In this document: one piece after another, positions 1 to 64,000 of the stretch
Position numbering within the stretch: position 1 is the first letter of the stretch
How the letters are laid out: every line of letters begins with the position of its first letter
NCBI GenBank assembly: GCA_022984795.1
Contig: JALIHJ010000049.1
Span: 1-64,000, forward strand
Direction of reading: 5' to 3'
Length of the DNA stretch: 64,000 nucleotides
Source of the DNA: Fabrea salina
Lineage: Eukaryota; Ciliophora; Heterotrichea; Heterotrichida; Fabreidae
The notes under the pieces: model-generated
What the model was told of the DNA's origin: nothing
What the model saw: the letters and a program-made list of their open reading frames with translations, nothing else
Databases searched by the model: none
Program-made: the position numbers and the translations under genes

Positions 1-420
1 GATCAAGCTAAATAGCATTGGATCCAGTACCTGATAGACACATTGTACTTGTATTCCTTCAATACACTTTTGGAGTCTTTCCTCAGCATGAATGTTTTCG
101 ATACCAGCCAAATAAAAGGCCATGCCACTAAAAGCACAACCATGTGCTAAGTTTGGCTGTTACCATAATGAAAGAAACTTGAAGAGAACCTTGAGAGATA
201 GTTTGTGGAGTCACTACCTAGCAATGACTTTTAAAGCGTAGTCTAAGTAGATTTCTGAAAGACTCAGTAAGTTGATTCCTTCTAAGAGATCCTTTGGTTC
301 TTGGAGTTAGGGGATTGTTGCTTAAAGTAATGTACCAAGATACTACCTCCAAGGGTGTTCATTAGGTTCCACAGGATTGATGGGTTGGGGTTGACTAAAC
401 TGAACAAAGCTGTGGCTGTT
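1..420. other. Intergenic/edge region without a convincing gene
   Basis: No open frame with a good start is visible. On the minus strand, the frame of the upstream Cys-rich/LamG gene continues past its TAG at 421 with several stops, then stays open for about 55 codons to the window edge. This could be the decayed end of a longer coding region or chance. No tRNA-like A/B boxes were seen. Confidence 0.4.
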
Positions 421-3171
421 CTACTCCTGCGTTAGTGCTTGGGCTTGCTCTCTGGCTTCTTTGGTTTGGACTCCAGCTAAGTCATACTCTTGCAGCTTGG
501 CTTCAAAGGTGTTGTTAGCTAGAGTGTGGTTGAGAGTGCTTAGGATCTGAGTAGTGAATTCCACCTGAATCACTTCTCCCTCTGAAACAAATGACTTGAA
601 GTTTAAAGTGATTCTGTAGCTGCTGGAACTAAGTTCTTTTAAAGAGTATGTGTAGTCAATGGTTTTGTTATGGAGTTCTAGCTTGAGCTTGTTTTTGTTT
701 AAGGATGCTTTTAAGTCTTCTGAAAATTCAAGACTTAAAGAGTTGTTGTCTTCAGTTGTTAAGTTACCATAAAAGTTTGCTGGTTCTTCTGGTTCTTCTG
801 GTCCCTCTGGCTCTTGGGCACTTGGTTGGAACTTGTTCAGCTCAGCTTCAAGTGTGCTACTGCTCAAAGTGTGGTTCAAGTTGTTTAGAATGCTGGAAGT
901 GAACTTTAGTTGAACCACTTCTCCCTCCGAGACAAATGACTTGAAGGTTAGGTTGATCCTGTAACTTCTGAGACTAAGTTCTTCTAGAGAGTAACTGTAC
1001 TCAATAGTCTCATTCTGCAGCATCAATTCAAAGTCATCTTCTCTAAGGGATGCTTTTAGGTCCTCTGAGAAGCTGAGTTGCAGTGAGTTGTCTGCTTGAG
1101 TTGTAAGACTAACTTGGAAAGTTAAGTCTGGGTCATACTCACAAGCCTCTGTTGCTGAATTCCAAGAATAGTCTGTATTGCACTCACAGTCTGAGGTATC
1201 AGAGGCATTCTCAATGCAATCTTGGCAGGTAGAAAAGTCTTCGCAAGTTTTGCACTGCTGGTCATAACAAAGGTTGCACGAGGAGTCGTTTCTCACACAG
1301 CCAGTTTCTTGGCAGTTCTGATGGCAGGTCCCACACGAACTGTTTTCTTCGTCCCAGTACTCGTTTATGCTGCAAGTAGGAAGGCACTGATCCGAATTGT
1401 TACTTGGGCAATAGCTACAGCCTCCCGAGCAACCAGAATATTGTAGTAAGCTAGAAGGATTATAGTCAGTGTTGTAGATCCTTAATTCCCACAAAAAGCC
1501 ATGGAAAAACAGCTCCTTTGCACCAGAACTTGAGTATGCAGCCCCAATCAAGCAAGTGTAGCCACTAGTAATATCCTGGTAGAATTCATTTCCAAAGTCT
1601 TTAACAGTTGGGGCATTCCCGTTGACTGAAACAGAGACTTTGTAGCTAGAAGACTCTACGTAAGACCTGAAGACTAAAAAGCTCCAATCAGTAGTTAAAG
1701 AATCAATCTGTGTAATATGCTCCGCAGAACTTGAAATCTTAATCATTCCTTGAAATTTTTGACTTGAACTTATAAAAAGTCCAAATTTAACCCAAGTGCC
1801 AGAATCTTCTCTGGAAAATATATGTCCCCCGAAAGACTTAGGCATAACCCAAGCTACCATTGTGAACTTAGGAGCCAGAGTTAGTTCCTTGTCTCCATCA
1901 TTAGCATGAGGAGGCAGTTGCATGTAGCTAGAGTCTCCATCAAAGTAATACCCTCTTTCTTTGGTGGAAATGGGATCAGTTGGGTCGTAGTTTGGGTAGA
2001 AGTTGTTGTCTTTGCCTGTAAGCACTGGGATGGAGTTCCTTTGGTCTTTTACAATGTCAAGGATCACATTGTCTAGGTTCAGGTGGAAGGCAAAGATGTC
2101 AGAAGGATCGCAGATTCCTGAGTTTAGAGTGAATCCAGTGGGGCAAAAAGGAATGCACATGCCTTGAGTGAGGTAGTAACCTTCTGAACAAGCTGTGCAA
2201 CTGTCTACTCCTAAGTTACTGCAAGAATCACAGTTGGCGGAACATTGGAGGCACTGATTCCCATCTCTTACACAGCCCATAGAACAAGAAACATCACAGC
2301 TTTGGCAGTTACTTCCGTCCCAGTACTGATCATGGCTGCAGTCCCATAAACAGCCTGCAGCAAAAGAGTCGTTACACACATCATCATTTCCGATTGAGGT
2401 TGTGTTGACTTCCTGGAGGATCCGGATCTTGTAAATAATCGCTTGACACTCAAACCCTCCTATCTGAATGTGATCTCCTGTTGGGTGTCTGAAGATTTTA
2501 TCAACAACGCCGGTACTTGCATCCCCAGCTCCGTTAACATACCTCTTCAAGACAGTTCCAGAGCTACTTGAGAATTCGCAACTGAAAGCAGCATAGTACC
2601 ATTGATTTACATTGAAAGTAAAGGTCAACTTTTCATGAATTTCACTTCCAGCAGTGTCTTCTAGTTTCAAAGTCATTCCATTGTTTTCATCAGTCCCTCC
2701 AGTGTCAATCGTCAGGTAGTCTCCTTTCTTCAAAAGAACTCCAAAGTTCTCTGTTCTAAACCACAGAGTAATTGTAAAGGTATAGTGCAAGTTAACTTCA
2801 TTCTTAGACCTGATGAACCGATTGGAGTCTACGTAGGTTCCTCTTTGTTTCATTGGAAGTGGATCATCACTTTCTCCGTTGTTAAAAGGGAAGTAGGTGC
2901 TTGCGCCAGAGCCAGCTTGGAACTCACTGAACTCAAAATTCGAAAAGGTCTCTTCTAAAACAACTCCACTGGTAAAAGTGCATGGAGACCCAAACCCATA
3001 AGGACAGTGTTTCAGGCATATGCTATTTACTTGAATTCCAGAGCTGCACTGTCCACTCTGGCACTCCCAAGATTGGGTTTGGCAGTTAGAGCACTGATTG
3101 TCACAAAGATTGTTGGGGGCACCTACGAAAACTCCTTTGAAAACTAACAGAATCGCAAAAGCCTTTACCAT
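421..3171 (-). CDS. Secreted LamG / cysteine-rich surface protein
   Basis: A 916-aa protein with an N-terminal signal peptide (hydrophobic residues about 4-17 of MVKAFAILLVFKGVFVGA). A short CxxC block is followed by a LamG/concanavalin-like beta-sandwich (about 75-255), a furin/EGF-like Cys cluster (about 265-350), a second LamG-like domain (about 360-580) and a second Cys cluster (about 580-680). It ends with a roughly 100-residue beta domain present twice (about 685-785 and 800-900), separated by a Pro/Glu stretch. No C-terminal membrane segment or GPI-like tail is visible, so it should be secreted. The first half is clearly homologous to part of the 2431-aa protein at 4997-12292, down to the spacing of its Cys clusters. 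It is likely a cell-surface or extracellular adhesion or recognition protein; ligand unknown. The ATG directly precedes the signal peptide and the stop is TAG. Confidence 0.75.
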   Translation of the reverse strand: MVKAFAILLVFKGVFVGAPNNLCDNQCSNCQTQSWECQSGQCSSGIQVNSICLKHCPYGFGSPCTFTSGVVLEETFSNFEFSEFQAGSGASTYFPFNNGESDDPLPMKQRGTYVDSNRFIRSKNEVNLHYTFTITLWFRTENFGVLLKKGDYLTIDTGGTDENNGMTLKLEDTAGSEIHEKLTFTFNVNQWYYAAFSCEFSSSSGTVLKRYVNGAGDASTGVVDKIFRHPTGDHIQIGGFECQAIIYKIRILQEVNTTSIGNDDVCNDSFAAGCLWDCSHDQYWDGSNCQSCDVSCSMGCVRDGNQCLQCSANCDSCSNLGVDSCTACSEGYYLTQGMCIPFCPTGFTLNSGICDPSDIFAFHLNLDNVILDIVKDQRNSIPVLTGKDNNFYPNYDPTDPISTKERGYYFDGDSSYMQLPPHANDGDKELTLAPKFTMVAWVMPKSFGGHIFSREDSGTWVKFGLFISSSQKFQGMIKISSSAEHITQIDSLTTDWSFLVFRSYVESSSYKVSVSVNGNAPTVKDFGNEFYQDITSGYTCLIGAAYSSSGAKELFFHGFLWELRIYNTDYNPSSLLQYSGCSGGCSYCPSNNSDQCLPTCSINEYWDEENSSCGTCHQNCQETGCVRNDSSCNLCYDQQCKTCEDFSTCQDCIENASDTSDCECNTDYSWNSATEACEYDPDLTFQVSLTTQADNSLQLSFSEDLKASLREDDFELMLQNETIEYSYSLEELSLRSYRINLTFKSFVSEGEVVQLKFTSSILNNLNHTLSSSTLEAELNKFQPSAQEPEGPEEPEEPANFYGNLTTEDNNSLSLEFSEDLKASLNKNKLKLELHNKTIDYTYSLKELSSSSYRITLNFKSFVSEGEVIQVEFTTQILSTLNHTLANNTFEAKLQEYDLAGVQTKEAREQAQALTQE
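470..1125 (-). repeat. Tandem duplication of a ~100-aa domain inside a gene
   Basis: Two copies, roughly 825-1125 and 470-775, encode the same beta-rich domain. Each has the order NSL-LSFSEDLKASL, then a Tyr/Ser-rich middle, then FKSFVSEGEV. They also match strongly at the DNA level, which indicates a fairly recent internal duplication. Confidence 0.75.
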
Positions 3172-3400
3172 TTATTTAAACTAACTCAAAGATTGAATTC
3201 TATTTATCATTTGTAGAGTGTACAAAAGGAATAATTTCAATTGAACACTTTTCTTAGGTATGCTGGGGAGTTGAATAATACAATTTCCAACTTCTGATCG
3301 AAAATAACCTTCATTATCAGAATGAATATCCAGGCAAGTAAAGACGACTTCTCTGCATACAAGATCTTCTAAGTCTATACTAAGTCTGAATTTACTTAGC
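3172..3400. other. AT-rich intergenic spacer (229 nt)
   Basis: This is the spacer between the start of the LamG gene (3171) and the stop of the upstream GTPase gene (3401). It is AT-richer than the flanking genes. No ORF or RNA gene was recognised. It should hold the promoter of the LamG gene. Confidence 0.4.
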
Positions 3401-4867
3401 TTACTTCTTAATTAAAAGGTTTTCAAGGTCAAGTGGTGAAAAGGTGTGCTTGAATTCATCGTCAATTTCAAAAACTACACTTGAGGCTTTTGAATTCTTG
3501 ATAGAGCTTAAGAGGTTCATAATCTCCCATTCCAGGTCACTTTCTTCTCTTCTGAGTTTAAGACTGACTGTAAGGTACTTTTCTGAGCTCATTCCAAGAC
3601 CTACTGCAGCTCCTATGCTTCCAGTAACTACTCCACACACAACCAAGCCCCTTCCAATGAATCCTCCTCCTAAAGCCAAAGTCACCACAGAAAGAGCACA
3701 CCCTGCCCAAGTCTTTACTTTAGCTGTGTGAAGCTTCTTAGAAAAAACCTCTAAAAACTTTTCTTTCTTTTTATTTATTGTTTTTTTGATCTTGTTTTTG
3801 AGTTCTTCTGGCAACCTAGAGTTTCCAACTATTCTGTTGAGCTTTTCTTCAAAAGAACTTTTTCGAGTTCTCAATTCTTCACTGAACTTGCCAAACCAAG
3901 TTCCTAGTACTCTGCATAAGCTTAGTTTGAAGTAGTAATACTGAATGTCTGCTTTCATATAGTAAAGTTTGAATAAAAAGGCTTTTCGAAGGTACTCTCC
4001 TTTGATCCTTTCAAAAGGTCCACTTAGGACTCTACAGACAGGAGTTTTAACTGAGTTGTGGATTTCTTCAAGTTGCTGCTCGAACTCATTGCTCAGTGGG
4101 TTACTGAGTAAGAGTTCCTTTGCTTTGGATTCAAGTTCTTGTTTCTTTTGGTCTATTTGGGATTTAGTTGCTTGGAGTTTTCCTAGAATGTTGGCATTAG
4201 CACAGTTTATAGACTGTTCAAGTCTTTTGGCTACTTCACACTTAGGGCTGTTTCTTATGATCTCAGTAATTCTTCGGAGTTCTCTGCAGCTACCGTCTTT
4301 ATTAAACTCAATAAACTCAACATGCACGTTGCACTCATCCTTGAACCTTCTTCTAGTCCACTCCTTGTCTATTGACTTCAGAGTTTGTATACCTTGGTTC
4401 CATTGCTTTTCTAGCTCTTGAGTGAAGTTTTGTTTTATCTTGCTAAGTTCAGCTTGTTTTGAGTGATTCTTTACTACAACTACAATGTTGCTTTTGTGGG
4501 TTCTTTCTTTGAGCAACTCGTTGAATAACACAGGCATTATGGAGTCTCCAAAGTTGTTTGAGTGGGATTCTGCAATGATTAAAATTGTGTCGGAAAAGAA
4601 AGAAGTAAAGGCTGCTAACTCTGTGGTTTCAGAAACTCCTTGATGGTCTAGGTATACTTGGTTGCCTGTTTTAAAGATGTATATTCCTTTAGTGGTGTTT
4701 TTTGAATTAGTAAAAACATTTTGTCCCAAAAGGTTGTTCATAAGAGTTGACTTGCCGGATGCTCCAAGCACAGAGACAACTGATACCTTTGCTCCTGTAG
4801 GAATTAGGGATTTGCCTAGTACTCTGAACTCATCCTCTAATTCAACTAGTTTCTTGAGTTCGATCAT
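3401..4867 (-). CDS. Sey1/RHD3- or GBP-like large GTPase with membrane hairpin
   Basis: A 488-aa protein. Near residue 30 it has a P-loop-like VLGASGKSTLMNNLLG, then a switch-like Thr-Thr-Lys-Gly, then LDHQG (DxxG, G3), and a VVVVKNHS strand where Sey1/RHD3 has its IRDH-type G4. The following helix (FTQELEKQW) also resembles Sey1. A long helical region follows, and residues about 395-430 are hydrophobic and Gly-rich, probably a membrane hairpin. That layout matches dynamin-superfamily ER fusion GTPases (atlastin/RHD3/Sey1) or guanylate-binding proteins, but the protein is much shorter than Sey1 (700-800 aa). The P-loop is unusual: the usual GxxxxGKS spacing is two residues short. GTPase membership is fairly likely; the exact subfamily is uncertain. 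Confidence 0.55.
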   Translation of the reverse strand: MIELKKLVELEDEFRVLGKSLIPTGAKVSVVSVLGASGKSTLMNNLLGQNVFTNSKNTTKGIYIFKTGNQVYLDHQGVSETTELAAFTSFFSDTILIIAESHSNNFGDSIMPVLFNELLKERTHKSNIVVVVKNHSKQAELSKIKQNFTQELEKQWNQGIQTLKSIDKEWTRRRFKDECNVHVEFIEFNKDGSCRELRRITEIIRNSPKCEVAKRLEQSINCANANILGKLQATKSQIDQKKQELESKAKELLLSNPLSNEFEQQLEEIHNSVKTPVCRVLSGPFERIKGEYLRKAFLFKLYYMKADIQYYYFKLSLCRVLGTWFGKFSEELRTRKSSFEEKLNRIVGNSRLPEELKNKIKKTINKKKEKFLEVFSKKLHTAKVKTWAGCALSVVTLALGGGFIGRGLVVCGVVTGSIGAAVGLGMSSEKYLTVSLKLRREESDLEWEIMNLLSSIKNSKASSVVFEIDDEFKHTFSPLDLENLLIKK

Positions 4868-4996
4868 TTTAGTTGTCTATGGAGAAATTATTGTAGTAAG
4901 CTCTAACTGACTTACCAAGTATTTTAATTGTTTATGAATTACTCTAGAGATCCGTTTTCTGAAGCAAAAGAAAAGAACTTAGTGATCATATTGAAG

Positions 4997-7900
4997 TTAC
5001 TTAGTTAAGCAGGCTTTAATCAGGGCTCTCAGAGGTTGAGAAAGTAGTACCTCTAAGAGAATCCCTGCTAAGAGTGAATAAGTCCAAAGGATACTCCACA
5101 CTTCACAGAACTCTGAGCATAAATATACACTCAGTAAGAAACTAAGTATACCAAGTGCAGCTGTAACTACTACAACTGGGGCCCTTGAACATCCTTCCAA
5201 AACTTTAGTGAGTACTTCAGCAATTCCAATGACAAACGAGGTGATGCCTGAGGCTAGTAGAATCACAAGGAGTTCTTGCGTTTCAAACTCTTCACTGTCT
5301 TTTCTTTCTGAGTCAGTGTCTCTTGTAATCCATGTAAGCATTCCAATAAGTCCTCCCAGAATCATGTACTCTGATGTTAAGTAAATTGATGAAAATGCTT
5401 TTTCTTTGCCGAAGAACAGACTCAAAGTTAAATGGTTTTCCAGGAACTTTTTGTGTTCTTGTGATGGAGATGCTTCCATTGTGGTATTTGGAAGGCGAGA
5501 AGTTTCCATGATCGTGCTACCATAATCTGATCTTTTATTTCTATCCCCTTCAGTTTCGCCTCCTTGAGTTTCAAAGATGTACTTGACTGGAGTAGTTTTT
5601 GAGGTTTTTCTGCCCAGTATAGCCCAAATAGCTGCTAAGCAAACTCCAAGTGCCAGTATTCCTGACATCAAGTAAACAGGAATGTAGCTTTGAGAGCACT
5701 CGTTGTCAGAAATCCCGAATCCTTGATTTTCTTCTGTTATGACAACTACTGACTCTGGTTTTTTAGGTTGCAAACTGAACATTGAAGTGTGAGTTGTGTT
5801 AACAATCACTGAGTTGCTTCTGACTTCTACTACTTCACAGCCTTCTTCTACCCAGTCTTCTTCTTTCAGGTAGCCACAACTCCAGTTTCCAATGTTAGTA
5901 TGGAAAGGAATCTCAATAGCAATGGGTTCAGTTAAGTTGCTGAGGGAGTAAATAGACCGAGTTCTGAGACTGAGGTCAAATCCAGAGAACCTGCCTGCTT
6001 CGAAGAAACTCAAGTCAACAATGTCTGAGTAGTTGCCTGCTTGGCTGTAGGTAGTTACTTCCATGTCCACAACGTCACTGTCTACAAAGGTCAGTGACCC
6101 TGGAAGAGTTACATTGGAGTCTGAAACCTGTGCAGAGAGTTCCTTGAACTTAGGGGGTGTTTCAGTCATTCTGTAGGTAGTGATGCCTTCTATTTGGATG
6201 GTTTTGGGTTGGTTTTCAGGAGGTGACTGTTTGAAGTACTTGTTGAACACTTTGCTGATGAGTTCTTGGCTCTTCTTAAGTACTTTGTTGTTTAAGTTGA
6301 ACTTTTCAGTCAGGCTTTTTGCACTGTCCATGAGTAGTTCAGTGTCTTCTTCAAGTATTTCTAGTTCAAAGTCCAGCATAGACAAGGCCAGGTCTACTAG
6401 TTCCAGAGTTTGAGACTCGTTGGTGTTTTCTTCTTCCATCATAACTGAAATGGCTCCTACTACGTTTCTGTAAGTAGCTTCATCAATGTCTTCTAGGTCC
6501 TGAGAGAACTCTTTGAGTTTAGACAGCATAGTTGTGATGGCTGCTTGTTCCAGTTCAAGACTCTCACAGTACATAAGCACAGTGCCAGGAATCAGTTCGG
6601 GGTCCTTGACGTCTTCCAGGAAGGCTTCTGACACTGACTTCTCTTGCAGTCTTCTAGAAACTGAACTCACAGTGAAGGACTGTTTGTAGTATTCACAATT
6701 CCACATTGAGTCACACACCATGGCAAAAAGAGTGTTGGTGCCAGACAGTAACTTAGTAGTTACCTTGTTGGAGAGTCTAGGAGGAGCTAAGGGAATGTGG
6801 TAGCCATTGCGAATGAGTCCAAAGGAGTAGAATAATGGGTAGTCTTCTTCGTCACCGTCAAAGCAGTCCTCAATGCTTAACTCAAACTCAGTGGAAAGGG
6901 CAGAACCTGTAGAAGGACTTACTTCCAAGTCTCCTAAACAGTAGGCTCCTACGTTGGTGTTCCAGGGAATAGTGATGGTAAGTGAGCCTGTTGAACTAGA
7001 AAGGGTTGCTTGCCAGGAGTAGTAAGAACCTGGAGTCATTGACTCAGAAGGGAAGTAGATGTAGGGTTTGTTTAGAGGAGTTGTAGAAGTAAGAGAGGTT
7101 CCTAGCACTTGAGTCCACTGCACACTGTCTTCAAAGGAGCCTTGGACTGAAAGTAGAACCAAGAGTTCCCACAAGTAATTGATCTTGAAAAAGGGTTTAG
7201 GTAAGCTAATCTCCTTGTTGCCCCTTTCGACTACTTCTAGTTCCACACACTTCTGGGCTTCTCTGGTGTCTTTGGAAACCTTCGCGCAGAAGTAGTAGAA
7301 GGCTCCAGGTCTTAGTTCCTCAGACTCAATTTGCAGTATAGACCCAGTTTGTTGGGTGTCTAGTAGCTGCTCTCCAGAAGTGCTTTCACAATAGTTTTTG
7401 CCGGGTTCAGTGCAAGTCCACTCAAACTCCAGTGAACCTTGCGAGTTGTCTGGGTCGTAGGACTCACTGGCATCCAGTCTCAGGTCTTTTCCGTTGGAGA
7501 TCTGTCCGTCAGCTTTGTTAAGTATGGCTGCCAAGGGAGAGCTTTCAACAGTCACGTACAAAAAGGCTTCTCCGTAACTCTCTCCTTCCTGAGCAGTGGC
7601 CTTGAACACATAAGTATAGCCTGCTTGGAGATCGCCTTCTTTGATTCTAAGGACGTGTGACTGCTTAGAGTTGCCAATGACTGCACTAGGGTTCCCAGGT
7701 GCTTCTCCTTCACTGCTGAGTCCTTCATAGTTCCAAGCATACTGCACTGAAGAACTCTTTCCACAGAAACTCTCAACAAAGGCTTTGATTTTAAGGGAGT
7801 CTCCACTCTTGATTGAGATCTGGTTGCCAGCATCAATCTGCACTGACAAGGCCTCTGCTTCTTCAACCTTCACTGAAATCTCTGCTGAGTCTGGGATATT

Positions 7901-10900
7901 AAAAGCATTTTGCATAAGAACTCTGAAAGTGTAGTCTCCTCCTGAAAGCTGAGTTTTAGGAATGCTAAGAACACTCTCAGTCTGAGAAGACAAGTCGATG
8001 TTGGAAGGACCACTCAACTGACTCCACTCGTAACTAAGAGACCCACCTGCTCTTCCAACTGACTTCTTTGCTGATACTTCTAATGGCCTGCTGGCACAAG
8101 GAATGCTGTAGGAGTAAGGAGCTGAGAGTTTTACTGAAGGAATAGGCAGTGGGTACTTGTACTCAGCCACTGGTTCTAAGTCAGAGTAGTCGAAAGAACA
8201 CTCTCCCTGCTTTTTAAGGATGTTGAAGGCATTCAGTTTCAGGGCTTCGTTACGGATAGTGAAGTTAGACCCCAAGCTAACCACCAAAACAGTGCTGTTT
8301 TTCCACGAACAAAAAGGCTTGATTCCAAGTTTCTCTGAAGTTTCTGACTCAAAGAAAGTTCCACAAGAGCCAGAGTTAGTAACAGCTTCCTCATCAAATG
8401 TAACATAGATTTTAGAGTACGTCTCAGAAAAGTAAGCTGAAACTTGAGAGGAATCAAAGTACCTTAGGCAACCTACACATCTGTTGGAGTCTAGTACTAA
8501 GGGGCTAGTGCAGGCTGTGCAGTGGGTTGCTGACCCTGAGCATGCTGCACAATTAGAGTCACAGGGAAGACAAGTACCTTCAGATTCATACTGTGAGATT
8601 CCACAAGGAGCACAGTGATTAGTTGAGTTAAGTACTAAAGGACTAGTGCAGGCAGTGCAGTTGGAATCGGAGGGTCCACTGCAGGTAAGGCAAGATGGAT
8701 GGCAGCTTGCACAAGTAGAGTTGACTTGGTATTCTCCATCAGGGCATGCTAAACTACAAGTGTTTGAAGTTGTCAGTAAATTCCCAGCGTGACAATCAGT
8801 GCATTCAGAATCAGAAGGCCCACTGCAGGTAAGGCAGGATGGATTACAACTAACACAGGTGGAATTAGTGTCTTGATATTCTCCATCAGGACATGCGGAC
8901 TCGCAGGTACTTGAAGTTGTAAGTACTTTTCCAAGTTCACAATCAGTGCATTCAGAATCAGAAGGTCCACTGCAGGTAAGGCAGGATGGATGGCATTCAG
9001 CACAGGTAGAATTAGTGTCTTGGTATTCTCCATCAGGACATGCGGACTCGCAGGTACTTGAAGTTGTAAGTAGATCCTCAGCGCGACACTCAGTGCAGTC
9101 ACTATTAGAAGACCCTAAGCACTCTCTACAAGTCATATCACAGTCAGAGCAGTAAGCTCCATCATAATACTGTCCAATATCACACTCACAACCACTGATA
9201 GTGCTTCCTCTGTATCGACAAGAGTTACAATCACTAGTGTTTCCAGGCCCCGAGCACTCTTCGCATCTTAAGTCACATTGTTGGCAGCTGCTTGAGTCCC
9301 AGTACTCATAATCAGAACAACTTATACAACTACCTCCATAATAATGCTCTTCAGGCGCACAACAAATAACTAAAGGGTTTCCTTCATTGGCACACAAAGT
9401 GCATTTACTGTTCCCAGGCCCTGTGCATTCGTTACATGCAAGGTCACAGTCTCTGCAAGCGCTTCCGTCAGAGTACTGGCTTGCTGAACAGGTTTCACAA
9501 ATAGATTCGTGGTAGTTTTCTCCAAGTTCGCAACAAATAACTGAGTGATCCCCTTCGTGGACACAACTAAGGCAGTTGGTACTTCCTGAATCAGTGCATC
9601 CGTCACAAGTTGGGTCACAAGACGAGCAAGAAAGGGTTCCACTTTTATACTTTCCAAATGGGCACTCACAAGTGTTGAAATTTAACACAAAAGGATCATT
9701 ACACTGAGTACAGTCATTGTTATCCGGTCCATAACATTCTTTACAGCTAGGGTCGCAGGGATAGCAGCTTCCTCCTGATTCATACTCTGAATCTTCGCAT
9801 GGAATGCACTGTCTAGAATCAAGCACTAAAGGGCTGGAACACTCTGTACATTGATCAATAGAAGGTCCACTGCATCTTAAGCAGGATGGATGGCATTCAG
9901 CACAGGTAGAATTAGTGTCTTGGTATTCTCTTTCCGGACATGCTGACTCGCAAGTATTTGAAGTTGTAAGTAGATCCTCAGCGCGACACTCAGTGCAGTC
10001 ATTACTGGAATATCCATTGCAGTTCAAGCAGGTCCACGAGCATTCCCGACAATAATTAGAATATGCAACAAATTCTCCGTCTGGGCAGGATGACTCGCAA
10101 GTCCTTGAGGTCGTTAATACTTTATCAAAAGTGCAACTGTTACAGTCGTTATCGTTTGGTCCGTGGCAAGTTTTACAGGTAGAGCTGCAAGGGTAACAAA
10201 CTCCTCCTGATTCATATTCTGAAGTTTCACAAGGAATGCACTCTCCGTCTTTAAGCTCATAACGACTGAAACAATCGGTGCATTCATTTCTAAGGGGCCC
10301 ATTGCACCTATAACAAGTCGAGTAACAGCTAGCACAGGTGGAATTAGTGTATTGGTATTCTCCACTTGGACAAGATGACAAACAAGTCCCTGAAGTTGTA
10401 AGTAACTTTCCGGAGCCACACTGATTGCATTGACCATAGCCAAAACCACTACAATCAAAACAACTTTCTGAGTCACAAAGGTTGCAGTCACTTCCTCTGA
10501 CACATCCTTGGGTGCAAGTTGGTGAGCACAGCTGGCAGTTTCCAAATGAGTCTTCATACTGATCATAGTCGCAGTCCCAGAAACGATAGAAACAATTCGA
10601 AGATCCACAAAACTTGTACTCACCTTCAAAGTCAGTTCTGGCACTCTGCCATATTTTGATTCGGTAAATTAACCCAGAGGAGTCATACCCTCCAATTTGG
10701 ATGCTGTTGTTTACAGGATGTCTGAATATGTAGCCTGGAAAAGAAACGGTGCTATCTTGGGTGTTGTTTTTGTAGGTGGTCAGCTTTGTTTGGTAGTTGG
10801 GACTTGGGCTAGGAATGAACTCACACACAAAACTCAAAAGCACCCAGTCCGTAGTGTTGGATACTGAAACTGAAGCTGACTTAGCAGTTGGTGTAGTGTC

Positions 10901-12292
10901 TTCCAGAGCTAGTGTCATGCCGGAATCACTTATCTCAAGAAAAGTTGACTCAGCTAAGATCTTGCCTGGGGTAGAAATTTTGACCCAAAGACTAATGCTA
11001 AAGTCGTGGTAGAACTCAAAGTAGTTTTCGGAGGTCATAGACCTGCTTGTATTAAAGTACACTCCTCTGTTGGCCATAGGTAGCACATCTGAATCATTTC
11101 CGTCGTTAAACGGATGACTTTTGGAAGAATTGCCTCCACTATAGAAGTTGTGGAAGTACTTGGGGAACCTTGTAAAGTCCTCTTCTAAAAAGTAAGTGGT
11201 GGGTACAGAGCAACTACCTAGTCCGGTGGGCAAAGTATTCAGACAAATGTTGTTTATTTGGCAACTACTAGTGCAATTGTTTGCAAAGCATTCCCAAGGA
11301 GCAGTCTCACAAGATGAACACTCGTGATCGCAAGGAGCAGCTATACACGTAGCTGAAGTGTAGCCTTTACAGCTTGCACAGTTAGGGTGTGAGCAAATTG
11401 TTCCGTCTGGCCTCACTTGTTGAGGAGAAGCATCTTTACTTCCTGTTGTGCAGTCATTGCTATCTAGATATTCATCGAAGTTGCAGTTTGAAAGCCCTGA
11501 AGTAGAAGAACTGCTACTTGTAATCTCGTTAGTAAGTCTGAATCTGTAGATGAAACCTTCAAACCCAGAAACCCCTCCTCCTGCGGTTCCTATCTCCCAT
11601 TTGAGTGAATCAGAGTTAATCATCATTCTGTAGATGCATTCATCTTCTTTGGTGTCGTATTCATATGAATCTAATTCGAATTTGCATTTATCGATGCTAG
11701 GCTTGGAAACCTGGAACTTGGCATAGCCCCATTCGTTCTCACCTGCAGAGTACCTTTTATCAAATTGAAGCTGTTCTGCTGATTCGCAAATTCCACCTTT
11801 CTCATAGTAAATCCAAGGCTTAAATTGCCCATTACCGATATAAATTTGATGATGGTTTCTATGGTCATCATAGATATGCAGAAGCCGAGTATCATCAAAA
11901 CCAGTTCCTTTTATCCAGTACTCCAGAGTATGCTCAATGTTAGGAATATGGAAGTTGGTGGGATCGTCACTGATCAAGTAAGATTCTTCAAAGAAATAAA
12001 ACCCCCTTTCTTTCGTTGGCTTAGGAGAACTTTTATCTGCACTATCAAAGGGTATACTTCCTGGAGTGTGGAACCCTTGGACCGAACTTTGAGTGAGGTC
12101 TTCTATCTCCGAGAATTTTATGTCGAAAACCGTGACATCGGATTCTGGTTGGCAAACATTGCTACCGTCAGGGCTAAATTTGCTAGGGCATTGAAAGACT
12201 CCGTAGCCGCCTATCGTATAGTTATTTGAAGTTACGCAACTACTAGATTCAGCAGTTAACAAGCTTGGAAGCAAAGACAACAGAAAAATCAT
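4997..12292 (-). CDS. Giant polycystin-1/REJ-like surface receptor
   Basis: A 2431-aa protein that starts at the ATG at 12292 (signal peptide MIFLLSLLPSLLTAES); the open frame extends upstream only through a TTG. Domains in order: LamG-like 1 (about 45-250), Cys cluster, LamG-like 2 (about 370-560), a long array of furin/EGF-like Cys repeats (about 560-1275), and a REJ/PKD-like beta region (about 1280-1690, with typical L-IP--QL-GG-YTFRV strands). A Trp/Cys-containing GAIN-like segment follows, with a degenerate GPS-like end (about 1880-2185), then a membrane helix (about 2190-2215). A cytosolic stretch contains NHLTLSLFF, the motif seen before TM2 in polycystin-1 relatives, and about four more membrane helices lie up to the C-terminus. 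It resembles sea-urchin REJ and polycystin-1 receptors without a visible PLAT domain or cation-channel part. Likely a plasma- or ciliary-membrane adhesion or mechano/mating receptor; function is inferred. A close paralog lies at 61477-64000. Confidence 0.75.
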   Translation of the reverse strand: MIFLLSLLPSLLTAESSSCVTSNNYTIGGYGVFQCPSKFSPDGSNVCQPESDVTVFDIKFSEIEDLTQSSVQGFHTPGSIPFDSADKSSPKPTKERGFYFFEESYLISDDPTNFHIPNIEHTLEYWIKGTGFDDTRLLHIYDDHRNHHQIYIGNGQFKPWIYYEKGGICESAEQLQFDKRYSAGENEWGYAKFQVSKPSIDKCKFELDSYEYDTKEDECIYRMMINSDSLKWEIGTAGGGVSGFEGFIYRFRLTNEITSSSSSTSGLSNCNFDEYLDSNDCTTGSKDASPQQVRPDGTICSHPNCASCKGYTSATCIAAPCDHECSSCETAPWECFANNCTSSCQINNICLNTLPTGLGSCSVPTTYFLEEDFTRFPKYFHNFYSGGNSSKSHPFNDGNDSDVLPMANRGVYFNTSRSMTSENYFEFYHDFSISLWVKISTPGKILAESTFLEISDSGMTLALEDTTPTAKSASVSVSNTTDWVLLSFVCEFIPSPSPNYQTKLTTYKNNTQDSTVSFPGYIFRHPVNNSIQIGGYDSSGLIYRIKIWQSARTDFEGEYKFCGSSNCFYRFWDCDYDQYEDSFGNCQLCSPTCTQGCVRGSDCNLCDSESCFDCSGFGYGQCNQCGSGKLLTTSGTCLSSCPSGEYQYTNSTCASCYSTCYRCNGPLRNECTDCFSRYELKDGECIPCETSEYESGGVCYPCSSTCKTCHGPNDNDCNSCTFDKVLTTSRTCESSCPDGEFVAYSNYCRECSWTCLNCNGYSSNDCTECRAEDLLTTSNTCESACPEREYQDTNSTCAECHPSCLRCSGPSIDQCTECSSPLVLDSRQCIPCEDSEYESGGSCYPCDPSCKECYGPDNNDCTQCNDPFVLNFNTCECPFGKYKSGTLSCSSCDPTCDGCTDSGSTNCLSCVHEGDHSVICCELGENYHESICETCSASQYSDGSACRDCDLACNECTGPGNSKCTLCANEGNPLVICCAPEEHYYGGSCISCSDYEYWDSSSCQQCDLRCEECSGPGNTSDCNSCRYRGSTISGCECDIGQYYDGAYCSDCDMTCRECLGSSNSDCTECRAEDLLTTSSTCESACPDGEYQDTNSTCAECHPSCLTCSGPSDSECTDCELGKVLTTSSTCESACPDGEYQDTNSTCVSCNPSCLTCSGPSDSECTDCHAGNLLTTSNTCSLACPDGEYQVNSTCASCHPSCLTCSGPSDSNCTACTSPLVLNSTNHCAPCGISQYESEGTCLPCDSNCAACSGSATHCTACTSPLVLDSNRCVGCLRYFDSSQVSAYFSETYSKIYVTFDEEAVTNSGSCGTFFESETSEKLGIKPFCSWKNSTVLVVSLGSNFTIRNEALKLNAFNILKKQGECSFDYSDLEPVAEYKYPLPIPSVKLSAPYSYSIPCASRPLEVSAKKSVGRAGGSLSYEWSQLSGPSNIDLSSQTESVLSIPKTQLSGGDYTFRVLMQNAFNIPDSAEISVKVEEAEALSVQIDAGNQISIKSGDSLKIKAFVESFCGKSSSVQYAWNYEGLSSEGEAPGNPSAVIGNSKQSHVLRIKEGDLQAGYTYVFKATAQEGESYGEAFLYVTVESSPLAAILNKADGQISNGKDLRLDASESYDPDNSQGSLEFEWTCTEPGKNYCESTSGEQLLDTQQTGSILQIESEELRPGAFYYFCAKVSKDTREAQKCVELEVVERGNKEISLPKPFFKINYLWELLVLLSVQGSFEDSVQWTQVLGTSLTSTTPLNKPYIYFPSESMTPGSYYSWQATLSSSTGSLTITIPWNTNVGAYCLGDLEVSPSTGSALSTEFELSIEDCFDGDEEDYPLFYSFGLIRNGYHIPLAPPRLSNKVTTKLLSGTNTLFAMVCDSMWNCEYYKQSFTVSSVSRRLQEKSVSEAFLEDVKDPELIPGTVLMYCESLELEQAAITTMLSKLKEFSQDLEDIDEATYRNVVGAISVMMEEENTNESQTLELVDLALSMLDFELEILEEDTELLMDSAKSLTEKFNLNNKVLKKSQELISKVFNKYFKQSPPENQPKTIQIEGITTYRMTETPPKFKELSAQVSDSNVTLPGSLTFVDSDVVDMEVTTYSQAGNYSDIVDLSFFEAGRFSGFDLSLRTRSIYSLSNLTEPIAIEIPFHTNIGNWSCGYLKEEDWVEEGCEVVEVRSNSVIVNTTHTSMFSLQPKKPESVVVITEENQGFGISDNECSQSYIPVYLMSGILALGVCLAAIWAILGRKTSKTTPVKYIFETQGGETEGDRNKRSDYGSTIMETSRLPNTTMEASPSQEHKKFLENHLTLSLFFGKEKAFSSIYLTSEYMILGGLIGMLTWITRDTDSERKDSEEFETQELLVILLASGITSFVIGIAEVLTKVLEGCSRAPVVVVTAALGILSFLLSVYLCSEFCEVWSILWTYSLLAGILLEVLLSQPLRALIKACLTK
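8630..9080 (-). repeat. 147-bp tandem repeats coding 49-aa furin-like Cys modules
   Basis: Three consecutive units each encode LTTS-TC---CPDGEYQ, then NSTC--C-PSCL-CSGPS, then C--C. Two are nearly identical in DNA. A further related unit lies near 9850-9990 and more divergent ones near 10250-10420. They sit inside the 2431-aa receptor gene. Confidence 0.8.
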
Positions 12293-12661
12293 ATTTTTAT
12301 AACCAATGGACAATTTCCTCTGAAGAATTGCATGCTTTAAATCCCTAATTAGCGATTAAGTAGTTGGTGTGCTTGCAACGGTCACGTCAGTTTACAAACC
12401 TACACATAAAAGACCGCGAAAACCATCTCTTATAATTTAACCTGAGGCAATTTGGTTTCCCTCCCGAAGGTAACTGGACAGTGATTCACATAAACTCTTC
12501 TTTCTAAATATAAACTTATGAAGCTTATTTTCTGAGGCATTTACTTGAATTGCTCATTTATAGTTCAAGGACCACACAAAGTACACAATAGAATTCAGTC
12601 AGCACAACAATTGTTTAAAACAACAAAAACCCAGATTAGTCAACATTTAACTGAAATTATA
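12293..12661. other. Intergenic spacer (369 nt) upstream of the REJ-like receptor
   Basis: It lies between the receptor start (12292) and the stop of the MitoPLD-like gene (12662), both on the minus strand. It is one of the longest non-coding stretches in the window and probably carries the receptor promoter. No ORF, tRNA-like structure or clear repeat was seen. Confidence 0.4.
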
Positions 12662-13585
12662 TTATGAAGCCTTTGGTAAAGCAGCATCTTTTGGGGGCTC
12701 TGGAAGAGCAGGAGGCTCCTCAGAAGGAGGCAAAGCAGGCTCTTCAGCTTTCTTAGGCTTGAAGTCTCTTACAAGTGGCTCAGCTAACTTTTCAGCCGTA
12801 AAGTACTTTTCCAAGCTGCAAGAGAACTGTCCCCACAACTTATTGAATTCTTGAGTATACGAGGCGCACAAGTTGTTGTCGTCCAGCGCTACAAGGTTTT
12901 CTTGGTTTTTGTTGACAGCTTGCTTAGTCCAATTGAAGCTCCCAGTGATCAACAAGTAGTCGTCTATGACTACGAACTTGTTGTGCATATGAGCAAAGGG
13001 GTCGTCGTCCACTCTGACTTCAAATCCTTCTGAAGCTAGAGCTCTGATATCAGAGCCCATCATTTTCATGCACTCGTCGTCAGAGATTATCCTAACTTTG
13101 ACTCCTCGTTCCCTTGCGTGCCTTATAGCATCTGCCAAAGCGTTGTTAGTGATAGTGAACACACAAACAATCATAGTTTTTTTGGCTTTGTGCAAGTAAC
13201 GGATAAGCTTCCTTTCGGACTCTGCGCTTGGGAAGAAGAAGGAATCCCTGGTGCGTTTTTTGGGTTCTAAAATTTCTGAGGAAAGGGACTCAATGCACTT
13301 TTTGCCCCAGTTAAGCGCCTCTGGAGACTTTTCGATGAGTTTGAAGACGTGGGCAATAAGAATGTTGACTAGTCTTCTTGAGCAAGAAGACTTAAGTAGT
13401 TTCTTTTTGAATTCATTCATGCAGTCCATGTTCCCCACATTGCTGTCTAAAAACTTTTTTATTTCAGTGGACTTGATTGTTTTTTCGTGGAATTCTTTTT
13501 CTTTCAAGTCGGCTTCTTCGATTTCGTTGATGTCAGGTTTGTACTGTCTATCAGGGGTTTTTCTAGTGCGTTTTTTGCCTCCCAT
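12662..13585 (-). CDS. MitoPLD/PLD6-like single-HKD phospholipase D family protein
   Basis: A 307-aa protein starting at the ATG at 13585; a TTG two codons upstream is ignored. Residues about 125-260 form one PLD domain. IVCVFTITNNALADAI is the strand-helix typical of MitoPLD, and a single HxKxxxxD motif (HNKFVVID) is followed by LLITGSFNWT. Family members act as dimers and are cardiolipin hydrolases (PLD6) or, in animals, the piRNA endonuclease Zucchini. The N-terminal part is a Lys/Arg-rich leader plus a helical domain of unknown type; the C-terminus is a Pro/Ala/Glu tail. There is no obvious N-terminal membrane anchor of the PLD6 kind, so location is unclear. It is divergent from the cNMP-binding gene, with 17 nt between the two start codons. 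Confidence 0.8.
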   Translation of the reverse strand: MGGKKRTRKTPDRQYKPDINEIEEADLKEKEFHEKTIKSTEIKKFLDSNVGNMDCMNEFKKKLLKSSCSRRLVNILIAHVFKLIEKSPEALNWGKKCIESLSSEILEPKKRTRDSFFFPSAESERKLIRYLHKAKKTMIVCVFTITNNALADAIRHARERGVKVRIISDDECMKMMGSDIRALASEGFEVRVDDDPFAHMHNKFVVIDDYLLITGSFNWTKQAVNKNQENLVALDDNNLCASYTQEFNKLWGQFSCSLEKYFTAEKLAEPLVRDFKPKKAEEPALPPSEEPPALPEPPKDAALPKAS

Positions 13586-13602
13586 ATTCAATGTATTATT
13601 AA
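13586..13602. promoter_or_regulatory. 17-nt divergent intergenic region
   Basis: The entire space between two divergent start codons is 17 nt of mostly A/T (attcaatgtattattaa). If both genes use these ATGs, the promoter of each gene must lie within the coding sequence of the other, and the 5' UTRs must be nearly absent or overlap. Confidence 0.55.
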
Positions 13603-14967
13603 ATGGATAAAAAGTTTGAGTTAATTCACTCTATACTTATAAAAGACAGAGATAGCAGAACTGAAGAAGAACTTGAAACCCTTTTAGAGTACACTAGTTC
13701 TATTGAGTTCTTTGACGGTTTGTTCAGAAAAGGAGGTGCAGACCTCCAAAAGAGTTGCTGCAAAGCTTTAACTTATAAAGAATTCAGTGAGTCAGAGACG
13801 ATTTTTAACTACGGAGACGAAGGTTCTGACTTTTACATAGTGCTAAAAGGACAAGTAAGTGTGCTTATTCCTACAAAGTCCCAAAATGAAGGAGGCAAGA
13901 CTACAACGGAATTGCAGGAAACAATAAGACTAGGCCCAGGGGAGTCCTTTGGAGAGTTGAGTTTATTAAAGAACTGGACTAGGTCAGCTACTGTAGTAGC
14001 GGCTTCTCACTGCAGTTTGCTTGTCTTGTCCAAAAAGGACTACGACTCAATAGCAAAGTCCACCCATGAAAACTACCTAGAAAACTCAGTGCTTTTTTTT
14101 AAGTCTTTGCCTGCATTTAAGTACTGGTCCAAAAACGCCCTTTCAAAACTGATCTACTACTTCCGGGCAGTTGACTACAAAAAAGGCGACCGTGTGTACT
14201 TAGAAGGAACTGAGTGTGAAAAGGTTTACATAATCAAAGCAGGAGAATTCAAGTTCATCAAAAACTTCACAGTTGAAGTCCAACCGAAGTGCAACCTAGA
14301 AGAGTTAACTGACTTAAACAGAACCTCAATTAAGTCTTTCACAGGGATTTTGCAAAATCCACTTAAGAAACGCCGAGCTTTGCAGATTTCTTTGAAAAGT
14401 CAAAACGAAATGTTTGGCTTTGAAGAAATGCTTGAAAACCAAAGCAAAAGGAATTGCTCCTGCATCTGCTCTTCAGAACACGGGAAACTACTTGAAATAT
14501 CTCTGAAAGACTTCATCAAACGTGTCAACCACCCTGACACTTTAACTCTGATTAAGCAACAACATCAAGTACTTAATAAGTGGAAAGCCAGCAGACTAAA
14601 AGCCCTTAAAAGCATTGAAAAGTTTAAGTTCTCCAGTCAGTACTCCCAAAAACCTAAAACCAAAGATAAGTCTGCTTCCCCTAAAGCAGAAACTAAATCT
14701 AGGGTCTACGCTGTGCCTGAAGTCTTAAGAAGCCAACTTGTAATGCGCGCTAAAACAAGGAAAGCAAATGCCAAGAGAACTGCAAACCACTCAGTTAAGC
14801 GCACCCTTGATATAAGTTCTGACTTTGTTAAGTGCTTTGAAACAGAACTGCCTACCCTAACTACTAGATCCCAGAAACCGCGTTATAAACAATTTGAGTT
14901 AACTCACAACTCATTAAACATCTCAAAATTTAAACCCAGAATGTTAATTAGTAAACTTAAAAACTAA
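13603..14967 (+). CDS. Cyclic-nucleotide-binding domain protein
   Basis: A 454-aa protein with two cNMP-binding beta-barrels. The first (about 45-150) is well preserved: FNYGDEGSDFYIVLKGQVSV, then a phosphate-binding cassette FGELSLL----RSATVVA with the Glu and Arg that in PKA regulatory subunits hold the ribose and phosphate. The second (about 170-310) is degenerate and has a basic insertion. The C-terminal third is Lys/Arg/Ser-rich and apparently disordered. There is no channel and no PKA inhibitor motif, so it resembles CNBD-type scaffold or ciliary proteins rather than a true PKA-R. Its TAA stop shares its last A with the ATG of the next gene (SLU7). Confidence 0.8.
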   Translation: MDKKFELIHSILIKDRDSRTEEELETLLEYTSSIEFFDGLFRKGGADLQKSCCKALTYKEFSESETIFNYGDEGSDFYIVLKGQVSVLIPTKSQNEGGKTTTELQETIRLGPGESFGELSLLKNWTRSATVVAASHCSLLVLSKKDYDSIAKSTHENYLENSVLFFKSLPAFKYWSKNALSKLIYYFRAVDYKKGDRVYLEGTECEKVYIIKAGEFKFIKNFTVEVQPKCNLEELTDLNRTSIKSFTGILQNPLKKRRALQISLKSQNEMFGFEEMLENQSKRNCSCICSSEHGKLLEISLKDFIKRVNHPDTLTLIKQQHQVLNKWKASRLKALKSIEKFKFSSQYSQKPKTKDKSASPKAETKSRVYAVPEVLRSQLVMRAKTRKANAKRTANHSVKRTLDISSDFVKCFETELPTLTTRSQKPRYKQFELTHNSLNISKFKPRMLISKLKN

Positions 14968-15821
14968 TGGAAGAGTCAGGAGTCCCAGCATTCATTTCCC
15001 AAGCTCCTTGGTACACAGAATCCCAAAAACCTAAACCACAAAAACCCAAACCTGGTTTAGACCACTGGTACAAACGAGGCTTCAAATTAGCTACCAAAAC
15101 AAACAAGTTCAGAAAAGGAGCCTGCACTAACTGTGGAGCCATGACCCACAAAGTCAAGGACTGCTGTGAACGTCCTAGAAAAGTAGGCGCTAAGTACACA
15201 GGAACAAACTTGATGCCAGACGAGTACCTACAAGAAATCGAACACAACTACGAAAGCAAAAGAGACAGATGGAACGGCTTCGACTCAGACATGTACGACG
15301 AAGTTTTAGACCAGTACCAAAGCATAGAAAACGCCAGAAAAGCCCGCAAACTTGAAGAAATCAAAGCCAAACTCTACACCGAAGACGGCGAACTCTCCGA
15401 AGAAGAACCTGAGTATGCCCACAGCGAACTAGTCAACAAAGAAGACCCCAGAACCAAAACCATCATAGGCAACAACCGAATCCGGGAAGACCGAGCAGTT
15501 TACTTAAAGAACCTAGATGACTCAGTTAACTACGACGGGAAAAGCAGAAGCTTAGTAGAAGACACTTCTCAAGAAAACAGCCAAATATTTAGAGACTCTT
15601 GGGTCAAAGTCACTGGGGACATGGAGAAGTTCCAAGACCAAGAGTCTTATGTACTCGAAATGAACAAAAGAGGGCACGACTTGCACTCACTTGCTAACCC
15701 CAGTCAGAGCGAACTCCTTTACAAACACTACAAAAACAAGTCACAAGAACTCACTAACAAAAAGAAAGAAGTTTTAGAAGACAAATACGGAAAACAAAGT
15801 GACCACGAAGACCTTTTGTAA
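14967..15821 (+). CDS. SLU7: Pre-mRNA splicing factor SLU7
   Basis: A 284-aa protein. It has the family signature PAFISQAPWY near the N-terminus, WYKRGFK, then a CCHC zinc knuckle (CTNCGAMTHKVKDC, about residues 52-65) followed by ERPRKVGAKYTGTN and KRDRWNGFD, and later NRIREDRAVYLKNLDDS. It ends with the conserved LLYKHYK and LEDKYG. SLU7 acts in the second catalytic step of splicing, helping 3' splice-site choice. At 284 aa it is shorter than yeast (about 380) and human (about 590) forms, having lost N- and C-terminal extensions while keeping the core. The start ATG overlaps the stop of the upstream gene by one base, and PAFISQAPWY begins at residue 7, so no later ATG fits. Confidence 0.93.
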   Translation: MEESGVPAFISQAPWYTESQKPKPQKPKPGLDHWYKRGFKLATKTNKFRKGACTNCGAMTHKVKDCCERPRKVGAKYTGTNLMPDEYLQEIEHNYESKRDRWNGFDSDMYDEVLDQYQSIENARKARKLEEIKAKLYTEDGELSEEEPEYAHSELVNKEDPRTKTIIGNNRIREDRAVYLKNLDDSVNYDGKSRSLVEDTSQENSQIFRDSWVKVTGDMEKFQDQESYVLEMNKRGHDLHSLANPSQSELLYKHYKNKSQELTNKKKEVLEDKYGKQSDHEDLL

Positions 15822-15857
15822 CTAATTGCTATAGTGCCCTGCTTAAATATTAAATAA

Positions 15858-16223
15858 ATGAATAAGAAAAACAAACGCGGGAACAGAAACACCAAAAAGC
15901 CCAAACAAAGAAACCAAACTCCAGAGAATGTGTCTGGCAAAAAGCCTCAAGGAAACCCATTAGAGCGTCCTCCTTTAAGCAAGCCTAACTTAAACCAGAT
16001 GACTCTAGATGAAATAGTAGACTTTATCAACGACGAAGCCAAAAAGAAAACCCAATCCAAATCCTCTACGCAGGAATCTTCAGTGTGTTCTGAAGGCAGC
16101 CCTGACAAAGAGATCGAGGAATTTAGGAAACGCATAGAATCAGTCAAGCCTTTTAAAACTAGACTCAAACCTAAGATATCCTCAGAGTGGCTCGGCAAAT
16201 TAAGAAAAACTTTGCCTAAATAA
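15858..16223 (+). CDS. Small basic hypothetical protein
   Basis: A 121-aa Lys/Arg-rich protein of unrecognised family. The N-terminal 35 residues are strongly basic and Asn/Pro-rich (KKNKRGNRNTKKPKQRN), compatible with a nuclear signal or RNA contact. A short predicted helix (LDEIVDFINDEAKKK) follows, and a basic C-terminus. It starts 36 nt after the SLU7 stop, on the same strand, and is preceded by the AT-rich context seen at other starts here. Confidence 0.55.
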   Translation: MNKKNKRGNRNTKKPKQRNQTPENVSGKKPQGNPLERPPLSKPNLNQMTLDEIVDFINDEAKKKTQSKSSTQESSVCSEGSPDKEIEEFRKRIESVKPFKTRLKPKISSEWLGKLRKTLPK

Positions 16224-16273
16224 ACTTAAGTCTTACACTACCCAAATAAGTAAACTTGGCATCAGCCACTTAG

Positions 16274-17743
16274 TTAGGACTCTAAGGTCTCTAAATACTT
16301 AATGAGGTCCACAGGAGTCACAATTGCAATGTACTGTCCTGTGTTGACCAAAACGAAGTGGTTACTTTCGAATATGTTGACTAGCAAACTCAAGGGAGTG
16401 TCCATAGTAACTATCCTGGTGCTTTTGTACATGAAAGAATTTACCGGGTCTGTTTTCTTGACTCTTCTGGAGGCTAACTTAGCACTGATGTCTCCTATAG
16501 TCACCACTCCCAAAATCGACCCTCCGTCTACTACAGGCAGTTGGTCGTAGTGGTTGGTCGTCATTACTTCTAAGGCGTCTGCGCAGGTCATAAAAGGCGA
16601 CACGCTTTGGCAAGTGTTGAGTTCCATGTCCCTCACCAGTTTTCCGTAGGTTTGGAATTCCTCGTCAGTAGGAACTATAAATCCGTTTTCTACCATCCAC
16701 TGATCATTAATAAACTTGGTCATGTAGTTCCTGATAGAGTCAGGCAAAACTACCACAACCCTTTTGTCTGAAGGGAGTTCTTTAGCTAGTTCAAGTGCTG
16801 CCCACATGGCAGATCCAGACGACCCGCCTACCAAGAGTCCTTCTTCCCTAATAAGGCGTCTTGCTGTTAAGAAAGAGTTTTGGTCGCTTGACTTAAACCA
16901 CCTGTCAACACACTCTGTGTAGCAAACTCTTGGAACAAAGTCATAACCAATTCCTTCTACTTTGTAAGTGGAAGCTGTGTCGGTTTCAGGTGAAGCTATG
17001 ATAGAGCCTTCTGGGTCAACACCTACAATCTGCACATTGGGAAGCTTTTCTTTGAGCTTCCTTGAGATTCCAGTAAGTGTGCCACCAGTTCCAGCTCCGA
17101 TTACACAGTAGTCAATTCTTCCGTCACACTGGTCAATGATTTCTTCTGCAGTGAAGTCGTAGTGTGCAAGGGGGTTGGAAACGTTAGAGTACTGGTCAAG
17201 GATCTTGGCGTCAGGTAGTTCTTTCTCGAGTCTCTCAGCAGTGCAAATATGGCTTTCTGGTGAATCAAATGCAGCCTCAGTAGGAGTTCTTATGATTTCA
17301 GCTCCAAGGGCTTTCATGGTGTCACTCTTTTCCTGGCTCATCTTTTCAGGCAAAGTAACAATCAGTCGGTAGCCCTTGGCAGCTGCTGTTACTGCTAGTC
17401 CAATTCCAGTGTTCCCTGATGTGGGCTCGATTAGTGTGAACCCAGGACGAATTATTCCTTTGGACTCAGCGTCTTCAATCATGCGCACTCCTATGCGGTC
17501 CTTAACAGACCCTCCGGGGTTAAGGAACTCGCACTTGACCAAAACTTCGCACTGGATGTTGTCTTTAGCAGTGATGTTGTTAATTCTGACCATGGGTGTG
17601 TGGCCCACAGCTTCTAAAATGTTTTTGCAGATTTTAGGTCGCGAAGCGTGTTCTCGGTGTTCGTGAGGTGAAGGAGTGTCTGCGTTCAGGGCCCACTTGC
17701 AGGGTGTTGGGGTTTGACGTCTATCATAGATTTTCTCTGTCAT
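16274..17743 (-). CDS. CBS: Cystathionine beta-synthase, heme-type with CBS domain pair
   Basis: A 489-aa PLP enzyme that condenses serine and homocysteine to cystathionine (transsulfuration). An N-terminal Cys-Lys-Trp (C15) and Ser-Pro-His (H27) match the human heme ligands Cys52/His65. The catalytic core has K81 in NPGGSVKDRIG (Schiff base), SGNTG for the PLP/substrate loop, GTGGT for the phosphate and VGGSSGS for the pyridine-nitrogen serine. PDSIRNYMTKF marks the core end, and a C-terminal pair of CBS domains (about 370-489) would be the regulatory Bateman module. It has the full eukaryotic architecture, somewhat shorter than human (551 aa). A shorter paralog lies at 43738-44958. It converges on the small basic gene. 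Confidence 0.93.
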   Translation of the reverse strand: MTEKIYDRRQTPTPCKWALNADTPSPHEHREHASRPKICKNILEAVGHTPMVRINNITAKDNIQCEVLVKCEFLNPGGSVKDRIGVRMIEDAESKGIIRPGFTLIEPTSGNTGIGLAVTAAAKGYRLIVTLPEKMSQEKSDTMKALGAEIIRTPTEAAFDSPESHICTAERLEKELPDAKILDQYSNVSNPLAHYDFTAEEIIDQCDGRIDYCVIGAGTGGTLTGISRKLKEKLPNVQIVGVDPEGSIIASPETDTASTYKVEGIGYDFVPRVCYTECVDRWFKSSDQNSFLTARRLIREEGLLVGGSSGSAMWAALELAKELPSDKRVVVVLPDSIRNYMTKFINDQWMVENGFIVPTDEEFQTYGKLVRDMELNTCQSVSPFMTCADALEVMTTNHYDQLPVVDGGSILGVVTIGDISAKLASRRVKKTDPVNSFMYKSTRIVTMDTPLSLLVNIFESNHFVLVNTGQYIAIVTPVDLIKYLETLES

Positions 17744-17844
17744 TTTTATAAATAAAAAAACCTATACTCAAGGTTAATTTTAGAGTATGATTAACCATAA
17801 GTAGTAATGACTATTATTGATCAGATTAAAAGGTCTAATTTTAA

Positions 17845-18126
17845 TTAGAGAGGGTCGTTCAAAGTCTTTCCAGACTCAACTTTAGACAAAGAAGGGGCTT
17901 CACCAGTGTGGGGAAGGGGCTTAAACACAACAGCGTGTAAAAAGTCGCCGTCTGCTTCTATCTTGAGTTTGTAGTTGGTGCCAGCAACTACTTGAGTAGT
18001 GTACTGATTCACTCTGAAAGTGTTAAAGCTCTTCCCAAGTTCTTGTTCTATGCTGGCCTTAACAGAGTCAGCAATTGCCTGGGCGTCTTCGTCAGCTGGT
18101 TTAGGTGCAGAGTGTCCTCCTAACAT
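17845..18126 (-). CDS. Cystatin (stefin-type cysteine protease inhibitor)
   Basis: A 93-aa cytosolic stefin-like inhibitor with no signal peptide. It has an N-terminal Gly-Gly (MLGG), the central hairpin QVVAGTNYKLKI (QxVxG motif) and a C-terminal FKPLPHTGEAP segment, the three elements that plug papain-like protease active sites. Length matches stefins A and B (about 98 aa). It starts only 2 nt after the stop of a second, divergent cystatin upstream on the same strand. Confidence 0.9.
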   Translation of the reverse strand: MLGGHSAPKPADEDAQAIADSVKASIEQELGKSFNTFRVNQYTTQVVAGTNYKLKIEADGDFLHAVVFKPLPHTGEAPSLSKVESGKTLNDPL

Positions 18127-18128
18127 CT

Positions 18129-18404
18129 TTATATTATTATAGGGTCTTGTAAACTCATTCCTCTTTTAACACTGGTAAGTCTTAGTTTCCCAGAAAGGGG
18201 CTTATACACAACAGCGTGCAGGAACTCCCCGCTGTCAGTTCTTATTTTAAGTTTATAGTTATTCAAGTTTTGCTTGCAGTAGGAGTGGACATAAAATATC
18301 CCAAGTCTTCTATTCAGCTTTTTCTCAATATCAGACTTAACAGAGAACGCAAGTTCCTGGGAAAACTTGTCTCCTAGTTTAGGAGCAAAGTACAGTCCTG
18401 CCAT
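18129..18404 (-). CDS. Divergent cystatin-like protein
   Basis: A 91-aa protein that aligns with the neighbouring cystatin along its length: LYFAPKLGDKF against HSAPKPADED, NYKLKIRTDSGEFLHAVVYKPL against NYKLKIEADGDFLHAVVFKPL. The inhibitory QVVAG loop is replaced by YCKQNLN and the N-terminal Gly pair is altered. It is a tandem duplicate that has probably changed or lost papain-like protease inhibition. It lies 2 nt before the cystatin start and 6 nt after the stop of the DHHC gene, all on the minus strand. Confidence 0.75.
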   Translation of the reverse strand: MAGLYFAPKLGDKFSQELAFSVKSDIEKKLNRRLGIFYVHSYCKQNLNNYKLKIRTDSGEFLHAVVYKPLSGKLRLTSVKRGMSLQDPIII

Positions 18405-18410
18405 TAATTA

Positions 18411-19949
18411 TTAGTCAACTAAAAAAGAAGTTTCCTCGTACTGAGCTTTGACTTCTGAAAAGTCCACAGAGGGTTCTTCGGGGGGTTTGTATTCACTAAA
18501 TGTTCTTTTGGGGTACTTTGAGTTGCAACACATATCTTTGAAGTTGTGCATGCAACTTGTTTTGGCAACTGTTTCCTGGGCTTTTCCACTGAATCGTTCG
18601 TTTGTGGTTTTGTTCATAGCAAAGTTTTTGTAGTGCACGAAAACCAAAAAACTCAAAGGAATCAAAAACAAAAAACTCAAAATTCCTAAAACACAAGAAA
18701 TGATTTTGGAGTCCTCTAAACTAACTGGAATAATCCCTTCTTCTTCGTGTTCACTCAGCATAACTTTTATTGTAGTCAGCACTGTCAAGGTGAGCGAAAC
18801 CCAAACTAAGTTGATGAACACGAAGAACCAACCTAGATTCTTAGCACCTATACAGTTGTTCACCCAAGGACAGTGGTGGTCGAACTTTAAAACACACTTG
18901 TCACAGCACTGGCAGTGCCTAGACCTAGGAGGCCTGTATACTCTACAGTCAGGACACACTAAGTGGGACTCGTAGTTTTCATACAACTCCAGCAAAGTGT
19001 GGTTTTTCTCAGACTTCAAGTACCCAGGGTCCTTGTTGCACAGAATCAAAAACACTCCCAAAGTAATACACACTAAGCAAGCATAGGCTAAATCTTGTCC
19101 TTCTGCTAAATACTGGATGTTAAATAAGTAGTTGATCAGTATTCCTCCTCCAAAAAGCAAAAGAAACCCAAAAAGCGAAGCATAGTTAGGACTAGGTGGT
19201 CTAAGAGGAGGTCTCAGTCCGAATTCATCCAGCAAACTAGGCGGTTTCATGAGCTTGACAAGCTCTTCGTTTCTGTTTTCTTGGGCTATTTCTATCGGCG
19301 TTCTTCCTTTGTAGTCCCTTATGTCTCTACTTGCACCTTTAAGCAACAAGTTCTTAATTATCCGTGAGTTCCCAGCTGTTGTAGCTAAGTGCAGAGGAGT
19401 ATGTCCATCTGAGTCTTGTTTATTCACAGGGCTTCCCATAGCTATCAACACAGAGCTAGAAATCTCACAGCCCATATAAGAAGCCCAGTGCAAGCCCGTT
19501 CCGCCCTTTTCGTCTTCAATGCCACACGGCAGTCCTAAACTAGAAAAGTAAGCCACTAACAAAGGCTGGTCTCCTTGTGCAGCCACGTGCATCATGCTAA
19601 GGCCTTGTTTGTTTTTGGCGTAAAAATCAGCTCCTATTTCTACAAGCCTCCTTGCGATCTTCAAGTACCCTCTGAAAGCTGCGAAGTGCAGAGGAGTGAA
19701 TTCTTCGTCGTTAAGAGAATTTGCCCACTGGCTTAGCACTGTATAAGGGCTGTCGTAGGTGTCCTGCACATACTGGATTAAAAGGTCCACTACACTGTAA
19801 TTCCCGTTTAAAGAAGCAATGTGGAGAGCAGTATATCCTTTAGAGTCCTTGCAAGTGTGGAGTTCAATGCTTGAAGACCTTAAGTTGGAGTAAATTTCAT
19901 TAATATCAGCTTTATAAATAGAAGAGAGAAATTTCTGTTTCTCTGCCAT
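18411..19949 (-). CDS. Ankyrin-repeat DHHC palmitoyltransferase (HIP14/ZDHHC17-like)
   Basis: A 512-aa membrane S-acyltransferase. I take the ATG at 19949 (MAEKQKF); the open frame extends only through a GTG. Residues about 30-230 hold five to six ankyrin repeats ([44 protein letters not shown]). Two membrane helices follow (about 265-315). The zinc-binding cysteine-rich domain comes next, with [19 protein letters not shown] and the catalytic DHHC in [13 protein letters not shown] (about 358-361), then two more helices (about 375-400 and 425-450). The architecture matches ZDHHC17/13 and yeast Akr1, which palmitoylate proteins at Golgi or vesicle membranes. It has 9 nt to the next gene upstream and 6 nt to the divergent cystatin downstream. 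Confidence 0.92.
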
Positions 19950-19958
19950 ATTCACTAA

Positions 19959-21602
19959 TTAGTTAATGCTTTGGTACAGGCTAGTGATCCTTTCAATCTC
20001 GTGTTGATACTGGCTTTTCAAAGCTTTCTTTTTTTCGAAGTACTGTTGTTTATCCAGTTTCTGGATGGCTTCTAAACGTTTCTTCTCAACAGGGTCTTTA
20101 ACTGACTCCAAAATACCTTTCCACTCCTTGGATTTTTCAGCTTCTTCTTCTTTGAGTTTCTTTAAAGCTTTTTGTTGTTTGTTTTTTATCTTAGGAATGA
20201 TGCTTTTGGCTTCGTATCTGAGTTTTTCAAGAGTGAACTTGTGGAGGGGCGGAGTTGCGTAGGCTTTGGCCTGAGGAGAGGGTTGTGTGAACTTAGCCGA
20301 GTTGGCTCTGACTATTTTGTGGGAACTTAAAGGCCTTTTTCTGGGTTCTTTGAGAGTTTGGTTGCCAATAGGGGTTAAGAAGTTTTTTCTTTTTTTTCTG
20401 TGGGCTTTTTCAATGTCTTGGTAGAGTTGAGACTTTTCTTTGTCTATTTGGTTCCTTAATTCTAAGTTGTGGTTGATGAACTCTTGTTTTTCAGAGTGGA
20501 GTTGTTGGATTCTGTAGTCTTCTTCTTGGAGCTTTCTGCGAGTGAGTTCTTGAAAGTACTCTTGTTTTCTTTGGGCTCTTTTGATGTCTTCTTCTTTCTC
20601 GATTTTCTGGATTTGTTTGATGACTTTGTTGCGTTTGTTGGTTTGAAGGTCTTGTTTTTTCTTTTCTTGGATTTGTTTTTCTTTGTTTTGTAGGTCTTGT
20701 TGGATCATGAGTTTTTCTTGGGTTCTTTTTTCTTGGTGTTCAAGGACTTGTTGGCGTTTGGCTTCTCTGGCTTTTTGTTTCTGTTGTTTTTCGAGTTGGG
20801 TTTTTAGTTGTTCTTCAGTTATGCGTTTTTGTCTTTCGTGTTCTTTGTTTTCGAGTTCCTTCCGTTTGGCTTCGGTTTTTAAGAACTGGGTGTGTTTGAG
20901 GTTCTCTAGTTTTTTGAGGCGTTCTTCATCTACGAGTTTCTGTTGTTTTTTGCGGCGTACTTGGTACTTTTCGTTTTCTTTTTGGATTCTTTTTTGTTCT
21001 TCGAGTTTTTGTTGTTGGGTTTCTTGTTTCTTTTGGAGTTGTTTTTGGAGTTGTTTTTCTTGTTTTTCTAGTTTGAGTCTTTTTCTTTCTTCTTTAGATT
21101 TTTGCTTCAAAGCTTTTTCTTTTTTAAAGGCTTCTATTTGTTGTTGGCGTTTTTTTTGTTTTCTAGCTATGAGTTCTTCTTTTTGTTTGAGTTTTTCTTC
21201 TAGGGTTTGCTTCATTTCTTCTTGACTTTTGATTATGTTTATTCGTTTTTTGGCCTTTTTGAAGCTGACTTCTTTTAAGGTTTGACTCGCGTACTTTGAA
21301 ACTTTGGTGCTGCTTGTCTTTGAGTGTTCGAAGTCCGAGATAACTCTTTCTCTGGCTTGTTTTAGAATAGTTACTAGTTGTTGTCTTTTGGACTCCCTTC
21401 TTTCCATGAAGATTTTGAGTAGGTCTTTGTCAGGGTTGCCTCCAAGTCTTTGTTTGGCTTCTTCTAGTGTGGTGTAGCACAGTTCTTGGGGGTCAATGCC
21501 TTCTATTCGACAAGCTTCTAAAGAACGAGGACTGTCAAGCACCTTAGGTTTCTTAACTGAAGGGTCGAAATTCTCTAAAGAAACCACTCCTCCGATTTCC
21601 AT
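19959..21602 (-). CDS. Lys/Gln/Glu-rich coiled-coil protein
   Basis: A 547-aa protein, almost wholly a highly charged alpha-helix or coiled coil from about residue 45 to 375 (repeated EKQ/KQKK/RQQ segments), with a Pro-containing break (about 385-440) and another helix to the end. Composition recalls MAP7/trichohyalin-like microtubule-associated or cytoskeletal proteins of ciliates, but no specific family motif is visible. The N-terminus (MEIGGVVSLENFDPSVKKP) is not helical. Function is not assigned; a cytoskeletal role is inferred from composition only. Confidence 0.7.
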   Translation of the reverse strand: MEIGGVVSLENFDPSVKKPKVLDSPRSLEACRIEGIDPQELCYTTLEEAKQRLGGNPDKDLLKIFMERRESKRQQLVTILKQARERVISDFEHSKTSSTKVSKYASQTLKEVSFKKAKKRINIIKSQEEMKQTLEEKLKQKEELIARKQKKRQQQIEAFKKEKALKQKSKEERKRLKLEKQEKQLQKQLQKKQETQQQKLEEQKRIQKENEKYQVRRKKQQKLVDEERLKKLENLKHTQFLKTEAKRKELENKEHERQKRITEEQLKTQLEKQQKQKAREAKRQQVLEHQEKRTQEKLMIQQDLQNKEKQIQEKKKQDLQTNKRNKVIKQIQKIEKEEDIKRAQRKQEYFQELTRRKLQEEDYRIQQLHSEKQEFINHNLELRNQIDKEKSQLYQDIEKAHRKKRKNFLTPIGNQTLKEPRKRPLSSHKIVRANSAKFTQPSPQAKAYATPPLHKFTLEKLRYEAKSIIPKIKNKQQKALKKLKEEEAEKSKEWKGILESVKDPVEKKRLEAIQKLDKQQYFEKKKALKSQYQHEIERITSLYQSIN

Positions 21603-21677
21603 AGTTATTACTGTGAGTTATAATAATTTCAAACTTATTTCCTTAAAAGTGGTGCCCTATTAGTCCTTACAGAGAAT

Positions 21678-23717
21678 ATGGACTTTTTAGATAAGAACCT
21701 TTCACAGTTCTTAGAAGGCACCGACAACATAGTGGATTTCTTTTTAGTAGTAGGAGTTCCTAATAAGTACATCCAGGGCAACATTGAGGAGGTTTCAGAA
21801 ATAAAGCCTGAGGTGCTTAGTCAGTTTCCTAGATGGAGTCCTAACATGGACCTTCCTGATTCCATTCCTACATTTTGCTTTCCTTGGGGAGCCCAAGTCC
21901 ACAGAGGCAGTTCTAACGTTGTCTCTGTTATCTTCAACCAAATCCTTACAGACGAGCACGGCAAACTCATTTACCTAACCTGTTTAAAGACTTATGAAGA
22001 CATTGAAGAGCGCAGGTCCTTTGACACCAAGCTTTCTTTGAACACTTCAAGTCCTAAAAAGCTGTCTAGTATGAACTTCCCTAGCTCTCAAAGCCCCCTT
22101 AAGTCTTCTCCTGACTCTGGAGAAATCATCAAAGCGTTTAAGAGAACTGCTACTGGACCTGCTCACTTAAAAAAGCACTCTTCTTTCACACTTAACTACC
22201 AAAAGACTCTACTGCCTAAGTGCTTAGTGCTTGTGTCTAGGGTTCCTTTCATGCAGACCTTTCAGGGCATTCTTAGCAACCTTTTCCACATGACCTCTCG
22301 CAAACTCAGGTACCCTATTGAATGCTACATCAGTCACTTAGTGCTCCAAGTGCCTATGCCTTTGCAAGGTAAGTGCAGTGTGCTTTACAACTTAGAAAAC
22401 GTTCCTTATCACTTTGAGTACCCCAAACTTAACCAACTGCCTCTACTGGACATCAACTTAGGGATCCTCTTTAGGTCTCTAGACGTAGAAAACGTTCTTT
22501 ACTTGTTCAGAAACATCACTTTAGAGTACCCTGTTATTTTTATGTCAACAAACGAAAAAAAGCTTACTAGTTGTTCTTTTGGAATGCTTTCACTGGTGTT
22601 TCCTTTTAGATGGAGTTTGGTTTACGTCCCTTTGCTTCCAGAAGAGTTACTGGACTATGTGACTTCACCTGTAAACTTTATATTTGGGGTACATTCTAAG
22701 TACAAGAACGAGGTTTTACAGATGTGTCCTGAAAACGCTTGTGTAGTTGACCTAGACAAAAACACTATAGAGTGCCTCAACTCCAACATAAAAGTTTCTG
22801 CTTTTAAAGCTGAAGAAGACTTTGAGTTGCCTTGTTTGCCTCCTCACTACTCTAAAAAGCTACTTAAGAAGCTTAATAAAATCCTTTTGGACTGTGGAGC
22901 CCTTAAGTCAAAAAGCCTTATACTGCCTGAAGCTGAAATAGACCCAGAAAACACTACAGCTATAAGAGAAGCCTTTTTTGAGTTCTTTGTAGGAATTCTG
23001 AAAAGGTTCAAGTGCTTTTTGATACACGAAAAAGACTCTGAAGAAAGAGGAGTGTTTAACAAAAGAGGCTTCTTAACCCTTTCTCCCAAAAGTGACAGAA
23101 AGTACCTAAGACTCCTTTTAAGGACTCAGATGTTTGCTAACTTCTGTGAAGCCAACATCAGTCCTAAAAACAACCAAGAGAGACTTGAAGTACTGTTTTT
23201 CACAGAAAAAATACACGCCAAACTAAACCGGTCCAAACTGAAAATGACCAAAACACCTACTCCTTTTCTAAACAGTGCAAAAACCCAAGAAATCGAAAGT
23301 TACCAAGTACCCCTTATTGAAGAAGTGTTTGAAAACAAAAAAATTCCCTTCACCTACAGCAACTTTCCTAACTTCAGTTACTCAATCCTAGCTGAATACG
23401 GAGTCCCCTCAGTAAAACCCCCTAACTTCACCAGCGAGTACGAAGTTAGAATTAGTCCGCCCAGGACTAAAAGCTACACTGAAAAATGGTCTGAAGACAT
23501 TACTTACTACACTGGTGAAACTGTTTGGCGGTTGGATATCCAAAGCGACACCTTAAAAGTGCCAGTAGAAGACAGTTTTGATAAAAGTTACTCCAGTGAA
23601 AGCAGCTACATAGACGAAGAAGAAACTATGCACCTTACAACCCAAAACAAAGAATCCCAAACTGACCTAACTATGCAGCAGCTTGAAATAATACTTAACT
23701 CCCTTAATAATACTTAG
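21678..23717 (+). CDS. DENN-domain protein (probable Rab GEF)
   Basis: A 679-aa protein. The uDENN segment (about 15-120) reads FFLVVGVP, then FPRWSPNMDLPDSIPTFCFPWG and IFNQILTDEHGKLIYLTCLKTYE. The cDENN core (about 175-340) has LLPKCLVLVSRVPFMQTFQGIL and YPVIFMSTNEKKLTSCSFGMLSLVFPFRW---YVPLLP. The dDENN region (about 415-530) follows and the C-terminus looks disordered. DENN proteins activate Rab GTPases in membrane traffic. No extra lipid-binding domain is visible, so the DENND subclass is not assigned. Confidence 0.88.
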   Translation: MDFLDKNLSQFLEGTDNIVDFFLVVGVPNKYIQGNIEEVSEIKPEVLSQFPRWSPNMDLPDSIPTFCFPWGAQVHRGSSNVVSVIFNQILTDEHGKLIYLTCLKTYEDIEERRSFDTKLSLNTSSPKKLSSMNFPSSQSPLKSSPDSGEIIKAFKRTATGPAHLKKHSSFTLNYQKTLLPKCLVLVSRVPFMQTFQGILSNLFHMTSRKLRYPIECYISHLVLQVPMPLQGKCSVLYNLENVPYHFEYPKLNQLPLLDINLGILFRSLDVENVLYLFRNITLEYPVIFMSTNEKKLTSCSFGMLSLVFPFRWSLVYVPLLPEELLDYVTSPVNFIFGVHSKYKNEVLQMCPENACVVDLDKNTIECLNSNIKVSAFKAEEDFELPCLPPHYSKKLLKKLNKILLDCGALKSKSLILPEAEIDPENTTAIREAFFEFFVGILKRFKCFLIHEKDSEERGVFNKRGFLTLSPKSDRKYLRLLLRTQMFANFCEANISPKNNQERLEVLFFTEKIHAKLNRSKLKMTKTPTPFLNSAKTQEIESYQVPLIEEVFENKKIPFTYSNFPNFSYSILAEYGVPSVKPPNFTSEYEVRISPPRTKSYTEKWSEDITYYTGETVWRLDIQSDTLKVPVEDSFDKSYSSESSYIDEEETMHLTTQNKESQTDLTMQQLEIILNSLNNT

Positions 23718-23760
23718 AACACTTCTAGAAATGCCTGCATTATGAAATAAAGTCTAGCTA

Positions 23761-24225
23761 ATGGCTAGCCAGCGTAATTTATATGAAGTGCTGCAAGTAA
23801 AAAAGACTGCTAATTCACAGGACATTAAAAAAGCTTATAAGAAGCTTGCACTTGAGTGGCACCCTGATAAAAACCCTAACTGCGCCTTTGAGGCAAAAGC
23901 AAAGTTCCAAGAAATCAAAAATGCTTACAACACACTGTGCAATTCAGAAAAACGAGACGAGTACGACTTAGCCGACAAGGGCCACAGAAAAACAACCAAG
24001 CAAAAAGACGACTTACTTTCAAACATTCTTGCGCAGGTTAACAAGTTTCAAAAGCATTCTGAGACCAAGGAAAGCTTTTTAGCACAGTTCGAAAGAGCTA
24101 AGCGACAAAGAGTAAGCACCAGAAAACCCCCAGAAGAAGAAGAAAGCTGCGACTCTGACGAAGCTTGGGAGTGGGTTTACGGAACTTCTTGCAGTTCCGC
24201 TAAAAAAAAACGCAGTGCTAGATAA
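23761..24225 (+). CDS. J-domain (DnaJ/Hsp40-type C) co-chaperone
   Basis: A 154-aa protein with a canonical J domain at about residues 6-70: [25 protein letters not shown], the HPD motif within EWHPDKNP, then [21 protein letters not shown]. There is no Gly/Phe or zinc-finger region, so it is a type III (DNAJC) co-chaperone that stimulates Hsp70 ATPase. The C-terminal half is helical and charged, ending in an acidic patch ([10 protein letters not shown]), a Trp-Glu-Trp and a basic tail that might be a nuclear signal. It converges on the hydroxylase gene with 21 nt between stops. Confidence 0.9.
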
Positions 24226-24246
24226 TGTAATAATATTTATAGCTAT

Positions 24247-25488
24247 TTACACTGTTCTGATTTTGTGGTCTACCTTCACTACTTTGTTGCACCGGTCAAA
24301 AGTAGCCCTGAATGGTCTTGTGAGTGAAGACTCAAACTTCATACAGGCTGCTTTTGTTTCTCGCCAATCAGTTGAGTAGTAGTAAGTACTTTGTAAGTGT
24401 TCGCTGTCGTACATCTTATAACTAACTTTGTAAGGGTTGAAGGGCTTCCATTTGGTTGCTTTGCTAAGGCAATTCTGGATTTCGTCAGGAGAACTCAGAA
24501 TTCTAGCCCCATAGATTTCTTTGGCTCCTGAAAAGTCTGTTGCGACTCCTAGCTCCACTGAGTACACGTAAAGCCTCATCAGCCTGTCAATGTCATCTTG
24601 GATTGCGCCTAAAGAAGCCAAACCGAGTTCTTGCACGAAGTCAGCAAATTCTGGGTTAGCTAGCAAAGGAGCGTGGCCTATGGCAAAGTGAGCTAAGTCT
24701 GAGTCCACAGAGAAGTAAGGCTTGTTTGGGTGCCTTACATGCCAGCTCAAAGGAAACACTCTAAAGGCCAAGCAGTTCAAAAAGTCCCTGGTGTTGCATA
24801 TGTATGCAATTGGCTTAAGTGCAAAGTCGCTTTTTTCTTTCAGCCACTGGTTGATGTCTTTGGTTTGGGGGACTTTGGTTTGTTGGATTAAACCTTTTTG
24901 CCTCATCTCTTCAAGTCCTTTTAAAAAGTCTCTGCAGGCTACACCAGGTAGCAGTGGGTTCAAAGCTTTCAGTAAAGTCTCCCAGGTTTTAGTTTCTTCA
25001 GTGGTGTACTCAATTTCTGGTATTGGGTCAGCTATGGATACCTTCATAGCCGTGTTGCCTAGTTCTTGTCTTCTGTTCCAAAAGTTAGGGTCTGAGTACC
25101 CCGGGTGGTCTAAAGGAAGGCGGTAGATGTCTTGAGTGAGTTGGTTCAAGTCGCTTAATTTCCTGGGGAACCATGGAACTTCTTGGCTTCCAACTATAGA
25201 CACATCCTGGCAGACTTGTTTTACTTCCTGAATTAGTTGTTGAAACTCTTGGTTGTCAGGTGCCTGGAAGTCCAAAAGAAAAGTGTAGCCACTTTCAGAG
25301 TCCAAAACATTTGTTGGCATTGACTCTATGTGGGTAAGGTTGGAGTGGTGGTCCGAAAGAGACTGGATCACGTTTTTGAGCGCCTGGGGCCTTTCTTGGG
25401 GTAGTTTAAACATAAGTGTGTAGATGTCTTGGACTTCAAAACTATCCCTAACAGCTGCAAAGTTTCTGCAAATTCTGCGTAAAAACAT
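24247..25488 (-). CDS. Aromatic amino acid hydroxylase (phenylalanine-4-hydroxylase-like)
   Basis: A 413-aa pterin-dependent non-heme iron hydroxylase. An N-terminal ACT domain (about 20-100, with YTLMFKLPQERPQALKNV) precedes WFPRKLSDLN at the start of the catalytic domain. The core has NTRDFLNCLAFRVFPL---VRHPNKPYFSVDSDLAHFAIGH, where the two His match the iron ligands His285/His290 of human PAH, and YSVELGV supplies the Glu330 equivalent. The region around the first His departs from the usual PEPDxxHELLGH (here VDSDLAHFAIGH), so substrate or pterin binding may differ. The first 12 residues (MFLRRICRNFAA) look like a weak mitochondrial presequence, unusual for the family. The C-terminal tetramerisation helix is short. 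Confidence 0.9.
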   Translation of the reverse strand: MFLRRICRNFAAVRDSFEVQDIYTLMFKLPQERPQALKNVIQSLSDHHSNLTHIESMPTNVLDSESGYTFLLDFQAPDNQEFQQLIQEVKQVCQDVSIVGSQEVPWFPRKLSDLNQLTQDIYRLPLDHPGYSDPNFWNRRQELGNTAMKVSIADPIPEIEYTTEETKTWETLLKALNPLLPGVACRDFLKGLEEMRQKGLIQQTKVPQTKDINQWLKEKSDFALKPIAYICNTRDFLNCLAFRVFPLSWHVRHPNKPYFSVDSDLAHFAIGHAPLLANPEFADFVQELGLASLGAIQDDIDRLMRLYVYSVELGVATDFSGAKEIYGARILSSPDEIQNCLSKATKWKPFNPYKVSYKMYDSEHLQSTYYYSTDWRETKAACMKFESSLTRPFRATFDRCNKVVKVDHKIRTV

Positions 25489-25531
25489 TTCATATTTAAG
25501 TAAGTAGCAGGGTTACAAGTTTATAATAAAA

Positions 25532-26617
25532 ATGCTAGAAAAACAACCAAGTGCTGGGGAGTTTGGAAGGCCACCTAGTGCTGCTTCAGTGGCTTCTCCT
25601 GGAGCTGAATCTTCTCCTGAGATTGCAAGAAGGTCCACTCAAAACTTCAATAAGCTCCAGTTTGAAGGCGAACTTGAAAACTCACTGGAGATCGAAGACG
25701 TCGCAGATATGGCCAAGTCAGACTCCACTGGAAAGTCTTTTAAAACCAAAAAGGCCAGAATCAGCCCAGAAGTCCAAGAAGAACTTGTAATTAAGATTGA
25801 GCATGTCCACAAAACTTATTTAATAGGTCTTGAAGGAGTAGCTGCTCTGAGAGGAGTTAGTGTGGAAGTAAACAAAGGAGAGTTTTTATGCATTCTGGGA
25901 ACTTCTGGCGGAGGAAAAACTACTTTACTGAACATAATGGGAACAATCGACAAGCCAACTAAGGGCCATTTCCAGCTATGTGGTTGCAACGTTAAAAGCA
26001 ACACTAAAGACTCACTTCTTGCGCAACTAAGACTTACCAAGATTGCGTTTGTGTTCCAAACTTTTAACTTAATCAGTTCAATGAACGCAATTGAAAACGT
26101 TGAACTGCCTATGGTGCTTCTAGGCAGTATGAGCAGAAGCGAAATAAGGCAAAGAGCAGTACATTTACTTGAAAGAGTGGGACTTGGCGACAGAGTTACT
26201 CACTTCCCTAATCAACTTTCAGGAGGAGAGCAACAAAGAGTCACCATAGCCAGGGCCCTTGCAAACAACCCTGAAGTGCTTCTGCTTGACGAACCCACAG
26301 GTGACCTCGACACTAAGAACTCCGACTTAGTGCTAAAGATACTTTTGGACCTCCATGCTGAAGGAAAAACTCTAGTCATGGTTACTCATGACGTAGCCTT
26401 AAAAAGCTTTGCTAACCGATTCATTAGAGTGCTTGACGGAAAAATACTCCGGACTGAAGAAGTAAGCCAAGCTGAAAGGATGGAAGCTTACTCAAGACTA
26501 GGAGACGCAGAGCCTATGTTAAGGACAGGAGTTAACACTGTGCTTACTAAAAACATGCCAAGAACTACTTACAGAAGCCCTGGAGACTACCCTTGTTTAG
26601 CTAAAAAAGGTAATTAG
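25532..26617 (+). CDS. MacB/LolD-type ABC ATPase, stand-alone
   Basis: A 361-aa cytosolic ABC ATPase with one nucleotide-binding domain (about 85-315): Walker A GTSGGGKTT (about 121-129), Q-loop FQTFNL, signature LSGGEQQR, Walker B VLLLDEPTGDLD and H-loop VTHD. Sequence style (IEHVHKTYLIG--GVAALRGVSVEV and DEPTGDLDTKNS) is that of the bacterial LolD/MacB/FtsE export group, not of ABCA-G transporters. The N-terminal 80 residues are Ser/Glu-rich and apparently disordered. No partner permease is in the window. Its TAG stop overlaps the TAA of the convergent EF-hand gene within TTAG at 26614-26617. Confidence 0.9.
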   Translation: MLEKQPSAGEFGRPPSAASVASPGAESSPEIARRSTQNFNKLQFEGELENSLEIEDVADMAKSDSTGKSFKTKKARISPEVQEELVIKIEHVHKTYLIGLEGVAALRGVSVEVNKGEFLCILGTSGGGKTTLLNIMGTIDKPTKGHFQLCGCNVKSNTKDSLLAQLRLTKIAFVFQTFNLISSMNAIENVELPMVLLGSMSRSEIRQRAVHLLERVGLGDRVTHFPNQLSGGEQQRVTIARALANNPEVLLLDEPTGDLDTKNSDLVLKILLDLHAEGKTLVMVTHDVALKSFANRFIRVLDGKILRTEEVSQAERMEAYSRLGDAEPMLRTGVNTVLTKNMPRTTYRSPGDYPCLAKKGN

Positions 26618-27315
26618 TCTTTGCAATAGTATGGGTTAGGAGGCACCTTCAGAGTTAACTTGTAAACCCAGTTTCTAATTCCTTTTGGAGTTAAAAGTTT
26701 GCCTTGTTCAACTGAAGAGATTTGGTCTACAAAACTTACTTGGGAGACCTTTTCAAGTCCTATGCCTCCCACTAGTATTATAGTTAGTTGTTGAGTTATG
26801 TAAGGCAAGTTAGCTTCTAAGATGTCAAGGTACTTCCTCACCATGTTTTCAGATGCAGGCAAACGAGGCACTGCTAAGTCACTTACAAGCAAAGGAATCA
26901 GTTTAACACTTATCTCAATGAGTATAGAAACCATTTGGTAAACTTCTGGAAAAGAAAGACTTTTGGAGCAGTCCCTGTCAAACAACTCAAACAAGAGTTT
27001 GGCCTTAGAAACAGGTGACCCACAAGACATCAGAACTCCTAAAGCCAGCGCTTTAGTAAAGTCGTAGTGGTCTTTTTCTTTAAAGTGCTTGTAAAACTCC
27101 GAAACTCTGGGACACAAAACAGAGTCTTTTTGCCTCAAGCCCAACAATGAGCCTATGTGCTTCCACTGTTCAGAGTTAATCTTTCCATTTGAGTGGTATT
27201 TGTGGAAGACTGAGTCTAGTGTATGACAGTGAGTCTTTTGAAAATTAAGTTCTAGTTCCATGGACTGAATTGCTTTTTCCTCATTTGTAATAAAACCAGA
27301 CGAAGCACACCCCAT
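26614..27315 (-). CDS. N-acylated EF-hand protein
   Basis: A 233-aa protein. It begins MGCASSGF: Gly2 and Cys3 form a classic dual myristoylation/palmitoylation signal, so it should sit on a membrane. It resembles the recoverin/calcineurin-B family in layout, with helical pairs at about 60-190. One well-formed EF loop, DRDCSKSLSFPE (Asp1, Asp3, Ser5, Glu12), lies at about 108-119; the other loops are degenerate. It probably is a Ca-sensor or a protein-phosphatase/kinase regulator; the partner is unknown. Stop codons overlap those of the convergent ABC gene, and it is divergent from the basic gene at 27349 with 33 nt between starts. Confidence 0.75.
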   Translation of the reverse strand: MGCASSGFITNEEKAIQSMELELNFQKTHCHTLDSVFHKYHSNGKINSEQWKHIGSLLGLRQKDSVLCPRVSEFYKHFKEKDHYDFTKALALGVLMSCGSPVSKAKLLFELFDRDCSKSLSFPEVYQMVSILIEISVKLIPLLVSDLAVPRLPASENMVRKYLDILEANLPYITQQLTIILVGGIGLEKVSQVSFVDQISSVEQGKLLTPKGIRNWVYKLTLKVPPNPYYCKD

Positions 27316-27348
27316 TAGTCAATAATACCAATATGATAGTAAATTGAA

Positions 27349-27837
27349 ATGAAAACCTCTGCTAAAACAAGCAAGAACCAGTATTTGAAAAGAATCCGAA
27401 AAATATCTGAACTAAACCAAAAGAAACCTGACTACTCTTGGCTAGATGACTTCAGCAAGATCTTGTCAGACTACTCAAAGTCAAACATCCAAACTAAAAA
27501 GCCCACAATCCCAGTCCCCCCAGTCCTCAGAGTAGAGTCCAGGAACTCTCGCAAAAGGTCCCCTCCTTTGTCTGAAATCAACCTCAAGTCAAAATTTAAC
27601 CCCTACACTGCAGTCAAGAAGCAGATCCAAAAAAAAAGACCTTCTTCTAGCTCAACAGGCACCAAAGTAAGGTTTGAAGACGAGTCTTTCCACAGTTCGT
27701 GTCTCAACAACAGCGTTTCTGAATGGAAAAAAGTTTCCTTAAACTGCAAACGAAGGTACGAGTTCTCTCCAGTCTCAAGTCAATCTAGGACTAAACAAAA
27801 CAAATCAAAACCAAGCATACATAGCTTAAAAAACTGA
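27349..27837 (+). CDS. Basic, probably disordered hypothetical protein
   Basis: A 162-aa Lys/Arg/Ser-rich protein with Pro clusters (PTIPVPPV, KRSPP, KKRPSSSS) and no recognisable domain. A KVRFEDES segment near residue 105 fits the RVxF class of protein-phosphatase-1 docking motifs, but this is only a short-motif match. It stops at TGA, one of only two TGA stops seen here; TAA follows three codons later. Confidence 0.55.
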   Translation: MKTSAKTSKNQYLKRIRKISELNQKKPDYSWLDDFSKILSDYSKSNIQTKKPTIPVPPVLRVESRNSRKRSPPLSEINLKSKFNPYTAVKKQIQKKRPSSSSTGTKVRFEDESFHSSCLNNSVSEWKKVSLNCKRRYEFSPVSSQSRTKQNKSKPSIHSLKN

Positions 27838-27852
27838 AATCTTAACTAAGTT

Positions 27853-29334
27853 TTAAACTTTTAAATAAGGATCAGGACTGCTGGAATCCTTAAGACTGTT
27901 TCTTCCAGAATGACTAGGGGAAGTTTTGAACCTGCGTTGCACAGGAATCTCTTCAATGATGTTTTCTATTTTAAGTGACCTTTCTTTGTCCACTTGGATG
28001 CGCACTTCGTCTTTGTTTTCTTGTATGTTTTTAAGCACTTGGCTTACATGCTTTTTAACAGTCTCAACCATTCCTTTCAAAGTCATGTCTTCCTTGAGTT
28101 CTTCGTTGAACTCAAACTCAGCTACTGCTTTAACCTTTTCAAGCATCTTTTCAAACCACTTTTTAACTTTGTTGTGGGAGTACTTAATCCCGAGTTTTTT
28201 CTCTTTGAGTTCATTTACAACTTTGAGTTGGGAAGCTAGTTGGTGCTTGACTTCTTGGTTGAGCTCGGACTCTTGGTCTAAGTTGGGTTTTACAGAAGCG
28301 ATGCTTACTTCTTCTTGCATTTCGTCAATCTTCTTTTTATAGTTAGCAACGTCTTTTTCTTTTTGCTTGACAGCTTGCATGAGTGACTCGTAAGTTTGTT
28401 CTTTAGTTAAGAACTTTTCAACGATCAAATGGATGTCTGAAAGTCCGGTGTTGACTTTGATTTTTTTAAGAGCTTCTTCAAGAGCTAAGAACTTATCTTG
28501 TTCTTGGTGAAACTTAATATCGATTAAGTGGAACCAAGCTCTGTGCAGTAGCATGCTTTCTCTTAAGTCTTGGGTTTTGCTGCTTCGGTCGTCAATCATT
28601 GCTTGTTCACGGAGTTCTTCTTGTCTTTTGATGGTTTTTTGGTTCTTTTTTTCAGCGATTTCGCGGTTTTTCATATGGACTTCGAGTTCTTCGACTTCTC
28701 TTTGTTGGAGTTTCATGGTGTTTGAAATCTTTTCTTCGATTTTTTGAAGGGTGGACTTGGCGTTCAAGGAGGTTTGTTTGGCTTTGAGTTCTTTGTCCTT
28801 GACGTCTTTAAGTTCTTTCGTGACGTTTTTAAGTTCTTTTTTGAGCTTGTTAAGTTTCATTTCGAGAAACAGTTGTGAGTTGTTCATCCTGGACTCCATG
28901 TGCTCATATATATGAGTTTGCTCGGTTTCGTAGTTTTGGCTCTGAGTCACTTCTTTGGTTCTTTCTTCGAGTTCTTTGAACTTTTTGTCTCTTTTCTGGA
29001 CAAAGAATTCTTTGAGCGTTTTGGTGTTTTCAACCTGTCTGATTTCGTTCCGGAGTCTTGCCTTGGCTGACTCTCGCCGGTTCCAAGCAGTCTTTTGGCG
29101 GTTGTAAGAAGTTTTTATGAACTTTAGTTTGTTTTGCACTTCTTGTTTTTCTTCGTCCTTAGCTGACAGTTTATTCATTCGCAAGGTGCAGTAAAGGTCT
29201 ACGAACTTGTCGCTGTTGCGCATGGCGTTGCTTAGTTGGCGGTTTTGAGCCAAGGTAGAATAGTTTGAGTGCTTAGAGCCTAGAGGACTTTGCCGGCTAG
29301 GAGCTGTCCTTGGGATAAACGGAAACTTTTTCAT
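27853..29334 (-). CDS. Outer dynein arm docking complex-like coiled coil (ODAD1/ODAD3 family)
   Basis: A 493-aa protein, predominantly coiled coil (about 45-420). The block ALKKIKVNTGLSDIHLIVEKFLTKEQTYESL (about 282-312, several signature residues) matches the conserved F/L-KIK-TG-D---V--F---E-T---L segment of CCDC63/CCDC114 (ODAD1) and CCDC151 (ODAD3/ODA10). These proteins attach outer dynein arms to doublet microtubules in cilia. The QT-Y-SL pattern leans towards CCDC151. The C-terminal 45 residues are Arg/Ser-rich and disordered. It lies 18 nt downstream of the VPS13 gene's stop-side neighbour, on the same strand as VPS13. Confidence 0.65.
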   Translation of the reverse strand: MKKFPFIPRTAPSRQSPLGSKHSNYSTLAQNRQLSNAMRNSDKFVDLYCTLRMNKLSAKDEEKQEVQNKLKFIKTSYNRQKTAWNRRESAKARLRNEIRQVENTKTLKEFFVQKRDKKFKELEERTKEVTQSQNYETEQTHIYEHMESRMNNSQLFLEMKLNKLKKELKNVTKELKDVKDKELKAKQTSLNAKSTLQKIEEKISNTMKLQQREVEELEVHMKNREIAEKKNQKTIKRQEELREQAMIDDRSSKTQDLRESMLLHRAWFHLIDIKFHQEQDKFLALEEALKKIKVNTGLSDIHLIVEKFLTKEQTYESLMQAVKQKEKDVANYKKKIDEMQEEVSIASVKPNLDQESELNQEVKHQLASQLKVVNELKEKKLGIKYSHNKVKKWFEKMLEKVKAVAEFEFNEELKEDMTLKGMVETVKKHVSQVLKNIQENKDEVRIQVDKERSLKIENIIEEIPVQRRFKTSPSHSGRNSLKDSSSPDPYLKV

Positions 29335-29352
29335 TTTTTAATTTGAAAGTTA

Positions 29353-32300
29353 TTATCTACCGCAGCATGCAGCACCATACCGCTTAGGAACTTTGATCTT
29401 CCTTAAGTTTTGGTCATAAGAAATAGAGGTGGGCAGAGAGTTAAAAGCGTAGTACAACTTCACCAAAGAACTCATAGTAACTGACTTCACCACAAACTCT
29501 TCAAGCGAAGTTCCTATGACCAAACAGAAGTTGTTTTTGATTCTGTGGAGTTCGCACCTGTTGATGCTTTTCAGTGAAAACTGCTTGTAGAGGTCTCCGT
29601 TTACTAAGAACAAAAAGTTCTTCATGGTCAGAATGATTATGATGTCTTCTTTGTTTTCTGTTAAGTGTTGGTAAAACACCATCTTTTCTTTGCGGTGGTG
29701 ACTCAGACTCTTGAGCAGTTCCTGGGCTTCAGCTACTTCTTGGTTGTAAGGCTCAAGCACCTTTCTCGGAGAAAAGTGCCTTGGGAACCGGTTTCTTCCT
29801 TTAACGCTGATTTTGCCTTTGGCAAGTAAGGTCCCTGCTTGTGCTACTCCTGAAGTTAGGCCTGCACCCACTCTTAGCACTGCTGTCACTGGCGAGGTAA
29901 GTGCTCCCCAAAGTCCTTTGCCTATTCCTTTCACAAAACCTTTAGCACCTTCTTGCTTTGCTCCTTTCCAAGGCTTAGTGAAGATCCCTGTAACTCCTTG
30001 GGCAATGTCTGAACCTGCGCCTTTAAACCCTCCTAAAATAGTTCCTCCCATGCTGTCGCTTTGGTTGATGTCTTCCACGTCTGCTCCTGAAACTTGCTTT
30101 ACTACTCCGTGCAAACTACCTGTTATCCTTGAAACACTCCCAAAAGCACCTGAAACCACGTTTCCTACTAAAGAACGCATTCCTTTGCTAACTCCTGAAG
30201 CAAACCCTTTAGGCCCCTTAAGTGCTCCTTTAACTGGTGCTGAAAAGAACTCCACTACACCTGACCCTAAAGTATCTATTAAGCCAATAGGGTTGCCAAT
30301 CAAGTCCGAAGACCCAATTAGTTTGTAGAACTGCATGATTCCTTGTCGGGTGTAGTTCTTAATGATTAGCCAAGACATTTCGTTCATGGATTGGAAACTG
30401 TGCTGGAATATTAGCTCTTTGAAGTAAAGAGGCGAGTTAGAGATGTTAATGAAAGCACCTCCTACTGTCGATAAGATCCTGAACACTCCAAAGCCGTTTT
30501 TGGGGTCGAGTTGGAACTCTACACTTTTTTGTGCAGTTTTGAAAGAAATGTTGATTTTCATGCCCCAGAACCTCACAAACTCAAAGTACATTTTGTTGGA
30601 AGACTGCGAAGGGTTGTAGTTGAGTTTAGGACACTCAGTGTTCAGCTCAGGAAAAGTCTCAGATATAGTACTGCCTCTTTTAAGCATGGTTTGTCTGGAG
30701 TCTATGTCAGCTCCAAAAGCTTCAGTCACCTGACTAGTTACTTCTAGAAGAACACTGATTAACTCTTGGTTGACTTTTACAACGATTTCTTGAACTAGAA
30801 GCTCAAGCCAACTAAACTTGTCGATGCTAGCTGAAGTGACTTGATTTTCTTCGTCTTTTTTAACAGTTGAAACTCTGTGGATTTTGGTTTGAATGAAAGG
30901 TACTGGTTCTTCGTTGGTAGCTTTGAAAGCTGGACAGAAAATTACGGGGTAGAGTTTGCCCTTAGTTCTCATGTTGTCAAGTTGGAATTCTCCAAGTTTA
31001 AAGTCTAGCTTTTGAGTGTTGCTGGTTTCAGTTCCTTTCTTCTCTTCAATCAGTTTGGCCTTGGTCCTGATGTTTAGTAAGCTTGCGTATAGTATTTCGT
31101 TAGGCGAGTTGTCTATGATTGAAACGCCTACTCCTTTGATGTTGGCTAAAAACACCATTTTGGATGTTACAACTGGCACTTGGGCTGACTGAAGGTCAAT
31201 AGAAGCCCTTTTAGGCCACACTCTGAGCTGTCTAGTAACTCCGTTAACTATGACTTCGGCTAAGTTGTTTCCTAAGTTCTTCATCTTTTTGATTTTTTCA
31301 ATTGAGTAAGTTTGGGTGGTTTGCCCTTGCTTTACAACGAGTTTTTTAGGTTGCTGACTTACGTCGTCAAAGACCCAAGGAACCTCTTCTTGCGGAGGCA
31401 CAGTAACTTGAGAGTTGTTTTCTTGGTAAATAGTTAACTCTGTAGAAGTGAAGTTGTAGACTGAAAACTCTGGGTCTTTGGGGTACAAAAAGGAAATGTG
31501 AAGTGTTGCTTCGTCTTCACTTGTCACAAGGAGTCTTGAAACGTGGCTGAAGTTGTTTTTAGGCGAGGGTTGGTACCAGTTTTCGGGCTGGTCTGTTTTT
31601 TCGTCTTCTCTTCCAGGGTACTTGAGCTGGAAGTCGCAGATTTCTTGGATGCTGAAAGGACACGACCACTGCTCACCGTCTCTGGAGACTTGTATCTTTT
31701 TGTTCTTTTTAGGGTTTTCGAACTGGTAAATCAGTACCTGGCCTTTTTCTAACTTGTAAGTAACAGCTGAGTCTTGTTGCTTTACAAAAACTGAGTGCGA
31801 CAAGTAGTTGGTGACCACGAACCTAGGAACTATGTAAACGATTTTGCTTTTGACCAGCGGAGGAGGCGCTTCAGCTAAGTAAACACCAAGCCACAGTTCG
31901 TCAGGTGCTTCTTTGTTAAGCTTAACAGCTTCTGAGTTCTTAAGAGTAACTAGTCCAGAAACTCCAGTAGTTTTGATATTGAAACCTTCAGACCACTCTG
32001 ACTTGACTCCATACTCTTCACCTGAAGCCCTGACTCTTAGTTCTCCCCTTTCGCTTTTAAAGAAGCCTTTTGAGAACTTTCCAACCTTCATCATAGTTTT
32101 TCTGCCGACTTCTAAGGAAATGTTTGTTTTGTTAACTATTACAAACTGAGTGTACACGTCAAGCAGCACTGACTTAAACCCTCTTTCTTGTTGGTTTATT
32201 TCTTTTCTGAAGCGAAGGTCGATGTTTTTGGTTTTTTTGATTTCGAGAGGCAGTTTTTCAACTGTGAGCTGGTCTGCAGGGAAGTCTCCTTCCATGTTAA

Positions 32301-35300
32301 TGTGGGTTTCTTTAGCTTCAAGGGTAGTCCAGTCTGTTTGTATCTGAGGGATTTCTTCGCTCCGCATTGAAAACCTGAACTTAGGATTTTGGGAAGGGTC
32401 AAGAGTCATAAGGCTTTCTTTAGACCCTGGAGAAACCACACACAGTGGTTCTGAAGAGTCATTGGCAAAGACACTCAACCAACATGGCAAAATATTCTGT
32501 ACTACGTAAGAAGGGTTTATCATGTAAAACATCTCAGGAACTTTGGACTCAGTTTTGTATTGCTGGATTGTAGTTACAAAGAAGTTCTCGTTGACTTTGT
32601 AAACTCCTTCGTTGAACAAAGAATCAGGTCCTTCTTCAGAGTTTACTTTTACAGGCTTGCTCAAGAGCCAGTTTAAGGGCAAGGACCATAAAGTGTCAGG
32701 CTGAACTTCGTAAGTCTGGTCTTCGCACTGGAGTGTAATAGGTATTTCAGTGTTGTTCATGCACACATGCCCTGACCTGATTTTGACCACTCTTTCATTT
32801 TTTCTGGAAAAGATTTCGATGACGCACTCAATGTTGTACTCTTCACTTTCAAGTCTGAAGCCTGTAGTTTGAAGGTTTTCAATAACCAATCCTCTGACTG
32901 GCTTGAAACCTTCAACTTCTACGCAGATAGCTGCTGGCGCTTGGACGTTTTCAAGTATCCCCATTTTCTGGCCTTTGCTTTTGGACCCTGCGTACAAGTT
33001 GTCTATCAAGTGCTGTCCAAACCCTGCTGACTCCTCAGGTCCTAAGTCCCAAACTTCTACGTCCCCAGGAACGTCTATCCAGGCCTTAGCTCTAACTCCT
33101 AGTTTGTTTTTCAAGTTGTACATAAACTGCCCATGAGCTATTACTTCGTTTTCGTCTGGAAAAGCTTGGTTGATGCTTTCTTCTTCCCAGAAGCGAGTGT
33201 CTTGTCCTAGTTTTTTGTAGAGTGTAGCTACTGTTAAAAGCATGCTGTAACTCATGTTTATGTTGAGCACTCTAGGAGCTGCAAACTCTACTTCTGTTTT
33301 TTCAGAGCCTTGAGTGTAGTTCAAGTCAAAGTCCCAGTCTTCAAGTATAGGCTCCCAAGCTGCTAGTTTCAAGTTGTAAAAGTCAGACACTATGAAGGTT
33401 GAGAAGTTTGCTTTCAAGTCCTGACCTTGCATGTGGGCTTTTGAAAACAAGTTAGAAAAAGAAAGGTGCACAAGTGAGTAAGCCTGAGTTCCAGTGTCTT
33501 CGATCAGAGTCATCTGTAATGCATCGCATTCTAGGTTAAACTCCATTTTGTCTTGGGAAGGTGGTTTGGCTGGTTGGTTGCTTTCTTGCTTTTTGTCTTC
33601 ACTTTTCCCTCCTAAGTTTAGCCCCATCCACTTTTCAGCTATTGACTTTCCAAACAAAATGTCTCGGAACCCAACTGTCAAGTTCATGGATTCTAAGTTA
33701 GCGTCAACTTTAGTAAAGGTGTCTTGGCCCTCTTGCTTCACGCACCTGTAACTCACAATGAACCTACTTGGGTTGAGCAACTCATCCACTCTGCCTTGAG
33801 AAAGCATTACTTTGTTGTTTTCAACTACACCTATGAGTCCTCCTATATGTGAAATCTCTAGTGAGGCTTCGTCGTCTATCTTTTTGTAGTCTCTAGAAAT
33901 TTCTTTGTTCTCTGAGTCGTAGTTAGCAGTGTAGGTTTGCGAAGAAATGTACTGAGTGCTAACTCCAAACCTAAAAGAGCCTACACGGGCGTTCCGGTTC
34001 TTAGTGTCTAAAGGCACCCACATTTCGAAGTTGCTTAGTCTAAAAGTAGCTCTGGTATTGAAGGTGGTGGTGACTCTGGAAGCTACACTCCTTTCAACTT
34101 GGATTTCACTGGGTTTTTGTTCCTGTCTGATCTCCCTGCTGAACCTTTGAGCTGAGGATAGCTGTTCAGTAAAGAACTTAGTGATTCCTTCAACAAACAA
34201 AGGAGAAGGCATTATCCTCATATCACTCATGTTCACTTGCAAGTCTAAAAAGTCTTGCTTGGGCTTGTACGCAAACCTTACTTTTAACTGAGTAAGTGTT
34301 TTTTCAGTTGCGTCTACGAACTCTTCGTCGTCTAAGTCGTAGTATCCAGGGTTGCAAATCACTGAATTAAAGTAAATTCCTTTCCTGAGGTCTTTTAGGT
34401 CTATTTTTTCTAGAACTAGTTTTCCAAGCGTGTCGCCAGAGGTTCCTAGCTTGACTTCAGTGTTGAAGTCCGAAATAAGGAATTCAGCCAAGTCTTCTTC
34501 GTCGATTAGTTTAACTTTGATTTCCTGCATCCTGACTTTAAGCACCACTGCCATGATTTCGTCGATGCTTTTAAACCTGTCTTTAAGTGCAGTGGACTCT
34601 TCGATTTCATGTCTTTGGACTTCTTGTTTCTGAGGCTGACTTTGAGGTGCAGAGCTTGGTGGAGTGTGTTTGGAGTTAGTAACTAAAGCAGACTCCATTA
34701 CGTTCAAAGAAAACACTAAAGAGTGCTTGTTGATTTCGATGTTAACAGCTGAAAGGTCTGTTGAAAGTATCATTCCAGGAGTGCTAGCGTTTTTGTCTCT
34801 AGAGTTCATTAAGTCCAAAGAAAAGGTAGTTGGGTAAACCAAGTAGTTGTAGTTACCTTCTTTCCAAGAAGAAGGCTCAGGGCAGTTCCAACAGATCGCA
34901 GTAGACATCTCGTCTAGTGTAAGCACGTACTTGTCATAGGGGTTTCCTTCCAAACTTTCTTCTTGAGTGCTTGCTTTAAGCATACCGAAATCAAGCACAA
35001 ACATGCCCTTGCTAAGGGAGTCGATGTCTAAGGGCAAGAAAACCAAGGGAGCTTTGAGTGAAACGTCTAGTTCTATTGAAGACTGAGTCCCTATTTTAAT
35101 GAATTCTTGGACGTAGTCTTGTCCGTAAGAAATGTATTCTTGAGTTTTGGACTGAGCTGCTTCAAAGTACCTCGAAAGGTCGCACTTCTCAGTGACAGCT
35201 CCCATGTAAGTGTAAGCTACTGTAAGTATGCTTTCTAGGTTTCCGTAGAGTTCCAGTCCTCCGGAGTTCATTTTGAGTCTTGTTTTAGGAAGTTGGTCGA

Positions 35301-36888
35301 ACTCCACTTCTAAGTACTCTCCTTTGAGTAAGTTAGGGAAGGCTTGGCTTTGCACTACGTTGTCTTTAACAAGTGAAGATTCAAACTTTAAGTTGGAGTA
35401 AATAGACTCAGACCTAAGACCTAGCTCCAGTTCTAAGGAATTCAGTGAAGAGTCAAGCAGCAGCATTCTGGAGTCCCTTATACTCAGAGTTACTGAAGAT
35501 ACGTTTAACATAACCAAGAACCTTACGTACTCAGCAGGCAAGTTTTCAAAAACTTGAGCATCAGAAATGAACTCTTCCATTTCATTTTCAAAAGCACCTT
35601 GTTCTTTTTGGATTTCTCTGATTTTTTCTTCCATCTCTTTGATTTTCTTTTGTTTTTCTTCTTCTTCTTGTTTTTTCTGGGACTCGCTTTTCCCCCAAAC
35701 ATAAGACATCCAGCCTCCAGAGCCTTCAGACTTAATTTTTTCTATTTGTTCGTAAACTTTTTTTTCCCTTCTTTCGAAGTCAAGTTCCCTGTTAGCAGCT
35801 TTTCGGTTTCCAAGTATGGAGTTGAGAGTGGTTTTTTCTTCAATGCTTTTGAGCCTTTCAAAAAGCTGGTTGGCTTTTTGCTGTTCCTTTTTAGAAGTAG
35901 TTTTTCTCCAGGTTTTGTAAACTTGTCTGTACTCGTTAGCTTCTTCTTGGGACATTTCGTGCTCGTCAATTCTGCTTTGCACGCCTTTGAGGAAGTTGTT
36001 GTACTGGTTCATGAAGTCAAGGAGCTTAAAAACGTTAGTCACTTGGGGAGACTCTATTCCTAAGTCAATTCCTGCGTTGGTGAGTTTAGCTGAAACTTGT
36101 GGAAGGCTGAGGTCTTTGTTGTTTTTGTTCATAACTATTTCTAGTCTGAAACTAGTTGGGTTCAGCATGAACTTGTGGTCAGGGGAGTTTTCTAGTTCTT
36201 CTTTTGCTTTCATTTCAAATGTAAAGTTCTCGTCGCTGATGATGTCGTTGCCTCTACCGTAGTCCATAAAGACTCGAATGTCTTCTAGCAGCACAAGTTT
36301 GTAGGTTGTGTTGCTATTAGCCACAAACTCAGTTTCCCAGTTTTCATTGCAAGTGGCAGCCACTGCACTTGAAATAGCAAGTCCTACACTAAATGGTTCG
36401 TCAGTTGACACGTCGTCTTCAATTCTTATGTAAATGTTGGACAAGTTGACCTGAAGGTTGTCAATGATCTTAGTAGTGAGTCTTTCAACGAAGCCAGGGT
36501 CTGACTGAGAGGTTGAAAGCTCTGAAGACAAAACGTTTTCGTAGTTCTTGATAGAAGAAGCTTTGGAGCTCTTGAAGAGCTGGAGTTCTTTTTCTTCATT
36601 CCACTCCGTAGGTGGCCTGGCCTTAAGTCGCACCATCACGTCACTGAGGGTGACTTTAAGCGGACTGGAGGTAAGCGAAGTCCAAGGAATCTTTACGTGG
36701 AGCTTCCCGACGAACCCGTCTACGACCTTATAAGGAACTCCTAGTTGAGTTAAGGCGTCAGACTTGACTTTGAGGTTCTTAAGGTTGATGTCACCCCGGA
36801 AGACTGAAAGGTTTAGCTGGTCGGCATTGAGGTTTTCTATCCACTCGCCTAGCACGCTATTGAGAATATTGGCTATTGCCGTATTCAT
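29353..36888 (-). CDS. VPS13: VPS13-family bridge-like lipid transfer protein
   Basis: A 2511-aa protein. The chorein N-terminus is diagnostic: residues 1-30 run into LNLSVFRGDINLKNLKVKSDAL, then GKLHVKIPWTSLTSSPLKVTLSDV (about 62-85). A long stretch of repeated beta-groove segments with a coiled-coil insert (about 310-450, Lys/Glu-rich) follows, then the VAB-like middle (about 1500-1900, including WSEGFNI-type strands). The Gly-rich C-terminal amphipathic region is typical of the DH-like/ATG2_C end (about 2200-2370: GNPIGLIDTLGSGV, GFASGVSKGMRSLVG), with a PH-like end (about 2400-2500). VPS13 proteins move bulk phospholipid at membrane contact sites. It is shorter than yeast or human forms (about 3100 aa). 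The whole gene is one uninterrupted frame of 7.5 kb. Confidence 0.93.
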   Translation of the reverse strand: MNTAIANILNSVLGEWIENLNADQLNLSVFRGDINLKNLKVKSDALTQLGVPYKVVDGFVGKLHVKIPWTSLTSSPLKVTLSDVMVRLKARPPTEWNEEKELQLFKSSKASSIKNYENVLSSELSTSQSDPGFVERLTTKIIDNLQVNLSNIYIRIEDDVSTDEPFSVGLAISSAVAATCNENWETEFVANSNTTYKLVLLEDIRVFMDYGRGNDIISDENFTFEMKAKEELENSPDHKFMLNPTSFRLEIVMNKNNKDLSLPQVSAKLTNAGIDLGIESPQVTNVFKLLDFMNQYNNFLKGVQSRIDEHEMSQEEANEYRQVYKTWRKTTSKKEQQKANQLFERLKSIEEKTTLNSILGNRKAANRELDFERREKKVYEQIEKIKSEGSGGWMSYVWGKSESQKKQEEEEKQKKIKEMEEKIREIQKEQGAFENEMEEFISDAQVFENLPAEYVRFLVMLNVSSVTLSIRDSRMLLLDSSLNSLELELGLRSESIYSNLKFESSLVKDNVVQSQAFPNLLKGEYLEVEFDQLPKTRLKMNSGGLELYGNLESILTVAYTYMGAVTEKCDLSRYFEAAQSKTQEYISYGQDYVQEFIKIGTQSSIELDVSLKAPLVFLPLDIDSLSKGMFVLDFGMLKASTQEESLEGNPYDKYVLTLDEMSTAICWNCPEPSSWKEGNYNYLVYPTTFSLDLMNSRDKNASTPGMILSTDLSAVNIEINKHSLVFSLNVMESALVTNSKHTPPSSAPQSQPQKQEVQRHEIEESTALKDRFKSIDEIMAVVLKVRMQEIKVKLIDEEDLAEFLISDFNTEVKLGTSGDTLGKLVLEKIDLKDLRKGIYFNSVICNPGYYDLDDEEFVDATEKTLTQLKVRFAYKPKQDFLDLQVNMSDMRIMPSPLFVEGITKFFTEQLSSAQRFSREIRQEQKPSEIQVERSVASRVTTTFNTRATFRLSNFEMWVPLDTKNRNARVGSFRFGVSTQYISSQTYTANYDSENKEISRDYKKIDDEASLEISHIGGLIGVVENNKVMLSQGRVDELLNPSRFIVSYRCVKQEGQDTFTKVDANLESMNLTVGFRDILFGKSIAEKWMGLNLGGKSEDKKQESNQPAKPPSQDKMEFNLECDALQMTLIEDTGTQAYSLVHLSFSNLFSKAHMQGQDLKANFSTFIVSDFYNLKLAAWEPILEDWDFDLNYTQGSEKTEVEFAAPRVLNINMSYSMLLTVATLYKKLGQDTRFWEEESINQAFPDENEVIAHGQFMYNLKNKLGVRAKAWIDVPGDVEVWDLGPEESAGFGQHLIDNLYAGSKSKGQKMGILENVQAPAAICVEVEGFKPVRGLVIENLQTTGFRLESEEYNIECVIEIFSRKNERVVKIRSGHVCMNNTEIPITLQCEDQTYEVQPDTLWSLPLNWLLSKPVKVNSEEGPDSLFNEGVYKVNENFFVTTIQQYKTESKVPEMFYMINPSYVVQNILPCWLSVFANDSSEPLCVVSPGSKESLMTLDPSQNPKFRFSMRSEEIPQIQTDWTTLEAKETHINMEGDFPADQLTVEKLPLEIKKTKNIDLRFRKEINQQERGFKSVLLDVYTQFVIVNKTNISLEVGRKTMMKVGKFSKGFFKSERGELRVRASGEEYGVKSEWSEGFNIKTTGVSGLVTLKNSEAVKLNKEAPDELWLGVYLAEAPPPLVKSKIVYIVPRFVVTNYLSHSVFVKQQDSAVTYKLEKGQVLIYQFENPKKNKKIQVSRDGEQWSCPFSIQEICDFQLKYPGREDEKTDQPENWYQPSPKNNFSHVSRLLVTSEDEATLHISFLYPKDPEFSVYNFTSTELTIYQENNSQVTVPPQEEVPWVFDDVSQQPKKLVVKQGQTTQTYSIEKIKKMKNLGNNLAEVIVNGVTRQLRVWPKRASIDLQSAQVPVVTSKMVFLANIKGVGVSIIDNSPNEILYASLLNIRTKAKLIEEKKGTETSNTQKLDFKLGEFQLDNMRTKGKLYPVIFCPAFKATNEEPVPFIQTKIHRVSTVKKDEENQVTSASIDKFSWLELLVQEIVVKVNQELISVLLEVTSQVTEAFGADIDSRQTMLKRGSTISETFPELNTECPKLNYNPSQSSNKMYFEFVRFWGMKINISFKTAQKSVEFQLDPKNGFGVFRILSTVGGAFINISNSPLYFKELIFQHSFQSMNEMSWLIIKNYTRQGIMQFYKLIGSSDLIGNPIGLIDTLGSGVVEFFSAPVKGALKGPKGFASGVSKGMRSLVGNVVSGAFGSVSRITGSLHGVVKQVSGADVEDINQSDSMGGTILGGFKGAGSDIAQGVTGIFTKPWKGAKQEGAKGFVKGIGKGLWGALTSPVTAVLRVGAGLTSGVAQAGTLLAKGKISVKGRNRFPRHFSPRKVLEPYNQEVAEAQELLKSLSHHRKEKMVFYQHLTENKEDIIIILTMKNFLFLVNGDLYKQFSLKSINRCELHRIKNNFCLVIGTSLEEFVVKSVTMSSLVKLYYAFNSLPTSISYDQNLRKIKVPKRYGAACCGR

Positions 36889-36916
36889 ATTTATTTGTCG
36901 GAAGTTTGCCTAATTA

Positions 36917-37555
36917 TTAAGGATCGATGCTTGTTGAGGGGAAGTAAAAGTTGTAGCCGCAGTTGGTGTACTCTTTTTGGCAGTCAATCTGGTTGAAGTT
37001 GTGGTCGTAGCAGAACTGGATGTTCCAAAGGTACTCGTTTCCGTTCTTGCTTTTGCAGTTGATGTTAATGATGTTGTTGAAGCAGTTGTAAATGTCGTTT
37101 TTGTTGATCTGCTTGCTGTCGTCGGGAGTGACTCCGTTGTTTTTCAAAGTGTTTAGTAAGTCTAGGTTCTTGAACAGGCTTACAGTGGTTTGGAAGTAGG
37201 TGTCAGGGTCAACAGCAGGTGTTACGCAGGTTCCGTGTTTGGTCCATTCGTGCTGCCAGAAAGGTGTGGGGTTTCCGTTGTATGACTTCCAGTAGTTTTC
37301 AAGTTCGGACTTAGTTTGGGAATTGATGTTAAAGTCATAGTGGGAGTTGCAGTATGAGGGCCAGGTGCCGTCTTTATTATTGGGCCATAAACCGTGGATG
37401 TTGAAGTTTTCCGAAAGGTAGTAACTAGGGCACTGCTCAACCAAACAGTCAGTTGGTTTCCACTCTATTGTGAGTAGATTGTAGTCATAAACGGTTGAGT
37501 AGCCGAAGAATGAAGCAGCAAAAGCAGCGCTAAATAGGTTCACCAGGAGAAACAT
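36917..37555 (-). CDS. RNase T2 family secreted ribonuclease
   Basis: A 212-aa protein. I start it at the ATG at 37555, giving a signal peptide (MFLLVNLFSAAFAA); the longer frame begins at TTG. Both catalytic segments are present: CAS I FNIHGLWPNN and CAS II FWQHEWTKHGTC, holding the His/Glu/Lys/His acid-base residues. Paired Cys are placed as in the family (CPSYY, GTC, C-terminal NCKS, FCYDHNFNQIDCQ). RNase T2 enzymes cut RNA in lysosomes, vacuoles or outside the cell via 2',3'-cyclic phosphates; in a ciliate a phagolysosomal or secreted digestive role is likely. It lies 28 nt before the VPS13 start region on the same strand. Confidence 0.93.
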   Translation of the reverse strand: MFLLVNLFSAAFAASFFGYSTVYDYNLLTIEWKPTDCLVEQCPSYYLSENFNIHGLWPNNKDGTWPSYCNSHYDFNINSQTKSELENYWKSYNGNPTPFWQHEWTKHGTCVTPAVDPDTYFQTTVSLFKNLDLLNTLKNNGVTPDDSKQINKNDIYNCFNNIININCKSKNGNEYLWNIQFCYDHNFNQIDCQKEYTNCGYNFYFPSTSIDP

Positions 37556-37871
37556 TAAATATGGCCAGGGTTTTTGAGCAAGTAAAAAAATCAATACACT
37601 AAGTACTTTGGCCTTGGTTTAGAAATACTAAGTCTGAAGATGCCCAACCAAGAGGAAAAATAGTCCTTCTTAGAAATAAGATTTTTTTAATAGAAATCAG
37701 CACTGCACTGGCTTTACTTGTCTGGAGTGTGTCAGTTATAGTTATTTGAAGGTTTGGTTTAAGTTGCTTTTGAAACTAGGCTTTGGCTTAATTGCCATAT
37801 TTAAACTCAAAAACATAAAATTTTATCGAGTTATCAATTCAAAAAACTCCATGTCTCCATAAAATTTAATT
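37556..37871. promoter_or_regulatory. Divergent spacer between RNase T2 and MTHFR genes (316 nt)
   Basis: This AT-rich spacer between divergent start codons is far longer than the 14-90 nt typical of other divergent pairs here. It must contain both promoters. No ORF or RNA gene was recognised; several A/T runs lie just before each ATG. Confidence 0.5.
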
Positions 37872-39644
37872 ATGAGAGTGATCGATCATATCCAGGAGCG
37901 CAAACGCCAAGGAAAAGTTCCTTACTACTCCTTTGAGTACTTCCCACCTAAGACTGAGGAAGGCAAAGTGAACCTTAAAGACCGTGTAGAGCGCATGGTT
38001 AGTGACTTAGACCCCTTGTTCATCGATGTGACTTGGGGAGCAGGTGGCTCTACATCAGAAGCATCTTTGCAAGTGTCTCACTGGCTCCAAACCTACTCAG
38101 GAGCTGAAGTCATGATGCACTTAACCCTTACCAACATGTCTTTGGAAGATTTAGACAATGCACTTGAAAAGGCCAAAGAACTGGGCATCAACAACATTCT
38201 GGCTCTCCGAGGTGACCCTCCTAGTGGCCAAGAAAGGTGGGTTCCCCCTGGAGCTGGACTTGAGTACGCTTCCGACCTTGTGAGGTACATCAAGCAGAAG
38301 TACGGAGACTACTTTGGAGTTGCTGTAGCAGGGTACGCTGAAGGCCACGTAGACTGTGAAACCAGAGACCAAGACATAAGGAACCTCAAAACAAAGGTAG
38401 ACGCAGGAGCTGACTTAGTCATCACTCAGTTCTTTTACGACGTAGATACTTTCCTGGACTTTGTGGACAGGTGCAGAGAAATAGGCATTACTTGCCCCAT
38501 CATTCCAGGAATCATGCCCATCCAGAACTACCAAGGCTTCCACAAAATGACTACTTTTTGCCAAACAAAGGTTCCTCAGGAGATCCTTGACAGACTTGAA
38601 GAAATAAAAGACGATGAAGACGCTGTGAAGGACTACGGCGTTGAGTTGGGCACCAAGATGGTCAAGAAGATGATTGAGCACGGAATCGAAGGCTTCCACT
38701 TCTACACACTTAACTTGGAAAGGACAGTCCGCAGAACCCTAGAGAACCTAAACATCATCCAGAAAGAAAGAGACACTCCCTGGAGAAAGGTTGCAACCAG
38801 GCAGACCGAAGGAGTCAGACCTATCTTTTGGAACTACAGACCTAAGTCCTACATTGACAGGACCTATTCTTGGGACGACTACCCCAACGGAAGGTGGGGA
38901 GACTCCAGAAGTCCTGCCTTCGGCTTTTCATACCCGATGGAAAGGTACCCACTTTACACCCTTAAACAGCAAGAGTCCCTTATTAAAAAGTGGGGAACTC
39001 CAACTTCCATAGAAGACATTGAAGAAGTGTTTGTTAAGTTCTTGAAACACGAAATTGACAGACTTCCTTGGTACGAAGAAATTGTTGACAAGGAAACCCT
39101 AATCATCCAAAACTTACTGCAAAACATGAACAGAAAGGGCTTGCTCACCCTTAACAGTCAGCCACAAGTAAACGGACTCCCCTCCTCAAACCCTGGAGTA
39201 GGCTGGGGCCCCACTAAACCTGAAGGTTACATCTACCAACGTGCCTACATTGAGTTCTTCAGTCCCCAAAATAAAGTAGAAGACATCATTGAAGAACTTT
39301 CGAAGAACCCCACCATTTCCTATGTCGCAACTGACATTCAGGGCAACTTAAAAACCAACATTCCTGAAGGCACAACTATAGCTGCAACTTGGGGAGTTTT
39401 CCCTAACAGAGAAGTTGTGCAGCCAACCATTGTTGACAGAGACGTTTTCTACAACTGGTGGAGCAAAGAAGCTTTTAACGTTTGGTTGAACGAGTGGGGC
39501 TCCCTCTACGAAAAAGACTCTGAGTCTTACAACTTGCTCAAGTATATCCACGACACTTACTACTTGTTCATGGTAGTAGAGAACGACTACATCAAAGGAA
39601 ACATCGAAAAGGTATTTGAAAGAGTCCTTGAAAGGTTATCTTAA
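37872..39644 (+). CDS. MTHFR: Methylenetetrahydrofolate reductase
   Basis: A 590-aa protein. The N-terminal catalytic TIM barrel (about 1-300) carries YSFEYFPPKTEEG (catalytic Glu region), FIDVTWGAGGSTSE, MHLTLTNMSLED and ILALRGDPP (FAD/folate site). It makes 5-methyl-THF for methionine synthesis. The C-terminal half (about 330-590) is the eukaryotic SAM-sensing regulatory domain, with WDDYPNGRWGDSRSPAFG, GVGWGPTKPEGYIYQRAYIEFF and TWGVFPNREVVQPTIV. Length and order match eukaryotic MTHFR (about 600-656 aa), without the Ser-rich human N-terminal extension. The TAA stop directly abuts the stop of the convergent ALDH7 gene with no base between. Confidence 0.96.
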   Translation: MRVIDHIQERKRQGKVPYYSFEYFPPKTEEGKVNLKDRVERMVSDLDPLFIDVTWGAGGSTSEASLQVSHWLQTYSGAEVMMHLTLTNMSLEDLDNALEKAKELGINNILALRGDPPSGQERWVPPGAGLEYASDLVRYIKQKYGDYFGVAVAGYAEGHVDCETRDQDIRNLKTKVDAGADLVITQFFYDVDTFLDFVDRCREIGITCPIIPGIMPIQNYQGFHKMTTFCQTKVPQEILDRLEEIKDDEDAVKDYGVELGTKMVKKMIEHGIEGFHFYTLNLERTVRRTLENLNIIQKERDTPWRKVATRQTEGVRPIFWNYRPKSYIDRTYSWDDYPNGRWGDSRSPAFGFSYPMERYPLYTLKQQESLIKKWGTPTSIEDIEEVFVKFLKHEIDRLPWYEEIVDKETLIIQNLLQNMNRKGLLTLNSQPQVNGLPSSNPGVGWGPTKPEGYIYQRAYIEFFSPQNKVEDIIEELSKNPTISYVATDIQGNLKTNIPEGTTIAATWGVFPNREVVQPTIVDRDVFYNWWSKEAFNVWLNEWGSLYEKDSESYNLLKYIHDTYYLFMVVENDYIKGNIEKVFERVLERLS

Positions 39645-41180
39645 CTAAATATCGAACTTGACGCCTTGCGCAAGTGGTAGTTCGTCAGAGTAGTTAATGG
39701 CGCAAGTGCTTCTTCTCATGTACTGCTTCCAAGCGTCACTTCCACTTTCTCTTCCACCTCCAGTTTCTTTTTCCCCTCCAAAAGCACCTCCGATTTCAGC
39801 TCCAGAAGGTCCCATGTTCACGTTCACAAGACCTGTATCGGAGCCGTTAGGTCCTAGCCACTCCCACATGTTCTTCAAAGAAGTAGTGAAAATGCCACTG
39901 GAGAGTCCTTGTGGCACAGAGTTGTTCAGAGCTATTCCTTCTTCTAAGCTTGAAAACTTGAATATGTAAAGAATAGGGCAGAACAGTTCTTCCTTAACTA
40001 TGTCTGCCTCGTGCGAAATCTCAGCAATTGTAGGCTCTACGTAGTAACCAGGTTTATCGGTAAAGGCATTTCCCCCTGTTATTATGTTTCCGCCTTGGGC
40101 TTTGATTCTTTCAATCCCATCTAAGAAAATGTTAACTGAGTTCTGACTGTGCAGAGGCCCCATCAGTGTTGAGGAGTCTAGCGGGTCTCCAATGGTGATG
40201 TTTTTGTAAGCTGCTACTAGTCTTTCCTTAAAGGTGTCGTAAACAGACTCGTGGATGAGCATCCTTCTAAGTGAAGTGCATCTCTGACCTGCAGTTCCAG
40301 CTGCTGCAAACACACAAGCCCTCAAAGCTAGTTCTACGTCTGCGTCGTCCATAACTACAACAGCGTTGTTGCCTCCTAACTCCAACAAAACTTTTCCAAA
40401 CCTTTCATGAACTACTTGGCTGACGTACTTGCCTGTTTTGGTTGAACCAGTGAAAGAAACTAGTTTAACCCTAGGGTCTCTAATGAGCCCCTCGCCCACA
40501 ACTTCGACGGGTCCAGTAACTGTAGTTACAATCGCAGGAGGCAACCCGTTGTCGATCAGAACCTGAGTTACAATTCTGACTAGGGCTATTGTTACTAACT
40601 GAGTAGTGGGAGACCCTTTCCAAATCACGCAGTTACCGCAGGCCAAAGCAATAGCGCTGTTCCAGCCAAACACTGCACAAGGAAAGTTAAAGGCTGTAAT
40701 GACTCCACAGATTCCTAAAGGATTCCACATTTCCAAAAGTTGGTGTTTAGGTCTTTCAGAAGGAAGCACCTTGCCTTCAAGTTGCCTGCTCAAGCCCAAG
40801 GCAAAGTCACAGATGTCTATGAACTCCTGGACCTCCCCAAGACCTTCGCTGTAAATCTTGCCCATGACTAAGCTTACTAGTTTTCCTAAAGCTTCTTTTT
40901 TCTGGCGAACAGCGTCTCCTATCTGGCGGATAATATCGCCTCTTATAGGAGCTGGGGTGTTGCGCCATACCTTAAAAGCTTCCTCAGCGTTGGAAAGACA
41001 AGACTCTAGGTCTTCTTTGGTTCCCTGGCGTACTTTTGCTACAGCTTTGCCAGTGATAGGAGAATACTCCTGGACTTCTTCTCCACTGCCCCTCCAAGTT
41101 CCGTCGAAGCATCCGTCGTTAACTCGGTCCAAGCCTAACTCTGCTAAGAATTGGTAGTCTGCAAATGTCAGTTCTGCCAT
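39645..41180 (-). CDS. ALDH7A1: Aldehyde dehydrogenase 7 family (antiquitin)
   Basis: A 511-aa NAD-dependent dehydrogenase of the ALDH7 family, which oxidises alpha-aminoadipic semialdehyde in lysine breakdown. Family-specific stretches include the N-terminal YQFLAELGL, GKIYSEGLGEVQEFIDICDFALGLSRQLEG and HQLLEMWNPLGICGVITAFNFPCAVFGWNSAIAL. Catalytic residues are Glu in LELGGNN (about 266) and Cys in GTAGQRCTS (about 300). The C-terminal GAEIGGAFGGEKETGGGRESGSDAWKQYMRR-type end is intact (short quote: GGGRESGSDAWK). No mitochondrial leader is visible, so it is probably cytosolic. TAG stop; 0 nt to MTHFR. Confidence 0.95.
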   Translation of the reverse strand: MAELTFADYQFLAELGLDRVNDGCFDGTWRGSGEEVQEYSPITGKAVAKVRQGTKEDLESCLSNAEEAFKVWRNTPAPIRGDIIRQIGDAVRQKKEALGKLVSLVMGKIYSEGLGEVQEFIDICDFALGLSRQLEGKVLPSERPKHQLLEMWNPLGICGVITAFNFPCAVFGWNSAIALACGNCVIWKGSPTTQLVTIALVRIVTQVLIDNGLPPAIVTTVTGPVEVVGEGLIRDPRVKLVSFTGSTKTGKYVSQVVHERFGKVLLELGGNNAVVVMDDADVELALRACVFAAAGTAGQRCTSLRRMLIHESVYDTFKERLVAAYKNITIGDPLDSSTLMGPLHSQNSVNIFLDGIERIKAQGGNIITGGNAFTDKPGYYVEPTIAEISHEADIVKEELFCPILYIFKFSSLEEGIALNNSVPQGLSSGIFTTSLKNMWEWLGPNGSDTGLVNVNMGPSGAEIGGAFGGEKETGGGRESGSDAWKQYMRRSTCAINYSDELPLAQGVKFDI

Positions 41181-41214
41181 TTATTAAAGGACCACATTTT
41201 TTAAAGCACTTAAG

Positions 41215-43686
41215 TTAGTTAAAAGCTATGTCAAATACTTGGTGGTACTCTTCAACGAACTCAACTTGCATGTCCTTTTTAAGAGCATCGCTGAGTTCTT
41301 TCCAGTTGTGTTTGTTTTGGGCAGGAATAACTACTTTGTTGACTCCTTCTCTTTTAGCAGCAACAACTTTTTCTTTGAGACCTCCGATTGCAAGTACTTT
41401 CCCCGTTAAGGATATTTCCCCTGTCATCGCTAAGTTGTTAGTAACTGGAGTCCCCATTGCCAGACTTAGCATTGCTGTTGTAATTGTAATCCCTGCCGAG
41501 GGCCCGTCTTTGGGAGTAGCTCCTTCTGGCACGTGGATATGTATTGAGTTTTCGTCAAGGAAGTGGTTGCCTTTTTCGTGAGCGAACTTGCGAGCAAAGG
41601 TATAAGCTATTTGAATGCTTTCGGACATCACTTGCTTAAGGTTCCCCGTCATAGTTAGTCTGGGTTCCTTTTCTTCGCCAGAAAACTTAGACTTTGAAAT
41701 CTCAATGTACAAAGCAGAGCCTCCCATACTGGTGTAAGCCAAACCCATAACAACACCTGCGGGCAGTGTTTGGTACAACTTCCTTTGAGGAAAGTCTGGC
41801 TGCCCTGCGTACTCTGCTAAGTTTTCAGAAGTAATCTTTACAGGCTCTGAAAGACCCTCTACAATTTGTCTGGCAAGTTTTTCAAGCATTCTGGTGATTT
41901 TCTTTTGGAGACTTCTGACTCCAGCTTCCCTTGCGTAGTTCTCTATTAAGTAGGCTTTGGCTTCTTCATCGATGCTGAAAAGTTCAGTCTTTTCTTCAAG
42001 ACTAGTGTTTTTAATGGCTTCAGGAAGAAGGTGCCTGTTCAGAATCTGCATCTTTTCTTCAGCAGTGTAGCCTTCCACATGTATAATGTCCATTCTGTCC
42101 CTCAGTATAGGACTTATTTCTTCAGGAAAGTTAGCTGTAGTGATAAACAGTACTTTGCTCAGGTCCACAGTAGTGTCCAAGTAGTGGTCTAGGAAAGAGT
42201 TGTTCTGGGCAGGGTCTAGTATTTCTAACAAAGCATTTTCTGGAGATCCCTGGAAAGCTCTTCTGCCTAATTTGTCGATTTCATCAATCAAGATAAGTGG
42301 GTTTTCTGAACCAGTGTTTTTAAGAGCTGATATGAGTTTTCCTGGCTGGGCTCCGACGTAAGTGCGTCTGTGGCCCTTTAACTCAGAAACGTCCTCAAGT
42401 CCTCCCAAAGAGATTCTAAAGTACTTTCTGTTCAAAGCCTCAGCTATGGACTTAGCAATCGATGTTTTCCCTACTCCAGGAGGCCCTGTGAAGCACAGAA
42501 TCTTTCCTTTAGAGTGGCCTTTGAGAGTACTTACTGCCAAGAACTCAAGTATTCTGTCCTTAACAGACTTCATTCCGTAGTGGTCTCTGTCCAGAATTTC
42601 TTTGGCCTTTTTGATGTCAAGAGTTTCCTCAGTAAAGACTCCGTAAGGTAAACTAGTTAGCCAGTCTAAGTAAGTCCTAGTGATATGGAACTCGCCTGCT
42701 GCTTTTTCAGTCATCATTAGCTTGTCCATTTCTTCGTCAATCACCTTTTGGATGTGTTCTGGAACTTCTTTGCCTTCTAAGTTCTTTTGGTATTTTATCT
42801 TCAAAGTTTCTTTTTCGTCTTTGTCAAGTCCAAGTCTGTTTTTAATCAGGTTAAGTATTTCCCTGTACATGTGTTCTTCGCTGGCTTTGGCTATTTTGGA
42901 CTGGGCTTCTTCTTGCAGGTTCCTCATTGCGTTTCTCATTTGCAGGTGTTCTTGGAGCAGTTCTGTGGTTCTTTTGAGTCTTTCAGAAAAGTCAATTACT
43001 TCAAAAATGCCCTGCACCTTTTTAGTGTCGCACATGTAAGACAGCATAGTGCCTACGTAGTTCAAAAAGTCTTGGTCGTACCTCATGTTGAACCTTTGGC
43101 CTATAATTTCTAAGGTGGCCATTTCGCTGTTACTTAAGTGCGACTTGAGTTCTTCTAGCTTCTCCACAAGTAGCTTCATCATGGTTTGGTCGTCTTCATT
43201 CTGGATTTGGCTTTCTTCTTCGAAGTGATGCAATTTAACCAAAGGAAAAGGAGTTTCGCCTGAAGGAGGCTCTAGAACCTCTGCAAACTTCACTCGGTGC
43301 AAAGGGTCTAGGGTAATGGTTCTGTCGAATTTGTTAAAAGAAGTTTTGCAAAGAGCCCCAATGTCATAGATTGCGTCTAGATCTTTCAAAGAAACTATTG
43401 AGTGCAGAGCTAGGGACTCTAGTTCTTTGGTGTCTTCTCTGGGCTTTACTACAAAAGCACCTACTTGAGCTGTGTAGGAATCTGAGACCAAAAACTTGTA
43501 GAGTTCTGGGGACAGTCTGAATCTAATCAGATGCTTGGGGAAAATGGGGTGTCTTGGAATTGGCAGAACCCTTACTATTTCTGAGTTCTCTTTTTGGGCT
43601 TCCTCTGCTGGGCTTTCTTCAAAGGTGAACTCGTTGAAAAACCTTTTCATAGGCGACTTCTTAAAAGCCTTAATAGCTCTAAGCAT
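41215..43686 (-). CDS. LONP1: Mitochondrial Lon protease
   Basis: An 823-aa AAA+ serine protease of the mitochondrial matrix. The first 20 residues are basic and hydrophobic (MLRAIKAFKKSPMKRFF), a plausible presequence. The Lon N-domain (about 38-250) starts VLPIPRHPIFP. A helical linker follows, then the AAA+ module with Walker A GPPGVGKTS (about 402-410), the Lon-type ISLGGLEDVSELKGHRRTYVGAQPG, Walker B LILIDEIDKLG and an arginine finger region. The protease domain (about 620-815) carries catalytic Ser in KDGPSAG (about 728) and Lys in LTGKVLAIGGLKEK (about 770). It degrades damaged or regulatory matrix proteins. It is shorter than human LONP1 (959 aa), mainly in the N-terminal half. Confidence 0.96.
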   Translation of the reverse strand: MLRAIKAFKKSPMKRFFNEFTFEESPAEEAQKENSEIVRVLPIPRHPIFPKHLIRFRLSPELYKFLVSDSYTAQVGAFVVKPREDTKELESLALHSIVSLKDLDAIYDIGALCKTSFNKFDRTITLDPLHRVKFAEVLEPPSGETPFPLVKLHHFEEESQIQNEDDQTMMKLLVEKLEELKSHLSNSEMATLEIIGQRFNMRYDQDFLNYVGTMLSYMCDTKKVQGIFEVIDFSERLKRTTELLQEHLQMRNAMRNLQEEAQSKIAKASEEHMYREILNLIKNRLGLDKDEKETLKIKYQKNLEGKEVPEHIQKVIDEEMDKLMMTEKAAGEFHITRTYLDWLTSLPYGVFTEETLDIKKAKEILDRDHYGMKSVKDRILEFLAVSTLKGHSKGKILCFTGPPGVGKTSIAKSIAEALNRKYFRISLGGLEDVSELKGHRRTYVGAQPGKLISALKNTGSENPLILIDEIDKLGRRAFQGSPENALLEILDPAQNNSFLDHYLDTTVDLSKVLFITTANFPEEISPILRDRMDIIHVEGYTAEEKMQILNRHLLPEAIKNTSLEEKTELFSIDEEAKAYLIENYAREAGVRSLQKKITRMLEKLARQIVEGLSEPVKITSENLAEYAGQPDFPQRKLYQTLPAGVVMGLAYTSMGGSALYIEISKSKFSGEEKEPRLTMTGNLKQVMSESIQIAYTFARKFAHEKGNHFLDENSIHIHVPEGATPKDGPSAGITITTAMLSLAMGTPVTNNLAMTGEISLTGKVLAIGGLKEKVVAAKREGVNKVVIPAQNKHNWKELSDALKKDMQVEFVEEYHQVFDIAFN

Positions 43687-43737
43687 TTTTATTACTGATT
43701 AGTAAAGCTAAAATGGGGAACTTTTTCAGGATTAAGC

Positions 43738-44958
43738 TTACTTTAACGATTTAAGAGTAAGTGCAGCACTTATGCCACAGACAAACCCCAGTGAAAGTAG
43801 TCCTCCAGCAGCAAGTATGTTTGTGTAGTGACTCTTTAGCATGCAAAGTAAAGAGCTCTCGGCTTTAGGTGGCTGGGCTTCGCCTTCGATTGTAAAGCCA
43901 TTGTCTAGCATCCATTGGTCGTTTACAAACTTAGTCATGTAATTGCGCATAGAATCTGGAAGTATTACAACTACCCTTTTTCCGGCTGGAAGCGACTTAG
44001 CAACTTGGATGGCTGCCCACATATTGGCGCCAGCAGTGCCTCCTACCATAAGCCCTTCGTGCTTTATAAGGTTCCTAGCAGTAGAGAAGCAGTTTTGGTC
44101 GTTGACTTTAATCCACCGGTCCACTAAGTTGCGGTTGCAAGTTCTAGGCACAAAATCATAGCCTATTCCTTCTACCTTGTAGGGACCAGAAGCTGCGTTT
44201 TCTGGATCTGATATTATGGAACCTTCAGGGTCAGCCGCTACTATTTGAACGTTAGGCAACTTTTCCTTGAGTTTCCTTGAAAGTCCAGTTAGTGTGCCGC
44301 CTGTGCCTGCTGAAACCACAACGTAGTCAAGCTTGCCATCACACTGTTCAAGGATCTCTTCAGCAGTAGTGTCATAGTGAGCTAAGGGATTTGAAGGGTT
44401 GGAAAACTGGTCAAGAATTACTGAATTGGGCAACTCAGACTGTAACTTCTTTGCAACACCTGCTATGCTTTCTGGGGAACCAAAAGGAGCTCCAGGACAC
44501 CTTACAACTTGAGCCCCAAATGCTTTCAGAGTGTCACTTTTTTCTGTTGACATCTTCTCGGGCATAGTAACGATGAGCTTGTACCCCTTGACAGCAGCTG
44601 CCATTGCTAAAGCAATTCCAGTGTTTCCAGCAGTTGCTTCGATTAGAGTGTATCCAGGAGAAATTCTGCCAGTCTTTTCAGCGTCCTCAATGATTCTGCG
44701 GCCAATTCTGCACTTGACTGAGCCTCCTGGATTCAAGTACTCGCACTTTGCCAAAACTTCGCACTGAATATTTTCTTTTTTGCAGAGCGAATTCACACGC
44801 ACCATAGGAGTGTTGCCTATGGCATCAAGGACACTGTTGCAAATCTTAGGAGTAGGAGCGTGGCATTCTTTGGTGTGAGGTGAAGGTTTTTCACTGTTGA
44901 GACTCCACTTGCAAGGTGTCTTTGTGTATCTGATGTCAAAGGATTTAGCGTGTGACAT
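43738..44958 (-). CDS. Tail-anchored cystathionine beta-synthase paralog lacking CBS domains
   Basis: A 406-aa protein starting at ATG 44958 (MSHAKSFDIRYTKTPCKW), which aligns with the start of the other CBS gene; the upstream frame begins only at TTG. The heme-type Cys (TPCKW) and His (SPH) are present, and so are the PLP Lys (K82) and GTGGT. Neighbouring residues that are invariant in CBS differ: SVKDR has become SVKCR, TSGNTG is TAGNTG and GGSSGS is GGTAGA. The Bateman pair is missing. It is replaced by a linker and one hydrophobic segment at the extreme C-terminus (about 378-402, LAAGGLLSLGFVCGISAALTL), a typical tail anchor for the mitochondrial outer membrane or ER. It is a PLP-fold paralog, possibly with altered or lost catalysis. 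Confidence 0.85.
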   Translation of the reverse strand: MSHAKSFDIRYTKTPCKWSLNSEKPSPHTKECHAPTPKICNSVLDAIGNTPMVRVNSLCKKENIQCEVLAKCEYLNPGGSVKCRIGRRIIEDAEKTGRISPGYTLIEATAGNTGIALAMAAAVKGYKLIVTMPEKMSTEKSDTLKAFGAQVVRCPGAPFGSPESIAGVAKKLQSELPNSVILDQFSNPSNPLAHYDTTAEEILEQCDGKLDYVVVSAGTGGTLTGLSRKLKEKLPNVQIVAADPEGSIISDPENAASGPYKVEGIGYDFVPRTCNRNLVDRWIKVNDQNCFSTARNLIKHEGLMVGGTAGANMWAAIQVAKSLPAGKRVVVILPDSMRNYMTKFVNDQWMLDNGFTIEGEAQPPKAESSLLCMLKSHYTNILAAGGLLSLGFVCGISAALTLKSLK

Positions 44959-45046
44959 TTTGTGGCTGGAAGTTTTTATTACTGCCACAATATGGTTTAG
45001 AAAACTTAAGTCCAACTAATAACAACTCTTAAAGTTCTTAGTTAAT

Positions 45047-46831
45047 ATGTCAGAAGAGGACAAGGCCTTTGAAGTGTTGTGGCAAGAAATCAAACTTAGC
45101 AACCACTCAAACGTTTTAAGTCTAGCTTCTAAACTGCCCAGTTCTGACCAGGCAGTACTCAAAACCCAAGTCATAGCTCACATAAGCCTTTCTAACTACT
45201 CCCAAGCTCTGAGCCTTTCACAGAGTTCGGAAGACTTGCTTTTTGAAACGGCTTACTGTCACTACAAGCTAGGAGACTACAACTCGTGTCTTAGTATTTG
45301 TCAGAACCAAAAGTCTCAGAAGTTCAAGCAACTCAAAGCACAAGCCTGCTTCCGCTCATGCCTTTTCGAAGAAGCAATGGCTGACTACGAAGAACTGCTT
45401 CAAGCAGAAACGGACAACACAGAACTACTCATTAACCTTTCAGCTAGTGCAGTGGCTCCAGGGATTTACGAAAGAGGAGTGGACCACATGCTGCTTCAGC
45501 ACTCTTCAACCTGGGAAATACTTTTCAACAAAGCTTGTGCTCTTTGTGGACTGCAAAAGTTCTCTGAGGCGCTTAGCATTCTAGAAAGCGTAGAAAGCCA
45601 GATTAAAAAAGACAGTGACCTTCAAGACGAAATATGGATGGTCAAAGCTCAAAGGGCCTATATCTACCAGAAAACTGAAGAGTACCAAAGAGCTTCTGAA
45701 ATCTACCAAGAAATTCTTAAAGGCGACTCTGAAGGAAACTTAAAAGCTATTGCCAAAAACAACCTTTTAGTCCTTAAAAAAGACGAAAGTGGAGAAGCCA
45801 TAAAGCAACTCAAAGAAGCTGTAGCTGAGTCTGCAAAACTAACTACTCTTCAAAAGATAGGCATCTTGCTGAACCTAGCTATTATAGCACACAAAAGGAG
45901 GAGAAAAGAAGACTTGAACAAAGCCATAGACGAGTGCCAGAAGTGGAGTGTTTCAGACGAAAGACTAGCAAGTGTGAAGTCACTTATTCTTCTGAAAGAA
46001 AAAAAACACCAAGACTACAAAGACTACTTGCTTTCTCTAAACCAACCCTGGGCTTACATTTTGCTGTCTGAGATTTACTTGCACCAAAACAAGCACTTAG
46101 AAGCCTCAGAAGCTTTACTTGCTTTAAAAGAAAAAGACCCTAGTTACTGCAAGATTGAGTACTACATAACACTTTGTGAAGTGCTTGAAGAGTCCAAACA
46201 ACTAGAAATAGCTGCTTCTGTTCTAGAAGAAGCCTCCAAAAAGTTCACTGACTCTAGAATTTGGAAACTCTGGGCTGAAACCCACCTAAAACTAGGCAAC
46301 CCTCAAAAAGCCTCTGAAATATACTCAGAGTACCTTTCAAACACTTACAACCAAGAATTCCAGGCCCAACTGGTCCTTTCTAAAGCATCCCAAAACATTT
46401 CTGAGGCCGAAAAGTACGCTTCGCAACTTCCCCAAGTAAACCTGAAAGCACTCTACAGTTCAGGAGACCGTTTAGAGTCACTAGACGAGATTCTAGACCG
46501 CTTAGAGTTTGCAAACTTGACTTGGAAACAAAAAATAGAAGAAAAAGGCCCAACTGAAATAAAGTCCAAAAAAAGAAAAAGGAAACCCCGCTACCCCAAA
46601 GGAATAGACCCCAACGACCCCAACAAACCCCAGCCTGACCCTGAAAGGTGGATTCCTCTAAAAGAACGCAAAGCCTTCAGAAAGAAGTACAGGAAGAAGC
46701 AACAAAAGATGAAAGGGCCTCAGGGAGCCGCAGCAGAAAAAGAAAAAGAAATCGGAGTCTTCTCAAGAGGACCTTCCACTGCCCACACAGAAGCAGTAGG
46801 AGAAAAAGCTAAGAAAAAGCGAAAGAAGTAA
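45047..46831 (+). CDS. SRP72: Signal recognition particle subunit SRP72
   Basis: A 594-aa protein. TPR helices fill about residues 10-450 (repeated A-x-Y-x-x-L/A-x-E patterns), the SRP68-binding part. The C-terminus has the diagnostic SRP72 RNA-binding motif: a Lys/Arg run (KKRKRKPRYPKG) followed by DPNDPNKPQPDPERWIPL and KERKAFRKKYRKKQQKMKGPQG, which contacts 7SL RNA. SRP targets nascent secretory proteins to the ER. Its stop lies 6 nt from the stop of the convergent 2-TM gene. Confidence 0.95.
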   Translation: MSEEDKAFEVLWQEIKLSNHSNVLSLASKLPSSDQAVLKTQVIAHISLSNYSQALSLSQSSEDLLFETAYCHYKLGDYNSCLSICQNQKSQKFKQLKAQACFRSCLFEEAMADYEELLQAETDNTELLINLSASAVAPGIYERGVDHMLLQHSSTWEILFNKACALCGLQKFSEALSILESVESQIKKDSDLQDEIWMVKAQRAYIYQKTEEYQRASEIYQEILKGDSEGNLKAIAKNNLLVLKKDESGEAIKQLKEAVAESAKLTTLQKIGILLNLAIIAHKRRRKEDLNKAIDECQKWSVSDERLASVKSLILLKEKKHQDYKDYLLSLNQPWAYILLSEIYLHQNKHLEASEALLALKEKDPSYCKIEYYITLCEVLEESKQLEIAASVLEEASKKFTDSRIWKLWAETHLKLGNPQKASEIYSEYLSNTYNQEFQAQLVLSKASQNISEAEKYASQLPQVNLKALYSSGDRLESLDEILDRLEFANLTWKQKIEEKGPTEIKSKKRKRKPRYPKGIDPNDPNKPQPDPERWIPLKERKAFRKKYRKKQQKMKGPQGAAAEKEKEIGVFSRGPSTAHTEAVGEKAKKKRKK

Positions 46832-46837
46832 TTAACA

Positions 46838-47452
46838 TTAAGCTTTTGACACTCTCTTTATTGTTACTTGGCCTTCAATCCCTATGAAGCCTTTGATTTT
46901 AGTTGCCTTTTTCATTGCAGTGTTTTTAGACATTGTTTCTAAGACTTTTAAGTCAGTTCCGTTCTTCAAATACATGACTACTTTGTAGTGCATAGAGTTT
47001 TTGTACTCGTGCTTTACACTTTCTTTGTAAAGACCTACATCAGTGATGCTCTTCAAAGAGTAACTTTGGTGTTTCCACTTAAAAAACAAAACCCATTTGG
47101 TCCTTTGGAACAAACCAGCAACCTTGTCAATAGTCACCACTTCCACTTTTCCAAAGAACAAAAGCACTGCACTTATCAAGTAAAAAACTAGAATTAACAC
47201 GTACTGCCACCAAAACCCTTCGTCATACCCGTTGAACAGTTTGATGTCTGAAGTAAGGTGCAGCAGCAGTAATGTATTCACGGCTACAATGAAAATCGAT
47301 AAGCTCCAAACAGCCCAAGGAAGTCTCCGCATAGTTAAGGACTCTCCTTCTTCGAAGCTATCGATGTCCACATCTTCTAGGTTGCAAGAGTCTTTTGTCG
47401 CAGAAGAGTTCTTAAGTGTCTTTTTAGCTAGTGATTCTTTTCTGTCTAACAT
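46838..47452 (-). CDS. Two-TM membrane protein with PH-like C-terminal domain
   Basis: A 204-aa protein. The open frame runs 43 codons further upstream into the cyclin H gene, but the ATG at 47452 (MLDRKESLAKK) lies just after the cyclin stop and is the likely start. The N-terminal 42 residues are acidic and Ser-rich. Two membrane helices lie at about 46-66 and 80-100 with a short loop. The C-terminal 100 residues are soluble and beta-rich (FGKVEVVTIDKVAGLFQRTK, MHYKVVMYLKNGTDLKVLE), like bacterial-PH or photosystem-assembly-type domains on 2-TM proteins. Family not recognised. Confidence 0.65.
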   Translation of the reverse strand: MLDRKESLAKKTLKNSSATKDSCNLEDVDIDSFEEGESLTMRRLPWAVWSLSIFIVAVNTLLLLHLTSDIKLFNGYDEGFWWQYVLILVFYLISAVLLFFGKVEVVTIDKVAGLFQRTKWVLFFKWKHQSYSLKSITDVGLYKESVKHEYKNSMHYKVVMYLKNGTDLKVLETMSKNTAMKKATKIKGFIGIEGQVTIKRVSKA

Positions 47453-47468
47453 AAACTTATCATATTTA

Positions 47469-48317
47469 TTACTCGTGCTTCTTTTTGTGAGCAGCTTTTT
47501 TAAGTCCGTGTCTGATGTTGCTTGACTTCTTAATGAGGTTTTTAAGTAAGTTTTGGAACTCAGGGATCTCTTGCTGTACACTTAAAACTTGTTGTTTGAT
47601 TTCTTGGTAGCACTTAAAGAACTCTTCACGTGAAAACCGAACCAGTCCAATGATTTCTTCCAGCAAGTCTTCTTTGTCAATTCTGTCTTCAACAGCCCAG
47701 TAAAACCCGCAAACAGCCACTAACCCAGGAGTAAACATTAAGTTGACTTCTGTTAAAAACGTAAGGTTGACGAAGTCTATAGCTGTTGTGTAGCAAGTTT
47801 CTGGAATATTTTTTGGCGAAATGTGAGAAAAAATGTAAGTTAGGGGCTTGTCAGGCGAAAACACGTAAAGTTGGAAGTCAAGTCCTGATATCAACAAAAC
47901 TTCGTACTGCAGAATCCTTTTTGGGTCGCTTTGTTTGAAGTGCGAGCAAAAGTTGTTGGCGTCTCTGATGTTGATTTCTTCAGTTTTGCAGGCCAAAAAC
48001 AAAGCTGTGAACATCATGTTGATAGCGTCGTACTCGCATATGTAATGCTTAAGTAAAAACCTTCGGAAGTAAGTAGCTGCAGTGGCTTTAGCTTTATTGG
48101 AGATTTCTAAGTGGTCTGCAGCTTTTAGTAAGTTGCTTGTGAGTATCGAAATTAGTTTGCTCTCTTCATCTGGGGTGAGTATGAATTTATCGATTTCTGG
48201 AATGAACTGACTGGCTTTGTCCAAGAAGTTTTGGATTTTTGTGTTGTGTAAGTCCTGGAGTTGTTCTCTGTTAAAAGTCCAGTGCTTTTTCTGGGTTGAT
48301 GTTAAGAAGTTAGGCAT
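47469..48317 (-). CDS. CCNH: Cyclin H (CDK-activating kinase/TFIIH)
   Basis: A 282-aa protein. STQKKHWTF at residues 7-15 is the cyclin H N-terminal signature. The first cyclin fold has KAKATAATYFRRFLLKHYICEYDAINMMFTALFLACKTEE (MRAIL-like and conserved Lys), and ILQYEVLLISGLDFQLYVFSPDKPLTYIF leads into the second fold (about 155-245). The C-terminal helix is basic (KKAAHKKKH). Cyclin H pairs with CDK7 and MAT1 to phosphorylate CDKs and the RNA polymerase II tail as part of TFIIH. It is slightly shorter than human (323 aa). 16 nt separate it from the genes on each side, all on the minus strand. Confidence 0.92.
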   Translation of the reverse strand: MPNFLTSTQKKHWTFNREQLQDLHNTKIQNFLDKASQFIPEIDKFILTPDEESKLISILTSNLLKAADHLEISNKAKATAATYFRRFLLKHYICEYDAINMMFTALFLACKTEEINIRDANNFCSHFKQSDPKRILQYEVLLISGLDFQLYVFSPDKPLTYIFSHISPKNIPETCYTTAIDFVNLTFLTEVNLMFTPGLVAVCGFYWAVEDRIDKEDLLEEIIGLVRFSREEFFKCYQEIKQQVLSVQQEIPEFQNLLKNLIKKSSNIRHGLKKAAHKKKHE

Positions 48318-48333
48318 TTATAAGTTAAATAGT

Positions 48334-48813
48334 TTAGTTAGGTTCTTTTTGCTTTTTCTTCTTCTTCCGTTTGGGTTCTTCTGGGTCTTCGTGAACTACT
48401 TGACTACTAACAGCTAAAACACCTGCAATACTAACTCTAGCTTTAAGTATAGTTTCTTGTGGAACACCTTCTAAGTTAGTAACTACTTGGACTTGGTTTT
48501 GAATACCTTCTAAGTTAGGAGCTTCTTGGACTTGACTTGCACCCATACATAAACAAACACTAACTGATTCTCTACAAAACTTGAAACAGGCACTAAATGC
48601 ACTTCCAATGGTACCAAAAAAGTCTTTGCACTCATAAAAACACTTTTCAAATAAGTCACAGCCCTTGTCTGAGCAACACCCTAACACACCTTTGCAGGTT
48701 TGAGAACAACACCCACTTGAACAAGCCTCTAAAACTTTGGGAATGCAACTTGCACACTCTGAAATAATAATGCAGGGACAGCAAACTAGTCCCAAAATCC
48801 CATCGTCCCCCAT
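48334..48813 (-). CDS. Cys-rich protein of unknown family, tandem copy 1
   Basis: A 159-aa protein. The first 95 residues hold about 19 Cys in short clusters (CCPC, CSSGCCSQTC, GCCSDKGC, CFYEC, CFKFC, CLC). The N-terminus is MGDDGILGL, so Gly2 is available for myristoylation and the early CCPC for palmitoylation. Residues about 96-120 have two short repeats (NLEGIQ, NLEGVP), then a Val/Ala segment and a very basic tail (KRKKKKKQK). The N-terminal half is almost identical to the gene at 48967-49584. Unlike metallothioneins, the Cys are mixed with hydrophobic residues, so membrane attachment or a disulfide/metal-bound fold are both possible. Function unknown. Confidence 0.7.
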   Translation of the reverse strand: MGDDGILGLVCCPCIIISECASCIPKVLEACSSGCCSQTCKGVLGCCSDKGCDLFEKCFYECKDFFGTIGSAFSACFKFCRESVSVCLCMGASQVQEAPNLEGIQNQVQVVTNLEGVPQETILKARVSIAGVLAVSSQVVHEDPEEPKRKKKKKQKEPN

Positions 48814-48966
48814 TAGTTATTACAGTTAGATTGAAAGAGTTTCTACCCAGCTAGGAGTCTAATTGCAGAGTTGTATTTAATGAATGTTTATTTAAATATT
48901 TTTCCTATCTTATGATTTGTGTTTTTAAATCCAGTTCTTAAGTCGATGATAAGAAGTTTAAACAAT

Positions 48967-49584
48967 TTATCTACTTTTTTTCTTCCGCTTTTCTTTCTTC
49001 TTACTTTTAGGTTCTTCTTGGTCTTCGTTTGCTTCACTTGCTTCATTATAAACAGCGAAAGCAACTACACCGCCAGCTTTAAGTGCATCTACTTGTAAGT
49101 CAGGAAGTATTTGAGTTGCGTCTTGAATGTTTTCTAAGTTAGTAACCGCTCTCCCTGCATCTTGGATGCCTTCTAAATCAAAAACTTCTATGCCTCCAAC
49201 TTGAATTTCTCCTAAATTAGGAACTGCTCCTTCGATCCCAATCGCTTCTTGGATACCTTCTAAGTTGGTAACTCCTTCAAGTTGGTTAGTAACCTTCTGG
49301 ACTTGACTTGCACCCATACATAAACAAACACTAACTGACTTTCCACAAAACTTGAAACAAGCACTAAATGCACTTCCAATGGTACCAAAAAAGTCTTTGC
49401 ACTCATAAAAACACTTTTCAAATAAGTCACAGCCCTTGTCTGAGCAACACCCTAACACACCTTTGCAGGTTTGAGAACAACACCCACTTGAACAAGCCTC
49501 TAAAACTTTGGGAATGCAACTTGCACACTCTGAAATAATAATGCAAGGACAGCAAAGTAGTCCCAAAATCCCATCGTCCCCCAT
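48967..49584 (-). CDS. Cys-rich protein of unknown family, tandem copy 2
   Basis: A 205-aa paralog of the gene at 48334-48813. Residues 1-95 differ at only a few positions, and about 25 bp before the ATG are also shared, so the duplication or a conversion is recent. The C-terminal half is longer, with several degenerate repeats of N-LEGIQ-A type (LEGVTNLEGIQEA, FDLEGIQDA, NLENIQDA), an acidic stretch and the same basic KKKEKRKKK tail. The repeat number clearly varies between copies. Same predicted features: Gly2, clustered Cys, no signal peptide, no clear membrane helix. Function unknown. Confidence 0.7.
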   Translation of the reverse strand: MGDDGILGLLCCPCIIISECASCIPKVLEACSSGCCSQTCKGVLGCCSDKGCDLFEKCFYECKDFFGTIGSAFSACFKFCGKSVSVCLCMGASQVQKVTNQLEGVTNLEGIQEAIGIEGAVPNLGEIQVGGIEVFDLEGIQDAGRAVTNLENIQDATQILPDLQVDALKAGGVVAFAVYNEASEANEDQEEPKSKKKEKRKKKSR

Positions 49585-49612
49585 TAGTTATTACAGTTAG
49601 ATTCGAAGAGTT

Positions 49613-49684
49613 GCATGCATTACTTTATTTATAAGAATTATTGCAAGCTTTTAGCCTTTGTTTTAGTTGCATACATTACTAACA
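49613..49684. repeat. Short imperfect direct repeat in a spacer
   Basis: The 16-bp sequence agttgcatrcattact occurs twice, about 54 nt apart, between the Cys-rich and EF-hand-like genes. Significance unknown. Confidence 0.35.
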
Positions 49685-49732
49685 CCTTAATTTAAGGCAA
49701 AAAAAACACTTGGAATTGGAACCCATTATTTA

Positions 49733-50596
49733 TTACAGTTTCATCATTTTAACTTGCAAATTCCAAATTTGGAAAGAATTTTTGACTAACTGTCTTTTTT
49801 GCAGGTAACTCTGAGCAACTCCTAAGATCTTTTCGAGACATTTTCTTTTGTCAGTTCCTTTGGCAGAGATGCTTTGGTTGTTATCTTTGAACTTCTTAAA
49901 GAGTTTCTTGATCTTCAGGACTTTGTGGTCTCTTTCTAAACTAAGCAACTTAGAAGTGCTTGTAAGTGGTTCTCTAGATTGTTCAGAAACAGGAGGTCTG
50001 GGACTGGAAAAGTCTATGTTGCTCAGGCTGTCTGCAAACCTACTGAAGTTTCCTTGGTTCACTCTAGGACTGACCATAGCGTAAAGCTTCTGTACCTTTT
50101 TGTTAATTAAACTCACTTTGGAATTGCTGAACTGGAACCTTGAAGAGGTAGAGTGCCTTGCAGACACTGGTTTGAAGTTGATTCCAGTTTTGGTTTTGAC
50201 TCCTGTAGTGTTTAGTCTGAGCTTGGGTCTTAAGTTTTTCTTTTCATTAGGGTCTAAGTCGACTCCATAGCGTATGTGGCAGGAATTCTTCATGTGAGTC
50301 ATGAGAAGCTTGTGGGAGTCTTGAGAAGTCCTTTCAGGGAAGCACTTGTACGAAGCTACCTTTAAAAAGCTTATGAATTGTGAAAAACTAAGCTTTGTGC
50401 TTAAGTCTGAACTGTTGAAGTTAGAACACCTTGCAATTAGACTTCTGAGGTCTTGAGAAGTCAGTAAGTCCGGGAAGATCCTTGCTGAGCTGCAGAATTT
50501 AAATACTTCAGTAAAGTTCATGAGGCTGTCAGTAGCATGTGCTTCGAAAATAGCTTTTAGCTTATTCTGGTTGTAATCAAATACGTTTACTGCCAT
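49733..50596 (-). CDS. Hypothetical protein with degenerate EF-hand-like helices
   Basis: A 287-aa protein starting at ATG 50596 (MAVNVFDYN); the frame continues upstream to a GTG inside the C2H2 gene, which I reject. Residues about 10-100 look like paired helix-loop-helix units (LMNFTEVFKFCSSARIFPDLLTSQDLRSLI, then LSFSQFISFLKVASYKCF) with no acidic Ca-binding loops. This pattern is common in ciliate EF-hand-like and p25-alpha-like proteins. The rest is basic, Ser-rich and probably disordered, with a helical end. Family not assigned. Confidence 0.6.
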   Translation of the reverse strand: MAVNVFDYNQNKLKAIFEAHATDSLMNFTEVFKFCSSARIFPDLLTSQDLRSLIARCSNFNSSDLSTKLSFSQFISFLKVASYKCFPERTSQDSHKLLMTHMKNSCHIRYGVDLDPNEKKNLRPKLRLNTTGVKTKTGINFKPVSARHSTSSRFQFSNSKVSLINKKVQKLYAMVSPRVNQGNFSRFADSLSNIDFSSPRPPVSEQSREPLTSTSKLLSLERDHKVLKIKKLFKKFKDNNQSISAKGTDKRKCLEKILGVAQSYLQKRQLVKNSFQIWNLQVKMMKL

Positions 50597-50660
50597 TTTA
50601 AAATTTAGGAACAACCCGATTAATTGAGGTATAATACTTACTTTTAAGGTTAGAATTAAA

Positions 50661-51212
50661 TCAATTATAGTGTACTCTTTGTAGGTGTTGTGGAAGAGCA
50701 TACTTGTTGTACAAAATTTTTCCACAAAGGTGGCAGCTGACGCGAGTAGAGCCCTCGTGAACCTGCCTGTTGTGGAACTTCAAAGCATGGTTGTGCTTAA
50801 AACCTTTTCCGCAAATTTTACAAATCCAGGAGCGTTTCTGGAAGGAATGAGACTTGCCAATGTGTTGGCGAAGTCCCTTTTGACCCTTACAGACTTTGTC
50901 GCATAAATGGCAGTAGTGGTCTTCGAGCTCTGAGTTCTGGGTGCAGTCTGACAAAGCAGTCTGGGGAGTGTCAGGTGGGTCTTTTGTTCCTATGCGCAGT
51001 TCTAAGTTTAGGAACTCAACCAATTCTGGATCCAAGGAAAATGAGGCAAGAATATGATCCCTATAACTCACAGGACTCTTGAAGACTTGTGAGCAGCAAG
51101 GACACTCAAATCCCTTAATTAAGTTTGTTGTTTCGCAGCTCAACTTAGAAGTCTTTTTGCTGCGAGTCACCATTGTAAGTCGGGAGTCAGTTATGTTGGA
51201 AATCAGCTTCAT
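50661..51212 (-). CDS. C2H2 zinc-finger protein 1
   Basis: A 183-aa protein. A first, atypical CPCC finger lies at about 35-55. Three C2H2 fingers follow in the C-terminal half: YCHLCDKVCKGQKGLRQHIGKSH, WICKICGKGFKHNHALKFHNRQVH and VSCHLCGKILYNKYALPQHLQRVH, with TGEKP-like linkers absent. The short basic N-terminus (TRSKKTSK) could be a nuclear signal. It is paralogous to the next gene (51401-51925), sharing finger order and residues such as LKFHxRQVHE and CELCGK/CHLCGK with YNKY. It is probably a nucleic-acid-binding regulator. The stop is TGA; 64 nt to the next start. Confidence 0.88.
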   Translation of the reverse strand: MKLISNITDSRLTMVTRSKKTSKLSCETTNLIKGFECPCCSQVFKSPVSYRDHILASFSLDPELVEFLNLELRIGTKDPPDTPQTALSDCTQNSELEDHYCHLCDKVCKGQKGLRQHIGKSHSFQKRSWICKICGKGFKHNHALKFHNRQVHEGSTRVSCHLCGKILYNKYALPQHLQRVHYN

Positions 51213-51400
51213 TTTTATGGTTTAAATCATTTTAGGTGCTTTACGTCCATTATAATGCTGATTTGTTTTCTTTTGTTCCAGTAAACGTAGTTATTTCTTT
51301 AATTTGGACTTAAGCTTAGCGCTAAATAAGGGGTAGTTTGCTTGCCCCTAATATTGATGACGCACTTACTTCCTAATTACTGAGCTCAGTCCCTTTAAGT
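51213..51400. other. Spacer with a GC-rich hairpin (51329-51349)
   Basis: This 188-nt AT-rich spacer between two C2H2 genes contains a potential 7-bp stem (AGGGGTA with TGCCCCT, one G-T pair, 7-nt loop) at 51329-51349. It is immediately preceded by the 10-bp palindrome TTAGCGCTAA (51316-51325). It may be a regulatory site or transcript 3'-end structure, or chance. Confidence 0.3.
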
Positions 51401-51925
51401 TTAATCCTCGAATTTGAACTTACACTTTTCGAGGTGCTTGTTAAGAATATACTTGTTATAGGCCTGCTTTCCGCAGAGTTCACAGTACCTCCTTGTAGTT
51501 TTTTCGTGGACTTGTCTCAAGTGGAAGTTGACTGCGTGTTTATTTCTAAATTTTTTACTACACTTGGGGCATTTGGAGTACTTATAAGTGGTTTGATGGA
51601 CTTTTCCTTGGTGTTGCCTCATTCCTCGGTAAGTAGCAAATTCTTGGTTGCACTTAAAACAAACAAAAGTGTTTTTTTCATTAGCTGACTCCGAATTGCT
51701 AGGACTTGAAAGCCTATCTAATATCTTAATGGAGGAGTAGCACAAGGAGCTATCTTCTTGTGGAAGTTCCTTTAGGTGTATTTTTAGGTCTCTTTGCTGA
51801 GTAAAGACCAGGTTGCACTTGCCACAGGCAAAACTTCTTCTGGTTGGTTCCTTGAGTAACCTTACGTTGAGAAACTTAGGCGAAGGCAGACTTTCTGATT
51901 CGAGACTATTTTGATGACAGAACAT
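51401..51925 (-). CDS. C2H2 zinc-finger protein 2
   Basis: A 174-aa protein with four C2H2-like fingers: FACGKCNLVFTQQRDLKIHLKE (second His not obvious), FVCFKCNQEFATYRGMRQHQGKVH, YSKCPKCSKKFRNKHAVNFHLRQVH and RYCELCGKQAYNKYILNKHLEKC (ending H-C). The first 25 residues are Ser/Leu-rich. The last two fingers match those of the neighbouring gene at 50661-51212, so the two are a tandem duplicate pair. Likely nuclear, DNA- or RNA-binding; target unknown. Confidence 0.86.
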   Translation of the reverse strand: MFCHQNSLESESLPSPKFLNVRLLKEPTRRSFACGKCNLVFTQQRDLKIHLKELPQEDSSLCYSSIKILDRLSSPSNSESANEKNTFVCFKCNQEFATYRGMRQHQGKVHQTTYKYSKCPKCSKKFRNKHAVNFHLRQVHEKTTRRYCELCGKQAYNKYILNKHLEKCKFKFED

Positions 51926-52087
51926 GGAAACTTATTATAAATCCATTTTAGAAATAAAAAACTGTATTAGTTGTTTTATTTTGGCAGAACAATTGTAAGG
52001 GCACAACTCTATTAATTCAAATAACTTAATTGTTATTTAAGAACAATAACTTTTATCTTAATCTTTTACTCTAAGTCAGAATAAAAA

Positions 52088-52678
52088 ATGTCCCAGGAAA
52101 ATCCTCACCAGCTTTGCAAACACAAGCACTCCTGCTTAGTAAACACCTTAATGGGGGCTGTAAGGGGTGGAGTAATCGGCCTAGGAATCAGAGGAGTGCT
52201 TTCGTTGTTTTCGTTGGTACTAAAGAGAAGGATTTTCAAGGACCCCAAGTTAATTCTGTCAATTTTTAGTAAATCCAACTTGAAGCTGCCTTGTCTCCTG
52301 GCTTCAATGGTTGTTTTGTTCAGAGGGACCCTTTGCTTGTGCAGAAAGTACACAAAGGACGAAGAAATCAGTGCCTTTGCAGCAGGTTTTGCCAGTGGAA
52401 TTCCTTTGTATGTGGAGAGCAGTGGGAACAGGGTAGTGTACTCGCTGTACGTGTTAGCCAAAGCTCTAGACGTAGCTGTTAAGCACTTGGTGAAGCTTGG
52501 GTACCTTCCTAAAATACCCTACTTTCCCGATATACTTTACGGGATTTCAATGACGATTCTGCAGTTTGCAAGAGTTTGGGAACCTGACTGCGTTAACAAG
52601 GGGTACTACAGTATGACTAAGAAGTTTATGATCGAGCCCAACGACCATGTTCTAGGAGTTATGGTCAAGCCTAGTTAA
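52088..52678 (+). CDS. TMEM135-like membrane protein
   Basis: A 196-aa protein. It begins with CKHKHSCLVNTLMGAVRGGVIGLGIRGVLSLFSLVLKR, the Cys/His motif and Gly-rich first helix of TMEM135-family proteins. LLASMVVLFRGTLCLCRKY, FAAGFASGIPLYVESSGNRVVYSLYVLAKALDV and WEPDCVNKGYYSMTKKF follow. Human TMEM135 (458 aa, peroxisome and mitochondrial dynamics, lipid export) contains two such halves; this one has a single half. Three to four membrane helices are plausible. Its TAA stop abuts the stop of the convergent ClC gene with no base between. Confidence 0.75.
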   Translation: MSQENPHQLCKHKHSCLVNTLMGAVRGGVIGLGIRGVLSLFSLVLKRRIFKDPKLILSIFSKSNLKLPCLLASMVVLFRGTLCLCRKYTKDEEISAFAAGFASGIPLYVESSGNRVVYSLYVLAKALDVAVKHLVKLGYLPKIPYFPDILYGISMTILQFARVWEPDCVNKGYYSMTKKFMIEPNDHVLGVMVKPS

Positions 52679-54892
52679 TTAACTATATTGCTTTTTCAAA
52701 AAACACTCCCTAATTATCACTCCTACGAACTTGCCCTTCCGTGTGACGTAAATTTGTCTCAACCCCAGCATTATAAATAAAAAGTGGACTTTTGCTAAGG
52801 GGGTATTTTCGCTGATAGCTAGGGGTGCGTAATCGATTTCAATGTTTTTGTCCCTGTAGTCGATGTAGGTGTTCCAGAACCTAGAAACTTCTTCTTCTTC
52901 TGTGAACTTTTCAGTGATGTCGATGTTCTTGATCTTTAGGCCCATTTCCTTAATGACTCCTGTCTAAATGTAACTTACGTATGGGTAGGTTGACAACTGG
53001 TAAACCCTTTCAAAGTACTTACTAAGCATTCTTGAGGAGTAGTTGGACATTTCTCTTTTTGCACTTAAAAACTTCTGGTGGAAGTGCTTTCTGAGGTCTT
53101 TAAGAGTGATTTCTCCTATAAGGAAGTTGTCTTCGTCTAAAACAGGAACTATGTATAACTCGTTCATGTTAGCAATGAAAACCTTCCAGAGTTCTTTAAG
53201 AGTAGAGTCTTTACTAAGACAACTCAGCCTAGTAACCATAACGTGTTTAGCTTTTTTCTTGTAAAGTCTTGAAGGCCTCAGAGCAGGCATGTAAGGCAAG
53301 CCTTTTATCTGCAGCATCACGTCGTAGATCGAAATGCTAATAGCGTTTCCAACAGCAAAACTTATAAGCACTCCTACTAACATGTAAGTCATGTAGTTTA
53401 GTTGCCCAGTAAGTTCAAACACAATCACTGCCACTGAAATGGTGTGTGTAACTGAAGAAGTTAGTGCTGCTGCACCCACTATTGCATACACTCCTTGCAA
53501 GTGGAATCCAAACACCCAGTTCATCAAGCCTCCCCAAAGCCTTCCAAACACTGCACCTGTAGTAAAAATAGGCGTAAACACTCCACAAGGTATCGGACAA
53601 CTAATACTGATCGAAGTCATAAACAGCTTTGCTAGTGTAAAAACTAACAAACTAACGTAAATGTTGGGAGTGACCCATCTAGAGTCCTCGATTTCGTACA
53701 AAGAGTCAGCTTGGAACATGTCGTTGATCACTTTTTTGTCACTAAGTTGAAAGAAAGGCGACGAAAAAGTGATTAAGGAGCACACTATGCACACAAGTAT
53801 AGTGTAAGGAAACCTTTTCGAAAGACTTCCGAGAACTTGTGCTTTGCGCATGCAAATGAGTTTACTAGCACACGTCACAAAAGTAGCTCCTAAAACTCCA
53901 CAGATAACTCCTAGTATCAAAAAGCTGAGGACTTGCCAGTTAAAAGTGATTTCTGTGTACTTGGTAACGTAAATCAGGTCAGTTAGTTCTGTTTGGTGCA
54001 GTATAGTAAACATTAAGCTGCACCAAACCGCACAGTAAAACGCTTTCCAAAGGTTACTGACAACATAGTAAGTAGCAGTGACTTCTATACTAAATAGCAC
54101 CCCTCCAATAGGGGCTCCGAAGGTTGCACAAACTCCAGTGGCCACAGCTGAAGCCAGTATTTGATTGTGCAAAGTAGTGTTTTCTAAGATGTGCTTGAAA
54201 AAAGGCACATGCTTACACAACTTGTGGGCTATTATAGCTGAGATGTGCACAAAGGGCCCTTCTTTGCCAATGCTAAGGCCAGCTCCACTTGCAGCGATTA
54301 AACCCACTACTTTAGAAGACAGAGTTGGAAAAGACAAAAACCTAAATATGTTGACTCCTGCCAGTATAGACTTCATCTCAGGAATTCCAGAACCCTCTGC
54401 GTCTTGGCTTAAAAACGCACCGCACAAAGCTGCCACCACTCCAAAAAACAACCCAAAGATCAGCCACATCACCAATCCTGTAGTAAAACTCATGTAGTCA
54501 TTGATGCATATAACCATCCTTGCTTCAAGTAACTTAGCTGCTACGAAGTCCACAGCAAAAGCCACTATCGCACAAATCACTCCTAGTATTGCTAAGTGGA
54601 CCCAAGCTGAAGGGTTGAGTATATGGAAGCTTCTGAGAAGTTTCTGAAACTTACTGAGCTTAACTTTTTCGTATCCATCTAAGTTGAACGAGACTTTAGT
54701 AGCTTCATTGATGTTGGTCATAAAATCAGTGACTATGTACCTTGAAAGGCGGAGATCTTCTTCTTGGTTGTTAATTTCTTGGTCATCTTCTTTTTCAGAA
54801 ACGTTTGTGGGGAAGCGTTTTATGAAGTTCTTTAGTTCGATTGCTTGGTTGTTTGAAGGGATTCTTAAGTAGTCAGACTTTCTTTCTTCCAT
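52679..54892 (-). CDS. ClC-type chloride channel with two CBS domains (one 15-nt intron)
   Basis: Two exons, 54892-52979 and 52963-52679, encode 732 aa. Without removing the intron the frame stops after 642 residues, and a separate 88-aa frame holds the second CBS domain (APLAISENTPLAKVHFLFIMLGLRQIYV--GKFVGVI); splicing joins them in frame (YPY-TGVIKEMG). ClC filter motifs are present: GSGIPEMK, GKEGPFVH (gating Glu) and PCGVFTP. In GVLFSIEVTATYY the proton glutamate of exchangers is Val, as in ClC-0/1/2/K channels, so a chloride channel rather than a Cl/H antiporter is likely. The C-terminal CBS pair regulates gating by nucleotides. About 10-12 membrane helices (residues 85-540). Confidence 0.93.
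52964..52978 (-). other. 15-nt spliceosomal intron
   Basis: On the minus strand the intron reads GTAAGTTACATTTAG: a canonical GTAAGT 5' site and TAG 3' site in 15 nt, phase 0. It introduces an in-frame TAG, and its removal restores a continuous ClC protein. The length is that of heterotrich ciliate introns. Confidence 0.93.
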
Positions 54893-54906
54893 AATACTTA
54901 ATTAGA
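54893..54906. promoter_or_regulatory. 14-nt divergent intergenic region
   Basis: Only 14 A/T-rich nucleotides (ataatacttaatta) separate the ATG of the ClC gene (minus) from the ATG of the IQ/coiled-coil gene (plus). No separate core promoters can fit, so promoter elements must overlap coding sequence. Confidence 0.5.
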
Positions 54907-56667
54907 ATGGACACCCACTTGCTTTTTTTAACTGATGAAGAGTTTAAAAAACACAAAGAACACCAAAGTTCAGAAACCTATCAGTTCGAACTCAAAGAAT
55001 CAATTGAGTCTAAACAAGAAGACCAAGAGACTTCTGGAATCTATAGTAAAGTAGTTCAGAAATTAGGATTTGCTCTTGTGGATGGCAAGCTAGTTCCTAA
55101 AGTGCCCAAAAAACCTAAACTTCGCTTAAGTTCTACTCAAAAAGCCCTGAAGTGCAAAACTTCAAGGGAAAAAGAAAGGTCAAAGTCCCCAATTAAAAAA
55201 GTAACTCAAAAAAACACTTTGCCTAATATTCCAAAAACTGAAAGACTTCCATTAAGCAAAAAAACCCTTAAAAAGTACCTAAAGAAAACTCGAAAAGCCG
55301 TTCCTGGAGAACTCAGTACAAATCCCTCTGAGTCCTCCAAAAGCCTTTCACCCCAAAAGCCCAAAAGAACTCCTAACCGCCCAAAAAGGGAATCCATAGG
55401 AGACTTCTTACAACTTATGTACAAAAACAGCTCAGAGTATAAGTTAGACAGAGCTAATATATTCAAAGACGAAAAAAACAAAGCCCTTGTTCTTAAACTC
55501 TACCAAATGATGAGAAGAGACCCAGGAGAGATGTACAGAATAGTCAACAACCGCGCTCAAACCAAAACTCCAGAAATCAAGGATTGGAGTGACCAACACG
55601 AAGCAGTGTTTAAGTCTATAGTTTCCCGGTCGTTCAACTCTATAGCCAAAACTAAGAAGTTCGAAAAAGCCAAACACCAAGTCACTAAATCCACCAATAC
55701 ACTTCAGAGCCAGTGGAAGTACGATAAGCACTCTCCTTGGTTTAACGACCTAAACTCCCAGTGCCCTTCTACAAACTCCATTTCCAACATAAGCAGATTC
55801 CCCAAACCTGAAGAAGAAACTCCAGAGCAAAAGTTCAGTAAGTACTTAGAAAGACTCAGAGAAAAAACAGGAGAACCAGAAAAAACTTCTTTAGTTGCTT
55901 TGGAAAAAAAATCCAAGCACATAGACAAACTGAAGATGTTTGAAGACTCAGTAGCAGGGTTCCAGATGCAGCGTGTTTGGAAAACCAGCAAAAAAAACTT
56001 TGAAAAGGCTAAAGTAGCCCTGGCTGATCACATAATTGAAGAAAGCGAAAAGCAAGTAGAGAATGTTAACAAGCAAAGGTATTCTTACTTGTCTGCAAAA
56101 GTAGCTTACCAAAGAGCCAACTCAGAACTCGAAGCCAAACTCATGGAAAAAGCTGAGGTTAAAAGACAACAACTAAGAAAAAGACAAGTTCAGTTCCAAA
56201 GGGACTTAACTCTAACTAGGAACAGAGTCAGCAAACTCTACCCTGACTATAAATTAAAGCCCCGTAGAACTCTACTTAACACTGCCCATGCCTTAGGTTC
56301 TGCAGAGTTCCGCACAAGCATGATTCAACTAGGGTACTTGCCCTCAAGCTTCGAAGCCAAACCTCAAGCCCCTAAAACTCTAAAAGTCACTAAAGACCAG
56401 TTGCAAAAGTTCAACTCCAAAAGCATCCAAAACTTATCAGGACTCAACTTTACAGTCAAAAAACTCCAAAAGAACAAACCAGACACTCACTTAGCAGCTG
56501 GTAAGATCCAAGGACTCTTCAAAGGACTTTTATACCGAAAAAAGCAAACCAAAAAACTCCAAGCTACTCAAGGCATAGCTTGGACTATTAGTTGTTGCTT
56601 AAAAAAAGCTTTTATGAGAAAACTAAAGTCCAAGCACAAAGGAAAACTAGTTAGAGTTCTTTACTAG
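54907..56667 (+). CDS. IQ-motif, coiled-coil cytoskeletal-type hypothetical protein
   Basis: A 586-aa basic protein with a Lys/Pro/Ser-rich, probably disordered N-terminal third. A helical region spans about 290-440 (charged, repeated AK/EK patterns). Near the C-terminus AAGKIQGLFKGLLYRKK (about 538-554) is an IQ-like calmodulin-binding motif (IQxxxKGxxxR type), followed by a second hydrophobic-basic helix. No known domain otherwise. It is probably a cytoskeletal or basal-body-associated protein, inferred from composition and the IQ motif. Stop is TAG. Confidence 0.7.
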   Translation: MDTHLLFLTDEEFKKHKEHQSSETYQFELKESIESKQEDQETSGIYSKVVQKLGFALVDGKLVPKVPKKPKLRLSSTQKALKCKTSREKERSKSPIKKVTQKNTLPNIPKTERLPLSKKTLKKYLKKTRKAVPGELSTNPSESSKSLSPQKPKRTPNRPKRESIGDFLQLMYKNSSEYKLDRANIFKDEKNKALVLKLYQMMRRDPGEMYRIVNNRAQTKTPEIKDWSDQHEAVFKSIVSRSFNSIAKTKKFEKAKHQVTKSTNTLQSQWKYDKHSPWFNDLNSQCPSTNSISNISRFPKPEEETPEQKFSKYLERLREKTGEPEKTSLVALEKKSKHIDKLKMFEDSVAGFQMQRVWKTSKKNFEKAKVALADHIIEESEKQVENVNKQRYSYLSAKVAYQRANSELEAKLMEKAEVKRQQLRKRQVQFQRDLTLTRNRVSKLYPDYKLKPRRTLLNTAHALGSAEFRTSMIQLGYLPSSFEAKPQAPKTLKVTKDQLQKFNSKSIQNLSGLNFTVKKLQKNKPDTHLAAGKIQGLFKGLLYRKKQTKKLQATQGIAWTISCCLKKAFMRKLKSKHKGKLVRVLY

Positions 56668-56698
56668 AATTAATTAAGTATAATCATACAGGCGGTAA

Positions 56699-59002
56699 AT
56701 GGATTCAGACAAAGTGAATAGAGTCCCTTCGCTAGTAGAGAAACTCATAAAGCAAATCCTTCCTTCAAAATACATGCCGAGGTACCAAGCATACTGTTTG
56801 CGTTTGCTGTCATCTCGACTGTCACCTTCAGTTGTCCAAGAAGAAACCTCAGTGCGTGATTATATTCTTAAACGCTTGAATTCTTCACAAGCCACCAAGT
56901 TCCAGAACTTGTACCTAAGACTGCTTAAAAACAAACAACTCAAAAACAAGCACGCTGTGCTTTACTTGCTTAGCAAACTCGAAGCAGACAAAACCATAAG
57001 TATTCCTGGAACCCCTTTAGAAAGCATCGCTCCTAAAAAAAAAGAACCTAAAGCTCCAGAGATCTCTTACTCCGTTTCAAAACCCAAACAAGCACACCCT
57101 GTTGTGCACAACGAACTCATAAGGGACATTTTGTTTTCTTTCCAAGGAATTGAAGGCAGGTACATCAAGTTCTCAGTGCTAGAAGACGCCTTTTTAGTAG
57201 AAAGAGACGCTGACGTTAAAGAACCTGTCAAGAAGATGGTTGAAGAACTCTGTGAAATGGGGTGGCTTTACAGAAAGGTCACTAACTTCATCAACCAAAA
57301 CATAGAAGAAGAGTCTTTGGCAAGACAAAGTCTCTGTTACGCTTTTCAGTCAGAACTTACAGAGTACTACAGGCTAATAGCTTTACTGGAGCAACAACGC
57401 GAGGAACTTGGGTCTCTGAACCTAAGGAAACTTTACATGTGGTGTGTGGAACCACTTGAACGCATGAAGTGGCTAGGCATACTTGCAGACTCTTCAGAGA
57501 GCTTAAAAGGAGGCAGGTTGATTTCTTCGCTGTACATGTACTCACAAATTGGCAACCCAGCTGTGAACAGTCTTTTAACTAGAATTCTGGACGAAGTGTC
57601 AGTGTGCATTCTGAGCATGACTCAAAAGTGGATGTTGGAAGGCGAACTCGAAGACCCCTACAATGAGTTTTTTGTAGAACCTGACTTCATGGTGCCTGAT
57701 GACCAGCTGTGGACGCGTAAATATAGTTTAAAGGATGAAATGGTTCCAGCTTTTTTCGACGAAAACTTAGCCAACAAGATTTTATCTACAGGGAAAAGCA
57801 TTAACTTCTTAAGGAAGTGCTGTGAAGAAGAAGAGTGGAGTGCCCAAGCTCCTTTAGAAATGCCCAAGATCCACAACCTTTTTTCTTTGAAAGAGTGGGT
57901 TTTCAACACTGCCCAAGTCACAAACGCACAACTGATCAAGGTGCTTCTTGAAAAGTACAAGTTCAAAGGGCACTGCGACAGTCTCAGAAAGTACCTTTTG
58001 CTAGGACAGGGGGACTTCCACCACTACCTTATGGAACTCTTGTCGGAGACTCTTAACGAGAACGCCAAAAACATCTACAAACACAACCTTGTGTCAGTAC
58101 TTGAAAGTGCTATTAGGGCTTCTAACTTGCAGTTCGACGACGAAGAGTTCCTTTTGAGACTTGACGTAAAGCTTTTAGAGGCTTCTCCAGGCGACACAGG
58201 CTGGGACGTGTTTACACTAGACTACAAAGTAGAGTCCCCACTGATCACTATTTTCACTGGAGAAGTTATGGAGAACTACTTAAGGCTCTTCAAGTTCTTG
58301 TGGAGCATAAAACGAGTCCACTTCTTCATGAACAACTACCAAAGAACAAGAGAACTACTTGTGCTGGACCGGATGCCTGACATAAGGAAGTACCTTAGAA
58401 AGGCACAGCTTCTCAGACACGAAATCTCTCACTTCATAAACATTCTGACCAACTACTTAATGGTAGAAGTAGTTGACGGGTCTTGGGACACTTTCTGTTC
58501 TGACTTGCAAGAAGTAAGCGACTTGGACATGCTAATTCAAATCCACAAAAAGTTTTTGGACACTGTGACGGAAAGGGCCTTTCTTAAGTTCACAGAAGAA
58601 ACCGAAGCAGTTCACAAACAACTAAAGAGACTTTTAGAGTTGGCTGTGCGGTTTAAGTTCAGCCAGGATACTTTAATAAGTTCAGTAGTGGACGAGTACG
58701 ATAGGAGGCTTAAATACCAAGACATGCACTTAGAAGGAATAGAAAACCTAGACGACGAAACTGTGTCCAGAGTGTCCCAAGAAAGCATATTTGACATCCA
58801 GCAAATATCAGAGCACTTCTCAGAAGGCATAGTTCGCTTTATTGAAAAGCTCAATGAAACTGACCGGAACTACTTAAAGATGCTAGCTCTTCGACTTGAC
58901 TTTAACGAGTACTACTCCAACTCACACGACAGCTTCACTGAAAACTCTCCGCCTCAATTCAAAAAAAACCTAAGGTACGGCAACCCAAGAGACGACTTTT
59001 AA
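56699..59002 (+). CDS. TUBGCP3: Gamma-tubulin complex component 3 (GCP3/Spc98)
   Basis: A 767-aa protein. GRIP1 motif: NELIRDILFSFQGIEGRYIKF (about 140-160), LCEMGWLYRKVTNFI and LTEYYRLIALL. GELEDPYNEFFV follows, then LWTRKYSLKDEMVPAFF and ILSTGKSINFLRKCC, all GCP3-type. The C-terminal GRIP2 domain (about 470-740) has YKVESPLITIFT, YLRLFKFLWSIKRVHF and HEISHFINILTNYLMVEVVDGSWDTF. GCP3 with GCP2 and gamma-tubulin nucleates microtubules at basal bodies and the cortex. It is shorter than human GCP3 (907 aa), mainly at the N-terminus. 9 nt separate its stop from the ribosome recycling factor gene. Confidence 0.95.
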   Translation: MDSDKVNRVPSLVEKLIKQILPSKYMPRYQAYCLRLLSSRLSPSVVQEETSVRDYILKRLNSSQATKFQNLYLRLLKNKQLKNKHAVLYLLSKLEADKTISIPGTPLESIAPKKKEPKAPEISYSVSKPKQAHPVVHNELIRDILFSFQGIEGRYIKFSVLEDAFLVERDADVKEPVKKMVEELCEMGWLYRKVTNFINQNIEEESLARQSLCYAFQSELTEYYRLIALLEQQREELGSLNLRKLYMWCVEPLERMKWLGILADSSESLKGGRLISSLYMYSQIGNPAVNSLLTRILDEVSVCILSMTQKWMLEGELEDPYNEFFVEPDFMVPDDQLWTRKYSLKDEMVPAFFDENLANKILSTGKSINFLRKCCEEEEWSAQAPLEMPKIHNLFSLKEWVFNTAQVTNAQLIKVLLEKYKFKGHCDSLRKYLLLGQGDFHHYLMELLSETLNENAKNIYKHNLVSVLESAIRASNLQFDDEEFLLRLDVKLLEASPGDTGWDVFTLDYKVESPLITIFTGEVMENYLRLFKFLWSIKRVHFFMNNYQRTRELLVLDRMPDIRKYLRKAQLLRHEISHFINILTNYLMVEVVDGSWDTFCSDLQEVSDLDMLIQIHKKFLDTVTERAFLKFTEETEAVHKQLKRLLELAVRFKFSQDTLISSVVDEYDRRLKYQDMHLEGIENLDDETVSRVSQESIFDIQQISEHFSEGIVRFIEKLNETDRNYLKMLALRLDFNEYYSNSHDSFTENSPPQFKKNLRYGNPRDDF

Positions 59003-59011
59003 TGTTAAATA

Positions 59012-59701
59012 ATGGCATTCAGACTAGCTAGGTGTCTTAGCAAAATACGCTTTAGCGCTCCTTCTTTGTGGCCAGTTCCAAGCACTCGTCTTTTTGCAAA
59101 GGGAAAAGGCGGCCGTAGGGAAAAAATCACCAACAGAGACCCCAACCCAGAACTCCTTCCACCTGAGTTTGACTTCGACAACCTCAGGAGCGAAATGGAA
59201 GCTACTATGGAGTGGCTCCACAACCAACTAGAAAAAGTCAAACTAGGAAGGGGAGACCCCCGGGTTTTCGACAACGTGACTGTTCACTCTAAAAAAACTA
59301 TCCTTTCAAACATCGCCCAGATAATTCCTCGCTCTGCCAACGAACTAGTAGTTAAGCCTTTTGACTCCAAAGACTTAGACGACGTCCTTACAGCACTCAG
59401 TGCCAGTGACTTAAATGTCACAGCACGCAAAGACGCCCAAGGACTAGTTCAAGTCACCATTCCTAAGCCTACACAAGAACTCCGTAATGAACTTATCAAG
59501 CAAGTTAAAAACTACGGAGAACAAGCCAAGAACTCTGTTAGAAGGCACAGGCAAAGTGGCATCAAAATGATTAAAGACATGAAAGAACTTTCTAAGGACG
59601 AAAACAGGGATTGGCAAAACGAAGTCCAGAAAGTGCATGACGAGTTCGTCAAAAAGATCGAAGAGCTTATTAAATCTAAAGAAACCTCAATAAATTCTTA
59701 A
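59012..59701 (+). CDS. MRRF: Mitochondrial ribosome recycling factor
   Basis: A 229-aa protein. The N-terminal 40 residues are basic without acids (MAFRLARCLSKIRFSAPSLW), a clear mitochondrial presequence. The rest is an RRF fold: helix MEATMEWLHNQLEKVKLGRGDPRVFDNVTV, the beta-rich domain (about 85-150, NELVVKPFDSKDLDDVLTAL, GLVQVTIPKPTQE) and the long C-terminal helices with RRHRQSGIKMIKDM. With EF-G2 it splits mitochondrial ribosomes after termination. Confidence 0.95.
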   Translation: MAFRLARCLSKIRFSAPSLWPVPSTRLFAKGKGGRREKITNRDPNPELLPPEFDFDNLRSEMEATMEWLHNQLEKVKLGRGDPRVFDNVTVHSKKTILSNIAQIIPRSANELVVKPFDSKDLDDVLTALSASDLNVTARKDAQGLVQVTIPKPTQELRNELIKQVKNYGEQAKNSVRRHRQSGIKMIKDMKELSKDENRDWQNEVQKVHDEFVKKIEELIKSKETSINS

Positions 59702-59860
59702 ATGCTTTTAATGAACACTTGGAAACTGGAGGGATTTTTGCGTTGAGGACAGTGGTCAACTGTGCCTAGTCGTAAAAGAGTTAAAGACTTATGAACTCAT
59801 ACACTCCCCAAAAGAAGAACAATAATTTAAATAACGATTAAAGCCAGTTTCCTTATAAAG
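59702..59860. other. Intergenic spacer (159 nt)
   Basis: This spacer lies between the recycling factor and kinase genes, both on the plus strand. It is AT-rich near the kinase ATG. No ORF was recognised; it probably contains the kinase promoter. Confidence 0.4.
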
Positions 59861-61054
59861 ATGAAACACCATTGCCTTCGGATGAATCGGGACAAACTGA
59901 TACTTCACAAATCCAATGTCAGAGACCACTACCACATAAGCCGGGACAAACTTGGGGAAGGCAGCTTCGGAATCGTGAAAAGAGCTACCAAAATTTCTGA
60001 TGGGTCTCTTAGAGCTCTTAAAATCATTCCAAAGCGCAGCCAAAAACAAAACACAGAAGCAAGCGTTTTAAGACTCCTGGACCACCCTAATGTGGCTAAA
60101 CTCTACGAAAGTTTTGAAGACAAACGCTACGACTACCTTGTTCTGGAACTTTGCGAAGGCGAAGAACTACTGGATAAAATAATAGGCATAGGGCAATTCA
60201 ATGAAGCCTACGCCTCTTGCATAGCCGAGCAAATGCTTCAAGCTACTGCTCACATGCACTACAAAGGAGTGATCCACAGAGACTTAAAGCCTGAAAACTT
60301 TATTTTTCTGAAAGACTCTCCAAACTCCCCAATAAAGCTCATAGACTTTGGATTAGCTACAGTAAAGTACCCAGATGCTAAATTAAGCAGTAAAACTGGG
60401 AACTGCTACTATATAGCTCCTGAAGTTTTAAAAGGAGACTATGACGAAAAGTGTGATGTCTGGAGTTTAGGTGTTATTCTGTACACTATGCTTACTGGCT
60501 TTTCTCCTTTTGAAGGAGAAAGTGAAGCTGAAGTTTTAAGCAGCATTGAAAAAGGCCAAGTTGACTTTGAAGCAGCTGAACTAAAAGACTTGTCCAACGA
60601 GGCAAAAGACCTTTTGGGGAAGTTACTTGAATACGATCCCCAAAAAAGGATTTCAGCTGCTGAAGCACTCAAACACAAATGGATCTCCCAAAACAAGCAC
60701 CCAGAGCCAGTCTGCCTAAATACTGAAAACTTAATTCAGTATAATAAATCCGATGCTAAAGAAAAAACACTTATGAACTACTTTGCCTTGCAAGCTAGCC
60801 ACGAAGAAGTCGCTGAGATCATCGACAGTTTCAAAGTTCTGGACAAGAACTCCAACGGAGTGCTTAGCTTGCTTGACATTGAAAAAGCTTGTTCTGACGG
60901 AGAAGTATTGTGGGAAGACTTTTTAGAACTGAAGAAACTGGCTTGTTGCAGCTCAGAAATAAGCTTTACTTCTTTTATAGCAGCCAACCTTCAAAAACAG
61001 CTGTACCAGGACAATAATTTTAGCTTAATTGAGCTAAAAACACTTAACTATTAA
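59861..61054 (+). CDS. CDPK/CaMK-like protein kinase with reduced EF-hand region
   Basis: A 397-aa protein. The kinase domain (about 27-275) has LGEGSFGIVKRA, catalytic Lys in ALKIIPK, HRDLKPENF, DFGLA, APEVLKG and the CaMK-type CDVWSLGVILYTMLTGFSPF. A junction-like segment (about 290-325, including YNKSDAKEKTLMNYFA) and a short C-terminal region follow, as in ciliate and plant Ca-dependent kinases. Normal CDPKs carry four EF-hands; here only one recognisable loop remains (DKNSNGVLSLLD, ending Asp rather than Glu), and the total length is about 100 aa short. Ca control may be weakened or lost. It converges on a small gene with 27 nt between stops. Confidence 0.9.
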   Translation: MKHHCLRMNRDKLILHKSNVRDHYHISRDKLGEGSFGIVKRATKISDGSLRALKIIPKRSQKQNTEASVLRLLDHPNVAKLYESFEDKRYDYLVLELCEGEELLDKIIGIGQFNEAYASCIAEQMLQATAHMHYKGVIHRDLKPENFIFLKDSPNSPIKLIDFGLATVKYPDAKLSSKTGNCYYIAPEVLKGDYDEKCDVWSLGVILYTMLTGFSPFEGESEAEVLSSIEKGQVDFEAAELKDLSNEAKDLLGKLLEYDPQKRISAAEALKHKWISQNKHPEPVCLNTENLIQYNKSDAKEKTLMNYFALQASHEEVAEIIDSFKVLDKNSNGVLSLLDIEKACSDGEVLWEDFLELKKLACCSSEISFTSFIAANLQKQLYQDNNFSLIELKTLNY

Positions 61055-61081
61055 GTATACTAGTTACAATATTCTTTAAGA

Positions 61082-61423
61082 TTAGTTATTCTGGCTTAGT
61101 AATTGGTCTGTACGCATGATTAAGAATCCAAAGCCTTTTTTAGAATTCAAATTGTTGTTTGAAAAGATATGTTTTACTTTGCTTTTGGTCTTTGAGGGGA
61201 AGTACTTCCTTACAATAGCTCTTTTGTTTTTGCTTGAAAGGAAGTCTGTGACAGCAACTCCGTCAGACTTAAAGCCCTTAGGCTTTAAACAGATTTCTCT
61301 TTTCCAAGATGGAAGCGACAGTACTTCGTCAGTAGGGGAATCAAAAAGAACTAAGTTGGTTTTCTTCGAGAAAGTTCTTTTAATAGGCGGAATTTTCAAG
61401 AGAGGAAGGTTTCCTTTGTCCAT
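61082..61423 (-). CDS. Small basic hypothetical protein
   Basis: A 113-aa protein, starting at ATG 61423 (MDKGNLPLLK); the frame is open further upstream but runs into the next coding region. It is rich in Lys, Ser and Phe (LFDSPTDEVLSLPSWKREI, KYFPSKTKSKVKHIF). No domain, signal peptide or membrane helix was recognised. It lies 53 nt downstream of the second polycystin-like gene's stop. Confidence 0.5.
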   Translation of the reverse strand: MDKGNLPLLKIPPIKRTFSKKTNLVLFDSPTDEVLSLPSWKREICLKPKGFKSDGVAVTDFLSSKNKRAIVRKYFPSKTKSKVKHIFSNNNLNSKKGFGFLIMRTDQLLSQNN

Positions 61424-61476
61424 AAGTGCTTTAAATAGAAATATCAGAACGGTTAAAGATGTTTTAGTTAAAGATG

Positions 61477-64000
61477 TTACTTGAAGATTAAGAACTTTAA
61501 GAGGGCTCTTAGAGTTTGGGATAGTAGTACCTCTAGAGCCACTCCTGATAGGCAGATACAAGCCCATATTTGAGACCAAACGCCACAAATTTCTGAGCAT
61601 AAGTACCCAGAGAATCCCAAAGCAATGCCACCAATAATCAAACACCCAACTGTAACTCCCACAGCAGAACCCTTACTTCTAGCAAGTTTCAAAACTACTT
61701 CGATAACCCCCATAAACACCAAACAGATTCCCATCGCCAGAAGTAATGTCTTTGCTTCTTCAAAACTTAAATCAAAAAGGTCTTTGTCTTCAGAGTCGGT
61801 GTCTTCTAAAAGCCACATTGCTCCTCCAATTAGGGCGCCCAAAACCATAAACTCCATTGCTAGCAAAGCTGAATACAAACTTCTAATAGGAGTATCCTTA
61901 ACAAATAAACCAAAGGTCAGATGGTTCTGCATGAAGGTTTTTGATTTTTTTAGTTCAGTGTTAATAGGTTCTGGGACTCCGTTTTCTTCTTCGCTAACTT
62001 TTTCGTTGTTGGTCGTGTGGACATAAGAGTCTTCGTTGTTTGTGAAAGTTATGTCTTTTACAGGGACTACTGCTGACTGTTCTTTGACTTTGTCAGTTTT
62101 TGAGAACTTAAAGGCAAGGACAATTCCCAAAACAAACAATATAGACAACATATATAAGGGGTAAAAAGACTTTGAGCATCCTTCTTCTGAGTTTTTAGGT
62201 AGTGGTTGTTTAGTTTCTTCTTCTGCAGTCACTACTGACTCTGCTTTTTTAGGTTGCAAGCTGAAGGTTGAAGTGTGAGTCACATTTATAATGGCTGAGT
62301 TACTTCTGACTTCTGAGATTTGGCAGCCTTCTTCTACCCACTCTTCGTCTTTTAGGTATCCGCAGCTCCAGTTTCCAATGTTAGTATGGAAAGGAATCTC
62401 AATAATTATAGGCTCAGTTAGGTTGTTGAGAGAGTAAAGAGACCTGTCTTGAAGGTCTAAGTTGAATCCAGAGTAACTTCCTCCTTTGAAGAAGCTTAGG
62501 TCAACTATGTCTGAGTAGTTGCCTGCTTGTTTGTAACTGGTCAGTTCTATGTCTACAACGTCGTTTTCACCAAAGAGTAAATAATCTGGGAGAGTTAAAA
62601 TAGAGTCTGAGACTCTTTTGGAGAAATTCTTGAACTTTTTGGATACTTCAGTCATCCTGTAGGTAGTGATGTAGCCTATTTCAATGGTCTTTGGCTCATT
62701 TTCAGGAGTGGAGTTTTTAAAGTACTTGTTGAACACTTTGCTGATGAGTTCTTGGGTCTTCTTAAGTACTTTGTTGTTTAAGTTGAACTTTTCAGTCAGG
62801 CTTTTTGCACTGTCCATGAGTAGTTCAGTGTCTTCTTGGAGTATTTCTAGTTCGAAGTCCAGCATGGACAGGGCCAGGTCTACTAGTTCCAGAGTTTGAG
62901 ACTCGTTGGTGTTTTCTTCACTCATCATGGCTGAAATGGCTCCGATGGTGTTGCTGTAAGTAGCTTTATCAATGTCTTCTAGGTCCTGAGAGAACTCTTT
63001 GAGTTTAGACAGCATAGTTGTGATGGCTGCTTGTTCCAGTTCAAGACTCTCACAGTACATAAGCACAGTGCCAGGAATGAGTTCGGGGTCCTTGACGTCT
63101 TCCAGGAAGGCTTCTGAAACAGACTTCTCTTCCAGTCTCCTTCTGGAAACTGAACCTACAGTGAAGGACTCTTTGTAGTACTCACAACTCCACATTGAGT
63201 CACACACCATGGCAAAGAGGGTGTTGGTGCCAGGCAGTAACTTAGTAGTCACCTTGTTGGAGAGTCTGGGAGGAGCTAAGGGGATGTAGAAGCCGTGCCA
63301 CATAAGTCCAAAGGAGTAGAATAAGGGGTAGTCTTCTTCGTCACCGTCAAAACAGTCCACAATGCTAAGCTCAAACTCAGTGGAAAGAGCAGAACCTGTA
63401 GAAGGACTCATTTCCAAACCTCCTAAACAAGAAGGTCCTACGTTGGTGTTCCAGGGAATAGTCATTGCAAGGGAGCCTCCTGCTGGGCTAGAAAGAGTTA
63501 CTTGCCAACCGTAGTAAGAACCAGGAGACATTGAGTAGGCAGGGAAGTAGATGTAAGGGCTCTGCAGAGGAGTTGTAGGAGTGAGAGTAGGTCCTAACAC
63601 TTGGTTCCACTGAATGCTGTTTTCCAGGGAGCTCTGGACTGAAAGTGGAACTAAGAGTTCCCATTGGTGGTTAATTTTGAAAAGAGGTTTGGATATTTGG
63701 ATTTCTGTGTTACCCATCTCAACTACTTCTAGTTCCACACACTTCTCGGTCTTCTCTAGTGTCCTTGGAAACCTTCGCGCAGAAGTAGTAGAAGGCCCCA
63801 GGTCTTAGTTCCTCAGACTCAATTTGCAGTATAGACCCAGTTTGTTCAGTGTCTAGTAGCTGTTCTCCAGAAGTGCTTTCACAATAGTCTTTGCCAGGTT
63901 CAGTGCAAGTCCACTCAAACTCCAGTGAGCCTTGCGAGTTGTCTGGATCGTAGGACTCACTGGCGTCTAGTCTCAGGTCTTTTCCGTTGGAGATCTGTCC
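61477..64000 (-). CDS. Second polycystin-1/REJ-like receptor, 3' part, with a frameshift
   Basis: A paralog of the C-terminal third of the 2431-aa receptor (4997-12292), running off the window edge. The frame 61477-63738 encodes 753 aa from the beta region through the GAIN-like segment (CGYLKDEEWVEEGC), TM1 (LYMLSILFVLGIVLAF), the NHLTFGLFV motif and four more helices. Upstream of about 63750 the same protein continues in another frame (FYYFCAKVSKDTRE, matching the paralog) up to the window end. The shift is a 1-nt excess within GAAGACCGAGAAGTG compared with GAAGCCCAGAAGTG in the paralog. It is not explained by a 15-16-nt intron. It is therefore a pseudogene, a sequencing or assembly error, or a programmed shift; the intact downstream 753 codons favour an error or a very recent lesion. 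Confidence 0.7.

What the first reader, a model, noticed from the sequence alone, without database searches (positions are those of the whole stretch)
52964..52978. A 15-nt intron splits a ClC channel from its second CBS domain
Minus-strand GTAAGTTACATTTAG has ideal ends and restores a 732-aa ClC with both CBS domains when removed. Introns this short are known from heterotrich ciliates and demand an unusual spliceosome geometry. It is the strongest taxonomic marker in the window.
Basis: partly seen in the sequence, partly recalled or inferred. Interest (0 to 1): 0.75.

Follow-up and report, generated by a model that had tools for sequence, protein, structure and literature searches.

The report
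Ordinary 15-base intron, heterotrich ciliate
A chloride-channel gene is interrupted by what looks like a genuine 15-base intron of the kind already known by the thousand from Stentor and its relatives, so it is a good clue to the organism but not a surprise.

Summary
GTAAGTTACATTTAG lies at 52964-52978, minus strand. Kept, it adds four codons and a TAG after codon 638; removed, it gives a 732-residue ClC protein with both CBS domains. It has the published Stentor coeruleus layout: 15 nt, GTA start, A at position 10, AG end, 73% A+T. S. coeruleus has 8173 annotated 15-nt introns (PMC9505925); about 95% of heterotrich introns are 15 bp (PMC11441545).

Rivals are weak. Of six TAG-ended gene calls only this one continues far in frame (94 codons; others 1, 2, 3, 10, 25). 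At most 53 of 8859 simulated one-base nonsense changes touch such a 15-mer. There is no RNA evidence, and the junction lies in a poorly conserved linker, so the exact splice sites rest on the motif.

The window reads with the standard code, is GC-richer than the two Stentor gene sets in PMC10384029, and shows one detectable intron in 38 gene calls. Likely source: a Stentor-like or other standard-code heterotrich, species not identified. A new example of a known kind, of low interest.

The parts
52979..54892 (-). ClC gene, exon 1 (638 codons: ClC membrane domain and first CBS domain)
52964..52978 (-). 15-nt intron GTAAGTTACATTTAG, phase 0; if kept it reads VSYI then TAG; putative branch-point A at intron position 10 (52969)
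   Evidence: layout compared with PMC9505925
52679..52963 (-). ClC gene, exon 2 (94 codons and TAA: linker and second CBS domain)

Best explanation
The 15 nt are a spliceosomal intron of a heterotrich ciliate that uses the standard genetic code. The spliceosome would join the 5' splice site to the A at position 10, making a lariat loop of about 10 nt with a 5-nt tail, and then join the exons. The mRNA then encodes a 732-residue ClC channel or transporter with two CBS domains. If the intron is kept, translation ends four codons later and the second CBS domain is lost. Shown: the sequence, the restored frame, homology of both halves to ClC proteins. Inferred: splicing itself, the branch point, the organism.
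For: Frame restoration and 732 aa. Both halves in order along CmCLC, ClC-2 and ClC-1; Pfam CLC plus two CBS. Layout as in S. coeruleus: 8173 of 8806 introns are 15 nt, 8005 of 8806 are counted with the A at position 10, A+U 75.63% (PMC9505925 section 2.1), GUA stringently conserved; here 15 nt, GTA, A10, A+T 73%. Standard code: of 38 gene calls (this ORF counted unspliced) 30 end TAA, 6 TAG, 2 TGA. Only this TAG of six has a long in-frame continuation (94 codons; others 1, 2, 3, 10, 25). Of 99 GT..AG candidates of 12-40 nt bypassing gene stops, four were 15 nt, and the only 15-nt ones reopening 25 codons or more were two overlapping ones in this gene. At most 53 of 8859 simulated one-base nonsense changes touch a GTA-N6-A-N3-AG 15-mer.
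Against: No transcripts. The junction is in a poorly conserved linker, so homology does not fix the splice sites; other GT..AG choices also restore the frame. The second CBS match is weak on its own. Open length alone is weak evidence: 204 of 2109 points just downstream of the other gene stops also have 94 or more open codons (neighbouring genes are close). It is the only intron detected in 38 gene calls, where about seven intron-bearing genes would be expected at the S. coeruleus rate (P of one or fewer 0.005). No excess of the pattern at length 15 inside the ORFs (10 seen, shuffle mean 12.6, sd 3.5).
Confidence: 0.92

Rival explanations
1. The TAG is read through or is a sense codon, giving a 737-residue protein without splicing.
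For: The frame is open on both sides of the TAG. Reassigned stops are known in ciliates: UGA is tryptophan in Blepharisma (PMC9942806), and context-dependent stops are described in PMC10553269.
Against: TAG ends five other gene calls with only 1-25 codons to the next stop. The TAG sits exactly at the end of a 15-mer with the published intron layout.
Confidence: 0.03
2. A nonsense mutation or sequencing error: the stop is a defect of the gene copy or of the assembly, not an intron.
For: The window holds at least one apparent one-base frameshift, in a partial paralogue near 63750.
Against: At most 53 of 8859 random one-base nonsense changes (0.6%) touch a Stentor-type 15-mer, and 2 of 8859 a GTAA...TAG form (this narrower form was chosen after seeing the site). 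The downstream half keeps CBS homology and an open frame.
Confidence: 0.03
3. A true stop: the channel ends after its first CBS domain, and the second CBS reading frame is a separate or relict ORF.
For: The upstream ORF alone holds the ClC membrane domain and one CBS; the downstream ORF has its own ATG at 52945.
Against: The four PDB alignments shown carry both matches in the same order, and the pieces are in one frame once 15 nt go.
Confidence: 0.02

Closest known systems
Stentor coeruleus 15-nt spliceosomal introns (PMC9505925; genome paper Slabodnick 2017 not held, not seen)
   Same: Length, GTA start, A at position 10, AG end, A+T richness, standard genetic code, most genes without introns.
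   Different: The window's codon-position GC (46.0/36.2/44.0%) is above S. coeruleus (42.79/32.80/22.66%) and S. roeselii (44.26/33.29/34.22%) in PMC10384029 Table 1. One intron detected in 38 gene calls.
Blepharisma stoltei introns, predominantly 15 and 16 bp (PMC9942806)
   Same: Intron length class and a compact, gene-dense genome.
   Different: Blepharisma reads UGA as tryptophan and is 66% AT; here the genes read with the standard code and 2 of 38 gene calls end in TGA.
Loxodes magnus introns (PMC11441545)
   Same: Very short introns in the sister group of heterotrichs.
   Different: Mode 17 bp, under 16 bp negligible; UGA can be stop or tryptophan.
CmCLC (3org), ClC-2 (7xf5) and ClC-1 (6coy)
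   Same: ClC membrane domain, then matches to both CBS regions; top-scoring solved relatives.
   Different: The stretch around the junction is not covered by these alignments.

Membership tests
Heterotrich 15-nt spliceosomal intron | 15 or 16 nt long, GT..AG | tested here: met
   15 nt, GTAAG...TTTAG; literature
Heterotrich 15-nt spliceosomal intron | A at position 10 (putative branch point) | tested here: met
   Position 10 is A; in S. coeruleus 8005 of 8806 introns
Heterotrich 15-nt spliceosomal intron | Removal restores a conserved reading frame | tested here: met
   732 aa with both CBS domains
Heterotrich 15-nt spliceosomal intron | Actually removed from the mRNA | not testable with these tools
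   No RNA reads available
Heterotrich 15-nt spliceosomal intron | Host is a heterotrich ciliate | tested here: inconclusive
   Standard code and dense genes fit; no whole genome is held and no ciliate sequence could be compared
Heterotrich 15-nt spliceosomal intron | Host genome has introns in about 18-20% of genes | tested here: inconclusive
   One detected in 38 gene calls, fewer than that rate predicts, but introns without an in-frame stop would go unseen and one 64-kb window is not a genome
ClC chloride channel/transporter with two CBS domains | Voltage_CLC domain followed by a CBS pair | tested here: met
   Pfam PF00654 and two PF00571 stretches in the joined protein; the second is weak alone

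The most novel reading that the evidence does not exclude
The window comes from an undescribed, GC-rich, standard-code heterotrich with far fewer introns than Stentor, in which this one 15-nt intron is kept because retaining it would drop the second CBS domain: a regulated splice switch of the channel.
Probability: 0.05. Interest if true: 0.45.

Novelty: new member of a known kind. Interest (0 to 1): 0.2.

Why it matters
It gives a sound gene model for the ClC channel and, with the standard code, a strong hint that the window is from a Stentor-like ciliate. It also warns that a gene caller blind to 15-nt introns will cut such genes short. It adds one example to a documented class of introns that strain ideas of spliceosome geometry, but does not by itself open that question.

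Tried and rejected
Window-wide intron search with codon-usage scores: 21 candidates, which overlap called ORFs, or in one case (47442-47472) bridge two neighbouring ORFs; none was followed by a homology test, and the search missed the ClC intron, so codon scores were dropped. Search over the stops of the 38 gene calls for GT..AG of 12-40 nt: 17 of 99 candidates reopened 25 codons or more. Four of the 17 are in the ClC gene. Those from 14951 and at 47442 run into the next gene on the same strand. The rest (3380-3404, 24215-24250, 400-424, 39627-39662, 41209-41238, 14943-14975) were not tested further. Hidden stop-free 15-nt introns inside ORFs: no excess over synonymous shuffles. Rfam families at their gathering scores: none; tRNAs by ARAGORN: none. 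Relatives of the ClC in viral contigs: none confirmed. The genome-contig scan (bacteria and archaea) was not used. No structure was predicted.

Papers not held and not seen: Slabodnick 2017, Zhang 2022 on Fabrea, Zheng 2025 on Stentor. Seen: PMC9505925 (abstract, outline, passages, section 2.1); passages only of PMC9942806, PMC10384029 (with rows of Table 1), PMC10946202, PMC11308186, PMC10553269, PMC13059789, PMC11441545 and PMC10980511; search listings.

Full report
Observation. Reading the minus strand, the ClC ORF 52964-54892 ends ...TYPY-VSYI-TAG, and its last 15 bases are GTAAGTTACATTTAG at 52964-52978. Taking them out joins codon 638 to a 94-codon continuation that ends in TAA at 52679, giving 732 residues.

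Is the joined protein real? phmmer against solved structures gives 55 distinct sequences at E up to 1e-10; the best is CmCLC (3org, E 5.3e-96). Alignments were shown for four (CmCLC, ClC-2 and two ClC-1 sequences), and in all four both halves align in order: 99-602 and 679-724 for CmCLC, 96-595 and 677-723 for ClC-2, 98-615 and 681-724 for ClC-1. The downstream stretch is weak taken alone (i-Evalues 0.00073 to 0.013). Pfam gives Voltage_CLC at 151-515 and two CBS stretches in the joined protein; the upstream piece holds one CBS (549-604) and the downstream piece a weak one (E 0.0025, below its cut-off). The junction, after residue 638, lies between the CBS domains, outside those alignments. 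So homology shows that both halves belong together but not exactly where the splice sites are.

Does it look like a known intron? PMC9505925 (section 2.1) reports for S. coeruleus 8806 annotated introns: 8173 of 15 nt, 633 of 16 nt, the branch-point A at position 10 in 8005, A+U 75.63%, and introns in 18.14% of genes; it calls the first three bases GUA stringently conserved. The candidate is 15 nt, begins GTA, has A at position 10, ends AG and is 73% A+T. PMC11441545 states that about 95% of heterotrich introns are 15 bp and the rest 16 bp; PMC9942806 gives predominantly 15 and 16 bp for Blepharisma stoltei.

Controls. There are 38 gene calls (ATG to stop, at least 150 codons, little overlap) covering 93% of the window; they end TAA 30, TAG 6, TGA 2 (this counts the ClC TAG, a gene cut by the window end, and perhaps a spurious ORF at 61082-61600). 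For the six TAG-ended calls the next in-frame stop is 94 codons away for ClC and 1, 2, 3, 10 and 25 for the others. All GT..AG stretches of 12-40 nt that start within 90 nt of the stop and bypass it were tried: 99 candidates, 17 reopening 25 codons or more. Four of the 99 were 15 nt long; the only 15-nt ones reopening that much were two overlapping ones in this gene. The 65 Stentor-pattern 15- and 16-mers in the window gave ten with at least 20 open codons on both sides and a stop when kept. Two of these are in frame in a called gene: the ClC one, and a 16-mer at 46852-46867 near the end of another gene with 43 open codons, its homology not tested. As a null for mutation or sequencing error, 53 of 8859 simulated one-base nonsense changes touched a GTA-N6-A-N3-AG 15-mer, an upper bound because touching does not always remove the stop; 2 of 8859 touched a GTAA...TAG form, a narrowing chosen after seeing the site.

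Results against. There is no RNA. Open length alone is weak evidence, since 204 of 2109 points just downstream of the other gene stops also have 94 or more open codons. Only one intron is detectable in 38 gene calls; at the Stentor rate of 18% of genes, one or fewer has probability 0.005, though 15-nt introns without an in-frame stop would not be seen. A count of such hidden candidates found no excess (10 at 15 nt against a shuffle mean of 12.6, sd 3.5). Other overlapping GT..AG choices also keep the frame.

Organism. Standard code, dense genes and a 15-nt intron point to a heterotrich. PMC10553269 names Fabrea salina, Litonotus pictus and S. coeruleus as canonical-code ciliates; that Litonotus is not a heterotrich is from recall. 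GC at codon positions 1-3 is 46.0/36.2/44.0%, above S. coeruleus (42.79/32.80/22.66) and S. roeselii (44.26/33.29/34.22) in PMC10384029 Table 1. So it is probably not S. coeruleus; the species is open. The seven other proteins given to Pfam include MTHFR, Lon protease, VPS13, a gamma-tubulin complex component, a protein kinase and a cystatin; the seventh had no match.

Verdict. Most likely a real, ordinary heterotrich intron.

Noticed in passing
61477-64000, minus strand (extra base near 63750): A partial paralogue of the large gene at 4997-12313, 86% identical over a 1780-column DNA alignment, has one extra base relative to it near 63750, which breaks the frame; sequencing error, a dead copy or frameshifting cannot be told apart.
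   Followed up: partly
17848-18407, minus strand: Two adjacent small ORFs that look alike by eye; the first matches the Pfam cystatin family (E 1.6e-11), the second has no Pfam match at E 0.001. They lie in the largest gap between the gene calls.
   Followed up: partly
48334-48813 and 48967-49584, minus strand: Two tandem cysteine-rich proteins whose first 95 or so residues are almost identical by eye (MGDDGILGL...), with different tails; apparently recent duplicates, function unknown.
   Followed up: no
16274-17743 and 43738-45015, minus strand: Two genes that look like cystathionine beta-synthases (named by recall, no family search run); the second is shorter and ends in a hydrophobic stretch.
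   Followed up: no
whole window: Strong preference for C-ending codons in Asn, Asp, Tyr and His (AAC 833 against AAT 190, for example) with GC at third positions of 44%, above the published values for two Stentor species.
   Followed up: partly
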